Assembly: GCA_022457155.1 (NCBI GenBank)
Contig: JAJGOT010000350.1
Span: forward strand, 608,001-672,000
DNA: 64,000 nucleotides
Source: Cladopsammia gracilis
Lineage: Eukaryota > Cnidaria > Anthozoa > Scleractinia > Dendrophylliidae
Direction: 5' to 3'
Shown piece by piece: positions 1-64,000 of the stretch. Every line of letters begins with the position of its first letter. Within the stretch, counting starts at the first letter, position 1. The notes below the pieces were generated by a model. That model ran no database searches. It worked only from the letters and a program-made list of their open reading frames with translations, and was not told the origin of the DNA. A program made the translations under genes and the position numbers.

Positions 1-222
1 TGGTCCCGGCCGTGATTATAGAAAAAAAATCAGTAAATAAATATTTCTCCTTTTGCCGTAACAAATTGAATTTTTTAAAATTTGAATTTTGGCTTTACGG
101 TTCGTATATAAGAACACAAATTCATGTGGACAACCAGAACATATTTTAGCCAAGGGATCGCTCAGCTTTTGGTCCCGGCCGCGATTACAGAAAATAAATC
201 AGTGAATAAATATTTCTCCATT
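1..222. repeat. Two-unit tandem repeat, about 169-bp period
   Basis: The motif beginning TGGTCCCGGCC at position 1 recurs at position 170 and stays similar for roughly 50 bases. The first unit is cut by the window edge, so the array may continue to the left. It contains no credible gene. Confidence 0.6.
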
Positions 223-2322
223 TGCCTTGTATGCCGTGTATTTATACCGAGCAATCTAGATCAAACACTGATACACGAGCGGTAGATTTATCTCGCGTCA
301 AGACCGTATATTCCGCGTGGAATGTTCTGTTCTATATTTCCGACATATGTAGCTGTCAAATGAAAACAAAAGCGTCTGTCACGAGAACAATAAAACCACT
401 TTGATGAAGGACATGCTCACAAGTATAAAATCACTTCCGGTCAAGTCAAGTGTAGCCACAGATCGGACGAAAAGCCGCATCTAAAAACAACCCAAAACTA
501 AGCAGGAAAACGGGCGTCCCAACAAACAAATCATGCCTCACATGATTATTCACCCTTTAATTAATCGAGGTGTGAAGTTCTAGCCGTAATTGGTCAGTAA
601 CAAGAGAATTATGCTTTAAAATAAAACTGCCCTCATTTTAGTTTCATCCCTTGCTCTCTTTCTCTCTTTCTGGAGAGTTAATAGTTAATAATAATGGGAA
701 CTTGAGTTAATAATAATGGAAACTTGAGACGTAATAGGCGCGTCATATTTACGAGGCGCCAGACAAGATAATATTTGAAACGTGCAAGGTCAACCGTCTT
801 CGCTCTGATTCAAATCCCTTCCAAAACGACTCAAAAAGACACAGGAAAACAGGTAAATAACAATATTTTATTAAATGATTATGTTACAGCCGATAAAGCG
901 TTTGGGCGCCCTGTGATATTCGCGTCTGATCTGCGTCTGCAGCTAATATTTAACTTTATAATTCAACACATTGATACACTGCCCAAATATTATTAAAAAG
1001 TTATCGATATACGTTATGTCTACATGACGTATAACCAGCGATGGCGGTAAATTTCGAATTTTGAAGGAAACTGAAAATGACTGCTGCCTGCAATTTCGTG
1101 TTTTTGGGCGAGAAAGTGCGTGAACTACTAGTTAAAAAAGGGAAAAGAAAGAAAAAAAGAGAAGAAAAGAGAAAAATTATTGTTCACATGATTGGACAAA
1201 AAAGGCGCGAAATTTTCGAGTTGTCGCGGTCGCAGTGTTTCTTTTCTTAGCGTAGCTGAATGGAAGCTGGTTCAAAGTTGACCAAAGTTTAACCGCTCGA
1301 CAAGGAGTGAATGAAGGAGCACAATTTTCGGAAATTTCCTTTAGTAATCACTTCTGGAATATGATATAGACTTTATGCTACCTCAGAAAAGTTTCTGATC
1401 TCGTCATTACGGCTGTAGGAGCTAAAAAATCGAGCAAGTTTGTAAACAACATTGATCGACTCAGCTCGTACTTCGATGTTTGAAAATTTGGTGCTGATGG
1501 AAGGGACTAAAAAGCCAAATCTCAGTACAGGTACAATGTTTTAACCGTTTTTGTATCCTTTAGCTGTGAATTTTTGTAAGACATACTAGTAAGCTTACTG
1601 TCCACGCTGCAGTTCTTTCCGACTTTTCGCCGCTATGTTTAGGTACGTAGCCGTCTGTTTGTTCAATTTGTTTTGATTCCGAATTGAACTTTTTAAAATA
1701 CGAAACACTTGTAACTAAGACATTCTATGCCATTTTACTGTGTTTTAATTCGTGCAGTCACTTCTCTGTCCCGTTCTTTAAGTAGACGAAAGCTCTTCGT
1801 AGAAACTCTCAACTGATTGTGTACGCTAAATTAATTTTAGATTGGCAAAAGTTTCGGCATTCGCTGCTTTTTTGTTTAAGAAATGGTGCGAGGTAAAATA
1901 TTGTTATAAGCTTTTTTACTTAATGAAATATTATATATCTCAATGGTTTTTTTCTAGAAACTGTGATTTATTATCAATGTGTTGAATTTATAAAACAATT
2001 CAAGTGTTCAAGCTTGCGCAATATTGACAAAGGCGCCACTTTCATTCATGAACTGTGTTAAATGGCAGAAATCAAACAAAAAATGTAGAAGTAAAAAAAC
2101 ATAAACATAGAATTTTCAAATGATGACAATGTATTTAATTAATAGTGAACTCTAACGGAGAGAGAAGTTGTATTGTTTGTTTTTTTCTGTATTTTGCAAA
2201 ATGACGCCAGATTTTTTTTTTTTAACTTTAAATTCTGCTGCTATCCTACAACTCGGGCATTAAATAATTAGCTTTTTTTAGTTGTATAACAAATGATGTG
2301 CACAGTTCAGTCCCTGACATAC
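223..2322 (-). other. Probable intron 1 of the left GPCR paralogue (non-coding)
   Basis: No convincing coding sequence is visible on either strand. The stretch follows the splice donor of the minus-strand GPCR exon 1. Near 2100-2160 it shares sequence, inverted, with intron 1 of the intact gene around 36.9 kb. The intact gene's intron 1 is 2,782 bp, so exon 2 of this paralogue would be expected beyond the left edge. A short direct repeat lies near 680-730. Confidence 0.5.
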
Positions 2323-2435
2323 CTCATATCTTGATTCTTCACCATGATGGCACAAACCAAAGAGTTTCCAGCGACATTTAAGATGACGAGTAAGCACTGC
2401 ACCGTTGTTGTCGCTATCTCAGCTGATTCAGACAT
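2323..2435 (-). CDS. Class A GPCR paralogue, exon 1 (rest outside the window)
   Basis: Reading leftwards from the ATG at 2435, this exon encodes about 37 residues: a short N-terminus (MSESAEIATTT) and transmembrane segment 1 with the conserved GNSLV motif (N1.50). It ends AG|GTATGT in phase 2, exactly like exon 1 of the intact gene at 35365-35477. The two differ by a handful of conservative changes, and homology continues into the 5' flank and intron 1, so this is a gene duplicate in inverted orientation. The exon is open with a good donor. Whether the whole gene is intact cannot be seen. Ligand unknown. Confidence 0.85.
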
Positions 2436-2960
2436 GGCCTCCAGAGTTGGTCCGATTTCTTTCGTTTGTTATCTAGGGATAAATATTTCAAAACCTAGTC
2501 ATTGTTAAATACCCTAATCAGACCGAACATCTGTCACTTTCTCGCTCGGTGTTCAAAATGGCGGCGAAACCCAACCTTGGCAAAAGAAACATTGTATAAA
2601 ATTTTGATTACCCATTGGCGAACCTTAAAGACATTTTGAATTTCTTAAAATGCCCAAGATATTTGGAGGTTTATTACATCTATTTTACAACGACTTTTTA
2701 CTTTCTTACGGGTATTGTGATATCACTCTCAGTAGTCATTGTTAAAATGTCAAAAGTAAACAAACAAAAACAAACAAATTAGTGTCTAATAATGTCTATT
2801 TGTCTAAGTTTTACTTCACGGATTATTTGAAACCACTCCAACACAATTTACACGCACAATAGGCACAAATAAGGTTTTGGCTGAACTTTGGTTGGCAAAA
2901 TAAGGTAGCGTTGCCTTCTTCTAGATCTAATTTTACACATTCTTTGGTTAAAGCATTCCT
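2436..2960. other. 5' flank of the left GPCR paralogue
   Basis: No gene seen. Positions 2440-2640 match the reverse complement of 35150-35340, the 5' flank of the intact GPCR, with moderate divergence and small indels. Shared promoter or 5' UTR sequence may be here, but no core promoter motif is obvious. Confidence 0.5.
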
Positions 2961-3185
2961 CTAAAACGGCTTGACCTCATACTATATATAAAGGCATATC
3001 TTGTTACCATAACAACCGATTCTGACCAAATGTTTTCAAAATGTGTCGCTGGGATAAAAAAACGGCTCCTTAACACAGCATCTGCTAATAATAATAATTC
3101 ATGAAAAAATGGCAGAAAAATCTAAGGGGGTGTCGGGATGGCATCCACCCGCTCTTGCACGTCCAAGGGTTATGTTGCCTGAGAA
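2960..3185 (+). repeat. Dispersed repeat family, copy 1
   Basis: A block starting near 'cttgacctcatac', continuing through 'accataacaaccgattctg' and 'aaaatgtgtcgc' to a 'ggcatccaccc' segment, recurs in the same order at 39130-39320. Its first half also recurs at about 14395-14500 (opposite strand) and 49700-49800. No coding capacity is recognised, and the class is unresolved. Confidence 0.55.
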
Positions 3186-3978
3186 AGGAAGTCATCATAG
3201 ATGAACGTGGGATGTGAAATGCTAATTCAGTCAAAAGTAAAATTCTCCAAACCTTGTTAAATGTATACCCGTTCCAAACCTGATGGAAGGAGTAAACGAC
3301 ATTGAAAACCATGAGGTAAAAATCGTGAAGGCCTTTCACCCTAATTTTACAAAGTGATTGTTTTAGGCGGGCCCCGTTTTACCTTGTTTTAGATCAACAC
3401 AAACAAATTCTCACATCGAGAATATTACGGATTAGAAAATCAAGCAATACCCACTAATTTAAAAGCACCATCGCGAACTTTAAAACGAAAGTGTAGTAAC
3501 AGAATGCTTTAGCATTCAGAAATATCCTTGATTTGGCCATAGAAAGAAAGGTACTAAGCGTTTAAGAAAAGTCTCTCAAAGTCACACAGGCTCAAGCCTC
3601 AAGAAGAGTTAAGTAAAAACCACAGTGTACTACGCAGTCAACATATCATTTCAGAACCTATCACTTTAGGGAAAAAAACTACGGAAGTTCTAAAGCTTTC
3701 TCACAGGATTGTCAGGATACGTACATAACCCAATAACCGAAATAGCAAGAAAAAAGAATGGACGCTATAAAAGAGGTGAATTTTTTCACAAACAAGCACA
3801 AAGTAAATCATGCTTTATGATTTTGGATAAATGACAGTTGAGAAATTTGTGTCATTTGTATTTAAATTACCCTTTTCGAGGGATAAAAACCTGGATCGTT
3901 TTGGAAAGCAGATTATATAAGCGCGGTCACATCTTAATATCCTCTATAAACTGCAATAAAGTCGCAATATTAATGTAT
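3186..3978. other. Non-coding, AT-rich
   Basis: No gene, tRNA or clear repeat boundary is seen. It precedes the LTR remnant. Confidence 0.4.
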
Positions 3979-4180
3979 TGTAGCGAAATTAGTAAACTAT
4001 AGTTGTTGTGCGCGAGCTAGCAGAAGACAGTTATTGTTGTCGTAGAAGATGTCGTGAGTGACATACGTATGGGTAGAGTATAAAAGGAAACTACGCGTTG
4101 TAACTGGGAGAACACGGAGCTAGTTTTGAATAAAGACTGTTGGCTGTGGTTTACATTTGTGGTCTGCTCGTCCCGTTACA
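3979..4180 (+). repeat. Candidate 5' LTR of a Gypsy-like retrotransposon
   Basis: The block begins TGTA and ends TACA. It contains a TATA-like GTATAAAAG at 4078-4086 and an AATAAA poly(A) signal at 4129-4134, and is followed two bases later by a primer-binding site. That is the full order expected of an LTR (about 202 bp). No second copy is present in the window, so the 5' boundary is inferred from the inverted end bases only. Confidence 0.65.
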
Positions 4181-4182
4181 TT

Positions 4183-4201
4183 TGGTGTCAGAAGTGGGAT
4201 T
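4183..4201 (+). other. Primer-binding site, tRNA-Leu type
   Basis: TGGTGTCAGAAGTGGGATT is complementary to the 3' end, including CCA, of an animal tRNA-Leu (CAA type). It starts two bases after the LTR, where reverse-transcription priming occurs in LTR retrotransposons. Confidence 0.75.
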
Positions 4202-4605
4202 CGGCTCATCGCATCGGAACCTCCGCGTGTTCTTCGATCATCCATAACCAAGAATTACATTGCAAGAGTTATCAGCGACTGCAACTGGAAGGTTATAGAT
4301 CGTTTCGTATTGAGTTGATGTTGAAGACTGAGATTTATTCTGAGGGCTGAAGATAAGGGTGAAAAACTGTGCAGTTGATTTGTGCACATTAAAGTTGAGT
4401 TATCACACTTCAATTGTTATTGTAGTTCTTAAAAGTAGTTCAATCTACTTTGTTTACCTTTGAATCCTTGTTGTAGTTGGTTGCCGTTGTAGTTTAGTTG
4501 TTGCTTGCGTGATCAGGCGACCGTTATTTTTGCATTGTGATTTAGCTGTGTTGTAGTTGTGATAGTTGTTAGTGATATTGGATAGGATATTGGATAAGAT
4601 TTAGG

Positions 4606-5118
4606 ATGGCAACTGCAGAAGACAGCTACAGCGAACTTCAGGAACCGGGGCTTCAGGATTTATCGGCGGATCATCGTCGTTTAGAGAGTCGAGAAGATGA
4701 TTTATCTTGCCCGGGACTTCAGGAATCGCCGGCACTGGTTGTTACGGCTATTCAAGAGTTGGGCCGAAGGCTTCAGAGTAACGGTGAAGACATGGAGCGA
4801 CGAATGAGTGATTATTTTCAAGCACAAATCGATGAATTGAACAACAAAATATGGCATCTTTCGGACAACGTGCAAGCTGGCCGCGCGGAACCTGGACACC
4901 AACCGGAAATTAACGTTGATGCGCGTGAACCGGAAGTGAGATATGAAGACGCCGGAAATCGTCGTTTAACGGAAAAACCCGTTATAACACCAGCACCGTT
5001 TAACGGCAAATCATCATGGGAAGATTATCAAATACAATTTGAACTGGTGTCTGAATTGAATAACTGGGATCACACAACGAAAGCGATTTACCTCGCAGCC
5101 AGCTTGCTCGATTCTTGA
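4606..5118 (+). pseudogene. Gag N-terminal fragment of the LTR retrotransposon (truncated)
   Basis: The open frame starts at an ATG 405 bases after the primer-binding site and encodes about 170 residues. The first ~110 are acidic and coiled-coil-like. The last ~40 (around TPAPFNGKSSWEDYQIQF) resemble the start of the capsid-like domain of metazoan Ty3/Gypsy Gag, where a target protein 'fragment' is followed by W-x-DY. The frame stops just as LINE-type ORF1 sequence begins, so the rest of gag, all of pol and the 3' LTR are missing here. Family assignment is inference from motif and context. Confidence 0.65.
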
Positions 5119-5330
5119 AATACCCTGACAAAGAGAGAATTTTATCGCTGGGAAAGCATCTGCGTGACAAAGATATCTTCATGTTTTCTGACTTCCCTGA
5201 AGGCATTCAACAAACACGGAAACGACAACTTAAGAAGCTCACGGACGCAAAACAAGCTGGAAAGAAGGTTTCCTTTAGCAAAAGTAGACCGGATATGTTA
5301 TACATCGATGGGCTCTTTGTCCCCGAATAA
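5115..5330 (+). pseudogene. LINE ORF1 C-terminal fragment (nucleic-acid-binding protein)
   Basis: About 70 residues, including '[16 protein letters not shown]', the run of Arg/Lys after it and the closing '[12 protein letters not shown]', match the layout of the C-terminal domain of L1-type ORF1 proteins (the 'L1 transposase-like' family). ORF1 coats the LINE RNA. The N-terminal coiled coil and RRM are missing. The stop is at 5328-5330. Confidence 0.6.
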
Positions 5331-5800
5331 ACTGGAACTAAACATTATCTCATGCTGTGAGTCTGGTAGAACCATCTTCAAATTTGCTAACTTTAGCCAT
5401 TTAAGCATAACATCTTGATATCGAACTCTTGGTATTTAGTTTTTTTTTTTTTTTATGAGGCTGCAGGAGCTTTATATGTACGGTATATCTTTCTTTTTCT
5501 GTTTTCGGAAGATCACACAAGAGGTAAGCTTTGGTTTTCTTTGCTTATTTATTTATTTTGGTTTTCTTTGCTTATTTATTTATTTAACCATGATTTACTT
5601 TAATTTGCATAGGCTGCAGTTATTTTTGGTATGGTAATTTTTTTCATTTTTAATTCACAACCGTGTGAATTACTAAAGGTGTTGAAAAATACCGTTAGCA
5701 TTAATAGCATTAATTATAATGTTATTGTTATTTTCGGCTAGGATCTTTCTTGTGGAATTGTTTTTGTGTATTATTTTAATAGCAAAAATTAATGACTTTC
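5331..5800 (+). repeat. LINE inter-ORF spacer with T-tracts and a short tandem duplication
   Basis: Non-coding spacer between ORF1 and ORF2. It has a T-run near 5438-5453 and a directly duplicated ~27-bp unit (ggttttctttgcttattt...) at about 5530-5585. Nothing else is seen. Confidence 0.45.
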
Positions 5801-6773
5801 ATGACAGATTTTAAACTTATTTCTTTTAATGTGCGAGGTTTGCGTTCTTTAAACAAAAGGAAGGCAATACTAATGTGGCTTATAAAACAGAAGGCGGATA
5901 TTGTTTTCCTTCAGGAAACGTATAGCTCCTTTGAAGACGAAAAGTTTTGAAATACGCAGTGGAAGGGCAAGATACCCCCGTTTTGTTTGTAAACATCTAT
6001 GCACCAAACAAAATTCATGAACAGGACGCTTTCTTCAAAAAGATTGAAAGGAAACTTGATAGTTACGATTTTGACCTAAATAGAAAAATCATTATAGGAG
6101 GCGATTTTAATATTTTCTTTGACGAAGATTTGGATTGTCTAGGTGGTCACCCAAAGATTAAACAGAAAAACGTGGATATTGTTAAAGATATCATGTTAGC
6201 TAACGAGTTAACTGATGTTTGGAGAATTCGTCACCCAGACAAAAAGCGTTTCAATGGAGACAGCCAAATTCTACAATTAAACGTAGACTGGACTTTTGGT
6301 TAATTAGTAATTCGAGTCAAGAGGACATTTTTTCTACCGATATTATTCCCGCAATAAAAACTGACCACTCGGCCATTACCTTGAACTTTAAAAAGATCGT
6401 TGAACATAAACCGGGTCCCTCTTATTGGAAGTTTAATTCAAGTCTTGTTGAAGATCGTGAATATAACGACTTTATTAAGAATTCATACCCAAACTGGTTA
6501 GAAGAGTACAAGGATATAACTAGTAAGCGCCTTCTTTGGGACATTATCAAATACAGAATACGTAAAGATACAATTTCCTTCAGTAAGCGGAAGGCAAGAA
6601 AGCGACGCGATAAGTTATTCGAACTGGAGAAAGAAGACAAAAGATGGCAGGAGATATGCGATGAATCTCCAACATCTGAAAATTTAACTGGTCTGGAGGA
6701 AACGCGAATTAGATATGAATCTGCTTATGATTGCGTAATACAAGGTGCTATAATTCGATCTCCTGTCCGATAG
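5801..6773 (+). pseudogene. LINE ORF2 endonuclease domain (frameshifted)
   Basis: The first piece (ATG 5801, stop 5948-5950) has the endonuclease start 'LISFNVRGLRS' and 'FLQETYSS', supplying the metal-binding Asn and Glu. The second piece has 'NIYAPN' and 'GGDFN'. After a frameshift at about 6280 the third has 'RLDFWLISN' and the terminal 'TDH'. Together these are the conserved stations of the exonuclease-endonuclease-phosphatase fold that nicks target DNA for target-primed reverse transcription. A premature stop and a frameshift break it. Confidence 0.85.
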
Positions 6774-6999
6774 TTTGAAAAAGGGAAAAAAATAATAGTT
6801 ATTTCTTAAAACTTGAAAATCAAAACAATAGCTCTTCTTGTATTAGGAAATTAAAATTGGATGATGATAGAGTTACTACTGATCCGGTGGAAATTCTAGA
6901 TCAGCTTAAATTATTTTATTCAGATTTGTACCAAGATCATGGTTCTAACAGTGACGGGGACGTAGCTGCCAGATTCCTATAGAATCCTTCTATACCCAA

Positions 7000-9383
7000 G
7001 TTAGATGAGGATAAAAGAGAAAAATGCGAAGGAAGACTTACATACAACGAATGTTATCGCTCGCTTCTTACTTTTCAAACTGGGAAAGCCCCTGGGAATG
7101 ACGGTTTGACAGCCGAGTTTTATAAGACCTTTTGGCCACTCCTGGGTAATCTTGTAGTGGATTGTCTCAATGAAGCCTATGAGTGTGGAGAATTTTCAAC
7201 TTCTCAGAAAATGGCCATAATTAAATTGATCGAAAAGAAAGGTAAAGATAAAATGTATATTAAAAACTGGAGGCCAATCTCTCTTCTAAACGTGGACGTC
7301 AAGATTGCATCCAAAGCTATTGCTAAAAGGTTAGAAACTGTTTTACGGCTCATCATTCACGAAAATCAATGCGCCTATGTCAAGGGCCGATCAATCTTTG
7401 ATTGCACCAGAATTATAGATGATATCATGTTTTATACCAAAGAAAATACGTTATCTGGTCTTTTACTGGCTATCGACTTCGAAAAGGCTTTCGACTATCT
7501 GGATTGGACTTTCTTAAACAAGGTTTTGTCAGCCTTCAATTTCGGTCAATCATTCATCAAATGGGTCAACACCTTTTATTCTAATATCCAAAGTTGTGTC
7601 ATGAATAATGGCTTTTCCTCTGTTCATTTTGATCTAATGCGGGGGGTGAGACAGGGCGATCCACTATCCCCCGATCTCTTTATTATTGCTCTTGAAACAC
7701 TAGCTATATACGCTAGAGGCAGCGATGATATTAAAGGTATCAACCTTCGGGATGAACATGAAGTTAAATTAACTGCCTTTGCTGATGATATGACTACCTT
7801 TTTAAAAGACGACCAGTCTGCTGACAACCTCATGAAGATACTGAAAGATTTCGGGCTGTGCTCCGGCCTCAAGCTTAACAAAAGCAAGCTAGAAGCTTGT
7901 TACCTGGGTACTTCTTCCACAACTGACTTTAATTTTAACGTAGACATCAAGGACTGTATTAAAATATTAGGAATCTTTTTTTCGTATAATAGAAAAGAAG
8001 CCGCTAAATTAAATTTTGTATCAATTTTGGATTCTTTGAAAAAGAAACTGAATTTATGGAAATAGGGGAACTTAACTGTTTTAGGTAGAGTCCAAATCGT
8101 TAAAACATTTGCTATCTCGAAGTTTCTCTATCGTGCATCACAGTTACCTCTCTGTAATGAAATAATCAAGAGTGCTAACAAAATCATCTACGACTTTATA
8201 TGGAAAGGCAAGGACAAAGTCAAGAGAGAAGGGCTCTAATAAATAATATTGAAAATGGGGGTCTAAAAATGATACACTTGGAATCTCTTATTCAAGCCCA
8301 GAAGATGTCTTTAAACGCTATGTGGACCCGGAATATGTTGCCAATTGGAACTTGTCTTAGACGCACTTTTAAGGCCGGACAGAGGCCCTTATCTTTTCAA
8401 GTGTAACTTTAGTCTTAGCGATCTTCCTGTAAAAGTTAGTCCTTTTTACGACGAATGTCTGACATTATGGTCTAGATTCAATACGACCATGCCTGATCAA
8501 GTCGAGGATATTTTGAATGAGATAGTTTGGAACAACAAGAATATCCTCGTTAACAAAAAATCTTGTTTTTATTTGGATTTGGTTGAGATTGGCATGCATA
8601 GAATTTGTGATATGGTTAAGGCCGATGGAAGTTTTTATACGTGGTCGGATTTGCAGCTCAAAGGTCTTCAGTCCAAAAAATTCCTCTTTTGGAATGGGTT
8701 CATAGATGCTATTCCTTTCAAATGGAGAAAAGAGTTGAAATCTATGACAGTCCCACATACACCCAATTTCGACCCACTAGAGTATGCATTGGTGCTAAAT
8801 TCTGTAAAAGTCTCTGTATCAGGAAAAAAAAAATGTATGAAGCACTTGCGTCTGATTTGCATGAAATCCCTACAGCACATTCTAGATTTAATGAAATGCT
8901 TCCCGATTCTGAGCTATTGTGGAATAAAATTTACAGTTTGCCCTTCCAAGTTGCGTTAGATACGTATACGAGAGACTTTCAGTATAAAATGTTGAATCAC
9001 CTTTATGTACCTTTTGTGGCAAGGACGATGAAACCCCCGAACATCTCTTTGTATTTTGCCAATCTTCTAGAGCTTTTTGGAAAGAAATTTCTAGCTGGTT
9101 ACGTGAATGTAGTATTGATACGCTTCCTGATCTAACCGATCAAGTTAACATTATGTTTGGTTTGTTTGATGCCAAAAGCCACTTTATACTTTTGAATCAT
9201 ATTGTGTTAATAGCAAAGCAGACTATCTTTTTCTGCAGATGGGAATCTATTGCTCCAAGCCTTATCATCTTCCTTGCACACCTTAAAAAGATCTTTAAAA
9301 TAGAAGAATACCTTGCTAAAGAAAAGAACAAATTAAATCTGCACCTGGAGAAATGGGAAAAACGTTTACAACCATTAAGTTGA
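7000..9383 (+). pseudogene. LINE ORF2 reverse transcriptase and C-terminal region (degenerate)
   Basis: The reverse-transcriptase domain is open to 8063. It shows 'GKAPGNDGLTAEF' (block 1), 'NWRPISLLNVDVKI' (block 2), 'AIDFEKAFD' (palm aspartate), 'GVRQGDPLSP' and 'FADDM' (catalytic FADD, about 7780). The block order and the 'LKLNKSKLEA' after FADD fit L1/Tx1-type elements. Beyond 8063 a stop and further frameshifts separate pieces of the C-terminal region, such as 'KIIYDFIWKGKDK', which run to a stop at 9381-9383. Stops before 7000 divide it from the endonuclease. Confidence 0.9.
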
Positions 9384-9435
9384 AATTTTCGGTTTTTAAA
9401 TAGCTTTTGCAGCCATCCCTTTTTCTTTCTCTTCG

Positions 9436-9436
9436 T

Positions 9437-9475
<39 letters not shown>
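9436..9475 (+). repeat. (ATTT)n microsatellite in the LINE 3' UTR
   Basis: About ten ATTT units lie between the ORF2 stop and the A-rich tail. Confidence 0.9.
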
Positions 9476-9600
9476 TGTATTTTTATGTATTTGTTTTTTT
9501 TTTTTCTTTTCTGTTACAGGTAATTATACTCATGTAAATTACTTCAATTAAACCTGTAAAATTGGGAAAAAATAATAAAAAATAATAATAAAAAAAAATA

Positions 9601-9708
9601 ACAATTCATTCGATGAAGAAAATATCTGCTCGGAGGCCCTGGAGCCCAGTACTTACTGGCGACGCTAGCACAAACCATTTATTAGAGCCTAACATGCATT
9701 CCTCGGCT
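9601..9708 (-). repeat. Paralogous segment block (matches 33.96-34.06 kb and 62.40-62.50 kb)
   Basis: The reverse complement of this stretch aligns with the block at 33960-34065 and its third copy at 62395-62495. It anchors the inverted segment A after the LINE tail. Homology ends at the dispersed repeat that starts near 9709. Confidence 0.75.
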
Positions 9709-9840
9709 AAATGTTTTATTTTTATTACTCGTGGCGAAGCACACGAGTTATAAATCCGGCGTTGACTTTTCTTGTTTTTTTCGTGTCACATTAGCGCATG
9801 CAAATTTATGCACGCATATTTAAGTCTACATAGACGACTA
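9709..9840 (+). repeat. Dispersed repeat (copy also at 52134-52250)
   Basis: The 'gtcaca..gcatgcaaatttatgcacgcatatttaa' region and the T-rich stretch before it recur at 52190-52250. Both copies are on the + strand although the surrounding segments are inverted, so these are independent insertions of one family. Confidence 0.5.
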
Positions 9841-10460
9841 TATGACTTTCGGCTATGAAATACATACCGTAAAATCTCTCCGTTTGTGTACTCGAGAAGC
9901 AAGATAAAGAACTACTGCGTACAACTGCACACTTTCAAGACAATTCAAGGCGTTCATGGATGGATAGGACCGTTTGATATTGTGTTCGCCGCTTATTCCT
10001 GTGGGATTTTTTCTCTGGCAAGTTCTGTGTTTTATATATTAAACTTGCCATTTGCTTAGCGATCGAGCTCCGGGTCGAGCTTAAGTGTCAGCTACTGAAT
10101 CTAGTGAATGCAGTGTAGTCTTACTTTTAAACCCGTGTATACGTGAAAGCATGATGAATAGGTTATCGGCAAGGGTGTTTAAATAAAATTCATTCTCTCA
10201 CTCACTCACTCACTCGCTCCTTCCATCAGCTGTAAACTTAGTGAGCAAATGCTTTGTTACGAACACGTTTCGTAACAGGAATTCAACGTGAATCCAACGA
10301 TAACAATAATTAATTTGATGTAAACGAATATAGACAACAATAAGCTTACAGATGTTTCGCATTTGGAGTTTTTAGTGCAACATTAAAATCGATCTAAAAG
10401 GATTTTGCAACCTAAGCACGCTTTCTGATGCGTATCTAGCTTAAAATAATAAAATTTAAT
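9841..10460. other. Non-coding with a (CTCA)n microsatellite at 10194-10215
   Basis: Apart from the short CTCA array nothing is recognisable. No gene seen. Confidence 0.4.
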
Positions 10461-10582
10461 GCTCTTGGACAGCGCAGTGGTTGAGTTTGTGGCTTAGTCC
10501 CGGACGGCCCGAGTTCGAATCTCCATCAAGTCCTCTTTTTTTTTTCTTTTTTTTTTTTCTTTTTTTCTTTTTTTTTTTTTTC
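10461..10582 (+). mobile_element. tRNA-derived SINE head
   Basis: An A-box-like AGCGCAGTGGTTGAG (from 10471) and a B-box-like GAGTTCGAATCTC (from 10511) sit about 40 bases apart, as in a tRNA gene. No proper cloverleaf acceptor stem forms, and the unit runs straight into a long pyrimidine/T tract (10536-10582). That is the structure of a short tRNA-derived SINE transcribed by RNA polymerase III rather than a tRNA gene. Confidence 0.55.
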
Positions 10583-11340
10583 GAACTGGACATTATGAAA
10601 GTGATGTACTTTTTTTTTCGTTCGTCAAAAATCCTTACGTTTAATTTAAAAAAAATATATATATCGAACTGTGTCAGTATGAAAACGTATTAAAGCTTAC
10701 GGCAATATTGCGTTACGCGTTACGCGTTAGCATTTCTTCTTCTCGGGTTGGCCCTTAGGAGCCTTTGATTAGATATAATTTTAAGCTTATGTTTCTCTGT
10801 AAAAGCACTCAAATCACTTGGGAATCAATGCTGCAATGAGTTAAAGGCGCCACGAGTTCAAGCTGTGTACAGCTTCTTGCTTTTTTTCAATTGCGGTTAG
10901 AGGGTTGATCGCATTATCAGCATATTGATTGTCTATGAATTGACAGGATCTGAAATGACAACAACGGAATTTTCTTCCTCTTACGGTAGCCTGGCCAAGC
11001 TCTGCTCAATATTTTAAATTGTACATTTCGCGGTAAAGATGGCAGTCGTTATTTAGATCTTGTTGAAAGTGAATATATGCATGTACCTACTGGTAAAATT
11101 ATTCGTAGCAATTATGTAGCCTGGATATTTAACCGATAGGTTAGTATGTCGTTTCCTAGGGTTCCCTTTCACATTTTGTACATGTATTCATTTTAGTTTT
11201 GCTTTACTTTTTAGAGACCATCCTTAATCACTTTAATGCAAATATGTACAAAGATTACTAGTTACTTCACACTTAATTAAGTGATTATACGGTGCGTTGC
11301 TACAGTTTCGAACGTGTAATTATTTTGGCTGCCGTCGGAT
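10583..11340. other. Non-coding
   Basis: No gene or sharply bounded repeat is seen. Short 'gcgttac' repeats occur near 10713-10730. Confidence 0.35.
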
Positions 11341-11740
11341 ATGGATACGCATCGTTCGATAAGCGAGTGTGAACTAAATGAATCTTTACCAAGACGTCAC
11401 TGGACGGACGAGCGAGAGTTCGATAAATCATCAACGCGGTGTAGACAAATAAGTTTACGGCTCGAGGAAGGTGTTACAACAGAGGGAATGGTGCTTTTAA
11501 CGAGATCGAGAACTGGTCAACTAGCGTATTTGAATCGTTTGTATAAAGAGGTGGAAATTTTGATCGGGAACATATGTATCTGCAGTCTAAATGGGTGGCT
11601 AAAGCTGGCTTAATGATCTTATCTGGAACGGAACCAACCTTTTCGCACTTGGCCAAATTTGTAGTGGAAAAAGCTCTGTTATGAAACACGATGACGGGAG
11701 AGGTAGTTTACTCGAAACCAAAAAAAAAAAAAAACATAAC
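11341..11740 (+). pseudogene. BEL/Pao-like Gag fragment (relic)
   Basis: A 90-codon frame ending at 11613 contains 'LLTRSRTGQLAYLNRLYKEVE'. After a frameshift, a second frame has 'QSKWVAKAGLMILSG' and 'FSHLAKFVVEKALL'. This pattern, a basic helix followed by an 'F..LA.FVE..A' element, resembles Gag-like regions of metazoan BEL/Pao elements. An inverted copy with the same layout lies at about 53270-53690. Identification is tentative, since no protease or reverse transcriptase accompanies it. Confidence 0.4.
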
Positions 11741-14700
11741 AAAAAGAACAAAATACCAAACTGCAACCGAGACCGAAACTAAGGATTCCTCTACCCACTG
11801 CTCGAGAAAAGGCCTTATGCCCTGGCTACGAAGTATGGAGAGGTCTACAAGCGTTCCACACGATCTAACATGACGTTTGTGTTCTGGTGAACAAAATAGT
11901 TCGATGGCGAACACATGAGGTCAGAGAAGAAATAAATAAATAACTTTGTCATTCAATCAAGACTGTGCGAGGGAGGACAGGTTGGCAAGGATTGCTGAAA
12001 TAACATGAAATGCGCAGTCGGAGGTTCTGGATGGAAACATCACTTGTAGTGCTGACTGCCCTAGCCGCATGTTTCTTATTACTCGGTTTTTGTCAATAAA
12101 ATTTTAGGTAGCATAATGCTTTCAGATGGGAGGTAGTCTGGCTGCATTCTTTCGCTTTTAGTCCGATAACTAACACAAATGCGTCAGTACAGCATTATCA
12201 CATTAAATTCTACCAGCATTTTATGGAGCGAGTTGCATAGGAATGATTGTCATGAAATTTGCAGATACAAAACCTGAGAGATTATAGGACCATTTTATCG
12301 AAATAAGGGAAAAAGCTGCATGTCCTCGCATGTTAAAATTAGGAGCATTTTGGTTAAAAATGAAGTTTTAAGAATAGAATGATATATATTTTTTTTAAAT
12401 TTAAATATTATACAAATCGTAAAAAGACTTTACTACCAAAAGGATTTGAGTATCGGAATCAGTGAATACGATCAAAATGTTGTCTTAGTAAACGCACTAC
12501 CGGAACGATTGCCGTATCTGTTGTGGTGCAAATTTTATTTTCTATTGTTTTTGGTATACCATGCGCGATTTAGGGGTAACACTTATTCTTTTGTTAAAAC
12601 AATAGAATATTGGAACACAAAAGAACGACAATACAATAGAATACAATACTATAGAATATATTAGAATACATAATTTTACCTAATACAATGGAGGTGTACA
12701 ATGTTCAATGGAGCTGACACCCTAAATCGGGCATCATATGAATAAATGATGTTGTTTTTACAAAATTATGGCATTTCAAATTTTCACTGGTAATTAATCG
12801 CTAAAACATAAGTAAAAGCCTGAAGACATTGACAACGGACCGTTCATATATTTAAATATGAATGTACTCATCGCTTTCACCAAACAGTTAATTTACTGTT
12901 CAATGTGATGTGTACAAGTTTCCATAATAATGAAAAGTGATATAAAATTTCGTATTACGAATAAACATTTGGAGAAAAAAAAAGGCCATTAACATTTTCT
13001 GTAAAATGGAACAGGCCGAACGTATTAGGAACAAAATCTTTTTTTTTTTTCTCAAAAAAGTTAGCTCAAGAATTGATTAAGGGAGCTATGTGCCTCCCGA
13101 ATTGAATTTATTTTAAGCTGGACTACTTTCTTAGTGCCAATAATTTATATGAATATAGCATTTTCATCCCCTCAAAAACGTCAAAAGCGTAGTTTTTATT
13201 GGGTCCGATAAACGTCAGTTTCCATATTTCTGTTTGTAAACCTAAAACGTTTCTTGTAATGGTTATCCGAAAATATAAGGATGGTTTCAGCATCCCGAAT
13301 TAAGAGCTATTTGGCGAAACAATTCGTTGAATGCCCCTCACAAATGAAGAATATGTTAGCAGGTAATATAACATAAAACGTGAACATAAAATAACACCGG
13401 AAATTAACACAGACGGTAGAATATTTCGAACTCTTCTTTTGTTTTCGAAACATTTAATTATTTAAACAACTGCAATGTGGAAACCATTGTCTCTTTTTTT
13501 TCAGAGAATTCATGATATAAAACTTACAAATATATACTTTTTCATCATTGCATGATTATATGTTTAGGATTAAATGTTTTGGTCAGAAAAATACGTATGT
13601 TTAGAATGGAGAAAAATTGAAAAGCTAGTCAGAGATCTGATCAATTGAAAATATATCACAGCGGATAAATAAAGTGGACCAAACGATAAAGGCAGCGTTG
13701 GATTATCCATCTTTAAGCAAAATACAATATCTATGAGATGGATGTCTGAGAAAAGAATATTTTATTTTTAAATGTCATTGACACTAAACATGCAAATTTT
13801 AGATATTTTGCAAAAAAAGCGAAAATGATAAATAAAATAGTTTTACTTTACATCGTGATCAGAAATTGCGCCGGTGTTTTGTATACCATGTTACCCATTT
13901 ATCTTTCTTTATCACGAGAATTAAATAAACAACTATATATGAGAAAACAATTTTAGAATACAGTTTAGTAATAATTAATTAATATATGAGCAGTTTATTC
14001 ATTTTAATTCGTTTCACTTTCAATCCGTTTTTGCTTGAAATCCTTTTTATAACTGCATCGTCATTCAGTACTAAAAAAGATGCATTTTTTCATTATTTTT
14101 TAAAGTAGGCGTCACGTCCATACAAAGTGTTATTTGTTATCGACGCGAGAATGTGATGCTAATACGTGTTTAATGATTTCTAGTTTCCTCCATTTTAAAA
14201 GTGTTAATGTGACAGAATGGTTCAACAAAATTAAGGGCAAATATAACGCATTATAAACTGTAATTGATAACTTACCACTTTGATGATCGGTTCGCTATGC
14301 TAAAGTGATAGAATGCTCGATTTTCTCTGTTGATGAAGATCGCCAACATGAACATAGCCGAACACACGCACAAGAAGTAAAGCCTTGTACAGCTGTTGTT
14401 GAAAGCCTCGCACGTACAGTAGTCGCATTTTGGTAAAGTTTGGCGAAAATCATTTCCTATGGTGACGAGATATGACCTCACAAATATCATGAGGTCAAGC
14501 CATTTTTGAATAAAAATGCGTATTTGTCACCTTTTTTCGGTGAAAAAAAAAAAAAAAAAAACAACTGAAAAAACATATGAAATGCTACTAAATGCCACGG
14601 TGGAGAGTATAATTTTGCATCTTCGTCTGGGGGTTAATAACTTATTAAAACAAAACGGGACACGAAAAAAATCATGAATAAATCTCACGCAATGTTCAGT

Positions 14701-15123
14701 CGACTTTAAAATAAAAATGGTATATGTTCACTTGGTGACTATAGTACTGTTTTACAAAATTCAGAAATGAAAAGAAACACGATTTTACTTTTTACATCTC
14801 CTGACAAAAAGCAGCTGCTACCGAGTTGGTATATTTTATACTTAATCAACGACAGTTCACATCGTTCTACATTGATACGACATATGACTGAAGAAAACGT
14901 TTGATATTAATGATGGACGCTTTATTCACAAGTTTGTTTTATCATGTAATGGACTAACAGACATGGTCATAAACCTTCGTATGCAACCCTTAACGATACC
15001 ATGATGACTAAAAATACCGGCGTTCCTTCCTGAACACCCTAAGTGATACCAAAAACCGTAATTAACACCTCTTAACGAGATTACGAGCATTTTCGTGCCT
15101 CCAACTTGGGAGTCTAAAAACCA

Positions 15124-15144
15124 CCCCCCCCCCCCCCCCCCCCC
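15124..15144 (+). repeat. Poly-C tract (21 C)
   Basis: An uninterrupted C homopolymer. The paralogous position in segment C (about 49.1 kb) has no comparable C-run, so it grew or was deposited after duplication. Confidence 0.95.
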
Positions 15145-16076
15145 TCGAGTACACAAGCAGGTTCGCGTGACTAGTCATTTCAAGGCGGGTTTCGAAATAT
15201 ATTTTTTTCTTTATAAGTTGTCGTATATTTGTTTTATTTCACTTTTTGAAAAAAAATGTTAATACATCAAGGCGAAACAAATCTTCTATTATTCATTATT
15301 TTTACTTCATTTTGCCATGTTTTAATATCTCGTGTGCTATAATTGGTTTTCAACGCAACAGGAAAACAGCTTGTGGCGTTGCTAAATATTTTATTTTAAA
15401 AACTACCCTTCTTTTCTTTGTCATACGGTTATTTTATCAGAGACCTAAAATTCGATTTTAGTTGTAAAATTTTCTTAAAGTAGTTTAGCAAAAAAAGCAA
15501 TTTAATATTTTCTTAATTTTTAGCGTGTTTAATTTGAATATTCACAACGGCCTGCATCTCTGTTAGTCACTCTTGCTTTGAGAATTTGACGCCGGAATGT
15601 CTGCATATTGTTCTTTGGACATCATTCATAAGTTTTGAAAAAAGTAAAATATATTTCCTATGAAATGGCCACACATTCTTTATAAAATATAGTTTTCAGA
15701 CTTTTCTAGTCCTCATAGGCTATGTTATAATACCACCATTCTGCTTGTGTATAGATGGTGAAATGAGAAAATAGATGTTCATGGAAGTGTTTGTTATACC
15801 GTATGGCATTAGGACAGCAAAAAATGAACTTTATCAGAAGCTTATCACGTAGAAGCGTGCAACTTCCCCCCTCTCTCCTCCGCAGAGGCTTCGGTGCGGG
15901 GAGAAGGGATAATCCGCTGAGCGAAGTGTTTGCAGGCGCAAAAAAACGGAGAGAGCGGCGGCGGGAGCCTCTGCCAGATACCACACCTAATATGGCCGCC
16001 ATCTGGGGGAGGTAACTTTTCATCAGTGTTCCTCACCGGGGGTGGGGTATGACGCACATGTTTGTCGATCATTAAA

Positions 16077-16358
16077 ATGGCGGCCACGTTGGAATGTCCA
16101 GTTCTGAGGTTACGCGATGTTCAAGTAGAAAAAACTTATTTAAATGCGTGGAAAGCTGGAAAACTTTGTTGTCCTCATGAAGACTGTTTTTCTGAAACTG
16201 TTTTGTTATGTAGTGATGGGTTAAACCATCACTACAGAATTCGACATTCGCGAGACCCGCCATGTGGCGATCAAGAAATTAAGGAAGGAAACAATCTCTT
16301 AAGGAAACTTTTGGCGGCTGAAACTCTGAACAACTTATCAATTCTGTCTCAAAAGTGA
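16077..16358 (+). CDS. Unassigned small ORF, possible first exon
   Basis: Starting at the ATG in 'aaaatggcggccac', 93 codons encode a peptide with two Cys/His clusters (CCPHEDCF and GLNHHYRIRHSRDPPC) that could bind zinc. An in-frame ATG lies five codons upstream at 16062, but the downstream one has the better context. The stop is at 16356-16358. I do not recognise the family. It lies upstream of another exon-like ORF and a RecQ-like pseudogene on the same strand, so all three may be remnants of one multi-exon gene or element. Confidence 0.35.
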   Translation: MAATLECPVLRLRDVQVEKTYLNAWKAGKLCCPHEDCFSETVLLCSDGLNHHYRIRHSRDPPCGDQEIKEGNNLLRKLLAAETLNNLSILSQK

Positions 16359-17370
16359 GGAGAACAAGTAAGTTTTCTTTGAAATGTTGCTACGTGTTAA
16401 ACAGATTGATTGTCGAGACAAATGGGAAGTTTCTTTGCAGTGCTTATACCAGCATAAACAAAAACGTGTAAGCTCATGTAATTTTTCTTGGAACATAAAT
16501 GTGTTTAGAAACCATGCACTCGATCATTGCAGTATTTATAAATCAAATTTAGTGAAATAAACATCATTTTCAGGTCAAGAATTAATAGCGTGGTTAATTT
16601 GTGCCTTAAATATAACGGGCTTTTTGATGGGAGCTTTTAAATATTATAGGTTCAATAACAACCGGATTTTTTAAAGCTACAGTGTGCTACATTGAGGCTG
16701 TTTAAAAAACATTACTAATAAAAATATTGATGAGATAAAAAGCAGATTATATGTCAGCAAAGAAATTCCACTCTCAGTCGTCAGTAAAACTCTCAACTTC
16801 TATTTTATTCCATTATCCCTTAGGTTGTGGCAGTAATTTTTTTTTTTCACACTTATTTGTAGATACCTATAGCCTCTGAATTTTAATTTGTGCGAGGTTT
16901 TCCCCAACCCAAACCCTACAAATACAATTGACGTGATAATCATACTGTAACGAGGTCCCCTATAATCTTATACAGCTTTCATGTCCTACATCAGGCCCTG
17001 TTTCAGTCCATACAGCTGTATACCCAAATCTGTACTAAAATATTTTTTAGAGCAGATATAAAAATGTAGGGGAGTCCCAATCTTGTTTTGTCCTTTATAT
17101 TGTAAGAGCATTTTATGATAATAGCTGTAACTTAATTGTTAACATATAAACACAGATTTTTAAGTACCCTGTTCAGTCTTTTTTTTTTTTTAATAAAGAA
17201 TGGTTGATTCATTGACGTGTCACATTCAATCTTGTAACTAGTCTTTATTTGCTGGAAATCCTCTTGGAAACTTAAAAATAATTCCATTTCTTATTTCTTC
17301 ACACACACCAAAAATACTCAACTGTCAAAACAATTTCAACTTTTATACTAACAGTAACAGTTAATTTTCA
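16359..17370. other. Non-coding
   Basis: No gene is seen. It could be an intron if the flanking ORFs belong together. Confidence 0.3.
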
Positions 17371-17371
17371 G

Positions 17372-17660
17372 CTTTAACATTGTATTAAATTGTATTGTAT
17401 TCAATGGTGAATGTGTTGACCTAACTGCAACACACGAGAAAGAGGCAGCAAAGTTGTTTGGTTTGTACCTATGGCATAAAGGTACATTGAACTGGCTGGA
17501 GGAGGGCAATAAACCTGTAACAGTAGCAGTCGGGAACAAGTGGTTGGCATCAACACTCACCTTGTGGCGAAATAAGGAAAAAATTTATGCAGAAGCCACA
17601 TTTTACAAGAAGGTAGCTAGTGATGTGTTTTACTACACAGTCCAAAATTATTTTGGATGA
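17372..17660 (+). CDS. Unassigned exon-like ORF
   Basis: An open frame follows a plausible acceptor (attttcag, ending about 17371) and runs to a stop at 17658-17660. It encodes about 95 residues rich in W, K and aromatics, for example 'LFGLYLWHKGTLNWLEEG' and 'NKWLASTLTLWRNKEKIY'. Amino-acid composition looks protein-like rather than random, but I cannot name a family. If spliced to the ORF at 16.1 kb it would be a terminal exon. Confidence 0.3.
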
Positions 17661-18171
17661 AAATATGAAAGACAAACCATTGGATAAAACAATATATTTG
17701 GTTATGCTGTTGGACGTTTTTATTTTTTCAAATTAACTTTCATCTAAACATACACCGAGTTGAAAACTTCATTTTGAGACTTTTAGAACTGCACCAAAAA
17801 ATGTACAATTTACACCCAAAAAGACAAGTTTGCGACTTGCCCGTGCTATTAATTTCCATCCAGACACTAGTATTTAAAATTAACAACTTTTATAGAAATT
17901 TAAAAAACCCAGCATTATATGAATTCTCCTTACTGGTCTTAAGCATTTTGTTGAGTACTAGTTGGGAGAACTTGTATAAATATCAAGACACTCATCATTG
18001 GAGATCATTTCCTTAATTCTCATTACCTATGTGTTACAATTCATTGATATGATGAGGAGAACATTGATGCTGATCACTATTGGAGTTTAGAGATCAGTTA
18101 AAGAATGGACCAGCAAAATAATTTAAAGTAACCTCTGTTTGCTTGGATTTATTCTTTCGTTTTAGCCCCCC

Positions 18172-18205
<34 letters not shown>

Positions 18206-18295
18206 CCAAAAAAAAAAAAACCCTTCTCCATCATGAATACAACTGCTTCATGTGACAAAAATAAAATTTCTGCTATTTGATATTGTACTTTCAGG
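17661..18295. other. Non-coding, with a 32-base poly-C run at 18173-18204
   Basis: No gene. The C-run is followed by 'g', 'cc' and a run of A. Confidence 0.6.
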
Positions 18296-19145
18296 CAAGT
18301 CCACTACCTACTCCTGCACCTGAAACCGAACCAGTTCACGCTGCAATTATGCAAGAGTTCCAGATGCCGTGTCTAAAGGAGATGAACCTCTCCATGTCTT
18401 GAAGACAGTTTTTGGGTATGATTCCTTCCGTGAGGGACAGCAAGAGGCCATCCAAGCTATAGTCGAGGGCAAGGACTGTGTAATATTGATGCCCACTGGA
18501 GGGGGAAAAAGCTTAGTTTTTACTGTTGCTTCCATAATTAATCGTCATTATTGAACCTCTAAAATTTTTAATGGATGAGCAGGTTGCTGCTCTAAAGGAA
18601 AAAGGTGTGTCTGCCTTTTACTTTAACTCGTCACTGACAGACACAGAGATGCATTTTGTAATTCACAGTCTTACTCGGTTTAGGTCTCAGTATGTTATGC
18701 TTTTACTAGTCCAGAATGTATTTTTAATGTAAGACTTCAAAATGTCTTATCCAACTGGAAACTCAGTAGCAGGTTAGCCTTCATTGCCATTGATGAAGCT
18801 CACTGCATCGATTCCTGGGGAGTTGGATTCAGACCAGATTACACAAGACTAGGAGAGCTAAAAAAATATGGAACTGCTATGGCAGCTTTAACTGGAACCG
18901 CAACACCCCATACTTTGCAGGTACTTATTGACAGCTTGAAACTCCAGCAATGTATTGTAATCAAGACATCATTTTTGAGATAGAACCTGTTTATTGAGGT
19001 GCGAGAAAAGAAAGACAATGCAAAGAAACAAGTGGCCACAATAATACATGAGAAATTTCAGAATAATTGTGGAATTGTTTATTGTGCAAGGCGTCAGGAT
19101 GCCGTGGACATGGCTCAAGAGTACAAGAGATGTCCGGGCAAAAGA
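18296..19145 (+). pseudogene. RecQ-like ATP-dependent DNA helicase (pseudogene)
   Basis: A plausible splice acceptor (ctttcag) precedes the region. Frames in succession give the RecQ N-terminus 'LKTVFGYDSFREGQQEAI', Walker A 'MPTGGGKSL', a motif I-b-like 'EPLKFLMDEQVAALK', the DEAH box 'FIAIDEAHCIDSWG' followed by 'FRPDY', motif III 'ALTGTATP', and the start of the second RecA domain 'NCGIVYCARRQDAVDMA'. These are in correct order, but stops and frameshifts near 18370, 18552, 18700 and 18980 break the chain. The C-terminal half, zinc-binding and HRDC domains are absent. RecQ helicases unwind DNA 3'-5'. This copy looks like a decayed member of a multicopy family. Confidence 0.85.
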
Positions 19146-19463
19146 AATTCAAAGAGGTGAAGATCCGTTCCTGACCATGGCCAGACAGGAACACGAGGCG
19201 AAAATGATAATACTTCATTTAAAAGAGTGGAAACTTAGGAATCAATGCATCCAAATCGGAATATGCCTTCCTCCAGATGTGACACAAGAAATTGACCAAG
19301 ACGTTTATTTTGCTTTCTAAACTTATGTAAATCCTGCTATAGAAATGATTTAAAAAAACGTTTTCTGATGTGAGTTATAATTTAATAAATTTCCATTTAC
19401 ATCTGTTAATACCGCCCTGTAAAATAGTTACAAAGCAATGCCAGTGTACTGTGTCCATACCGT
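19146..19463. other. Non-coding / decayed tail of the helicase pseudogene
   Basis: Short open frames are present, but no recognisable helicase motif after about 19145. Confidence 0.35.
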
Positions 19464-19799
19464 CGAAATCACACTTATGTCCAGGATTGCAGATAATTAG
19501 ATGCATGACAAATTTTGATATCCAACACAAAGTGTCCCATTAAGTCTAAGTGTTAACTATCTTTTTTGAAATGTAAGGTAAATTTTAGTGTTAGTGTTGT
19601 TTTTAGGTTAGGGTAAATGCACCTGTTTATCTTTAGTTAAAGAGCAGAATTTAGGGGACACTTCGTGACGTTTCTTGTCTGTATTTTTGAAAACAAGTGG
19701 TGTTGAAGTTGAGTAGAAGAGCAAGAGGACACTTTGTGACGCTTATTAAATTTGTCATGCATCCAATTATCTGCAATCCTGGACATAAAAGCGAAATCA
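19464..19799. repeat. Inverted repeat (arms 19464-19545 and 19708-19799)
   Basis: The sequence around 'tgtccaggattgcagataatt' in the left arm returns as its reverse complement in the right arm, and the arms extend through 'cacaaagtgtcc'. It immediately follows, in transposase orientation, the HARBI1-like pseudogene, so it may be subterminal sequence of that element. Confidence 0.6.
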
Positions 19800-19863
19800 G
19801 AACAAAAATGGTTTTTGGCTCAGCTTTGTGTATTTTCCATGAGTGGCTGCTTTTCTCTGCAGT

Positions 19864-20796
19864 TTATTCGTCCCTTACATTCTCCCTACGATATACCTTG
19901 TATAGTTGCTTACAAAAAAATAACGGGTGATCAGGTTGATCATCGTCATCATCAAGATCCACATCTGTCATTTCTCCCTGTCTCTGCATTATTGCGAAAT
20001 TGTGTAAGGTTGCAACGGCAACAATGATGACCAGAGTATTTTAGAGTAGAGTACTTCGGCATCATTCCTTGTGTTGAGAATGGGGGCCATAAGGTAGGAT
20101 CTGCGTGCATATCCGCTATCACCAACAAGGATGCCATTAATAGATCAATTACGAAATTGTTCCGCAATTGTGCTGATTGTCAAAAATACGAGAATCATGA
20201 GTAGATCCCGGCCACCGTGCTACGATATTAGTAATTAATGCTTCGCGATCACAAACTGTTTGAACGTTTATGGAATAGAATTGTTTCCTGTTTATGAAAG
20301 CCATTGCATTGTTTCTATCTGGACAAACAATTCTCATGTGGGTGCAATCAATTGCTCCTACGACACAAGAGAATCCCGCTATGTCGTAAAACCTCCTCTT
20401 CGTTTCATGTAAATTTGCTGGTAAAGAAATGAATTTCCTTTTATTTTTCGCGATTACTCTTGAATCTCGGTGGATTACCTTGCAGACAGCATAATTAAAG
20501 ATCGCAAACAAATCTCCAATTACTTGTAGAAAGCTGGCTGTGGCATAAAAACGCAATGTAACAAGTACTTGCTGAAGTGGAGTGAGGGGTAATTCTCGCC
20601 TTCAGTTTGATGCTACAGATCGTCCTTCAAGATATCAGTGAGAGTAATAAAGGAATATTTCCTCAGACGAAACCGTCTCGGAAAAGTCATCATATTCTTC
20701 CAAGCGGTTCAGCCTATCCCTCAAATGTCGGATTCCTCTTAAACGCCTATTATTTGCCCATTGCTGAAGCTGTCGATAGCGCAAACTTCCATCCAT
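19864..20796 (-). pseudogene. PIF/Harbinger (HARBI1-like) transposase pseudogene
   Basis: Read from the ATG at 20796, the first frame gives an Arg-rich N-terminal helix (RRLRGIRHLRDRLNR). After frameshifts the nuclease domain follows: 'LRFYATASFLQVIGD', 'GFSCVVGAIDCTH' (first catalytic Asp), 'NVQTVCD', 'WPGSTHDSRIF', then in another frame 'GDSGYARRSYLMAPI' (second Asp). The tail 'TLHNFAIMQ' leads to an Asp-rich stretch and a stop at 19864-19866. The stretch that normally carries the distal catalytic Glu is deleted. At least three frameshifts or stops are present. A partner MADF/Myb-type ORF is not found nearby. Confidence 0.85.
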
Positions 20797-22189
20797 GAGA
20801 GGAAAGTTCACTAAGAAAACGTTAGACTACGTCTAAACCTACTCCTGACCTGGTCTAACTTGCTATTGTTTGTTAGCCTGTGTTTAGACCCCACTTAGAC
20901 GTGGATTAAGAAAAATGACGTTTAAATAATCCAGTTCTCAGGTTCAAACCCGGTTTAGATGAGGACTTTCTTAGACGACGTCTAAGCTTTGTTTAAATAT
21001 TCGGCCCTCTGAATCCAGGTTTCAGGTCTTTTTGAATCAGTCCAAGTTGCGGGCGCTTTTACTAAACGAGGATGGGATATTCGGTGAAATGTGTTATTAG
21101 CATTACAAGGCATGCTACAACTTTTCTTTAAATTCCTCCTTCTTATAAAGTTACAAACGGGATTTTGTTTTTCACGCATACATTTTTTGTCTTAATTTGA
21201 GGTGTAAAGGCATTCCGTGGGTGGGAACCAATATATTAATGACGTCAATAAAGACCTAAAAACGTTTTCCTGTGTGGTTGTTTAAAGAGTATTATTGTCA
21301 TTATAATGTGTCATTTTTTGTGCACCATCAGGCGTCCAACATCAGGTATCCACCGTGTATTTTAGCAGTCTATAAGTGGTTGCTGTTATATACTACATAA
21401 ATATTAGTACCTACTGATTACGGTTCTCAGATTCTAACTCAGAGATTAAAAAAAAAAAATTCCATTCACCTCGAGTATTACAGCTTTGGTTTCCCAAGGA
21501 TATAACTACACAAGCGTTTATAATAAGTAACATATCTAAATAAAGGCAATATCAATCAATATCAGCTTCTCTGATATCACAAGAACGTGATACATGTAGT
21601 TGCAGGGCAATATTTACTATCCAACGTATTAGAATAAACCGGAGTTTCATTTTCTGTAATCGTCAGTTTCACTTTGTGGAATAAAAACTAAACGATAATC
21701 ATGACGTGAAATTGCAAATGACTAGGACGAATACTACACATTTCGCTAAAACGTGCACGAGATTAAAACCCGCAAAACTCATAGCTCACATAGTAGCTGA
21801 TTCTTAATCTGGTCTACAAAATCTGCCAAAAATCCTTCTGTTCATTTTAGCAGAAACAGGGCATTTCTTAGATACTGGTTTCGATCTAATTCCTTTAATT
21901 GCTTCAACCACATGAACAAAATCTCGACCATCAAGAGGGTCACGATCAGAAACAACGTGTGCAAGTACTTTCATTATTATGAAAAGTAGCTTACTTTAAG
22001 CTTGCTTTAGTATCTTAAAATAGGAACAAAAATTCACCAAAAGTGATGAACGCAAAGAAATATGAACTAAAAAGACAAAACAACGACAAAATTTTACCAG
22101 AATGGAAACTTTGATTCTTGAAATCAAAATTGATGAACAGTAATCTACTTCCATTGTTGCAATCTTGTACAGTACTGTGACACTTCGCG
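20797..22189. other. Non-coding, with a possible decayed Harbinger end at 20820-21010
   Basis: 20820-21010 holds repeated 'gtctaaac/gtttagac' words in both orientations, which could be subterminal sequence of the Harbinger element. The rest shows no gene or clear repeat. Confidence 0.35.
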
Positions 22190-22544
22190 AAGTCAAACGA
22201 AATATCGCCAAAATGTCGGCGACATTTCGCCAAGCCCAAACGAACTTTCGCCTAGCGGAAACGAAATTTCGCCATAACGGCGGCGAAATTTAGCCACAGG
22301 GAGCAGAGGAGCCAAATTTGACCTTTACGCGTTCGATCTTCGATGTCTGTTTTTCGCCCCAGCGGGACCCCAAGCGTAATCGGAGCTTTCCGTTGGGTAA
22401 CCGTAAATTGCTGACTGTGGGCGCGTGCCTCGCTCAGAAAGCTTACGCTTTCCGGAAAGCGCCGATTACGCTTGGAGTCCCGCTGGGGGAAAAACTCGAA
22501 AACAACAGATCGAATAACGCAAGACACAGCGCGCATTTTAAGCT

Positions 22545-22642
22545 TGTAATGTATGTTAATGCCATGCCTGTACTAGGCATGACGGGTAACTAATTAAATC
22601 AGTTGTTGCACTCAACATGGCGTGGTTTGGTCGTACATTACA
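22545..22642 (+). repeat. Gypsy 5' LTR (98 bp)
   Basis: Begins TGTAATG and ends CATTACA. It contains an internal palindrome (catgcctg..caggcatg-like, 22563-22581). No TATA box or AATAAA is visible. Identical to the 3' LTR. Confidence 0.95.
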
Positions 22643-22655
22643 TGGTACCAGGAGT
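22643..22655 (+). other. Primer-binding site
   Basis: TGGTACCAGGAGT abuts the LTR. It matches the complement of an animal tRNA-Leu(UAA) 3' end at 12 of 13 positions. The tRNA identity is from general knowledge of tRNA-Leu ends and is tentative. Confidence 0.6.
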
Positions 22656-22728
22656 AAATCGAGTTGAATCGCCCGATAAAGTAGCCATCCATCGTGAAAA
22701 AAGAGTTCCGTATCAAGTTTAAGAAGAA

Positions 22729-24159
22729 ATGGAGGAAATGTTATCGGCAAATACACCAAAAATGGACTGGAACAGCAAGGATTTACCGACTGCGTGGAAG
22801 TCGTTTAGACGCCATCTTGAATTTATGTTTGGCGGACCGTTAAAGTCGAAATCGGAGGAACAGAAATGTAATTATCTCATGATTTGGGTAGGAGAAAAGG
22901 GAAGAGACATATATCAGACCTGGACGTTTGAAGATGGAGAGGAGAAAAAGCTTAACAGCTACTACGAGAGGTTCGAAGCTCATGTGAAGCCGAAATCGAA
23001 TAAGGTATTTGCTAGATACAAGTTTCACAAGAAAGTTCAGAGTGATAATGAGCCATTCGAACAGTTTCTTATTGACCTCAAGCTGCTAGTGAAAGATTGT
23101 GGATATGCAGATCCAGACGAAATGGTCAGGGATAGGATTGTCATTGGTTGCAACTCCAAGAAAGTGCGAGAAAAGTTGATACAAGAAGGATCTGAATTGT
23201 CGTTAGAGAAAGCGGTTGAAATTGCACTCACACTGGAAATGTCTCAAACGCAACTCAAAACCATGGAGGAAGAAGACAGCAAGATTCACGCCGTTAAAGT
23301 GAATCAAGCTCGAAGACAGAGTGAGAAATTAGACAAGAGGAAACTTGGCAGACCTGGAGTTGAACAGGAGTGTGGAATGTGTGGCTACATACACAGCAGT
23401 AAAGCAGAATGTCCTGCTAAGGGAAAGAAATGTCTGATTTGTGCCAAGTTAAATCATTTTGCCAAAGTCTGCAAGTCAAGAGAGAAGAGAAGAACTGTCC
23501 AATATGTGGTTAAATGTGAAAGTGGCGATGAAGCTCGGACAAAGGAAACTAGCAGCGAAAGTGAAGATGAGATGTTTTATGTGGGTTGTATAGACGCAGT
23601 TAATGCAGTTAGCCTCAGTGAATGGCGCGAAGAGCTGACCGTCAACAACAAGAAAGTTATTGTTCAGTTAGACACTGGAGCGAAATGCAATGTTATGTCT
23701 TTAGCGACGTTAAAGACTCTAGGAGGGGAGACAACAATTCAACCTACAGCAGCCAAGTTAAGGTCATACTCTGGTCACCAGATACCTATTCATGGTTGCA
23801 CAACACTCCTATGCGAACACAAGGACAAAACGTACCCCATGAAGTTTTACATTGCAGAAGGTGATGTGCTGTCCGTCTTAAGTGCACAAGCATGCAAGGA
23901 TCTCAATTTAGTCCAGCGGGTGAACTCTGTCATAGACTCGTCGGTTATTACTGATGCACGTCCAGATATTCTACTAGAATATCCAGATCTCTTCCAAGGG
24001 CTTGGATGTTTACCAGGTAAACATACTATCAGAATTGATCCAACAGTCGTCCCAGTGGTACATCCACCAAGAAAGGTACCTGTTGCACTGAAGGGCAGAA
24101 TCAAAGATGAGCTTGAAAGAATGGTGAAAGCAGGAGTGGTAGAGAGGCAAATCAAATGA
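22729..24159 (+). pseudogene. Gypsy Gag-protease and start of RT (stops at an in-frame TGA)
   Basis: 476 codons from the ATG 86 bases after the LTR. Residues 1-170 form a capsid-like Gag domain (FKSHKK-type helical region). About 215-250 carry two Cys/His knuckles, CGMCGYIHSSKAEC and CLICAKLNHFAKVC, for RNA packaging. About 320 has the aspartic protease motif VQLDTGAK. From about 420 the N-terminal reverse-transcriptase connector (LKGRIKDELERM) begins. The TGA at 24157 ends the frame; the same frame then continues into pol, so it is a point lesion or tiny indel rather than a frameshift. Gag and pol are otherwise fused without a programmed shift site. Confidence 0.93.
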
Positions 24160-24177
24160 ACAGCATGGGTTAGCAGT

Positions 24178-26733
24178 ATGGTTACTGTAGTCAAGCCTAA
24201 TAAGATTCGCATCTGTTTAGATCCTAGAGATTTAAACCTAGCTGTTAAACGAGAACATTTCCCTATGAAGACGATTGAAGAGATAGTTGCAGACATGCCA
24301 GATGCCAAAGTATTCTCTGTGTTGGATGCAACATCAGGATTCTGGCAAATAGAATTAGACGAGGAAAGCTCGAAGTTGTGCACGTTCAACACCCCCTTCG
24401 GGAGGTATCGATTTAAAAGGCTCCCTTTCGGAATCAAATCGGCCCCTGAGGTGTTCCAGAGATACATGACCGAGATGTTGGAGGGCATACCTGGAGCAGA
24501 GCCCATTGCAGGAGCCATTGTGGATGACATACTGATCTGGGGCAGCAGTACTGACCAGCACGATGCAAGATTGAGACAAGTCCTAAACAGAGCGAGAGAG
24601 GTTGGTCTCAAGTTAAATAGCAAGAAGTGCCAAGTGAGGAAAGACCAAGTCCCCTATGTAGGACATCTCCTGACCAGTGAGGGTTTGAAACCGGACCCAG
24701 AGAAGGTCAGAGCAGTCGAAGCGATGCAACCACCAAAGAATGTTAAAGAACTCAGAACATTCCTAGGTTTTATCCAATACCTTGGAAAATTTCTGCCAAA
24801 TCTAGCTGCTGAAAGTGCACCTCTCAGACAACTATTGGAGAAAGAAGTAGTCTGGCGTTGGAACAAAGAACAGCAACAAAGTTTTCAAACACTCAAGCAG
24901 ATGGTAACCAAATCTCCAGTACTGGGTTACTACAACCCAAACAAGCCTGTCACCCTCAGTGTTGACGCTAGTGCTAACGGACTTGGTGCAGTATTGCTAC
25001 AAGAGAACAAGCCGATTGCATATGCTTCTAGAGCCTTGACCGTTGCGCAGCAGAAGTATGCACAGATTGAGAAGGAGTTACTTGCAATAGTTTACGCCTG
25101 TCAGAAGTTTCATCAGTACGTTTATGGACGAACAGTGCACGTGGAGTCTGACCATAAACCGCTCGAGAGGATCTTAGCACAGAACCTCCATCAGGCACCT
25201 CCGCGATTGCAGAAGATGATGATGAGCCTACAAAGGTATGACCTCAAGGTGACATACAAGCCTAGGAATGAAATGCAACTAGCAGATACCCTTAGTCGCC
25301 ATTACTTGCCAGAAACCAAAGAAACGCTCGTGGAGGACTTAGAAGTCAGTGACGTGTGTCTCACAGCTTATCTTCCCATCTCACAGGAAAAGTATCTAGA
25401 GCTTCAACAAGCTACAGCAGCAGACCCAGTATTGCAGTCCCTAACTGACACAGTACTAGAAGGATGGCCAGATAGCAAAACAAAGCTCTCCCCAGACCTC
25501 CGACAGTACTGGGCGTACAAAGACGAAATTTCAGTAATTGATGCACTGCTGTTTAAAGGGCCGAAAGTGATAGTGCCTCACACCCTGCAGTCAGAAATGT
25601 TAGACAAGATACACGAGGGGCACTTGGGGGTTGTCAAGTGCAAACAGCGAGCGAGAGATGTGCTGTTCTGGCCAGGGATGTCGACGCAAATTGAAGACAA
25701 AGTAGCCAAGTGCTATACATGCAGTCAGCACCAGAGACAGCAAGCCAAAGAACCAATGATACCACATGATCCCCCAAACAGGCCATGGGCAAAAATAGGC
25801 ACAGATCTGTTTGAAATGAACAGTCATCACTACTTGTGTACTGTTGACTATTATTCTAAGTGGATTGAAGTAGACCAACTCGAAAACCAAAGCAGTAAGG
25901 CCACAGTTAATGCACTGAAGAAGCACTTCTCAAGATATGGTATGCCCGATGAAGTCGTAAGCGACAATGGGCCTCAGTTCGGAGCAGCCGAGTTTGCGGA
26001 GTTTGCAAAGGACTATGAGTTCACGCACACAACAACCAGCCCTCACTACCCGCAATCAAATGGACAAATTGAAAGAGCAGTTCAAACAACCAAAAACTTG
26101 ATGTCAAAGTCCGTCGACATAAATAAAGCTCTGCTTAGCTATCGAACCACGCCACTTGACGCAATTAACAAGTCCCCAGGACAACTGATGATGGGTCGAC
26201 GTCTGAAAACAACATTACCCACCACTGCAGAATTGTTGAGACCGCAAGGACAGGAAGAAGTTGCCGGGAAGCTCAAAAAAGTGAAAGAAACGCAAAAACA
26301 TTACTTTGATCGACACTGTGGACGGGAGCTGGAATCACTTCAAACTGGAGATACTGTCACGATGAAACACAGAGACGAGTGGGTACCGGCTGTAGTGTCG
26401 TACAAACATCACACTCCTAGATCTTACGTAGTTGAGACATCAAGTGGAAGGAAATATCGCAGAAACAGACGTCACCTCAATCGCAGCATAGCACCAGAAG
26501 AACAGAAATTTGAGGCCAGACCAGAGCAGACTGAGATAACCTTACCTCCAGGAGAACAGAAATTTGAGGCCAGACCAGAGCAGACTGAGATAACCTTACC
26601 TCCAACTAACGTGCAAAGAGAAACCGCTAAGCCAGTAGCTAAGCCAGTAGCGTCTACAGAAGAACCTGTTACAGTGACCAGGTCGGGACGATTGGTTAAG
26701 ACCCCATCATACCTAAAGGACTGTTACACTTGA
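24178..26733 (+). pseudogene. Gypsy reverse transcriptase, RNase H and integrase (downstream of the stop)
   Basis: 851 codons in the same frame as gag. The RT has 'FSVLDATSGFWQIE' and the catalytic 'IVDDILIWG' (in place of the usual YxDD with a leading aromatic). RNase H has 'LSVDASANGLGAVLLQ', 'EKELLAIVYA' and 'ESDHKPLE'. The integrase has an HHCC zinc-binding region (HEGHLGVVK to CYTCSQHQ) and a DDE core: 'KIGTDLFE', 'VSDNGPQFG', 'NGQIERAVQ'. The tail contains a tandemly duplicated 17-residue block (GEQKFEARPEQTEITLP) at 26497-26604. No chromodomain is recognised. Confidence 0.95.
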
Positions 26734-26963
26734 AGTTTAATGGAACAATGTTGAATGGAACAATGAATGCTGAATGCCTAAAGGACTGTTACACTTGAAG
26801 TTTAATGGAACAATGTTGAATGGAACAATGAATGGAACAATTGAATGGAACAATGAATGCTGAATGCGAACTTGTTAACTTGAACTTACGAACTTTTGAA
26901 CTGATTTTGTTGTTTATTTTCATGTGTTATTTACTATTATTTGCTATTATTTCGGTCTTTGCT
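26734..26963 (+). repeat. Gypsy 3' untranslated tandem repeats
   Basis: Immediately after the stop, a 'ggaacaatg/gaatg' unit is iterated, and a ~65-bp block (including the end of the coding region) is duplicated between about 26715 and 26870. Confidence 0.8.
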
Positions 26964-26976
26964 GGAGAAAGAGAGA
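26964..26976 (+). other. Polypurine tract
   Basis: GGAGAAAGAGAGA abuts the 3' LTR, where plus-strand priming takes place. Confidence 0.85.
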
Positions 26977-27074
26977 TGTAATGTATGTTAATGCCATGCC
27001 TGTACTAGGCATGACGGGTAACTAATTAAATCAGTTGTTGCACTCAACATGGCGTGGTTTGGTCGTACATTACA
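26977..27074 (+). repeat. Gypsy 3' LTR (98 bp)
   Basis: Identical over its full length to the 5' LTR and followed by the AAGCT target duplicate at 27075-27079. Confidence 0.95.
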
Positions 27075-27446
27075 AAGCTTAAAGATCGAACGCGTATTAG
27101 GTCAAATTTGGCTCCTCTGCTCCCTGTGATTTAGCTAGGTCAATCGAAATATCATATCGCACAGGCGAAAAATAAAGCACACGAAATTTCGCGGCGGCGA
27201 AGCAAAGCCTGACGAAATACCACAGGCTAACGCAGCTACCAACCGTAATCGTAAGCAAAAGCTAGTTCATTTTCGGAACACTCTGAACGCGTGCTTAATG
27301 TCACGTCCGGAGGCCAGATAATATTGTGCAGACAGCAAAACAGCTAAATGTTTAATTATAGTCGGGCGAGAGAAATCATCAACTTTGCCTCGAGAATAAA
27401 TATTGTGTCAGTTCAGAAATATGTTTACCGACCGCGTAAACTTGCG

Positions 27447-27835
27447 ATGAAAGAGATTCATACCTTCAGTAGACTATAATAATTGAAAACACACAAACAG
27501 GAGGGAATGAATTCTAAGGTTGTTAGTTCGAAGGTTTTTAATTACGAAAAGGAAATTTTTGTCACACGCGCACACTACAAAAATATTCTAGAGTTTGGCG
27601 GTCTTGGAAAGGGAATCAACAAACAATTGAGAACGAAAGTACTAACTTATGTTCATTAACGTTTGGTGACTGACAAAGGAACAGTTTTAGGCATCGCGCG
27701 CGTGCTATGAAAGAGATTCACACCGTCGGTAATCTTTTAATAGAAAAAAAAAAACACAAACAAGCGAGAATTAACTCAAGGTTGTTAAATACGAAAATTA
27801 TATTTTGTCAAACGCGCTCTACAAAAACAATTCTG
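27447..27835 (+). repeat. Imperfect direct repeat, about 260-bp period
   Basis: 'atgaaagagattca' followed by 'cacaaac', 'aaggttgtta' and 'cacgcgc...ctacaaaaa' occurs from 27447 and again from 27707 in the same order. Non-coding. Confidence 0.6.
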
Positions 27836-27992
27836 TTTTGCTCTATAGAACAAGTTTTTTACCAATTTAGTTGTATAGTTTAGTCGGACTTGGCGATTTA
27901 ACATCGAAATGAAGTGAACAGAATTTAGTTTTTCGGTGGACAGTGTCCCTCTAATATACGCTATAGTGATAAATGCTAAGGGGTGAGCCATA

Positions 27993-28111
27993 AAAGGGAT
28001 GACTCAAAAGGGCCTCATTAAATATTCCTTACCTGCAGTCTTCGGATCAGGTAAATCATCGTTTGATGTTAGTGTTGAATATTTAATGAGGTCCTTTTGA
28101 ATCATCCCTTT
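27993..28111. repeat. Short palindromic element
   Basis: 'aaagggatgactcaaaagg' at the left returns as its near-reverse complement at the right, and the pairing continues through 'cctcattaaatattc'. Arms of ~40 bp surround a ~35-bp loop, a MITE-like foldback. Confidence 0.75.
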
Positions 28112-28431
28112 CAGCCGCGACCGCTCAGGTGCTCGTTTCTCAAAAGTCCTGATAACTTTTCGGGCCCGGAGCTATATTTTAAAAACAGAATCTACGGAAC
28201 GGTGGCGTAGCTTTTAATCCGTAAACCAGTCGGACCTGTTTCGTCAACTTATAAGTTAATTGCTTAGCTTTTAAAACCAGCAAAATTCGAATCTATAATG
28301 TAAAGGCGTGTATGCGCGTCTGTGAAAGTTGTTATAATTATGTTAGCACGCTAGAAACTGAGAAGAAATGATTTTTGTAAAACAAGAGGTATTTTAAAAC
28401 ACGCGCGTTTGGTAAAGTGTCCTAAATAAGA

Positions 28432-28790
28432 CCCAGTCCAAACGTATACGTTTACGTTCGTAAACGCTTTTTTTTATGCGTTTACGCCTACCGTCCACAC
28501 GTAAACGATGAAAACGGTCACCCTAAACGGATATTTTCGAAAACGCCCTCCAAAGTGGATACTTTCGAAAACGCCGTTTACCCGTTTAAGTGTGGACAGC
28601 GGAAACGGATATTTTCGTAAATGCTGATGTCACAGCTGTTTATGGCACATGCTCAAGTTATCTAGCGCATGCTCAATGCAGATTTCTAGCGTTTACGTAT
28701 CGTTTTAGCGTTTATGTGTGGACAGGTGAAAACGAATCGTAAACGATGGCTGGCTTCGTATAAACGTATACGTGTGGACGGAGCCTAAAG
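28432..28790. mobile_element. hAT-type MITE, copy 1
   Basis: The ends carry inverted repeats built on 'acgtatacgtttacg' and 'aacgtatacgtgtgg', with an interior of alternating 'cgtttacg/cgtaaacg' words. A second copy is at 29571-29975. hAT assignment rests on general resemblance to 'GTCCACACG' families. Direct repeats (28290-28400 and 28900-28985, around 'cacgctagaaactgagaag') flank it. Confidence 0.65.
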
Positions 28791-29068
28791 TTCATTGTTT
28801 ATCATACTCATTATAATATGAATGGAGAGTGAAGAATCCGGAGTGAACTTTACAAGTTTAGTTATTAGTCTTTTGTTCGCTTTAAACTTGAAATACCTTT
28901 TCTGATGCAGCAGTTGTAATTATTATGTTGGCACGCTAGAAACTGAGAAGAAATGATTGTTGTAAAACGAGAAGTATTTTAAAAGACGCGTGTCTGTTAA
29001 CTTTATCGGTATTCGTGAGTACCTGACTGAGAGAATGTCTCACCTCGGTCTCATTAGTCAAGCGTATT

Positions 29069-30154
29069 GGCCGTTTTCACACCAGAGACAGACAAATCGT
29101 CTGGACGGACAAGTCGTCTCCGACGGACAAGTCGTCTTAGTGTGAAAACGGGACTAACAAAATTTTGGACGTAAAAGTCGTCTGATTTTGTCCGTCGATT
29201 TGGCCGTCTATTAAGACGATTTTTCGAGGACGATTTAAACGTCTAGACGGATAAGTCGTCCAAAGTCCGACTTAAATTCACACCAGACGAACAAATGGTT
29301 GTATCTCGGTCCCAGTACTCGCTAAGGGGAATGGAACTAGTAAAGGGAGTGATGGTTTATCGGAAAATCAAAATGGCGGATAGAAACCAATTAAGGTAAC
29401 CAAGCCTGTTATTGCCAGGCCCCCTGCTTTCAAAATCGTCTGTTTGTTCGTTCAGATATGAATAGCAAAGCGCACAAATGACGTCAGTACTCATGTTTGT
29501 CTGAGTTTATAATTTATTCTTGTTTATTCTTGCATTTCTGACAATAGAAATTCCTTATTAGGAATCCCCTGAGGCCCCGTCCACACTTATACGTTTACGT
29601 TCGTAAACGCATATTTTTTTATGCGTTTAGGCCTCCCGTCCACACGTAAACGACGAAAACGATCACCCTAAACGTATATTTTCGAAAACGCTCTCCAAAG
29701 TGGATATTTTCGAAAACGCCGTTTACCCGTTTACGTGTGGACAGCGTAAACGGATATTTTCGTAAACGCTGATGTCACAGCTGTTTATGGCGCATGCTCA
29801 AGTTATCTAGCGCTTGTTTAATGCAGATTTTTAGCGTTTACGTATCGTTTTAGCGTTTACGTGTGGACAGGTGAAAACGAATCGTAAACGATGGCTGGCT
29901 TCGTGTGGACGGGAGCGTTTTAGATTAAAAAATATGCGTTTACGAACGTAAACGTATACGTGTGGACGGGGTCTGAGAGTCACTTTTCGTTTGTTTGTCT
30001 GAGTTTTAGTTCTATAAATAGTAATTGTGCGCTTCGCTATTTACGATGACCAACACAAGGTGAGTTGTCTGTCTAGAATTTACATTACACGGACAAATCG
30101 TCGGACGACTTGTCCGTCCAGACGATTTGTCCGTCTTCTAGTGTGAAATGGGCC
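29069..30154. mobile_element. DNA transposon-like element with TIRs, interrupted by a hAT-type MITE
   Basis: The left end 'ggccgttttcacac' plus 'gacaaatcgtctgg' and the right end 'agacgatttgtccgtc' plus 'gtgtgaaatgggcc' are inverted copies of about 50 bp. Possible 3-bp flanks ATT occur on both sides. The interior repeats 'gacggacaagtcgtc' words. The hAT-type MITE at 29571-29975 splits it. No transposase is encoded. Confidence 0.65.
29571..29975. mobile_element. hAT-type MITE, copy 2 (nested)
   Basis: Ends 'aggccccgtccacac' and 'gtgtggacggggtct' are inverted repeats, and the interior is closely similar to copy 1. It lies inside the larger TIR element, so it inserted later. Confidence 0.8.
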
Positions 30155-30785
30155 ATTGTTTAGTTGTTTACGAAATATCCCGAGCTACCACAAAAAAAAA
30201 AATTGAAATAAAACGCCTTCTCGCCCGACTACAGACCTTCAGTATTCATGTTTAAAATGACAAAATATTACCCTTGTTATGGGCACGTCAAAAACTGAAA
30301 AATAATGAAGTATGACTAGAATTACATAAAGGCAAAAAGATAAAACTGAAAGTGGGACGAACACAATGTTGTCTATGTGTAGTTTCTTGACTCTCCTGGA
30401 TCCTGAAAGCCACACTTTGGCCTGTTTTAATTCATAGTGCTCTGTAACCTAAAATAATCCAAGGGCTAACCGACGAATGGAGGCTGAAAATCTGCCTTAA
30501 TCGAACCCAATCGCTCCAAAACTTCACTCGAGTGTAGATCGAAGACGAAACGTTTCCAACAAAATTGAAATAAAGCTATCGATTAAAAAGAGGGCAACTG
30601 AAAGAATAAAATAGAAAGCTCTACAGTTATGACTGTTGTGGGGTATTCTACATTTGTAACTTGAAGAAAGAAATGGGACTGGCCGTTGCTTCTTTTCTCC
30701 TGCTGGGGTGTGTAACTCTGACAGAGCTTTTCGGTGAACTAACTGGACATCAACGGCTGTAAACCGTGTCGTGTTAAAACTAATA

Positions 30786-31298
30786 GACCTTTTCACGGTT
30801 TTTGGCGCCATCTTGGTCGGGAGGCAAACATGGCTACAATTACAGTAAATGAATTGGATTTTGGCGGACTTCGAGCCTCTGTAACTTCGTTCAATGTTGT
30901 CGGATCTTGACTAAGAATACATCTTTTAAAAGATATTTTTGATGAGATTCTTTTCGTTAAATATAGTGAACAAAACCAAATTATTACAGCCGCAAACAAA
31001 ATTTTAAAACTTCGCATAAACCCTTGTAATCAAAACTGCAAATTTGCCGCGAAATTACAAGTGACATGAGAATTAAAAAGATTTCTAATTCAGTTTACAC
31101 AAACGTTGTAGCGTTTGTAATGATCTAATTTTCGATCAGTTTAATAACATAGATAAGATGCACCTTTAAATTTTGGAAGCCCGTCGATGTGGAGTGGAGT
31201 TACGGAGGTTCAAAGTCGGCAAAAATCCCATGCATTTACTGTAATTGTAGCTATGTTTGCCCCCCAAACAAGATGGCGCCTAAAACCGTGAAAAGTCT
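30786..31298. mobile_element. MITE with TIRs and TA flanks
   Basis: The left end 'gaccttttcacggttttt' plus 'ggcgccatcttgg' returns inverted at the right ('gatggcgcc'..'aaaaccgtgaaaagtc'), and both ends continue through 'caaacatggctacaatt'. TA lies on each side, consistent with a Tc1/mariner-type MITE. The copy in segment C begins at about 54030. Confidence 0.8.
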
Positions 31299-32874
31299 AT
31301 TGAATATTATCAGCATTAAAGTCATTAACATTTGAGCCTATAATGATTGCTCATTATAAATGCAAATTTTACTATATTTTTCTTTTGCCAACAAATTCAG
31401 AAGGGAGCATCTGTAGAGTCTGTAGCGTCTTGTTTTGTTTAGTATCAACATTTAGCTAATGCGTTTTGAGAAAAAGGAAAAAAAAAAGAGACCTTTTTTT
31501 CTGGCTGCCTAACTGACCATTCTAAAATCCTCGCAAAACTAGAGCGAAAATGGCATGACAACTTTGACTGAAATTGCATGTGACTTAATTTCGTCTGTAT
31601 CACGTGCACGTTTATCAACATTTTATTGAACTAGCTTGCTCGGTCCGTGTTTGTAAAAAAAAAAATATCAGTCTTGTTATTGTCTTTTATGCTGGCAGTT
31701 GCTTTAGCCCCCGTCTCTTGCACTGAACAAGTTAGTCGATAACATCTGTGTATATCTCTCAGGATTTTGTTCAATTTTTAATATCGTTAAGGTTTGTGAT
31801 TTGATGATTTACATGCCAACTGTAAACGAAAGACCGATTAAGAAGTGATCTCGATGAATCGTGTTAATGAATCTGAAATCATATGTTAAAAAGAAAACCG
31901 TTTTTGTAAAGTAGAACCCTTTTCCTACGAAATTGCTTTTCCGTCGGCACTGAACTGAATGTCATTATCGTGAAACCGATAATTGACTTAGCATTATCAC
32001 TAGAATGACATGAAAGCCAAACAGATAAAAACTGAAAGTGGGACAAAAACAAAAAGCCTAGGAATTATATAATAATGACTTTTGTTACGAGGTACCTCAC
32101 ATTTGTCAGACGTCCAACAAATTTATGTTTTGACCGAAAAATTATTATGGTGAATAAAATGTCTACGAAACGTCAATATGCCAACGGGTGACCACTATAT
32201 ATCTTCCGCTTTATTGTAAATTAACCAAGTCTGATTGGGAACGGTTCAGTTCACGGTTCCAAGTATGGCAGGCTGTTGTTTCTCCGTGTAAGTATTATCG
32301 CTGGCCTGTGTTGTTTGGGGCGTTTGACTGAATTGCATTGCTACTACACATCAAGGTAACAAACATTTTTAGCTTATATACACAAAACCTAGCTCTACTT
32401 GGTATGTTATTTTTTTTTTCATGATGCTTTAAAAAACGTAATGGTCAAATTAAATTCGGTCGATGTTTTAACTGAGAGAATAAAAGTATTATTTATTGAT
32501 GAACCTGAGCCCGTTCAAGAAAAAAAAAAACTCTCTTTGTCGGTGACATATGTTGCCATGTTACAAATGCGAACCGAATTCATTTAAAAAGTTTAAAAAC
32601 GAGAGCGTATTACGATTTTTTTACATCAACTCGATGCACATCATCTTGACTTGCGTTCTTTCTCTCTAGCCTCGTACCGGTTCGACCGCGTTCTTACTTG
32701 AATAGGAATAAAAAAAAAAAAAAAACAATAGTTTTTCATAATTTCAAGAAAGACGATAACAGTGCACGAACATATTTTAATAAATTGCGTTTTTCAGAGC
32801 TAATAATGTTTAAAGAAAACTGTTTTTTTTGTATAGTAGGAACCTTTTAATGGTTGTCCAACTGGTTAACAATT

Positions 32875-33617
32875 CAGTAGAACCTCGATTTAACGAACCT
32901 CTATCTAACGAAGTCCTCGGTATAACGAACGATATTCTCCAGCCCAGCAAAATTACAAGTAAAATGTATGGAACAGAACCTCGATAAAACGAAATCCTCG
33001 TTATAATGAAGACAATCCGGCAGCCCAAACGTAAAATCAACCCCGAAATAACGAATAAAAGTCAACGAGCGGCAAAAGATGAATGCGGAACAGACCAACA
33101 GAAAGAAACAATACTTATAAAAATCACACTTAGGCAAAGGGGGATCTTAAAAGCATGACCAGATGAGCGTGTGGAAGAATATGCAACTGGCTGAAGTTCA
33201 GATTATCTACATACGCTAAATTATTTCTGAATTTGTAAAGTAAATACAAGCGGCCAATTGTTCTACGAGTTTACAAAATCTTCCAGCCCAGGTCATTCAG
33301 TATGCATGCCAGCCACACTGTCCTGACGATTGTAACGCGAAAGGACCCATCGAGTTGCCCTCCTCTGAACCATTTCCACTTGCGCGATGGTCTTGGCTGT
33401 GTAACAGTCCCATACAGAAGAGCAGTATTCAACTGTATGCAGGACAAGAGCTTAGCATGTCTTAAATCATTAACTATACGTCGATATAACGAACATTTTG
33501 GTTGTTTTTTCCCCCGCAAATTCGTTATAACGAGGTTTTCGATATAACGAACCCTCGATATAAAGAACCAATTTCCCCAGTCCCTTGCCACTTCGTTAAA
33601 TCATCGAGGTTCCACTG
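32875..33617. mobile_element. Tc1/mariner-Tigger-like MITE (743 bp) carrying a captured RT fragment
   Basis: Ends 'cagtagaacctcgattt' and 'cgaggttccactg' are inverted repeats, and the TA target base pair is seen at the right side (33618-33619). Repeated 'cgatataacgaa' words fill both subterminal parts. The middle holds a minus-strand LINE fragment (see next entry). The second copy is at 56235-62031. Confidence 0.8.
33271..33480 (-). pseudogene. LINE reverse-transcriptase C-terminal fragment inside the MITE
   Basis: On the minus strand one frame reads 'VEYCSSVWDCYTAKT' and 'VEMVQRRATRWVLSRY', the conserved post-RT region of CR1/L2/Jockey-type LINEs ('EY.S.VWDP' and 'QRRA.RWV'). The same fragment is present in the segment C copy (61700-61890), so it was in the MITE before segment duplication. 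Confidence 0.7.
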
Positions 33618-33959
33618 TATTTGCAAAAATTTTCTGGAAAAATATGAAAACAACATTAGAAGAAACACCCCTCCGTCAAAAACCTTGTCTATGCAGCGCA
33701 CGTTTGCTGATGTACTATCCTGCGACAAATCAAAAAGCTATATAATAATAATAAACATTTTTCGCAATTATTATAAAAACGCATTTTTGAACTAGTTTGT
33801 CCGCGCCTTACTAGAATAATATTATTTTCTTTCCTTTTGTTTCCATGCGATAAGTAGAACTCGCCTTGGCCAATCAACTTGAAAAACAGACAAAAATAAG
33901 CCAGCATTTTTTTTTTTATACGGCAGGAGCTGGTAGTAAAGAAAACACTTCCATCAGCC

Positions 33960-34065
33960 GATGAATGCATGTTAAGCTCTAATAAATTGATTGCGCTATC
34001 GTCACCAGTAAATACTGGGCTTCAAGGCCTTCGAGCAGATATTTTCTCCATAGAACGAATTGTTT
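33960..34065 (+). repeat. Segment block shared with 9601-9708 and 62395-62495
   Basis: Third reference copy of the block that links segments A, B and C; it contains 'atattttctccat' and 'gcatgttaagctctaataaatt'. Non-coding. Confidence 0.75.
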
Positions 34066-35364
34066 TGTCGGCAAAGAGCATATGCATTATGTGTGTTACA
34101 TTTATCATGAGCGAGGTCTAAAAAGAACGTACTACTGATTGCTGCACTTATTCTTTTTTCACTGCCGTTAAAATTATGCCGCTTTTCAGAGCTCTCTGTC
34201 CTAGCTTACAAAGGGTTCCTATGAATAATATATCTAGGTAGCTTTTTAGTTAAAGACCACTTATGTATTTCCTTCGGACGGAAAAATTATCAAATTTTGT
34301 GTGATTTTGTGCGGTCATTTTGATATGTTTTAGTGTTATAGATAAACTCAGTTTTAACTTGGCATCGTGGAGAAACTGTTATTAGCTAATAAGCTAAAGG
34401 AAACTTATCAAAGGTATGATATTTATTTCGATTTTATAGCACATTCAATGAATATGGTAAATTAAGCGAAATGATGGTGGGCGTAACAGGCGAATTGCAT
34501 TTAAACATTCCAAGGTAGCTAACCGAAAGTTGACATTTCAATACTGTGGGAAGTCTTATAATTCCCATTTTAGTAATAGACCATGTCGGTTTACATAATC
34601 AATGCTTATATCAAACCTTCATTCTTATAACTGCGAGTTTATATCATCACCTCTTCATCTAAAATAGCCAAATCTAAACAAAACAACAACAGTCATGACA
34701 CAATTCAGACAATGGGTCATTTCATTTATATCGGACGTCAGTGAGGTTGATAAACGGAATGGTTAACACGATCGACAGATTGTTTTAGAATACGCACTAA
34801 CTTTAGTAATCCACGGAAAGTCAAATACAGTTTAATATATCTTTAAGAAAATATTTAATCGAATACCATAATTGCCTAAAAATTATTTTTTTCCTCGCTA
34901 GAGGAGTCTGTGCGCTATCTGTTGTGATCGGAGAGGATATAACGAATATAAACCCAATACTTTAATACTTTTATCCTCATGTCTTTATTGAAATACGTGT
35001 CTAGAATTCAGACAACAAATGCAAAATTTGCACTTTCTCATTTTGATACTATTGTGCTCTATGAACAGATAAAAATATAAAATAAACTTTAAGAGAAAAT
35101 ATAACTAATGTACCAAAAGGTATCATTGTATGAAAAATCAAAATGTCTAAAAATTCGCCAATGAGTGCACGTAGTTAAAGATTAGACAACGTTCCTTTTG
35201 CCACGGTATTTTTTTTTTCGCCGCCATTTTGAACACCGAGATAGAAGGTTGAGGATGTCTGGTCTGAATAGGGTTATTAACAATAATTAGGTTTTGAAAT
35301 CTTTATCCGTAGATAACAAAAAAAAAAAAACTGGTGGAAAGAAACCGAACCAACTCCGGAAACC

Positions 35365-35477
35365 ATGTCTGAATCAGCTCAGATAGCGACAACAACGGTG
35401 CAGTCCTTACTCGTCATCTTAAACATCGCAGGGAACTCTCTGGTTTGTGTCATCATTGTGAAGAACCGAGAGATGAG
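35365..35477 (+). CDS. GPCR exon 1 (N-terminus and TM1)
   Basis: ATG in 'aaccATGtc' starts the only frame joining correctly to exon 2. The donor is AG|GTATAT. About 37 residues, nearly the same as the left paralogue's exon 1. Confidence 0.9.
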
Positions 35478-38400
35478 GTATATTGTCAAAACGAGGCACA
35501 ATACAACTTAAACCTCCGATAGAGTTCACTGTTAATGAAATAGACAAATTCAGCTAACGCATTGTTGCACCCAATTCAAACCTTTTGGGATTAGAACTCT
35601 TTGTTCGTCATATTTCCATATGAATGAAGCATAGACATTGAAATTATAGAGCGTTTTCACTTGACGTCATAGCCGCCATATTGGTGTTTCCGTACAAAAG
35701 AATTTTAATTAACTTCTTTTGTTAGGAACACCAACATGGCTGCCATGGCCTTTGTCATTTGAGTCCCACGGGACTGAAGGTCACGTGAGTGAAAACGCTC
35801 TATAGCGGAGCTCTCGCGGGCCGAAGGTCCGCTGCGTAGTCCCATACTCATAGAACCTATTCCCCAATTTTCATGGTCATGGCTAGCGGAATGTTTCGTT
35901 GAGCAGGAAAGGTACTTTGATGTTTTCCTGTGTTTACTAAGCGGAGAAAACCGTTTAAATTAAAGTTGTTATTTTCCTGTATTTTTTCGCGGTTTACTAC
36001 TCAAGACAGGGATACTCAAAAGCCGCTATAGTGGAAAAAGAAGAGCTTTCTGGGATAAAATCTTGCTTCAAGGAACCTCGTACGTTTTTATCAATGTGGG
36101 AGCAATGCGAGGACAAGTTTGTCACTTCGGGTTTCAGAACTGAAGAAACGGAGATTTAAGGAATTTCCAAGCGGTCGAGGGATTTAAATGTAAAACAAAA
36201 TATATTTTTCGATGGGAATTTATGTTGATATCAATCTGTGATTGACTTTTTCTTTGTGTTCTCGCTAGATTTGGAGAATTGTTTATAAAATGTGCTCAAC
36301 AAATTCAGTCGTTTTGATTTATTTCATGGAAGACAGCCACGATGCGCTATAAATGGTTCGCGTTTCGCTTTTCAACATAAACTTATGGAGATTTGAATAA
36401 ACTTTTTCGAAAGAAGATTGTGCTGTCCATTTTTATGTGTTTGTTCGTTCATTCATTGATTAAAAAGCGGTTTTATGTAAAAACAAGACTTGGATTTTTA
36501 TAGTTCTAACTTCACTCACGTGGCATTTTAATATGCAAATAAGCTTATGTTTGTGTATTTTTGGCAATTTTGATTTCCAAATCAGTTTCTCGTGCAATTT
36601 TTGATACGCAACAAGTGCATTTTATTCGGAAAGTAGTCGTACTAGTTCTTCTAGACGTAGAGAAAGTGAACTTTTGTACAGTCTAGGGGACGGTCGCGTA
36701 ATTCGGTTTTTGAGAATCGCTAAAATTGAAAAATAGCCCGGTCATCAATCTTAATTCTTGTGCTTCCGACCTTTCACCTCAGTTAAGTTTATCATCGGCT
36801 TTCTGTTCATAGAGCGACGCTGTTAGGCTCAGCCTATCTATATATATTACGGAAATATTGTGAAAAAAGAATCTTATTCCCAGAAGGTTTGAATTGGGTA
36901 CAACAAATGCTTTAACCGAATTTGTCTATACATTGTCATCATTGGAAAATTCTATGTTAATTTATGTTTTTTTTCTTCTACATTATTTGAATGTTTAATT
37001 TCCTTAAAAAGGTATATTAAATATTAGAGGCCAAATTAGATCTGACACGAATATTCACATATAAAACACTAAAAGTAAAGAAACATCTCAAGCTAATAGA
37101 GCAGTTTCCAATTGAGTGTGCTAAAACCAAAACCAAAGAAATTACTCTGACCAATTACAGCAGTCGTGAACAATCCAATGAACCAATCAGAACTCAAAGC
37201 AATTACATGTCGGCGGTGCCAAGCGCGAAAAACGCGTCCGAGCAAGTCACGATTGGTTTTGGTTTTACTTCTGACTGGTTGAGAAATTGGCGCGAGATTT
37301 TTTAGCCAATTACAAAGCGAAGCAATGAAAAAACAAAGCAATTGTGTAATTACTTTTGACACTCAATTGAAAACTGCTCTAGGTATATATTATATCAACG
37401 ACTGTATCAGGATTTACAAGTATTCATAAAATGTTCTTTTCTTTTGTATTTTCTTATCAATTTTTTAATACATTTCAGAACTTGATTAAAGGCAATTTAG
37501 GCCTTTCCCGATTGCGCTGAGCACATTTTGAGCACTTTTTTGAGTTTGGAGCACTATTTTGCATTTTTAGCACCCTTGAGAACTTCTTTGCATTTTGGGC
37601 AACATTTGATCAATATTTCACACTTCGAACAATTTTCAAGCAACATATATCTTCTAAAACATTTTAAAGCATCAACTGTGTGTCGCTCGCAACGAGAATC
37701 GTGTTTCAGGTCATAAATTTGAATAACTAATAATGTTGACGAGAATAAAAGACTATTGTCATGGAAAGGCACGTGGACTTATCCTTATTAAGCGTGAACA
37801 GAAGTAATATTCTTCAAATGTTATTATGCACGTGATAAAGCATTGTTACGTTCGTCGTTCCATGTGAAGTAACTTGAAAAAAATTGATGTTATTGTACTA
37901 TATTCTATCAACCTTTCGTAACAACCTGTTGAATAACACTACGCAAAATAGATTGTAAGGTTAATTACTTCAGTAAAATTTGACATATTTACGAAAAGCT
38001 TAGAGGTAATTGTTCACAATTTTGAGCACCTTTTGAGCACCATTTTGAAATTTTGAGCACTTTTTAGCCATTTTTGCCAGCACGTTTTTTTTTAGGATTT
38101 TACCAGTGCAATCGGAAAAGGCTCAATGCAATTACGCTTGGTGAGGTTACCACCGAGAAACTGGACAGCCTCTTAGTCGAAATTACCTCCAAAGTAGGTT
38201 TAAAAAGTTAACAAATAATATGCGAACTCATTCCATATGGATTGCTTATTTTTCCACAGGACATCAATCAACTACCTTCTGATGAACTTAGCTGTCGCAG
38301 ACATGACCGTGGGCATATTTTTAGGACCGCGTTACATTTTTATCCACACTTTTACCCACCCAGATGGAGTTACTGGTAATCTGCTATGCAAACTGCTGAC

Positions 38401-39605
38401 GAGTGGAACGTGGGGTTGGGTTGGAGCCTCCGCCTCTGTATTCTCTTTGGTTGTCATAGCAATTGAACGGTACTATGTTGTTGTGCATCCCCTTGGAAAT
38501 AAAGGAAGGCTATCTAAGCGCAACATGAAGGTACATGAAGTTTTCTGTGTTATATTTTTAAAACAATCGCTTACGTTTCACTTAAACCTGTTCCATTATT
38601 AAGAGAAAAAACGTCCATGTGCATGTGAGAGTCCGATAGCTTAATCAACGCTGCTTGCTGTAAGAAGCTCTAAGTTGGCTTATGTGACCGAATGTTTATA
38701 CGGCTAATTGTAAACCTTATTGTACATAGAAATGCGGGCATAACAGCGGAGCTCCTAATGGATAAATTACAATTTCGGGACTAAATTTTCGCATGCTTTG
38801 AGACAGATGAGAAAAGTAACATAGTCAGATAAAAAAAGGAAATAATCGAAAGATCGATTGGATATTAGCTTGTACAAAAATGTGTTATTTAATATCATGA
38901 GGAACAAGGAAGGTATTAAAAAATATTTCCGAACAAATTTTCCATTATAGATAGACAGATAGATAGATAACTTTATTTATTAAGATAGTCTGTAATGTGC
39001 TCTACAAGATAAGGTAAAAATTATGGGTTATAACGCTGATAGGGATCACTGACGTCATCAAAAATAACGGCCAATATGACCGCAATCTTTGGTTTATTGA
39101 AAATGTATATTATTCTGACAAATGCGCAATTTCATTCAAAGATGCCTTGACCTTATGCTACCATGGCAACCGATTCTCTTTGAATTTGAAAAAAATGTGT
39201 CCCAACGATAAACGAATTGCTACTGATGCTAACAATAAATGGTCCTGAAGAAATCGGAGAATAACTTTTAGTGGGGGTGGGTGGCATCCATCCTCCAGTC
39301 CTCGTATGTCCGAGGGCCAATGCCAATAGTTGGAATATTTTCTTTGCCTACGCAAAGTCAGAGAGATATAAAATCTTGCAAGCGACATGATTTCGGAGTT
39401 AATCGTAGTATTGTGTTTGGAATAATCAGGTCTCAAACCCACGACATTAGATTTATTAAAAGTGTAGATATGGACAAACTTAAATTTCGACGGTTTATAA
39501 AGCTAAAACTGTTAAAATTCTTTCAGCTTTGTAACCCGCGTTTTGAATAAAGATTCATCTGTAATTCAATTTAAATTTAGTGCTTTTGCTGGACTTCTTC
39601 GATTT

Positions 39606-39687
<82 letters not shown>

Positions 39688-42600
39688 GAGCCTAACAGCG
39701 AAGCACTATGAACAAGCTTAACTAAGGTGAAACTTAACTGAGGTGAAAGGTCGGCAGCACAAGAAGATTGACGACCGGGCTATTTTTCAGTTTTAGCAAT
39801 TCTCAAAAAAAAAAAAAACAGTAAGCTTATTACCCGACCGTCTGCACAGTACATTTAGACCGTAGAAAAGTTCACAAAAACAACTTTTCTCCGTCTAGAA
39901 TTACAGGTACGACCACTTTTTGACTAAAATACAGTTTTTGTTTGCCAAAAATTGCCCGAGAAACTGATTTGGAAAGCAAAATTGCAAAAATACACAAACA
40001 TATTTGCATAAGGCGATGCGAGTATAGATAGAACTGTACTATAAAATCAAAGTCTTGTTTTGTTTATAAAATCGCTTTTCAATCTATCTAATGAATGAAC
40101 AAACACATAAAAATGGACAACACAATCTTCTTTCGAAACATTTTATTCAAATCTTCATTAGTTTATGTATAAAAGTAAAACACGTACGATTTACAGCGCA
40201 TCAAGGCAAAGCTGTCCTCGATGAAATTCAAGATAACAGCACGACATAATTTGAGCACGTTTCATAAACATGTCTCCAAAACACAAAAGAAAAGTCAATC
40301 AAAAATTGATATCAACATAAATTCCCATCGAAAAATGTGATTTATTTTACCTTTAAGTCACTGGACTGCTTGGAATTCATTAAAACTCCGCTTCTTCGGT
40401 TCTGAAATCCATAATAAAAACAAGGCATCCCCGCATTGCTCCTGCATTGATAAAAACGTATGAGGGTTCCTCGAAGCAAGATTTTATCCCTCTTCTTTTT
40501 CCACTAAAGCGGCTTCTGAGTATCCCTTAATTAGTATCCCTGTCTTGAGTAGCAAACTGCGAAAAAATGCAGGGAAGTAACGACTTTACTGCTCCGCTAA
40601 ACACTGCGAAAGATCCAACTTTTTTAAAACTTTGAAAAGTGTTTACAGAGCTGACGACTGTGTAGCCGCGCGTGTGGCGTCATACGCGCATGTTTTGCGA
40701 CGTCATACGCGCCCGCGAATTTGCCTTGCGCGACCGACTGACACATGTCACGGAGGCGCGCCTTCGATACATTCCGCTAGCCATGACCATGAAAAATGAC
40801 GGACACAGGTTCTATGAGTATGGTGCTGCGCAGCCCGGCCTTCGGCCCGGCAAGTGCTCCGCTTTGATGACTGACTCTTGTCTTTCAGAAGCTGGTGTTA
40901 TATTTAGTGGGTTTGTGTTTTTTTTTCCGGAGGTTTTTAAAAGCAGATGTTATCCCATAGAATGTAATCGGCCAGACTAAACGAACGTTTTTAAATACAC
41001 TGACAGCCTCGCGAAAGAAAATGAAAATATTGGTTATTTGTCCCCGATTTTAATTTAAGAGTGAGGAAAAAAAAATCCAAACTTGATTAATTAGTCATTC
41101 TTGCCATTAACCACTGTAATCTCTCTTGTGGCGTAAGCTTTATTAATTAACCGCTTTCATCCAACTATATTTCTGCCTGTTTGACTTTGCTGTAATTCTG
41201 TAACCTCTTATATCCTTATTCCTTATAAAGGCGTTGAACAGGGCTGTTTTATGTAAATAATTCGCGGCCACCCCCTACTATGGACGTAGTTTTAAACAAA
41301 TGAGAAACCACGTGATACATTTTACTTGTTATCATTTTAGGTGATTATACATTGTTCCTGGATCTTTGGAGTATTTATGAATATCCCATGGGTCCTGGTT
41401 GCGAAGTATTCGAAGGAATTGGGACACTGCAGTGCACTGTGGCCAGAAAAATGGATGGCGAAGGCTGAAAGTTTAATTTGGTTTCTGCTGCTGGCACTTT
41501 TTCCAGTCTCTTTGATGGCTGCTCTATACATCCGAGTCGTCTGCACTTTGTGGTTCACACATGGAGAGCCTAGTCAACAACAGGTTTGAAAGACGCCCCT
41601 TAAACGGCTTAAAACCTACATATATCTTCATCACTGTAGATTTGTTGTAGTATGGACGTTATGTTTTTCCTGATTTAATGCCAAATGCTGTGTAAGCAAT
41701 CTTCTTAATCATTTTTGCTATGGACTAATTAAGAGTGCCCAAATGTAGACTCGCGAGTTTCGAGCCTTGTCGATTCTTATTTGAAATTATATGGCAAGAT
41801 TTATAGGATTATATTACGGATTATATTACGGATTGGTTATTATTTAGCGGGGACGGGTTATTTCGTTTCGGGGGGACGGTCACAAAATTTTACGCACAAT
41901 TTTTGGGAGGGCTATAATTTTTTAGATTGGATTTTGGGAGGCTCACGATTTTTCTTTTACCATAACTATTCGTCAAGAGTGACTTGAATGCTTCGCAAGA
42001 GTAGAGACTTTTGGAAGATTTTCGTAATTTTGGTTAATATTACAAATGCGCTTTAAATGGCGCGGACAACGAACCAGACATCTTAACAGTGATGATGGCT
42101 GCACTAGACAACAGCTCATAATGGGCAGACAGTTCCACTTTTTAAAGCAAGTTGTAGAAGAAAAAGCCAGACAGCTTCGTCAATCCGGTATGGGCAAATG
42201 TCTAAATAAAGCACAAAGTTTAACGGTAGTTTATCTGGCTTCAAAAAGCCAGACGCACTAATCTTTACTTTGTGGTGAGTTTTAAACGTTATTAACGTTT
42301 CTGTGGTGTGTGTTAACTCCATAAGCGACATGATGAAAACCATGGTAGCAGATACTAGCCTTGAAGAAGGACATGAAATGTTCACAAATCAACTTGCAAG
42401 AAAATTGATTTGAAGAAAACAAACATGGAACGCTTAGAAATCGTTAAAGTCACAGGCCACAGAAGCGTAAAGTCTCTTGACGACTTCGAAGAAACCGACA
42501 GCTGAGCCGACGAGCTAGAGCAACAGCGAATCTCTCTGACAACATCCAACATCCAGTTCTTGTTAACGCCGTGCTTTTACAATCGAGGATGATTCAATTG

Positions 42601-43223
42601 AACATCACCTTTTGTTGATTATTCCTTACATTTCCGAGTTTATAGTTTAAAATCGTTTTCATCGTATTTCAACTCAGAATTAGTTGAATGGACATTTAAA
42701 TTGCGGGCTGTGTCGCGCTGAACTTAGAGTGGCTTTTATTTTCTGTTTTTCGTTTTGTCACGCAATTTGGAATAAATGAGCACTTTTAATTTAGGCGACT
42801 GTATTTACTGGTGCTTATTTATTCTAAGTTGCACGAGAAAGCATTATCTACAATAATTCTGTTTTTTTTTTTTTGCAGGGTGTGATGAAAGTTCGAAAGC
42901 GAGTCACCTTGTCGGCTGTCATCGTCAGTGTAATCTTTGCTGTGTGCTATCTGACTAACTCATCTAACTACCTCATGCGCAATTATCAACCTTCACGTTT
43001 ATTTCTATCATGGAAAGCAAGTTCCATAATGGTCTTGTTCAATTCTGCCATCAACCCGATTGTGTATGCCTTGGTGAACGAGCGATTCAGGGAGAAGTTC
43101 AAGAGAATGATGAGCTGCACTTGCATAGTGCATCCTGCCAGGGAACATCATGATCATATGATGGACGTAGCTATTGACCCCACCCACCCGACCCAGGAAA
43201 CAGTTGAAAGCTGTAGGGAGTGA
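35365..43223 (+). CDS. Class A (rhodopsin-like) G protein-coupled receptor, four exons
   Basis: Exons 35365-35477, 38260-38530, 41341-41583 and 42879-43223 join with GT/AG introns in phases 2, 0 and 0, giving about 323 residues and seven transmembrane segments. Conserved landmarks are GNSLV (TM1), NLAVAD (TM2), the TM3 cysteine in 'LLCKLL' with a partner in 'GHCSALW', ERYYVVVHP (the E/DRY motif), the TM4 tryptophan, and NPIVY (TM7). TM6 has 'FAVCYLTN' and lacks the usual CWxP tryptophan and proline. The extracellular N-terminus is very short. Receptors of this layout couple ligand binding to G proteins at the plasma membrane. The sequence suits a peptide or orphan receptor of the kind expanded in cnidarians, but the ligand cannot be inferred. 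No disruption is seen. Confidence 0.93.
35645..35804. mobile_element. MITE in GPCR intron 1 (about 156 bp)
   Basis: 'tatagagcgttttcac' and 'gtgaaaacgctctata' are inverted ends with TA flanks. The interior has 'gccgccatattgg' and 'caccaacatggctgcc', themselves partly inverted. Confidence 0.85.
35805..36845 (+). repeat. Non-autonomous repeat, copy 1 (intron 1)
   Basis: This stretch is the inverted partner of 39685-40862. It begins at 'gcggagctctcgcgggccgaagg' (a GC hairpin end) and finishes at an AT-rich 'tatctatatata'. No ORF. Class unresolved: the hairpin near one end and insertion beside (TA)n might suggest a Helitron-like or other non-coding transposon, but no diagnostic ends are seen. Confidence 0.75.
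37097..37381. mobile_element. MITE in GPCR intron 1 (285 bp)
   Basis: 'gagcagtttccaattgagtgt' and its near-reverse complement 'acactcaattgaaaactgctc' form the ends, with TA on both sides. The interior is rich in 'ccaat/attgg' and 'aattac' inverted words. Confidence 0.88.
37498..38126. mobile_element. TIR element with degenerate 'TTTTGAGCAC' iterations (intron 1)
   Basis: Left end 'gcctttcccgattgcgc' pairs with right end 'gtgcaatcggaaaaggc'. Next to both ends are repeated 'ttttgagcac' words (about 37516-37620 and 38020-38070). No transposase. Non-autonomous element of unknown superfamily. Confidence 0.65.
38260..38530 (+). CDS. GPCR exon 2 (TM2-TM3, ERY motif)
   Basis: Acceptor 'tttccacag', donor AAG|GTACAT. 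Encodes TM2 with NLAVAD, extracellular loop 1 and TM3 to 'GRLSKRNMK'. It lies between two ~1-kb inverted repeats located in introns 1 and 2. Confidence 0.93.
39130..39320 (+). repeat. Dispersed repeat family, copy 2 (intron 2)
   Basis: Same order of blocks as 2960-3185: 'accatggcaaccgattctc', 'aaaatgtgtccc', then 'ggcatccatcctccag'. Confidence 0.55.
39611..39684. repeat. (AT)n microsatellite, 74 bp
   Basis: An uninterrupted dinucleotide array directly adjoining the inverted repeat copy 2. Confidence 0.98.
39685..40862 (-). repeat. Non-autonomous repeat, copy 2 (intron 2, inverted)
   Basis: Reverse complement of 35805-36845 over most of its length, including the terminal GC hairpin (about 40830-40860) and the 'catgaccatg' block. 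Its other end abuts the (AT)n array. Confidence 0.8.
41341..41583 (+). CDS. GPCR exon 3 (TM4-TM5)
   Basis: Acceptor 'atcattttag', donor CAG|GTTTGA, 81 codons. It contains 'HCSWIFGVF' (TM4), the second extracellular loop with its cysteine, and TM5 'WFLLLALFPVSLMAALYI' with the typical proline. Confidence 0.93.
42879..43223 (+). CDS. GPCR exon 4 (TM6-TM7 and C-terminus)
   Basis: A long T-tract and 'ttgcag' acceptor precede it. It encodes 'KVRKRVTLSAVIVSVIF' (TM6), TM7 'FNSAINPIVYALV', helix 8 and a Cys-containing tail (possible palmitoylation), with the stop at 43221-43223. Confidence 0.93.
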   Translation, partial: GVMKVRKRVTLSAVIVSVIFAVCYLTNSSNYLMRNYQPSRLFLSWKASSIMVLFNSAINPIVYALVNERFREKFKRMMSCTCIVHPAREHHDHMMDVAIDPTHPTQETVESCRE

Positions 43224-43408
43224 TGTACACGTATATGTTTTGGCCTTTATCACATATTTGTCTCACTTGACACTTGACACTTTTTCGAAAGAAGATGAAC
43301 AGTAGTATCAGTACAAATAACAGTACTATAAAAATAATGTTAAAATAGCTATCGACTATAATTTATTTCAATTACATTGACAATATTGATTCATACAATT
43401 ACAGAATT

Positions 43409-43414
43409 AATAAA
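43409..43414 (+). terminator. Candidate poly(A) signal of the GPCR
   Basis: AATAAA about 190 bases after the stop codon, the first canonical signal downstream of exon 4. Confidence 0.6.
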
Positions 43415-43828
43415 GTGAAATCGTGTGTCTAATGATCACTTTGAATTTTAATCAAGACGTTGAAATACAAAATTAAAACTAGTGGTAGAATTTATCACAC
43501 GATGAGGTCGACTGGTTACTTGTCAACAGGTAATTAAAAACCTCAATAACATATGCTTCATGTAAAGTGTCTAATTTCAAAGAAATTATCTCGCTTTAAA
43601 GAAACTGGTAAGATGACTTACTGTGATACAATCGTTAGTTATGACAGTACAAATCAAACGTACAATGTACTTGTAGTAACCGGCACCGATTTCCATTTGT
43701 TATACACCTAATTGCAGAAACGTTGTCATAGAAAAAACAAAATACAAAATAGGAATTAATTACTTCAATGACATCCACAGAGGTTTTATTTCGCATACAT
43801 GACGTTTCAACAGATATGTCTTCTTTTT

Positions 43829-44037
43829 TAGTATAAGGGTTACTTGTCCTGCACCACCACAAGGAAGTATTTATGCACCCTAACGGAGCCTTTATAGAAT
43901 ACTTGCCATCCCTATCCCCAAGCTCACCCGGCCCCTCGTTTGCTTGGGGATAGGGATGGCAATTATTCTATAAAGGCTCCGTTGGGGTGCATACATACTA
44001 CCTTGGGGTGGTGCAGGACGAAGTAACACCCTATACT
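43829..44037. repeat. Foldback palindrome, arms of about 90 bp
   Basis: Arms 43829-43924 and 43942-44037 pair almost completely: 'agtataagggttac' with 'gtaacaccctatact', then the 'gcaccacc', 'tgcaccc' and 'ctatccccaagc' blocks. The loop is 17 bases. It begins AG and ends CT. It lies ~200 bp upstream of the first Polinton polymerase-like frame, so it could derive from a Polinton terminus, but no target duplication is found. Confidence 0.85.
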
Positions 44038-44231
44038 ACACACCACTTGGGTGTCGCAGTATCACCCACTATACTGGGCGTGGTATTGCCAATTGAACAT
44101 TTATGCCCCCTAGTATATATGCGCCATGGATGTCGCACTACGGTTTCATCTGAGAAATCAGGCTTTTCAAGTTTGTCTTCACAGCTATAAGATGGTCGTC
44201 CCTTAAAACCATCCCACAAAAGACCTCACAT

Positions 44232-46829
44232 TGTTTTACCAAGAGAACAAGCCAACAATTGTTCGTTGCAGAAGAGGCTGCGGAACTGGGTCCGATTAAA
44301 GTCAATTTCACGTTTGGAGTTCGCTTAACAAAGGAAGGAGTCAATGACACAGATACAATCAACCATTAGATCAGACTGCCTAACCCATTAATAGTAACAC
44401 ACTTCAGCCAACTTGAAGTTGCTAAGCAAACGGACGCCGTTATCAACTCGATAATGTAAGAAGTAGCAAGGCGGGTATACATGGGATCAGGTTGGATCAT
44501 TGAAAAAGTAAATACTGTTTATCTTGACTTTAGTAGATACCAACCTATCAGAGGCGGCGCTTACCTACCTCCCCCTAAAAAGTTAAAAGATAAGAAGCCC
44601 ATCATAAACATAAAAAATAGAGCCGATCAATGTTTGCGTTGGGATTTACGTGCAGCGTTGTTTCCTACACTAGACACGATACATGCAACAGACGAAGTAC
44701 CCAACAGACGACGGCTTGGATTTCTTTCCCAACGGCCCTAACTCGGCTCTCAAGAGTTGAAAGGCAGAACAGCCTAGCCTTTAACGTCTTTGGGTGGAAA
44801 ACAAATAATGTTGCCATCTATAGAGTTAGTGAAGTAGAAGATAAGGGCGTAAGACGAGTAAATCTTATGCTGATAGCCAACGAAAACAACACTCACTACT
44901 GCTATATAAAAAGCATAAGCAGGCTTCTTCGCAGCCAGCACGACACTGGAAATAAGGCCTATTTCTGCGATAGGTGCCTTCAAGAGTTTTCATCGCAGCG
45001 CGTACTCGACAATCATCTGGTCTACTGCAAAGGCATTAAAGGTCGGCCAGTTCGAGTTGAAATGCCAAAGGAGGTTAAAAACATCCTGCGTTTTGAGAAC
45101 TATCAGAACCAGATGAAGGCACCTTACATCATCTACGCAGACTTCGAAAGTCTCGTAACAAAAATAGTCCACGATTGCAATCCAGACCCCACAGAAAGCA
45201 GCACAACCAAGACATAAGTCCACACGCCCTGTGGTTTGGCTTCACGGTTGTGTGCTCAAACGGTAAATCATATGGTCCTTTCTACTACAAAGATGAGGAC
45301 GCAGTGAAAGTGTTCCTGCATAACATCCAACAAGTGGAGAGGATCATCAGAGATAAGCTAAGGTTGAAAAAGCCTCTTACCATGACAAGGGAAGACTGGG
45401 CAAACCACAAAAGGGCTGAAGAGTGCATCATCTGCCACGAAGACCTGTATAAAGAACATTTCAAGGAATCCGTTGAGGTTTACGATCCGAACACTGGAGA
45501 AAACGCAGGTTTGGTTCGCTGGAAAACCAACAAATGTTACTCCAACGCCTACAAAAAGACGTTCGTCCAAGACGAGGCGCTTCAGAGACTCTTTCGAAGA
45601 CCACTGCCACATAACAGGCAAATATCGAGGCGCTGCTCATAGGGCTTGCAATCTGAACTACTTCAGAATCAGCCCAAACACGATGGCAATACCAGTTGTG
45701 TTTCATAACCTGAAAGACTACGACGCACACTCCTATAGCGATATAGCCAATGTCCAAGCCGATCTAAAGTGCATACCAACCACCATGGAGAAGTACATCA
45801 CATTCTCCCTTGGCAAACTGAGGTTCATCGACAGCTGCAAGTTCATGCAATCAGGCCTCGATAACTTAGTTAGATCAAACAGTCCCAACTCCTTTTCCAT
45901 AACTAGCAAGTATGAAAAGGATCCCGACAAACTAATGCTCCTACTGCAGAAGGGAATCTCCCCATACGAATACATGTTCTCTTGGGAAAGGTTCGACGAG
46001 GAGACTCTGCCTGAAAAGGATGCGTTCTTTAGCAAGCTCAAAATGGAGCTCATCAGTGACGCAGACTACGAACACGCGAAGGCGGTGTGGAAGGCGTTTG
46101 GATGTAAGAGTCTCGGCGATTATCACGACCTATACCTCAAGATGAACGTGCTGCTGCCAGCTGATGTGTTCGAGAACTTCAGAACAACCTGCATGAAGCA
46201 TTATAGCCTCGACCCTGCCCATTACTACAAAAATCCTGGTCTAAGTTGGGACGCTCTCCTAAAACACACAAATATAAAGTTGGAACTCCTTACGGACCCT
46301 GACATGCATCCAATTGTCGAAAAGGGAATGCGCGGCGGCATTTCAATGGAGAGCAGGCGTTACTGTAAGGCGAACAATCCCTATCTTGAAGACAACCAAG
46401 GCGAAGGCGAAGGCGAACAATCCCTATCTTGAAGACAACCAAGACAACCAAGACAAGGAAACAAGTTACATCATGTATCTGGATGCAAACAACCTCTACG
46501 ATTGCGCCATAAGTCAGCACCTCCCAGTCGGTAATTTTGCTTGGTGTAGAGTAATACCAACAGAATACCAAATCAGGAAGTTGTCTCCAACCAGAAAGTG
46601 GGGCTACATCTTTGAGGTGGATCTTGAGTATCCCAAAGAGTTGCATGACGAGCAGAACGCCTACCCTCTAGCACCAGAAAAACAAAGAATCGAAAAGGCG
46701 TTGATGTCTGACTACTGTCATGTCCGATCTTCTCAAAGAGAAGAGCTCGAGAAGTTCAAACATTTCTTACATGACAACCAATTTGCTTATAATGAGATCA
46801 ACCCCCCTAACCGCAATACAAGTAATTAG
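44232..46829 (+). pseudogene. Polinton/Maverick-type DNA polymerase B, N-terminal two thirds (frameshifted)
   Basis: Five frame segments joined by about four frameshifts give a protein-primed type-B polymerase. A weak start leads to 'GSGWIIEKVNTVYLDF' (from 44481), then a Cys/His cluster 'YFCDRCLQEF' to 'LVYC', the 3'-5' exonuclease motif 'YIIYADFES' (about 45125), and a His/Cys insert 'CIICHEDL' and 'DHCHITGKYRGAAHRACN' (about 45420-45660) resembling an endonuclease-VII-like HNH knuckle. A long conserved middle with 'NPGLSWDALLKHT' and the polymerase palm motif A 'YLDANNLYD' (about 46475) follow. The catalytic palm motif with two aspartates, thumb, integrase, ATPase and capsid genes are absent. 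A 33-bp tandem duplication (46367-46440) adds 'NNPYLEDNQ' twice. Confidence 0.88.
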
Positions 46830-46849
46830 TAAGTAAATACTGTGTTCAA

Positions 46850-47480
46850 GTAAGTTCAAGTAAATTCTGTGTTTTTCGGTTGAATGAATTGTTTAGCATG
46901 ATTTTGGGCATTAAGTTTATCATGAACGAGTTCTAAAAAGCACGTACTGCTGATTGCTACACACGTTCTTTTTTTTTTTCATAACTGTTAAAATAGTGAC
47001 GTTAAAAATACTCTGAAAAGCCTTCTAAAACGCTTGTCAGAGCTCCTTGTTATTAAAACGTCAATGTTCGAATCAATTGCATATCTCAGTATAGCTAGTT
47101 GTTTCAGCTTAATATTTGGGTAGCATGAATGTAGTAAATTAAACTATATTGGCGGTGGACGTAACAGGTGAACTTTGGCCACAAATTTGCATATAAACCT
47201 TTAGGTAACATTATACACTATCTTCTTCGACTCATGTTTGATGTGCTCTCACCTCGTGTTTACTCTTGAATAACGTATTACGAGGAGTATAGATCGCATG
47301 TACGAAACTCTAGAAGGTACCAAGTGATAATGATTTTCCCGCCGTTTCTCGCTTTTCACAGCTATTTGTAACAGCCTCCTATTATACTACGAAATATCTA
47401 GTGTTAAAACTAACGTTACTGTTCTACTCAGTTGTTCAGCAACGTGATTTGTGAAATGTATTCTTTAATTAATCCACTTA
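46850..47480 (+). repeat. Segment D: partial copy of the GPCR-upstream segment
   Basis: Blocks such as 'tttatcatgaacgagttctaaaaag' (compare 34.1 and 62.5 kb) and 'gtagtaaattaa...ggtggacgtaacagg' (compare 34.45 and 62.9 kb) show this is another, more diverged copy. Non-coding. Confidence 0.6.
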
Positions 47481-48110
47481 TGCTAAGAAAAATAATTCAG
47501 ATTGCTGTTAGTTTTATTTCAACTATTTCCTACAGTTGGCCTTGTTCGCATGCTTAATGTTAGACAAAATCTTATTTTGAAACAAAAAAGAAGAAGAAGA
47601 AACTCAATGTATTCTACATTGTGAATCTTGGATTGTAGAGTAGTTACACTACTAGCTATACTTCGAATTCTTAATTTCTTATGTACGTTTAAAGCCGATT
47701 TCAATACTCATAGGGTTCTTGTTCCATATTAAAGCTTAATTATATCTGAAAAATGCGCGTTAAGCCCTTATTTTCTCTTTTTATTCCAATAGCTCCTGCT
47801 AAGATCTGCTTTTCCCGCATATTCGAAAACCGGACAAAATACCTTGGTATAAGGAGTAACCGTCCTAAAGGCTGTCCAGTTTTATATTAGACGTATTTAA
47901 CGCCTGACGTTAAAGAGACGTTAAAGTTGTCTGTTAAGTGCGTCTGAACGACGCACATCAAAGAAGAGTGACGTTAAATTCGTCAGACATTAAATCCGTC
48001 GACAACTTTACGTTTCGGACGATATGAACGTCGCTAGCATAATTATATAAAAACAGCCATTTTTATACAACCACGCGCATATCTGCCTTCTCACAGTGTC
48101 GGTGCAAAAG
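47481..48110. other. Non-coding; inverted 'gacgttaaa/tttaacgtc' words at 47885-48040
   Basis: No gene seen. The repeated words may be a decayed MITE, but I cannot set its limits. Confidence 0.35.
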
Positions 48111-48177
48111 CATCATATAAATAAAGTTCATTTTTGCTGTCCCAATGCCATACGGTATAACAAACACTTCCATGAAC

Positions 48178-48324
48178 TATTCACATGGGCTATTCACTGA
48201 GGAAGGGACAGAAGTCCCGAAACGTCTGAACATTTAGTTTCAAAAGCGCTTTTATAACTTTTTTCAAACATATTCATTTGATACGATTGGCGCTACACAG
48301 TTCATATCTATTATGATTTTATTT
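48178..48324 (+). mobile_element. 147-bp insertion bearing a hammerhead-like ribozyme, 12-bp target duplication
   Basis: The paralogous site in segment A (around 15790, opposite strand) reads straight through one copy of ACTTCCATGAAC. Here that 12-mer occurs on both sides (48166-48177 and 48325-48336). The insert encodes no protein. Its size, target duplication and ribozyme-like core fit a non-autonomous Penelope-like or retrozyme-type retroelement end; that assignment is inference. Confidence 0.8.
48193..48230 (+). ncRNA. Hammerhead ribozyme-like motif
   Basis: Stem I TTCA/TGAA (48193-48196 with 48227-48230), core CTGAGGA (48197-48203), one extra A, stem II GGGAC/GTCCC (48205-48209 with 48214-48218, loop AGAA), GAAA (48219-48222), then C-G-T-C, with the expected cleavage after C48226. 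Stem III is only two pairs, as in minimal hammerheads of Penelope-like elements, which act as dimers. The extra A before stem II departs from the consensus. Confidence 0.6.
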
Positions 48325-51169
48325 ACTTCCATGAACATCTATTTTCTCACTTCACAATCTATACACAAGCAGAATGGTGGTATTAGAACATAGCCCATGA
48401 AGACTAGAAAAGTTTGAAAACTACATTTTATAAACAATGTGTGGCGATTTCATAGGAAATATATTTTACTTTTTTCAAATCTAATTAAATGATGTCCATT
48501 AAAAAAGAACAATAAGCAGACATTCCCGCGTCAAATTCTCAAAGCAAGTGACTAATAGAGATACAGGCCGTTCTGAATATTAAAATTAAACACGCTAGAA
48601 ATTAAGAAAAATATTAAATTGTTTTGCTCAACTACTTTAAGAAAATTTTACAACTATAGTTGAATTTTAGGTCCCTGGTAAAACATCATTAAATAACCGC
48701 ATGACAAAGAAAGGAAGAGTAGTTTTTTTATTAATAAGATATTTTGCAACGCCACAAGCTGTTTTCCTCTTGCGATGAAAAACAAGATAGCGCACAAAAT
48801 ATTATAACATGGAAAATGTTGTAAAATAAATACCTCTTATTACCCTCGTTTTTCTCGGTCCGTATTTATTATATCTCAAAATCGGAGATGAAGGAAAACC
48901 TTTCAAGTCAAAAGATGGACGGCTACATTTGACTGACGTACGTCACAAGAAAGCAAAGAGCAAATTGTATTGGCTTTCAAAAATAGTGTGATCGGTCCTC
49001 GATTCGGCGTGAACTTGCGAATTAATTTATTCTTCTTTGTGTTCGATAGGACGACGGAAATCTGACACAAGGTAGTTTGCTTTGTGTTTTGTGTTGGTGG
49101 GTGCGTTGGTTGAATCCCATATGAGAGGCACGAGAATGCTCGTCATTTCATTAAGCGGTGTTAATTACGGAGTTTGGTATCACTTAGGGTGTTCAGGAAG
49201 GAACGCGGTATTTGTAGTCATCATGGTATCTTTAAGGGCTGCATGCCAAGTTTTTTGACAATGTCTGTTAGTCCATTACATGACAAATTAAACTTGTGAA
49301 TAAAACTTCCATCATAAATATGAAACGTTTTCTTCAGTCATATGTCATATCAATGTAGAACGATACGAACCGTCGTTGATTAAGGATAAAATATACCATC
49401 TCGGTAACAGTTGCTTTTTTTTCTAGATGTAAAAAGTAAAGTCGTGTTCCTTTTTTTCTTTCTTTTCTGAATTTTATCAAACAGTGCTATAGTCACCAAG
49501 TGAACATATAACATTTTTCTTTTAAAGTCGACTGAACATTGCGTGAGATTTATTTATGATTTTCTTGGTATCCCGTTTTTTATGTTATGAACCCTCGGAA
49601 GTAGACGCAAACTTATACACTCCACTGTGGCATTTGGTAACATTTTATATGTTTTTTTTTTCACCGAAAAAAGGTGAAAAACACGCATTTTTATTCACAA
49701 ATGGCTTGACCTCGTGATACTTATGACGTCATATCTCGTCACCATAGGAACTGATTTTTGCCAAACTTTACCAAAATGTGTCTCAAGGATAATCGTTGTT
49801 CATGCTGACAATCTTCATCAACAGAGAATATCGACTAGTATATATTTTATCACTTTAGCATAGCGAATCGATCATCAAAGTGGTAAGCTATCAGACCATT
49901 ATGTCACTTTAACCCTTCAAATTAAAATGGAGGAAAGTAAAAATCAATAAGCACGTATTGGCCCCCTTCGCATTCTGACATCGTTGACAAATAACCTTTT
50001 GTATGGACGTGACGATGGATCTTTTTAGCACTTAATAATGATGCAGTTATTAAAAGGATTTCAAGCAGAAACGGACTGAAAGTTAAGCGGATTAAAATGA
50101 ATAAGCTATACATTATTAATTATTAATAAACTTTATTCTAAAGCTGTTTTCTCATATATAGTTGTTTATTTAATTCTCATGATAAAGAAAGACAAATGGG
50201 TAACATGGTATACAAAATACCGGCTTAATTACTGATCACGATGTAAAGAAGAACTGTTTTACTAATCATTTCCGCTCTCTTTGCAAAATATCTAAAATTT
50301 GCATGTTTAGTTTCAATGACATTCAAATATAGAATATTCTTTGCTCAGACATCCATCTCATAGATACTGTATTTTGCTTAAGGATAGATAACCCGTCGCT
50401 GCCATTATCGTTTGGTCCACAATATTTATCCGCTGTGATATATTTTCAATTGATCAGATCTGACTAGCTTTTCACTTTTTCTCCATTCTAAACAGGTATT
50501 TTTCTGACCAAAACATTTAATTCGAAGCATAAAATTCTACAATGATGAAAAAAGTATATTTTTGTAAGTTTCATGCATTCTCTGAGAAAAAAGAAGAGAA
50601 AATGGTTTCCACACTGCAGTTGTTTAAATAATTAAATATTTCGAAAAACAAAAGAAGAGTTCGAAATATTCTACCGTCTGTGTTGAATTCTGGTGTTATC
50701 TTATGTTCACGTTTTATGTTATAGTACCCGCTAACATATTCTTCATTTGTCAGGGGCATTCATCGAATTGTTTCACCAACTACTAGCTATTAATTCGTGA
50801 TGCTGTGACCATCCTTATATTTTCGGATCACCATTAGAAGAACAGTTTTAGGTTTTCAAACAGAAATATGAAAACTGACGTTTACGGATCCAATAAATAC
50901 TACGCCTGACGTTTTTGAGATGATGAAAATGCTATATTCATTGGTGCTAAGAAAGTAGTTCAGCTTAAAAAAAATCGGGAGGCAAATAGCTCCCTTAAAA
51001 CATTCTTAATCTAAAAAAAAGAGAGGGAAAAAAGGATATTGTTCCTAATACGTTCGGCCTGTTCCATTTTACAGAAAATGTTAATGGCCTTTTTTTTCTC
51101 CAAATGTGTATTCGTAATACGAAATTTTATATCACTTTTCATTATTATAGAAACTTGTACATACGACAC

Positions 51170-51638
51170 TAGAACGTTTGCCCGTAAGCCGGTTTAAATA
51201 TGATAATGAGTTCAGTAACATGCAAATGAGCTTTTAACATTCTTATGCAGTGACTTCTTTTAAACTGAAGGGAGCTTAAGCAACGACGACGGCAACGCCA
51301 AGGAAAACGTCACTTGAAAAAGGGATTTGTGCTATTTTAAACTACTTTGCAGTTGTTTCAAGTTGTTTAGTTTGTCTAACGTGACTGGATTATGCAGGAT
51401 CTTAATTTGTAGGAGAGGCTTTCAAGTTCGTGTGTTCACGTTCTCCACAAAACCTATAATTTGATTATTTGACGTTGTTGTTTTGCATGGAACGGCAAAA
51501 AAATGTACCAAAATGTAAAATGCACGTGCAGAGGCATTATTTTCGCTCATTAAACCTACATGTAGGGGGGATAAAAGTTCATTAGCATGTTACTGAACTC
51601 ATTATCATATTAAAACCGGTTTACGAACAAACGTTCTA
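51170..51638. mobile_element. MITE inserted into segment C (about 469 bp)
   Basis: Ends 'tagaacgtttg' and 'caaacgttcta', with the arms continuing through 'aaccggttt' and 'gatwatgagttcagtaacatgc'-type sequence. Segment A near 12.9 kb lacks it, and TA is the apparent target duplication, so a Tc1/mariner-type MITE is likely. Confidence 0.85.
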
Positions 51639-52133
51639 TTGAACAGTAAATTAACTGTTTGGTGAAAGCGATTACTACATTCATATTTAAATATATGAAC
51701 GTTTCGTTGTCAATGTCTTCAGGCTTTTACTTATGTTTTACCGATTAACAGTGAAAACTCGAAATGCCATAATTTTGTAAAAACAACATCATTTATTTTC
51801 TTAGAAAACTGATCGGTGTGGCGTCGCCATCCATAAAAGCCATGTAGATGCATACGTTAATCGTTTCGGTAGTGCGTTTACTAAGACAACATTTTGATCG
51901 TATTCACCGATTCCGATACTGAAACTCGTTGTTGCTCGATTTAAAGAATAACCTATTGCTGAACTGTGTCATGACTGTTGTCGTACAGTTTAAATTTGCC
52001 TGTTTAGGGACCTATTTATTCGCGCACTGGTTACATTTTTTAATCGAGCCTTTTGGTAGTAAAGATTTTAACCGATTTGTATAATCAGTTTGAATTTAAA
52101 AAAAAATATCATTCTATTCTTAAAACCTCATTA

Positions 52134-52250
52134 CTCATGCGCGTAGCGGCATGAGGTAAGGTTTCGGCTCCGTTTTTCTTGTTATTATTTTTATTTTTTG
52201 TGTCACGATTTTGCATGCAAATTTATGCACGCATATTTTAAATTGTACAC
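52134..52250 (+). repeat. Dispersed repeat, second copy of the 9709-9840 family
   Basis: Shares the 'gcatgcaaatttatgcacgc' core and T-rich part. It is on the + strand here as at 9.7 kb. Confidence 0.5.
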
Positions 52251-53269
52251 TTCCGGTTCATAGCTTTGCCACTAAACTTCCTGTGTAGTGACTTCCGGCT
52301 ACTCTCAGTTCCGGTAAAAGGGCGTTACTCAAGTGTCACGACAGCGTCTCCTACAACCCTACTTACATTAGCAATGTTCATGTTTGGTATAAAAAAGACT
52401 TAGAAGAATCATTCCCTTCATTGTGGTACAGCCTTCATTTCCAAAACAATCAATAGTAAACAACGTGGTTTGCAGGAACGATGACTGAATGAAAGGAGTA
52501 CTCTTTGCCATGTCGGACATCTTCTTATCATGTTTAAAATATATCATGAAACTAACTTACGCATGCGCATGAGTATAAGCTGCTAGGAGCCTCTTGTTTT
52601 TAACCAAAATGCCCGTAATTTTAACATGCGAGGACAGCTTGTTCTCTTACTTCGATAAAATTAAATAGTCCTATGAGATCTCAGGTTTTGTATCTACAAA
52701 TTTCACGACAATCATTACCATGCAACTCGCTCCACAAAATGGTGGTACAATTTAATCTGAAAATGCTGTGCTAACGCATTTGTGTTAGTTATCGCACTAA
52801 AAGCGAAAGAGTGCAGCCAGACTATCTCCCATCTGAAAGCAATATGCCACCTAAAACTTTATTGACAAAAATCGAGTGATGAGAAACATACGGCTAGGGC
52901 AGTCAGCATTACAAGTGATGTTTCCAATCACAACCTCTGACTGCGCATTTCATGTTATTTCAGCAATCCTTACCAACCTGTCCTGCCTCGCACAGCCTTG
53001 CTTGAATGACAAAGTTCTTTCTTTCCTCAGACCCTCTTTGACCTCATGTGTTCGCCATCGAAATTGTATGTTCACCAGAACACAAACGTCATGTTAGATC
53101 GTGTGCACCGCTTGTAGACGTCTGAATAGATCCACTTTAGACCTCTCCATACTTCGTAGCCAGGGCATAAGCTTTCTCTCGACCAGTGGCTAGGGAAATC
53201 CTTAGTTTCGGTCTCGGTTGCGGTTTGGTATTTCGTTCTTTCTCTGGTTTCGAGCCAACTACTTCTCCC

Positions 53270-53690
53270 TTCATCGTGTTTCACAACAGAGCTTTTTCCT
53301 CTACAAATTTGGCCAAGTGTGAAAAGGTTGGTTCCGTGCCAGATAAGATCATTGAGCCAGCTTTATCCACCCATTTAGACTGCAGGCCAGGGTTGTTCAA
53401 AAAGTGAATAGTACTATCCACCGGATAAATCACTATCCAGTGGATAACACAAAGGATTTTGTTAATGCTTATCCACTGGATAGTGATTTATCCGGTGGAT
53501 AGCGCCATCCACCTTTTGAACAACCAGGGCCAGCTAGATACATAGGAAAGCGTTGTATGGGTTCCGGATAAAAATTTCCACATCTTTATACAAACGATTC
53601 AAATACGCGAGTTGCCCAGTTATCGACCTCGTTAAAAATACTACTCTCGACTCGCGGTTGTAACACCTTCCTCGAGCCGTAAAGCTATAA
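53270..53690 (-). pseudogene. BEL/Pao-like Gag fragment, inverted copy
   Basis: On the minus strand it repeats the 'LQSKWVDKAGSMILSG' and 'FSHLAKFVEEKALL' elements of the relic at 11.34-11.74 kb. It is additionally split by the 53391-53525 foldback element. Decayed, with no other domains. Confidence 0.4.
53391..53525. mobile_element. Foldback MITE (135 bp) inserted in segment C
   Basis: 'ggttgttcaaaaagtg' to 'cttttgaacaacc', with an interior palindrome around 'ctatccaccggataaatcac'. Segment A lacks it at the matching place near 11.6 kb. Confidence 0.85.
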
Positions 53691-54029
53691 ATTAAAAAGA
53701 CGGAAACTGAAAGAATAAAATAGAAAGCTCTACAGTTATGACTGCTGTGGGGTATTCTACATTTGCAACTTGAAGAATTAAAATAAAAGTTTGAGATGTC
53801 ATGATGTTAGCGGGTGACCAGCCAATATATTCCACTCTGACCAGACCTTGGATCGGGAACGGTTAGTTTGACGGCTTCAAATGTGACAGGCCGTTGCTTC
53901 TTTGTTGCTTCTCATCTCCTACATGCTGGGGTGTTTAATTTTGACAGAGGTTTTTGGCTGAACTGCATTGTAACTGGACATCAACGGAGAAAGAGTCAGC
54001 TGTAAACCGGGTCGTGTTAAAACTAATCG

Positions 54030-54700
54030 ACCTTGACGGTTTTTGGCGCCATCTTGGTTGGGGGGCAAACATGGCTACAATTACAGTAAATTAATGGGAT
54101 TTTGGCGGACTTCGAAACTCTGAAACTTTGTTCAAATGTTTCGGATCTTGACTAAGAATACATCCTTTAAAAGGTATTTTTTCATGAGATTCTTTTCGTT
54201 AAATACAGTGCACAAAACCAAATGATTACAGCCGCAAACAAAATTTTAAAACTTCACACAAACCCTTGTAATCAAAACTGCAAATTTGCCGCGAAATTAC
54301 AAGTGACATTAGAAGATTTCTAATTCAGTTTTTACAAACGTTGTAGCGTTTGTAATGATCCAATTTTCAATCAGTTTAATAACATAGATAAGATGCACAA
54401 AAATAACTTTAAATTTTGGAAGTCCGTCGATGTGTTATGGAGTTGTGGAGTACAAAGTCAGCCAAAATCCCACACATTTACTGTAATTGTAGCTGTTTGC
54501 TCCCCAACCAAGATGGCGCCAAAAACCGTGAAAAGTTTATTAAATATTATCAGCATTAAAGGCGGGGGGGGGGGGGGGGGGGGGGGGCAAACATGGCTAC
54601 AATTACAGTAAATTAATGGGATTTTGGCGGACTTCGAGACTCTGAAACTCCGTTCAAATTTTCCCAACCAAGATGGCGCCAAAAACCGTGAAAAGTCTAT
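54030..54700. mobile_element. TIR MITE (copy of 30786-31298) with partial tandem duplication
   Basis: The copy runs from 'gacggtttttggcgcc' to 'aaaaccgtgaaaag' at about 54536, then a 24-G run (54564-54587), and then a second, internally deleted copy ('caaacatggctacaatt' ... 'ccgtgaaaagtc') to about 54697. Confidence 0.75.
54564..54587 (+). repeat. Poly-G tract (24 G)
   Basis: Uninterrupted G homopolymer at the junction of the two MITE copies. It has G-quadruplex potential. Confidence 0.95.
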
Positions 54701-56251
54701 TAAATATATCATCAGCATTAAAGTCATTAACATATGAGCCATGTGCTCATTATAAATGCAAATTTTACCAGATTTTTCTTTTGCCAACCAATTCAGAAGA
54801 GAGCGTCTATAGTGTCTGTAGCGTCTTGTTTTGTTTAGTACTAACATTTAGCTAATACGTTTTGAGAAAAGGGAAAAAAAGACCTTTTTCTGGCTACCTA
54901 ACTGACCATTCTAAAATCCTCGCAAAACTCGAGCGAAAATGGCATGACAACATTGACTGAAGTTACATGTAACTTAATTTCGTCTGTATCACGTGCACGT
55001 TTATAAACATTTTACTGAACTAGCTTGCTCGGTCCCTGTTAGTAAAAATATTAGTCTTGTTATTGTCTTTTCTGCTGGCAGTCGCTTTAGACCCCGTCTC
55101 TTGCACTGAACGAGTTAGTCGATAACATCTGTGCATATCTTTCAGGATTTTGTTCAGTTTTTAATATCGTTAAGATTTGTGATTTGATGATTAACATGTC
55201 TCTGCGTTTAATGAGGCCAACTGTAAAAGATAGACCGATTAAGAACTGATCTCGATTAATCGTGCTAATGGATCTGAAATCATATGTTAAATAGAAAAAA
55301 AAAAACGTTTTTGTAAAGTAGAACCTTTTTCCTGCGAAGTTGCTTTTCCTGAATGTCATTATCGTGAAACTGTTAATTGACTTAGCATTATCACTGGAAT
55401 GATATAAAAGCCAAACAGATAAAAACTGAAAGTGGGAAAAAAAAAAAAAAAAGCCTTGCAATTATATCATAATAACTTTTGTTACGAGGAATCTCAATAA
55501 AATGTCTACGAAACGTCAATATATCAACGGGCGACCACCTTATATCTTCCGCTTTATTGTAAATTAACCAAGTCTGATTGGGAACGGTTCAGTTCATGGT
55601 TCCAAGTACAGCTGTATGGCAGGCTGTTGTTTCTCCTTGTCAGTACTATTGCTGGCCTGTGTTGTTTGGGGCGCTTGACTGAATTGTATTGCCACTGCAC
55701 ATCAAGGTAACAAACAACTTTAGCTTTTATACACAAAATGTAGCTCTACTTGGTATGTTATTTTTTCATGATGCTTTGAAAACGTAATGGTCAAATTAAA
55801 TTCGGTCGATGTTTTAACCGAGAGAATAAAAGTATTATTTATCAATGAACCTGAGCCCGTTCAAGACAAAAAACATGCTTTCTTTGGCGGTGACATATGC
55901 TGCCATGTGCGAATCGTATAATTATGATCGTTCGAATTCTTTTAAAAAGTTGAAAAAGGAGAGCGTGTTACGATTTTTTACATCAACTCGACGCGCATCG
56001 TCTTGACTTGCGTTCTTTCTCTCGACCGAGTTCTTACGTAAATAGGAACAAAAAACAATAATGAGCCTTTACGAGTTTTTTTTTTTTTTTTTTTATAATT
56101 TCAAGAAAGAAGATAACAGTGCACGAACATATTTTACTAAATGTGCTTTTTTCAGAGCTAATAATGTTCAAAGAAAACTGTTTTTTGTTTGTATAGTAGG
56201 AACCTTTTAACGGTTGTCCAACAGGTTTACAATACAGTGGCACCTCGATTT

Positions 56252-56257
56252 AACGAA
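56252..56257 (+). other. Target-site duplication, left copy (AACGAA)
   Basis: AACGAA precedes the left terminus and recurs at 60862-60867. The uninterrupted MITE at 32.9 kb has a single copy at this place. Confidence 0.92.
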
Positions 56258-56702
56258 AGTAGTAGGATAGGCACAGCAGCTACCTTTTTTTTGCGGGGGA
56301 ATCTAATTAATTTGCGGGGGAATACATTAACGTAGATGACGTCATAGGCTCTTGTCTTTTATCTCATGAATAAAATGCTGTGGTTTCTCATTAACGTGCG
56401 GAGGTATACATTAACGACCGTTAATTACGTTATTGCTGTGGTATTCCATAACCTAGAATAACCAGTTCCAAAAACCGGCTTTGCAAGATTTCACCACAAT
56501 GGCGCAATGAACTCGCCCAGACGTGCCCTATTATTATTCTCCCTTCCCCTGCCTTCCCCTGTTTTATAAATAAATAAATATTAATAAACGGAATCCCTTT
56601 TCAAAACAATGGAAACAATAGGTTTGCCCAAAGTTGCCCGCTTTATACCAACTCACTTCAAAACAAAACAAAACTGACACAGATATCCTTTACAGACATA
56701 GA

Positions 56703-56954
56703 TCAAAACAACATGCCTTGACCAGGGCTCGAACCTGAGTTACTGCGGCCACAACGCAGTGTCTTAACCACTAGACCATCAAAGCTGTGGATATTATAAC
56801 CGAATAAAACTAATAAGAGGGTTCCGAAACATTCAAGTTTAGAAGCAAATAAATTGCACAGTATAACAAACCGCCCTTTCCTTTCTAAGATCCGCAACAT
56901 TCTTTTAGCCGCTTCATCGCTAGACTCTATATCGATTTTCAGTTTGCCAGCCAT
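56703..56954 (-). CDS. Small ORF in the left arm, overlapping the tRNA gene
   Basis: From the ATG at 56954, 83 codons beginning 'MAGKLKIDIESSDEAAKRM'. The N-terminal 30 residues are charged and helix-forming, and a hydrophobic stretch 'CFGTLLLVLFGYNI' follows. The last ~27 codons are simply the tRNA gene read as protein, so the functional part, if any, is the first ~55 residues. It differs from the right-arm copy at two residues (R/I and V/A). Family not recognised. Confidence 0.4.
   Translation of the reverse strand: MAGKLKIDIESSDEAAKRMLRILERKGRFVILCNLFASKLECFGTLLLVLFGYNIHSFDGLVVKTLRCGRSNSGSSPGQGMLF
56714..56785 (-). tRNA. tRNA-His (GTG), left arm
   Basis: 72 nt fold into a full cloverleaf: acceptor GCTTTGA/TCAAGGC, D stem GTCT/AGAC, anticodon stem CTGCG/CGCAG with loop TTGTGGC (anticodon GTG), T stem TCAGG/CCTGG with TTCGAGC, discriminator A. 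The B box GGTTCGAGCC is intact. The anticodon arm is that of animal tRNA-His. A short T-run follows within ~10 bases. Confidence 0.8.
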
Positions 56955-57132
56955 CACCCACTTTAAGTTTTACAACTTTACCGGTAGCTTCAAAGTTCAA
57001 ACTTTTAATTATGCGAACTTACACTGAACTAAATTTGCATGAAAAATTAGCACCTCGGAAAAATAAACAAAGCAACCAATTACACGCGCGCGCTAAAACA
57101 ATAAAACCACACTTTGTTAAGTTCAAACTATA

Positions 57133-57138
57133 TTTATT
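57133..57138 (-). terminator. Poly(A) signal, left-arm acidic-protein unit
   Basis: AATAAA on the minus strand about 75 bases after the stop codon of the ~160-residue ORF. Confidence 0.6.
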
Positions 57139-57210
57139 GATAACAAACAAGTTCATAATTATACAGACAATTTAAAAGCTTAGATGGAAAGGAACAGAGT
57201 TGATTTAGTC

Positions 57211-57693
57211 TTATTCATCGGGAAGAGCTTGTTTGACAAACAATCGATTGAGTAAGAATTTTCGCTTATCGATGGCAAGTTCTGTCGATTCGAGCCAATC
57301 AAATCCCTCTGTGTCTTTTAACTCTTGCTGGGTTTGAATAACTTTTCGAAAGGTCGAATCTTTCTTCATAGCACGCATCCATTGTAGATTCTCTAAGAGT
57401 ATTTTTCTCAGTTCCTTTCTATAAACAGGAAGCAAGGCATTTTCAGCTTTAATGCGAGCCACGTTGTGTGAATCTCCGTTTTGCTCGTATTCATTTATCA
57501 AAGCGTTGAACTCGGCTTCGTGGCGACTAAAAGCTTCATCTTGAATACGCGACCAAGGATCTATCTGCTCTTTCTCTTCTTGGGAAGATCCCATTTCTTC
57601 GCTAGATTGAGAGCCTTGAGATGACTGTTCGCTTTCTTGCGAACTTTCGCTTTCTTCGGAATACCCATTCCCTTGTTGATAGTCGCTCCACAT
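57211..57693 (-). CDS. Acidic, Ser/Glu-rich ~160-residue protein, left arm
   Basis: The true start is taken as the ATG at 57693; an upstream in-frame GTG would add 12 residues but is unlikely in a eukaryote. Residues ~10-50 are low-complexity Ser/Glu/Gln with SSQ repeats. Residues ~55-150 are predicted helical and charged, with 'WSRIQDEAFSRHEAEF', 'ENALLPVYRKELRKILLE', 'LQWMRAMKK' and 'FDWLESTELAIDKRKFLL'. No signal peptide or membrane segment. The unit has its own TATA box and poly(A) signal. The protein is identical to the right-arm copy. I do not recognise a named family, and the function is unknown. Conservation of both copies suggests selection, gene conversion or recent origin. Confidence 0.8.
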   Translation of the reverse strand: MWSDYQQGNGYSEESESSQESEQSSQGSQSSEEMGSSQEEKEQIDPWSRIQDEAFSRHEAEFNALINEYEQNGDSHNVARIKAENALLPVYRKELRKILLENLQWMRAMKKDSTFRKVIQTQQELKDTEGFDWLESTELAIDKRKFLLNRLFVKQALPDE

Positions 57694-57759
57694 CGTCAGT
57701 GATCTTAACTGCACAAGTTCTGACAACACACTAAACTATACTGAGCTGATGGGGTGTTT

Positions 57760-57769
57760 CTTTTATATA
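57760..57769 (-). promoter_or_regulatory. TATA box of the left-arm unit
   Basis: TATATAAAAG on the minus strand, about 67 bases upstream of the ATG, with an initiator-like TCAGTA about 20 bases further on. Confidence 0.65.
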
Positions 57770-57993
57770 TTTCGATAAAGGCGCGGTTACGCGGCAAAAT
57801 CCTAATGAATTGATTTGTGTTTTGTTTGATAACAAAATGTTAGAATGAAATAACTTTACGGACGTTCCGCAAATTCACTATAAGTGCCCAGTTTATCATC
57901 CAAGAAATTTAATATTCGAGGCTGTTTTCGCAAATCCTTGATCATATATAAAAAAGTAACCAGATTCCCGTATTTACTGTTGTGATCAAATGA

Positions 57994-58192
57994 TAGGGGT
58001 ACAGAAAGGGTACAGGAGGGGTACAGGAGGGGTTCAGGAAGGGTACAGGAAGGGTACAGGAGGGGTACAGGAGGGGTACAGGAGGGGTACAGAAAGGGTA
58101 CTGGAGGGGTACAGGAGGGGTACAGAAAGGGTACAGGAGGGGTACAGGAGGGGTACAGAAAGGGTACAGGAGGGGTACAGGAAGGGTACATC
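57994..58192 (+). repeat. 12-bp minisatellite (GGGGTACAGGA-type)
   Basis: About 16 degenerate units of 'ggggtacagga' or 'aagggtacagg'. The right arm has only about four units (59084-59130), so the array marks the point where the arms become asymmetric. Confidence 0.95.
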
Positions 58193-58245
58193 CACGTCAC
58201 GTGTATAGTTGGCGTTTCTTACAGTCACCGTATTATGTATACACT

Positions 58246-58629
58246 TTACAAAATAAACCATCGAGGAGATGAATGTGTTGTTCTTTTACGACATTTGGCG
58301 GTTTTGGTTGCTTTTCCAACACCTCCTGTTCCTGTTTTCAATAAACCCTTTGCTCTCCTAGGTATAGATAGATTATAAACAACGCTTTTTTCTTCTTGTT
58401 GAGTTGATGGATATGTTTTACTTGTGGAACATACTCTCGAGTCTTTGCTGTTCTCCGTTTCATGATAGATAACCACTTTTACCTTGGGTTGCAGTTTGAC
58501 CTCTTGCAGGTACTTTCTTCGCTGAATGTGATCTAGTTGATGCACATCAGTGAGATGGTTAGATAATTTCACGAGGTATTTTGCTCCGCATCCCGGAATT
58601 GGGCAATCGCGACACACTCGTTTAACCAT
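58246..58629 (-). CDS. Small basic zinc-finger-like protein, left side only
   Basis: From the ATG at 58629 (upstream non-ATG codons ignored), 127 codons. Residues 8-35 read 'CPIPGCGAKYLVKLSNHL' then 'TDVH', a C-x4-C...H-x4-H arrangement resembling a C2H2 finger. A basic region 'RRKYLQEVKLQPKVKVV' follows, and the C-terminus is Lys/Arg/Ser-rich. It probably binds DNA or RNA. It lies in the 699-bp stretch that has no partner in the right half, so the element carries it once. Family not named with certainty. Confidence 0.6.
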   Translation of the reverse strand: MVKRVCRDCPIPGCGAKYLVKLSNHLTDVHQLDHIQRRKYLQEVKLQPKVKVVIYHETENSKDSRVCSTSKTYPSTQQEEKSVVYNLSIPRRAKGLLKTGTGGVGKATKTAKCRKRTTHSSPRWFIL

Positions 58630-58733
58630 GTTAACAGCTCGAAATCTGAACACATATGAAGACCTTTAACGAAATGTTTGCCTTAAAAAAAACAAGGACA
58701 AAAAGGACAAAATAAGAACACTAGGGACATTTT

Positions 58734-58849
58734 AAGGTCAATAAGGACAAAACGAGGACTATCAGGACAAAAGGGACAAACGGGACATATCTAGTCTTAA
58801 TACCTCCCCGATCGCGGTATCCAAACATACCTAGACTTGTCCAAGTGAC
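58734..58849. repeat. Inner inverted arm, left
   Basis: Reverse complement of 58968-59083, with a few substitutions ('ccaaacatacctag' against 'tccagacataccgag'). Contains iterated 'ggacaaaa' words. In the right half it adjoins the outer arm directly; in the left half the 699-bp block intervenes. Confidence 0.9.
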
Positions 58850-58967
58850 TGCAACCATAATCATTTTGGGAAAGTTTAATTTTGCGGATGAACGTTTTGT
58901 TTCAAATCTTTTTAATCTTTGTAATCTTTTTAAGAGAAAACGTTTGCGCGAATATTTTGTGGTTGTC
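58850..58967. other. Central 118-bp spacer of the palindrome
   Basis: AT-rich and only weakly self-complementary at its edges ('gcaaccat' against 'tggttgtc'). It would form the loop of a cruciform or hairpin. No gene. Confidence 0.7.
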
Positions 58968-59083
58968 GTCACTTGGACAAGTCTCGGTATGTCTGGAGAC
59001 CGCGATCGGGGAGGTATTAAGACTAGATATGTCCCGTTTGTCCCTTTTGTCCTGATAGTCCTCGTTTTGTCCTTATTGACCTT
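58968..59083. repeat. Inner inverted arm, right
   Basis: Partner of 58734-58849; it runs straight into 'gtacccctcctg', the right outer arm. Confidence 0.9.
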
Positions 59084-59349
59084 GTACCCCTCCTGTACCC
59101 CTCCTGTACCCTTTCTGTACCCCTATCATTTGATCACAACAGTAAATACGGGAATCTGGTTACTTTTTTATATATGATCAAGGATTTGCGAAAACAGCCT
59201 CGAATATTAAATTTCTTGGATAATAAACTGGGCACTTATAGTGAATTTGCGGAACGTCCGTAAAGTTATTTCATTCTAACATTTTGTTATCAAACAAAAC
59301 ACAAATCAATTCATTAGGATTTTGCCGCGTAACCGCGCCTTTATCGAAA

Positions 59350-59359
59350 TATATAAAAG
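59350..59359 (+). promoter_or_regulatory. TATA box of the right-arm unit
   Basis: TATATAAAAG 67 bases upstream of the ATG at 59426, followed by TCAGTA in the initiator position. Identical to the left-arm promoter. Confidence 0.65.
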
Positions 59360-59425
59360 AAACACCCCATCAGCTCAGTATAGTTTAGTGTGTTGTCAGA
59401 ACTTGTGCAGTTAAGATCACTGACG

Positions 59426-59908
59426 ATGTGGAGCGACTATCAACAAGGGAATGGGTATTCCGAAGAAAGCGAAAGTTCGCAAGAAAGCGAACAGTCATCT
59501 CAAGGCTCTCAATCTAGCGAAGAAATGGGATCTTCCCAAGAAGAGAAAGAGCAGATAGATCCTTGGTCGCGTATTCAAGATGAAGCTTTTAGTCGCCACG
59601 AAGCCGAGTTCAACGCTTTGATAAATGAATACGAGCAAAACGGAGATTCACACAACGTGGCTCGCATTAAAGCTGAAAATGCCTTGCTTCCTGTTTATAG
59701 AAAGGAACTGAGAAAAATACTCTTAGAGAATCTACAATGGATGCGTGCTATGAAGAAAGATTCGACCTTTCGAAAAGTTATTCAAACCCAGCAAGAGTTA
59801 AAAGACACAGAGGGATTTGATTGGCTCGAATCGACAGAACTTGCCATCGATAAGCGAAAATTCTTACTCAATCGATTGTTTGTCAAACAAGCTCTTCCCG
59901 ATGAATAA
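59426..59908 (+). CDS. Acidic, Ser/Glu-rich ~160-residue protein, right arm
   Basis: Same protein as at 57211-57693, residue for residue. It is transcribed towards the right terminus, so the two copies diverge from the centre. With TATA box, initiator, ATG, stop and AATAAA within ~640 bp it is a compact stand-alone gene. Function unknown. A structural or replication-associated role in the element is possible but not shown. Confidence 0.8.
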   Translation: MWSDYQQGNGYSEESESSQESEQSSQGSQSSEEMGSSQEEKEQIDPWSRIQDEAFSRHEAEFNALINEYEQNGDSHNVARIKAENALLPVYRKELRKILLENLQWMRAMKKDSTFRKVIQTQQELKDTEGFDWLESTELAIDKRKFLLNRLFVKQALPDE

Positions 59909-59980
59909 GACTAAATCAACTCTGTTCCTTTCCATCTAAGCTTTTAAATTGTCTGTATAATCATGAACTTGTTTGTTATC

Positions 59981-59986
59981 AATAAA
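59981..59986 (+). terminator. Poly(A) signal, right-arm acidic-protein unit
   Basis: AATAAA about 70 bases after the stop. Confidence 0.6.
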
Positions 59987-60164
59987 TATAGTTTGAACTT
60001 AACAAAGTGTGGTTTTATTGTTTTAGCGCGCGCGTGTAATTGGTTGCTTTGTTTATTTTTCCGAGGTGCTAATTTTTCATGCAAATTTAGTTCAGTGTAA
60101 GTTCGCATAATTAAAAGTTTGAACTTTGAAGCTACCGGTAAAGTTGTAAAACTTAAAGTGGGTG

Positions 60165-60416
60165 ATGGCTGGCAAACTGAAAATCGATATAGAGTCTAGC
60201 GATGAAGCGGCTAAAATAATGTTGCGGATCTTAGAAAGGAAAGGGCGGTTTGCTATACTGTGCAATTTATTTGCTTCTAAACTTGAATGTTTCGGAACCC
60301 TCTTATTAGTTTTATTCGGTTATAATATCCACAGCTTTGATGGTCTAGTGGTTAAGACACTGCGTTGTGGCCGCAGTAACTCAGGTTCGAGCCCTGGTCA
60401 AGGCATGTTGTTTTGA
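60165..60416 (+). CDS. Small ORF in the right arm, overlapping the tRNA gene
   Basis: Mirror of 56703-56954 with two amino-acid differences (I for R, A for V). The 3' third is the tRNA gene. Coding status is doubtful. Confidence 0.4.
   Translation: MAGKLKIDIESSDEAAKIMLRILERKGRFAILCNLFASKLECFGTLLLVLFGYNIHSFDGLVVKTLRCGRSNSGSSPGQGMLF
60334..60405 (+). tRNA. tRNA-His (GTG), right arm
   Basis: Same 72-nt sequence and cloverleaf as the left-arm copy: seven-pair acceptor stem, anticodon GTG, intact A and B boxes. Confidence 0.8.
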
Positions 60417-60861
60417 TCTATGTCTGTAAAGGATATCTGTGTCAGTTTTGTTTTGTTTTGAAGTGAGTTGGTATAAAGCGGGCAACTTTGGGCAAACCTA
60501 TTGTTTCCATTGTTTTGAAAAGGGATTCCGTTTATTAATATTTATTTATTTATAAAACAGGGGAAGGCAGGGGAAGGGAGAATAATAATAGGGCACGTCT
60601 GGGCGAGTTCATTGCGCCATTGTGGTGAAATCTTGCAAAGCCGGTTTTTGGAACTGGTTATTCTAGGTTATGGAATACCACAGCAATAACGTAATTAACG
60701 GTCGTTAATGTATACCTCCGCACGTTAATGAGAAACCACAGCATTTTATTCATGAGATAAAAGACAAGAGCCTATGACGTCATCTACGTTAATGTATTCC
60801 CCCGCAAATTAATTAGATTCCCCCGCAAAAAAAAGGTAGCTGTTGTGCCTATCCTACTACT

Positions 60862-60867
60862 AACGAA
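60862..60867 (+). other. Target-site duplication, right copy (AACGAA)
   Basis: Immediately follows the right terminus and matches 56252-56257. Confidence 0.92.
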
Positions 60868-61070
60868 CCTCTATATAACGAAGTCCTTGGTATAACGAAC
60901 GATATTCTCCAGCCTGGCAAAATTACAAGTAAAATGTATGGAACAGAACCTCGATGAAACGAAATCCTCGTTATAACGAACACAATCCGGCAGCCCAAAC
61001 GTAAAATCTACCCCGAAATAACGAATAAATGTCAACGTTCGGCAAAAGTTGAATGCGGAACAGACCAACA

Positions 61071-61490
61071 GAGAGAGAAATTCTTTCTCTCGGCTCGGAG
61101 TAAAACTGTGGAATAAGATACTACGCTATATAACGTATCTTGCTAAGAATGCTTTCAAAAGGGCTCTCCGCAAATTTCTATTCGATATTTTAGAAAAGGA
61201 GTGACTATATTCAAATCCCTATGATTATTAATAAAGTAAGTACATAGATACACTTACTAGTCAGAGACACCTTGTCTTTACGTAATTAGATAACTTAACT
61301 TCTGTGTTTTTATTCATTTTTATACGCAATCTGCAAGGCTTTTCAATAGTATAAGGTTTTTTGATTTTGTAGATATTTGTATTATTGATGTACTTGTTTT
61401 GCCCCGCCCCGATTAGCTTTCCAGCTATTTGCAGGGCAAACAAATCATTCAACTCTTCTATTGTTATACCAAGAATAAATTGTTCTTGTT

Positions 61491-61526
<36 letters not shown>

Positions 61527-61529
61527 AAA
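61071..61529 (+). mobile_element. 5'-truncated LINE 3' end with (TTG)n tail
   Basis: Segment B lacks this stretch at the matching site near 33105. It begins with the last ~41 codons of a LINE ORF ('NSFSRLGVKLWNKIL' ... 'LRKFLFDILEKE', stop at about 61201) and a 3' UTR, and ends in a TTG array (61491-61526). 'gaaagaa'-like flanks may be the target duplication. Clade not settled (RTE- or CR1-like). Confidence 0.75.
61491..61526 (+). repeat. (TTG)n microsatellite
   Basis: About 12 TTG units forming the tail of the LINE fragment. Confidence 0.95.
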
Positions 61530-61699
61530 AGAAAGAATACTTATAAAAATCACACTTAGGCAAAGGGGATCTTACAAACATGACCAGATGAGCGTGTGTA
61601 AAAATATGCAACTGGCTGAAGTTCAGATTATCTACATACGCTAAATTATTTCTGAATTTGTAAAGTAAATACAAGCGGCCAATTGTTCTACGAGTTTAG

Positions 61700-61890
61700 A
61701 AAATCTTCCAGCCCAGGTCATTCAGTATGTCAGCCACACTGTCCTGACGATTGTAACGCGAAAGGACCCATCGAGTTGCCCTCCTCTGGACCATTTCCAC
61801 TTGCGCGATGGTCTTGGCTGTGTAATAATTCCATACAGAAGAGCAGTATTCAACTGTATGCAGGACAAGAGCTTTGCATGTCTTAAATCA
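61700..61890 (-). pseudogene. LINE RT C-terminal fragment inside the Tigger-like MITE (copy 2)
   Basis: The minus-strand frame repeats the 33.3-33.5 kb fragment and reads further, to 'VADILNDLGWKIF' and a stop. Confidence 0.65.
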
Positions 61891-62283
61891 TTAACTATAC
61901 CTCGATATAACGCATATTTTGGATGTTTTTCCGCAAATTAGTTATAACGAGGTTTTCGATATAACGAACCCTCGATATAACGAACCAATTTCCCCAGTCC
62001 CTTGGCACTTCGTTAAATCGAGCTTCCACTGTATTTGCAAAACGTTTCTGGAAAAATATAAAGACAACATTAGTAGACACACCCCTCCGTCAAAAACCTT
62101 TTCTATGCAGCCCACGTTTGCTGATGTGCTATCCTGCGTCAAAAAGCTATATAATAATAAACATTTTACGTAATTATTATAAAAACGCCTTTTTGAACTA
62201 AAAATAATGTCCGCGCCTTACTGGAATAATATTATTTCTTTTTTCTTTTGTTTCCAAGCGATAAGTAGATCTTGCTTTGGCCA

Positions 62284-62312
62284 AACTTGAACTTGAACTT
62301 GAACTTGAACTT
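62284..62312 (+). repeat. (TTGAAC)n hexamer microsatellite
   Basis: Five tandem units. Segment B has one unit at the matching place (about 33878). Confidence 0.95.
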
Positions 62313-63690
62313 GAAATACAAACAAAAATAAGCCAGCATTTTTTTTTTCATACGGCAGGATCTGGTAGTAAAGAAAAAACTTCCATCAGCCGATGACTGC
62401 ATGTTAGGCTCTAATAAATTGCTTGTGCTATCGTCACCAGTAAATACTAGGATTAAAGGCCTTCGAGCAGATATTTTCTCCATCGAACGAATTGTTTTGT
62501 TGGCAAAGAGCATTTGCATTATGTGTATTACATTTATCATGAGCGAGGTCTAAAAAGAACGTACTGATGCTAATTGCTGCACTTATTCTTTTTTCACTGC
62601 CGTTAAAATTATGCCGCTTTTCAGAGCTCTCTGTCATAACTTACAAAGGGTTCCTATGAATAATATATCTAGGTAGCCTTTCAATTAAAAACCACTTATG
62701 TATTTCCTTCGGACAGAAAAATATATCAAATTTCGTGTGATTTTGTGCGGTCAATTTGATATGTTTTAGTATTATAGATAAACTAATTTTTAACTTGGCA
62801 TCGTGGAGAAACTGTTATAGGCTAATAAGCTAAAGGAAACTTACCCAAGATATAATATTTATTTCGATAGCACATTCAATGAATATGGTATATTAAGCGA
62901 AATTGATGGTGGGCGTAACAGGTGAATTTTGGCCAATTTGCATTTAAACATTCCAAGTTATTAGCAATTAGTTTCTTCAAAAAGGAAGTCGAAGTGCTAA
63001 CAATGCTTCATGTTAGAGTAGGCTTGAGGTTTGTAGCTAACCAAAAGTTGACATTACAATATTGTGGTAAGTCTTGTAGTTCCAATTTTAGTAGTATATC
63101 ATGTCGGTTTGCATAATCAATAATTCTATCAAATCTTCATTCTTATAACCACGAGTTTATATCATCACCTCTTCATCTAAAGTAGCCAAATGTAAACAAA
63201 CCAACAACAGTCATGACACAATTCAGACAATGGGTCATTCCGTTTACATCGGACCTCAGTGAGGTTGATAATCGGAATCGGTTAACACTATCGACAGATT
63301 GTCTTAGAACACACACTAACTTTGATAATCCACGGAATAAATAAAGTCAAATAAAGTTTAATCTATCTTTAAGAAAATATTTAATCGAATACCATAATTG
63401 CCTAAAAATTCATTTTTTTTACTCGCTAGTAAGAGGAGTCTGTGCGCTATTTGCTGTGATCGGAGAGAATATAGCGAGTATATACCCAATACTCGCTTGA
63501 AACTTTAATACACATCATGTCTTTATTGAAATGCGTGTCATGAATTCAGACAATAAATGCAAAATTTACACTTTTTCATTCTGATATTATTGTGGTTTAT
63601 GAACATATAAAAATATAAAATATTTTTTTAAGATAAAATAGAACTAATTTACTAAAATGTATAATTGAATGAAAATATATATTTTTGGGA

Positions 63691-64000
63691 CTTCCAAGGG
63701 AAGTTTCAATAAACAATCAGCCATTTTAATGCAAATTGTAGTTCGTCATTTGAACGAAGTGCCAAGGCAGGAACAAATGGGAGGAACGAATATCCAACAG
63801 CAAAAAGGAAATATGTCGAAAAGTAGATAACTTGCATTCAAATCTTCACAGTTCTAAGGTCTGAGTCCTTGCTATCCTCTTGTCATTTTTACGACGCTAC
63901 TGATCCCATCGAATTGGCGAGAAAACGAGGGATGTACAAAACACGTTTCTACTAAATATCCTTTGTTGGTAACCCGCTTGATGCCAGCTTGAATGTACTG
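63691..64000. other. Non-coding right edge
   Basis: Homology to segment B stops at about 63690, and nothing recognisable follows before the window ends. Confidence 0.4.

Follow-up and report, generated by a model that had tools for sequence, protein, structure and literature searches.

Introduction

Long inverted arms that are internally repetitive are typical of Foldback/Galileo elements. Palindromes also occur among protein-primed replicons: in the hairpin derivative of the yeast killer plasmid and in the snap-back defective genomes of adenovirus, one end of a linear replicon is symmetrically inverted-duplicated, and these derivatives are extrachromosomal defectives. For Polintons, or Mavericks, an extract of one account (PMC8097293) gives the end signature as AGTAGT//ACTACT or (AG)3//(CT)3 together with a 6-bp duplication. 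For Galileo, an extract of another (PMC3573991) discusses identities of 98-100% between the terminal inverted repeats (TIRs) within copies, and swaps of ends and centres, in terms of conversion and ectopic recombination.

Here we describe a 4.6-kb near-palindrome at positions 56258-60861 of a 64,000-nt stretch of Cladopsammia gracilis DNA (the window), with 83% of its length in inverted arms. It shares with Polintons the AGTAGT//ACTACT ends, the 6-bp duplication and a homologous terminal 278 bp, but no PolB or integrase was found in it, and each of its arms contains a tRNA-His and an ORF of 160 amino acids (ORF160). With the Foldback and Galileo elements of Drosophila, as far as the extract of PMC3573991 describes them, the family has in common long near-identical arms, chimeras lacking a target duplication (TSD) and the exchange of ends and centres; Galileo, however, has a 7-bp TSD and belongs to the P superfamily, whereas the window element has a 6-bp TSD and partners that encode PolB and a retroviral-type integrase. 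Unlike the protein-primed palindromic derivatives, the elements described here are integrated, multicopy and gene-bearing, and are known from genome sequence. Like MITEs and other non-autonomous DNA transposons they have the ends of an autonomous element and were presumably moved in trans, but they have conserved ORFs in both arms, are 4.6-8.8 kb long (the range of the ORF-bearing copies read whole) and have arms that change together. Like virophages and satellite viruses, the window element is small and presumably dependent on a larger, virus-like partner, and a relative, C809, carries its own packaging-type ATPase; no capsid gene was found in the window element, however, and the supposed helper is a transposon.

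Results

Structure and insertion site

The preliminary description of this locus had proposed AG...CT termini, arms of about 1.9 kb and a centre of 118 bp. The termini, 5'-AGTAGTAGGATAGG...CCTATCCTACTACT, are indeed of this kind (AGTAGT...ACTACT) and the arms total 1.91 kb, but the centre measures 96 nt (Table 1). By reasoning, an inverted repeat of 1.8 kb is far beyond chance expectation. Twelve aligned sites distinguish the two arms, as does a stretch of 697 nt confined to the left one; this stretch is whole in both arms of the sister copy C803, and 572 nt of it are present in both arms of another, C1183.

Table 1. Features of the window element and its insertion site
Feature	Position	Strand	Remarks
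Empty paralogous site, AACGAA once	32892..32897	+	alignment of both flanks
Left target duplication AACGAA	56252..56257	.	6 bp; directly adjoins element
Left arm	56258..58036	+	1,779 nt; 6 mismatches to 59083-60861
Terminal stretch common to Polinton loci	56258..56535	+	278 bp; 82-92% identical, five loci
tRNA-His (GTG), left arm	56714..56785	-	ARAGORN; Rfam RF00005, 59.3 bits
ORF160, left arm	57211..57693	-	160 aa, intact; ORF list, homologue search
11-nt tandem repeat, left arm	57995..58190	.	computed
Left-arm-only stretch	58037..58733	+	697 nt, absent from right arm of window element
127-aa ORF (ATPase-like)	58246..58629	-	first 55 aa resemble N-terminus of Polinton packaging ATPase
Inner left arm	58734..58860	+	127 nt; 6 mismatches to 58957-59083
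Asymmetric centre	58861..58956	.	96 nt; also in sister copies C803, C1183
Inner right arm	58957..59083	-	pairs with 58734-58860
Right arm	59083..60861	-	1,779 nt; pairs with 56258-58036
ORF160, right arm	59426..59908	+	protein same as left-arm ORF160
tRNA-His (GTG), right arm	60334..60405	+	ARAGORN; Rfam RF00005
Right target duplication AACGAA	60862..60867	.	6 bp; directly adjoins element

The AACGAA duplication and the empty site near 32.9 kb, both suggested earlier, were confirmed: the motif lies on both sides of the element and occurs once at the paralogous site, whose left flank (31263-32897) aligns to 54663-56257 at 82% and whose right flank (32891-33116) aligns to 60861-61085 at 93%. The ends and the 6-bp duplication fit the Maverick signature as the extract of PMC8097293 sets it out. 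Perfect 6-bp duplications, each different, surround 20 of the 25 distinct elements examined, a count that excludes single-ended loci. Additional short copies with long inverted arms and other duplications, which the preliminary description had named as a test, are present.

Relationship to Polintons of the same genome

In its ends, its 6-bp duplication and its terminal sequence the window element matches the Polintons of this genome. Its terminal 278 bp are 90-91% identical to the Polinton at C1265 (91% at the left end), which was followed to both ends, and 82-92% identical to one end each of C978, C1343, C1137 and C679; Polinton genes are encoded at all five loci. The relatives of a PolB piece at a Polinton locus carry PF03175. 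In the C1265 pieces an rve integrase and a chromodomain were detected, and a Pfam search of these pieces returned nothing for PolB, capsid or protease. Polymerase-encoding loci with the same termini, sought as a test in the preliminary description, therefore exist, and the reading of the window element as Polinton-like and non-autonomous is supported. It has no PolB ORF within 56258-60861 and no similarity to the PolB pieces of C1265; no retroviral-type integrase was found among its ORFs, none of which matched a transposase, and the search for capsid, ATPase and protease genes returned just a 55-aa match to an ATPase N-terminus. In the parts of the five Polintons that were examined, no ORF160 was found outside the nested element.

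A family of elements with inverted arms

The window element belongs to a mobile family with long inverted arms and an ORF160 in each. Among the 151 matches to ORF160 in this genome, 78, comprising long matches and their partners and including some fragments of one copy, contain 32 inverted pairs; a distant subfamily has two inverted pairs in the opposite order. The arms of C809, C599a and C1033 cover just about 36-54% of the element, and ORF160 is found with several dissimilar types of end. Two copies, C1392 and C599b, have no TSD, and their arms are related crosswise. In C1015 two end stretches have no mutual match; the ends may differ or may lie beyond the stretch.

Arms that change together

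The arms of the copies compared change jointly, and this includes replacement at both ends. Over positions 56258-57985 the window element and C803 differ by nine changes present in both arms, one of them an insertion of 9 bp and another a deletion of 10 bp, and by eight present in one arm; five substitutions are private to the right arm of the window element. C1183 has the centre and ORFs of the window element but different ends, replaced alike on both sides: its outer 184 bp are of identical type at both ends and have just a 16-nt inverted match to the outer 346 bp of the window element. Three asymmetries adjoining the centre are common to the window element, C803 and C1183, which suggests a single origin for these three copies.

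In a tree of 330 nt the two arms are sisters in seven of eight elements with perfect TSDs, and also in the C1265 Polinton. Divergence between the two arms of one element is 0-1.3%, whereas the nearest arm elsewhere is 0.6-10.9% away, in distances that ignore gap columns (40 for C389 and 16 for C1265). The exception is C803, with arms 0.61% apart, essentially as distant from each other as from the window element (0.62%). The arms of C987 are identical across the outer 330 nt, yet 97% alike over 1,434 nt.

Genes within the arms

As was proposed earlier, each arm has genes of its own, a tRNA-His and an intact ORF160. Conservation of the tRNA across six subfamilies is 85%, not above that of its surroundings, and none is predicted in C599a and C273; we therefore claim no selection on it. 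A protein search gave 599 homologues of ORF160, those named including Oculina and Porites. Its N-terminus is acidic, and the AlphaFold model is helical but weak (pLDDT 63.5, pTM 0.40). Neither Pfam nor PHROGs gave a credible domain and NCBIfam gave no match; no relatives were found in IMG/VR, by pattern search, or in phage records. In 12 ORFs chosen from stop-free matches, so that the absence of stops is by choice, dN/dS is below 1, and it is 0.13-0.35 in 43 of the 54 pairs reported, these being the non-independent pairs with at least eight differences. Older copies contain stops.

In a predicted protein of Oculina, a relative of ORF160 is joined to a segment that matches the first gene of the C1265 Polinton at 58% identity over 91 aa. 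The 127-aa ORF is 53-55% identical over 55 aa to L032:7341-7177 and L046:8404-8240, and in L046 the matching stretch leads straight into an ATPase match. ORF160 and the ATPase-like ORF probably serve replication or packaging of the element.

Discussion

We hold with high confidence that the window element is a satellite mobilised by Polintons and that its arms are homogenised. The whole explanation proposed here, which adds renewal of the arms by snap-back to this core, we consider somewhat better than an even chance. A satellite of this kind would be inserted by the Polinton integrase and replicated from either end by the protein-primed PolB. With the 96-nt centre as the turn, the displaced single strand could then fold back on itself, and synthesis along the folded strand would regenerate two matching arms; one altered or swapped end would thereby be copied onto the opposite side. 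A snap-back origin is plausible and is our preferred route of arm renewal, with gene conversion a serious rival. We suggest more tentatively, at a little below even chances, that these are integrated hyperparasites of Polintons with fold-back replication, in which the whole palindrome is rebuilt from one arm in each cycle, a single effective end is swapped to follow a new helper and ORF160 is selected in both arms.

The strongest alternative is that Polintons mobilise the element and that host gene conversion and ectopic recombination keep its arms alike, a foldback dynamic resembling that of Galileo; this is a real possibility, though we think it wrong rather more readily than right. There is precedent in Galileo, within the extract of PMC3573991, for TIR expansion, swaps of ends and centres and chimeras without TSDs. 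The crosswise arms of the TSD-less C1392 and C599b speak for conversion, as does the way that arm likeness ends beside the centre, like conversion tracts. However, in C803 and C1183 conversion must run along almost all of an arm of 2.3-2.6 kb and must also carry new ends to both sides, and in the window element it has left unrepaired the five private substitutions of the right arm and its missing 697 nt.

It is also conceivable, but very unlikely, that the element represents an autonomous new class of transposon, moved by ORF160 and the ATPase-like ORF, that captured Polinton ends. The dN/dS below 1 in the intact ORF160 copies compared and the several dissimilar ends that accompany this gene would be consistent with such a class, but searches found no match to an integrase, a transposase or a polymerase, and the ends of the window element are Polinton ends. 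More improbable again is that the element is a foldback transposon in its own right, from a different superfamily of DNA transposons and merely Polinton-like, a possibility to which the long inverted arms might point (PMC3573991, in extract). This reading is largely refuted, and we reject it, on the 278-bp terminus common to loci encoding PolB and integrase and on a duplication of 6 bp against the 7 bp of Galileo. Perfect palindromes are classic chimeric-read artefacts, but an inverted chimera of assembly or sequencing, to which we give equally little credence, is rejected on the differences between the arms (12 aligned sites and 697 nt), the TSD with its empty paralogue, and the recurrence of the same 96-nt centre at two loci with other TSDs, which argues against an assembly slip.

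For the Polinton-mobilised satellites preferred here, no published description of gene-bearing palindromic forms was found in the part of the literature on nonautonomous Polintons that was sampled. Such a family, if true, would point to parasites of transposon-viruses that carry genes of their own. It would also make two questions testable from sequence: how the terminal repeats of protein-primed elements stay identical, and whether parasites change helper by swapping their ends.

Structure and insertion of the window element

Comparison of the arms bears out the preliminary description of the window element as a near-complete palindrome. A short centre between the arms also stands, but its proposed size of 118 bp does not, the measured length being 96 nt. 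The element ends in AGTAGTAGGATAGG...CCTATCCTACTACT and AACGAA flanks it on each side. That this is a target duplication, readable against an empty site, is likewise upheld, as a paralogous block at 30.6-35.1 kb has the equivalent flanks without the element and a lone AACGAA. The segment missing from the right arm is present in both arms of the sister copy C803, and each arm of C1183, another relative, contains 572 nt of it.

Features of the window and of related loci in the same genome
Feature	Location	Length	Remarks
Window element	window 56258-60861		near-complete palindrome
Outer arms	window element	1,779 nt each	6 differing sites
Inner arms	window element	127 nt each	6 differing sites
Centre	between inner arms	96 nt	
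Left-arm segment	window 58037-58733	697 nt	missing from right arm
tRNA-His (anticodon GTG)	one per arm		
ORF160	one per arm	160 aa	intact; reads outward from centre
127-aa ORF	left arm	127 aa	
Tandem repeat	left arm	11-nt unit	
Empty site	window 32892		single AACGAA
Duplicated blocks	window 30571-35136 and 53680-63675		diverged, 82-94% identity; source of the empty site
Apparently young LTR retrotransposon	window 22545-27074		long gag-pol-like frames between identical 98-bp direct repeats
Possible remnant of a different, more distantly related element with a polymerase	window 44621-46829		broken frames; weak Endonuclease_7 match; 34% similarity over ~93 residues to N-terminal part of Polinton PolB
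C1265 Polinton	C1265:27383-50902	23.5 kb	enclosed by inverted ends
Nested element (L043, L032)	C1265:30999-39819	8.8 kb	near-complete palindrome; target duplication ATGGCT
C803		5,294 bp	near-complete palindrome
C1183		4,689 bp	near-complete palindrome
C987		3,138 bp	near-complete palindrome; arms 97% alike; no ORF160
C1392 (L035)	280753-282544		arms and one flank exchanged crosswise with C599
C599 (L037)	1098988-1103528		arms and one flank exchanged crosswise with C1392
C809 (L040)	L040 positions 1461-4453		short, 1-kb arms; cargo type differs from other elements; 448-aa C2H2-ATPase, Polinton-like 108-aa and acidic 290-aa ORFs
C419	1177721-1224672		four ORF160 matches ~15.5 kb apart; larger units may lie here in tandem

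Polinton partners and the wider family

The terminal 300 bp of the window element gave at least 44 matches in the source genome (878 Mb, 1,469 contigs; 40 of 372 candidates scored). The expectation that polymerase-encoding elements would share these termini was confirmed by the C1265 Polinton, which has both PolB and integrase. Its terminal repeats (371 bp, mutual identity 95.8%) match the window element at 90-91% identity over their first 278 bp, and its duplication is imperfect, with five of six positions alike (TCGTTG/TCTTTG). Gene content, read piecewise, includes an rve integrase (Pfam E 2.7e-12) with a chromodomain in two adjacent ORFs, an ATPase matching Adeno_IVa2 below the cut-off (E 4e-4), and ORFs labelled capsid-like and protease-like by appearance, without a Pfam match. 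PolB is interrupted, and a Pfam search with its pieces returned no PolB match. At E<=1e-10 there are 1,252 homologues of the middle piece; PF03175 is present in many of the 120 listed, and three Porites proteins among these bear the name DNA-directed DNA polymerase. C978, C1343, C1137 and C679 have one such end apiece, with relatives of the C1265 Polinton genes, a partial set in each case, in the 9.9 kb fetched. PMC8097293 reports AGTAGT//ACTACT termini with 6-bp duplications as a Maverick signature.

Further palindromic copies with differing duplications, also anticipated, were found. Among 25 distinct elements, counted by seeking both ends in each and excluding single-ended loci, 20 have perfect 6-bp duplications, no two alike. 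The other five are the chimeric C1392 and C599b, the C1265 Polinton, and C1246 and C1015, whose ends were uncaptured or non-matching. ORF160 has at least 151 genome matches, from a search in which 150 of 450 candidates were scored, and 27 of the matches are identical as protein. Within 78 of the 151 match rows there are 32 adjacent pairs no more than 6 kb apart; 30 are oriented -+ as in the window, and two, from a distant subfamily, are reversed. Members other than the near-complete palindromes have shorter arms. The nested element, a satellite inside a helper-type element, belongs to a different subfamily. It has an end sequence not shared with the window element, a single tRNA-His and an ORF of 253 aa with 34% identity to ORF160 across 122 aa. 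In C809 there is a packaging-type ATPase, scoring 22.9 bits for Pox_A32 where the cut-off is 22.8, along with a second Polinton-like gene; similar frames in C636 are broken.

Among the Polinton papers listed from the literature searched, which includes few subscription papers, none describes such elements in its title or the opening of its abstract. According to PMC3573991, which cites three papers including a 2007 review, inverted-repeat expansion has been reported in Polintons.

Coding capacity

The protein collection contains 599 homologues of ORF160; those with a name among the 120 listed belong to two corals, Oculina patagonica and Porites. ORF160 has no credible match in Pfam, NCBIfam or PHROGs. 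One Oculina protein fuses an ORF160 relative with a piece that shares 58% identity over 91 aa with the first C1265 Polinton ORF. In the 127-aa ORF, residues 1-55 share 53-55% identity with a stretch immediately upstream of the packaging ATPase in two Polintons, in one of which this stretch runs directly into the ATPase match. Among 12 ORF160 copies picked as stop-free, dN/dS was 0.10-0.70 over the 54 pairs that differ at 8 or more sites (0.13-0.35 in 43). These purely descriptive values come from small counts and point to constraint, for which a passive deletion derivative would have no need.

Concerted change of the arms

A tree built from the terminal 330 nt of 11 elements joins the two arms as sisters in seven of the eight elements with perfect duplications, and likewise in the C1265 Polinton. 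C803 is the exception, with arms equally near the window element and each other. The two arms within a duplication-bearing element differ by 0-1.3%, and distances to the nearest other arm are 0.6-10.9%. In C1392 and C599b, which have no duplication, the arms pair crosswise between the two copies, as after recombination between two palindromes.

The window element and C803 share the 96-nt centre, and across 56258-57985 nine events separating them are fixed in both arms: six substitutions, a 9-bp insertion, a 10-bp deletion and a 1-nt indel. Comparison with C1016 assigns eight of the nine to the window lineage. Eight further events affect a single arm (window right five, window left none, C803 left two, C803 right one). 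Since the same insertion and deletion would have had to occur twice, the arms can hardly have evolved independently.

Three sites adjoining the centre have identical left/right asymmetry in the window element, C803 and C1183. Two more are asymmetric in the window element and C1183 and symmetric in C803, having been either equalised in C803 or mutated in the ancestor of the other two. From the shared asymmetries it is most likely that these three copies descend from a single palindrome, and that their arms have since been homogenised nearly to the centre.

From position 347 inward, C1183 and the window arm are about 96.5% alike, and their ORF160 DNA is identical. The outer 184 bp of C1183 are the same at its two ends, and their sole match to the outer 346 bp of the window element is 16 nt, inverted. 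The outer stretches of C1129, C1022, C1119, C882 and C999 have no match to those 346 bp, and that of C1027 has one of 34 bp; in all six, left and right ends are 99.3-100% identical. The outer sequences of end-swapped elements form a mutual patchwork. Such paired swaps would be most simply explained if one end was replaced and the arm bearing it was then copied.

Proposed mechanism

Palindromic derivatives are known for other protein-primed replicons. Given the ends and the 6-bp duplication, integration is most probably by a Polinton integrase acting in trans. Replication would be by protein-primed PolB starting at either end; the displaced strand would fold back and renew the arms, and such copying would carry a swapped end to both sides. 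The main rival explanation is that host gene conversion keeps the arms alike, for which Galileo offers a precedent (PMC3573991). The length over which the arms are identical, together with the swapping of ends in pairs, puts snap-back renewal slightly ahead of host gene conversion, and it is snap-back copying that we would prefer as the process by which these satellites may maintain their arms.
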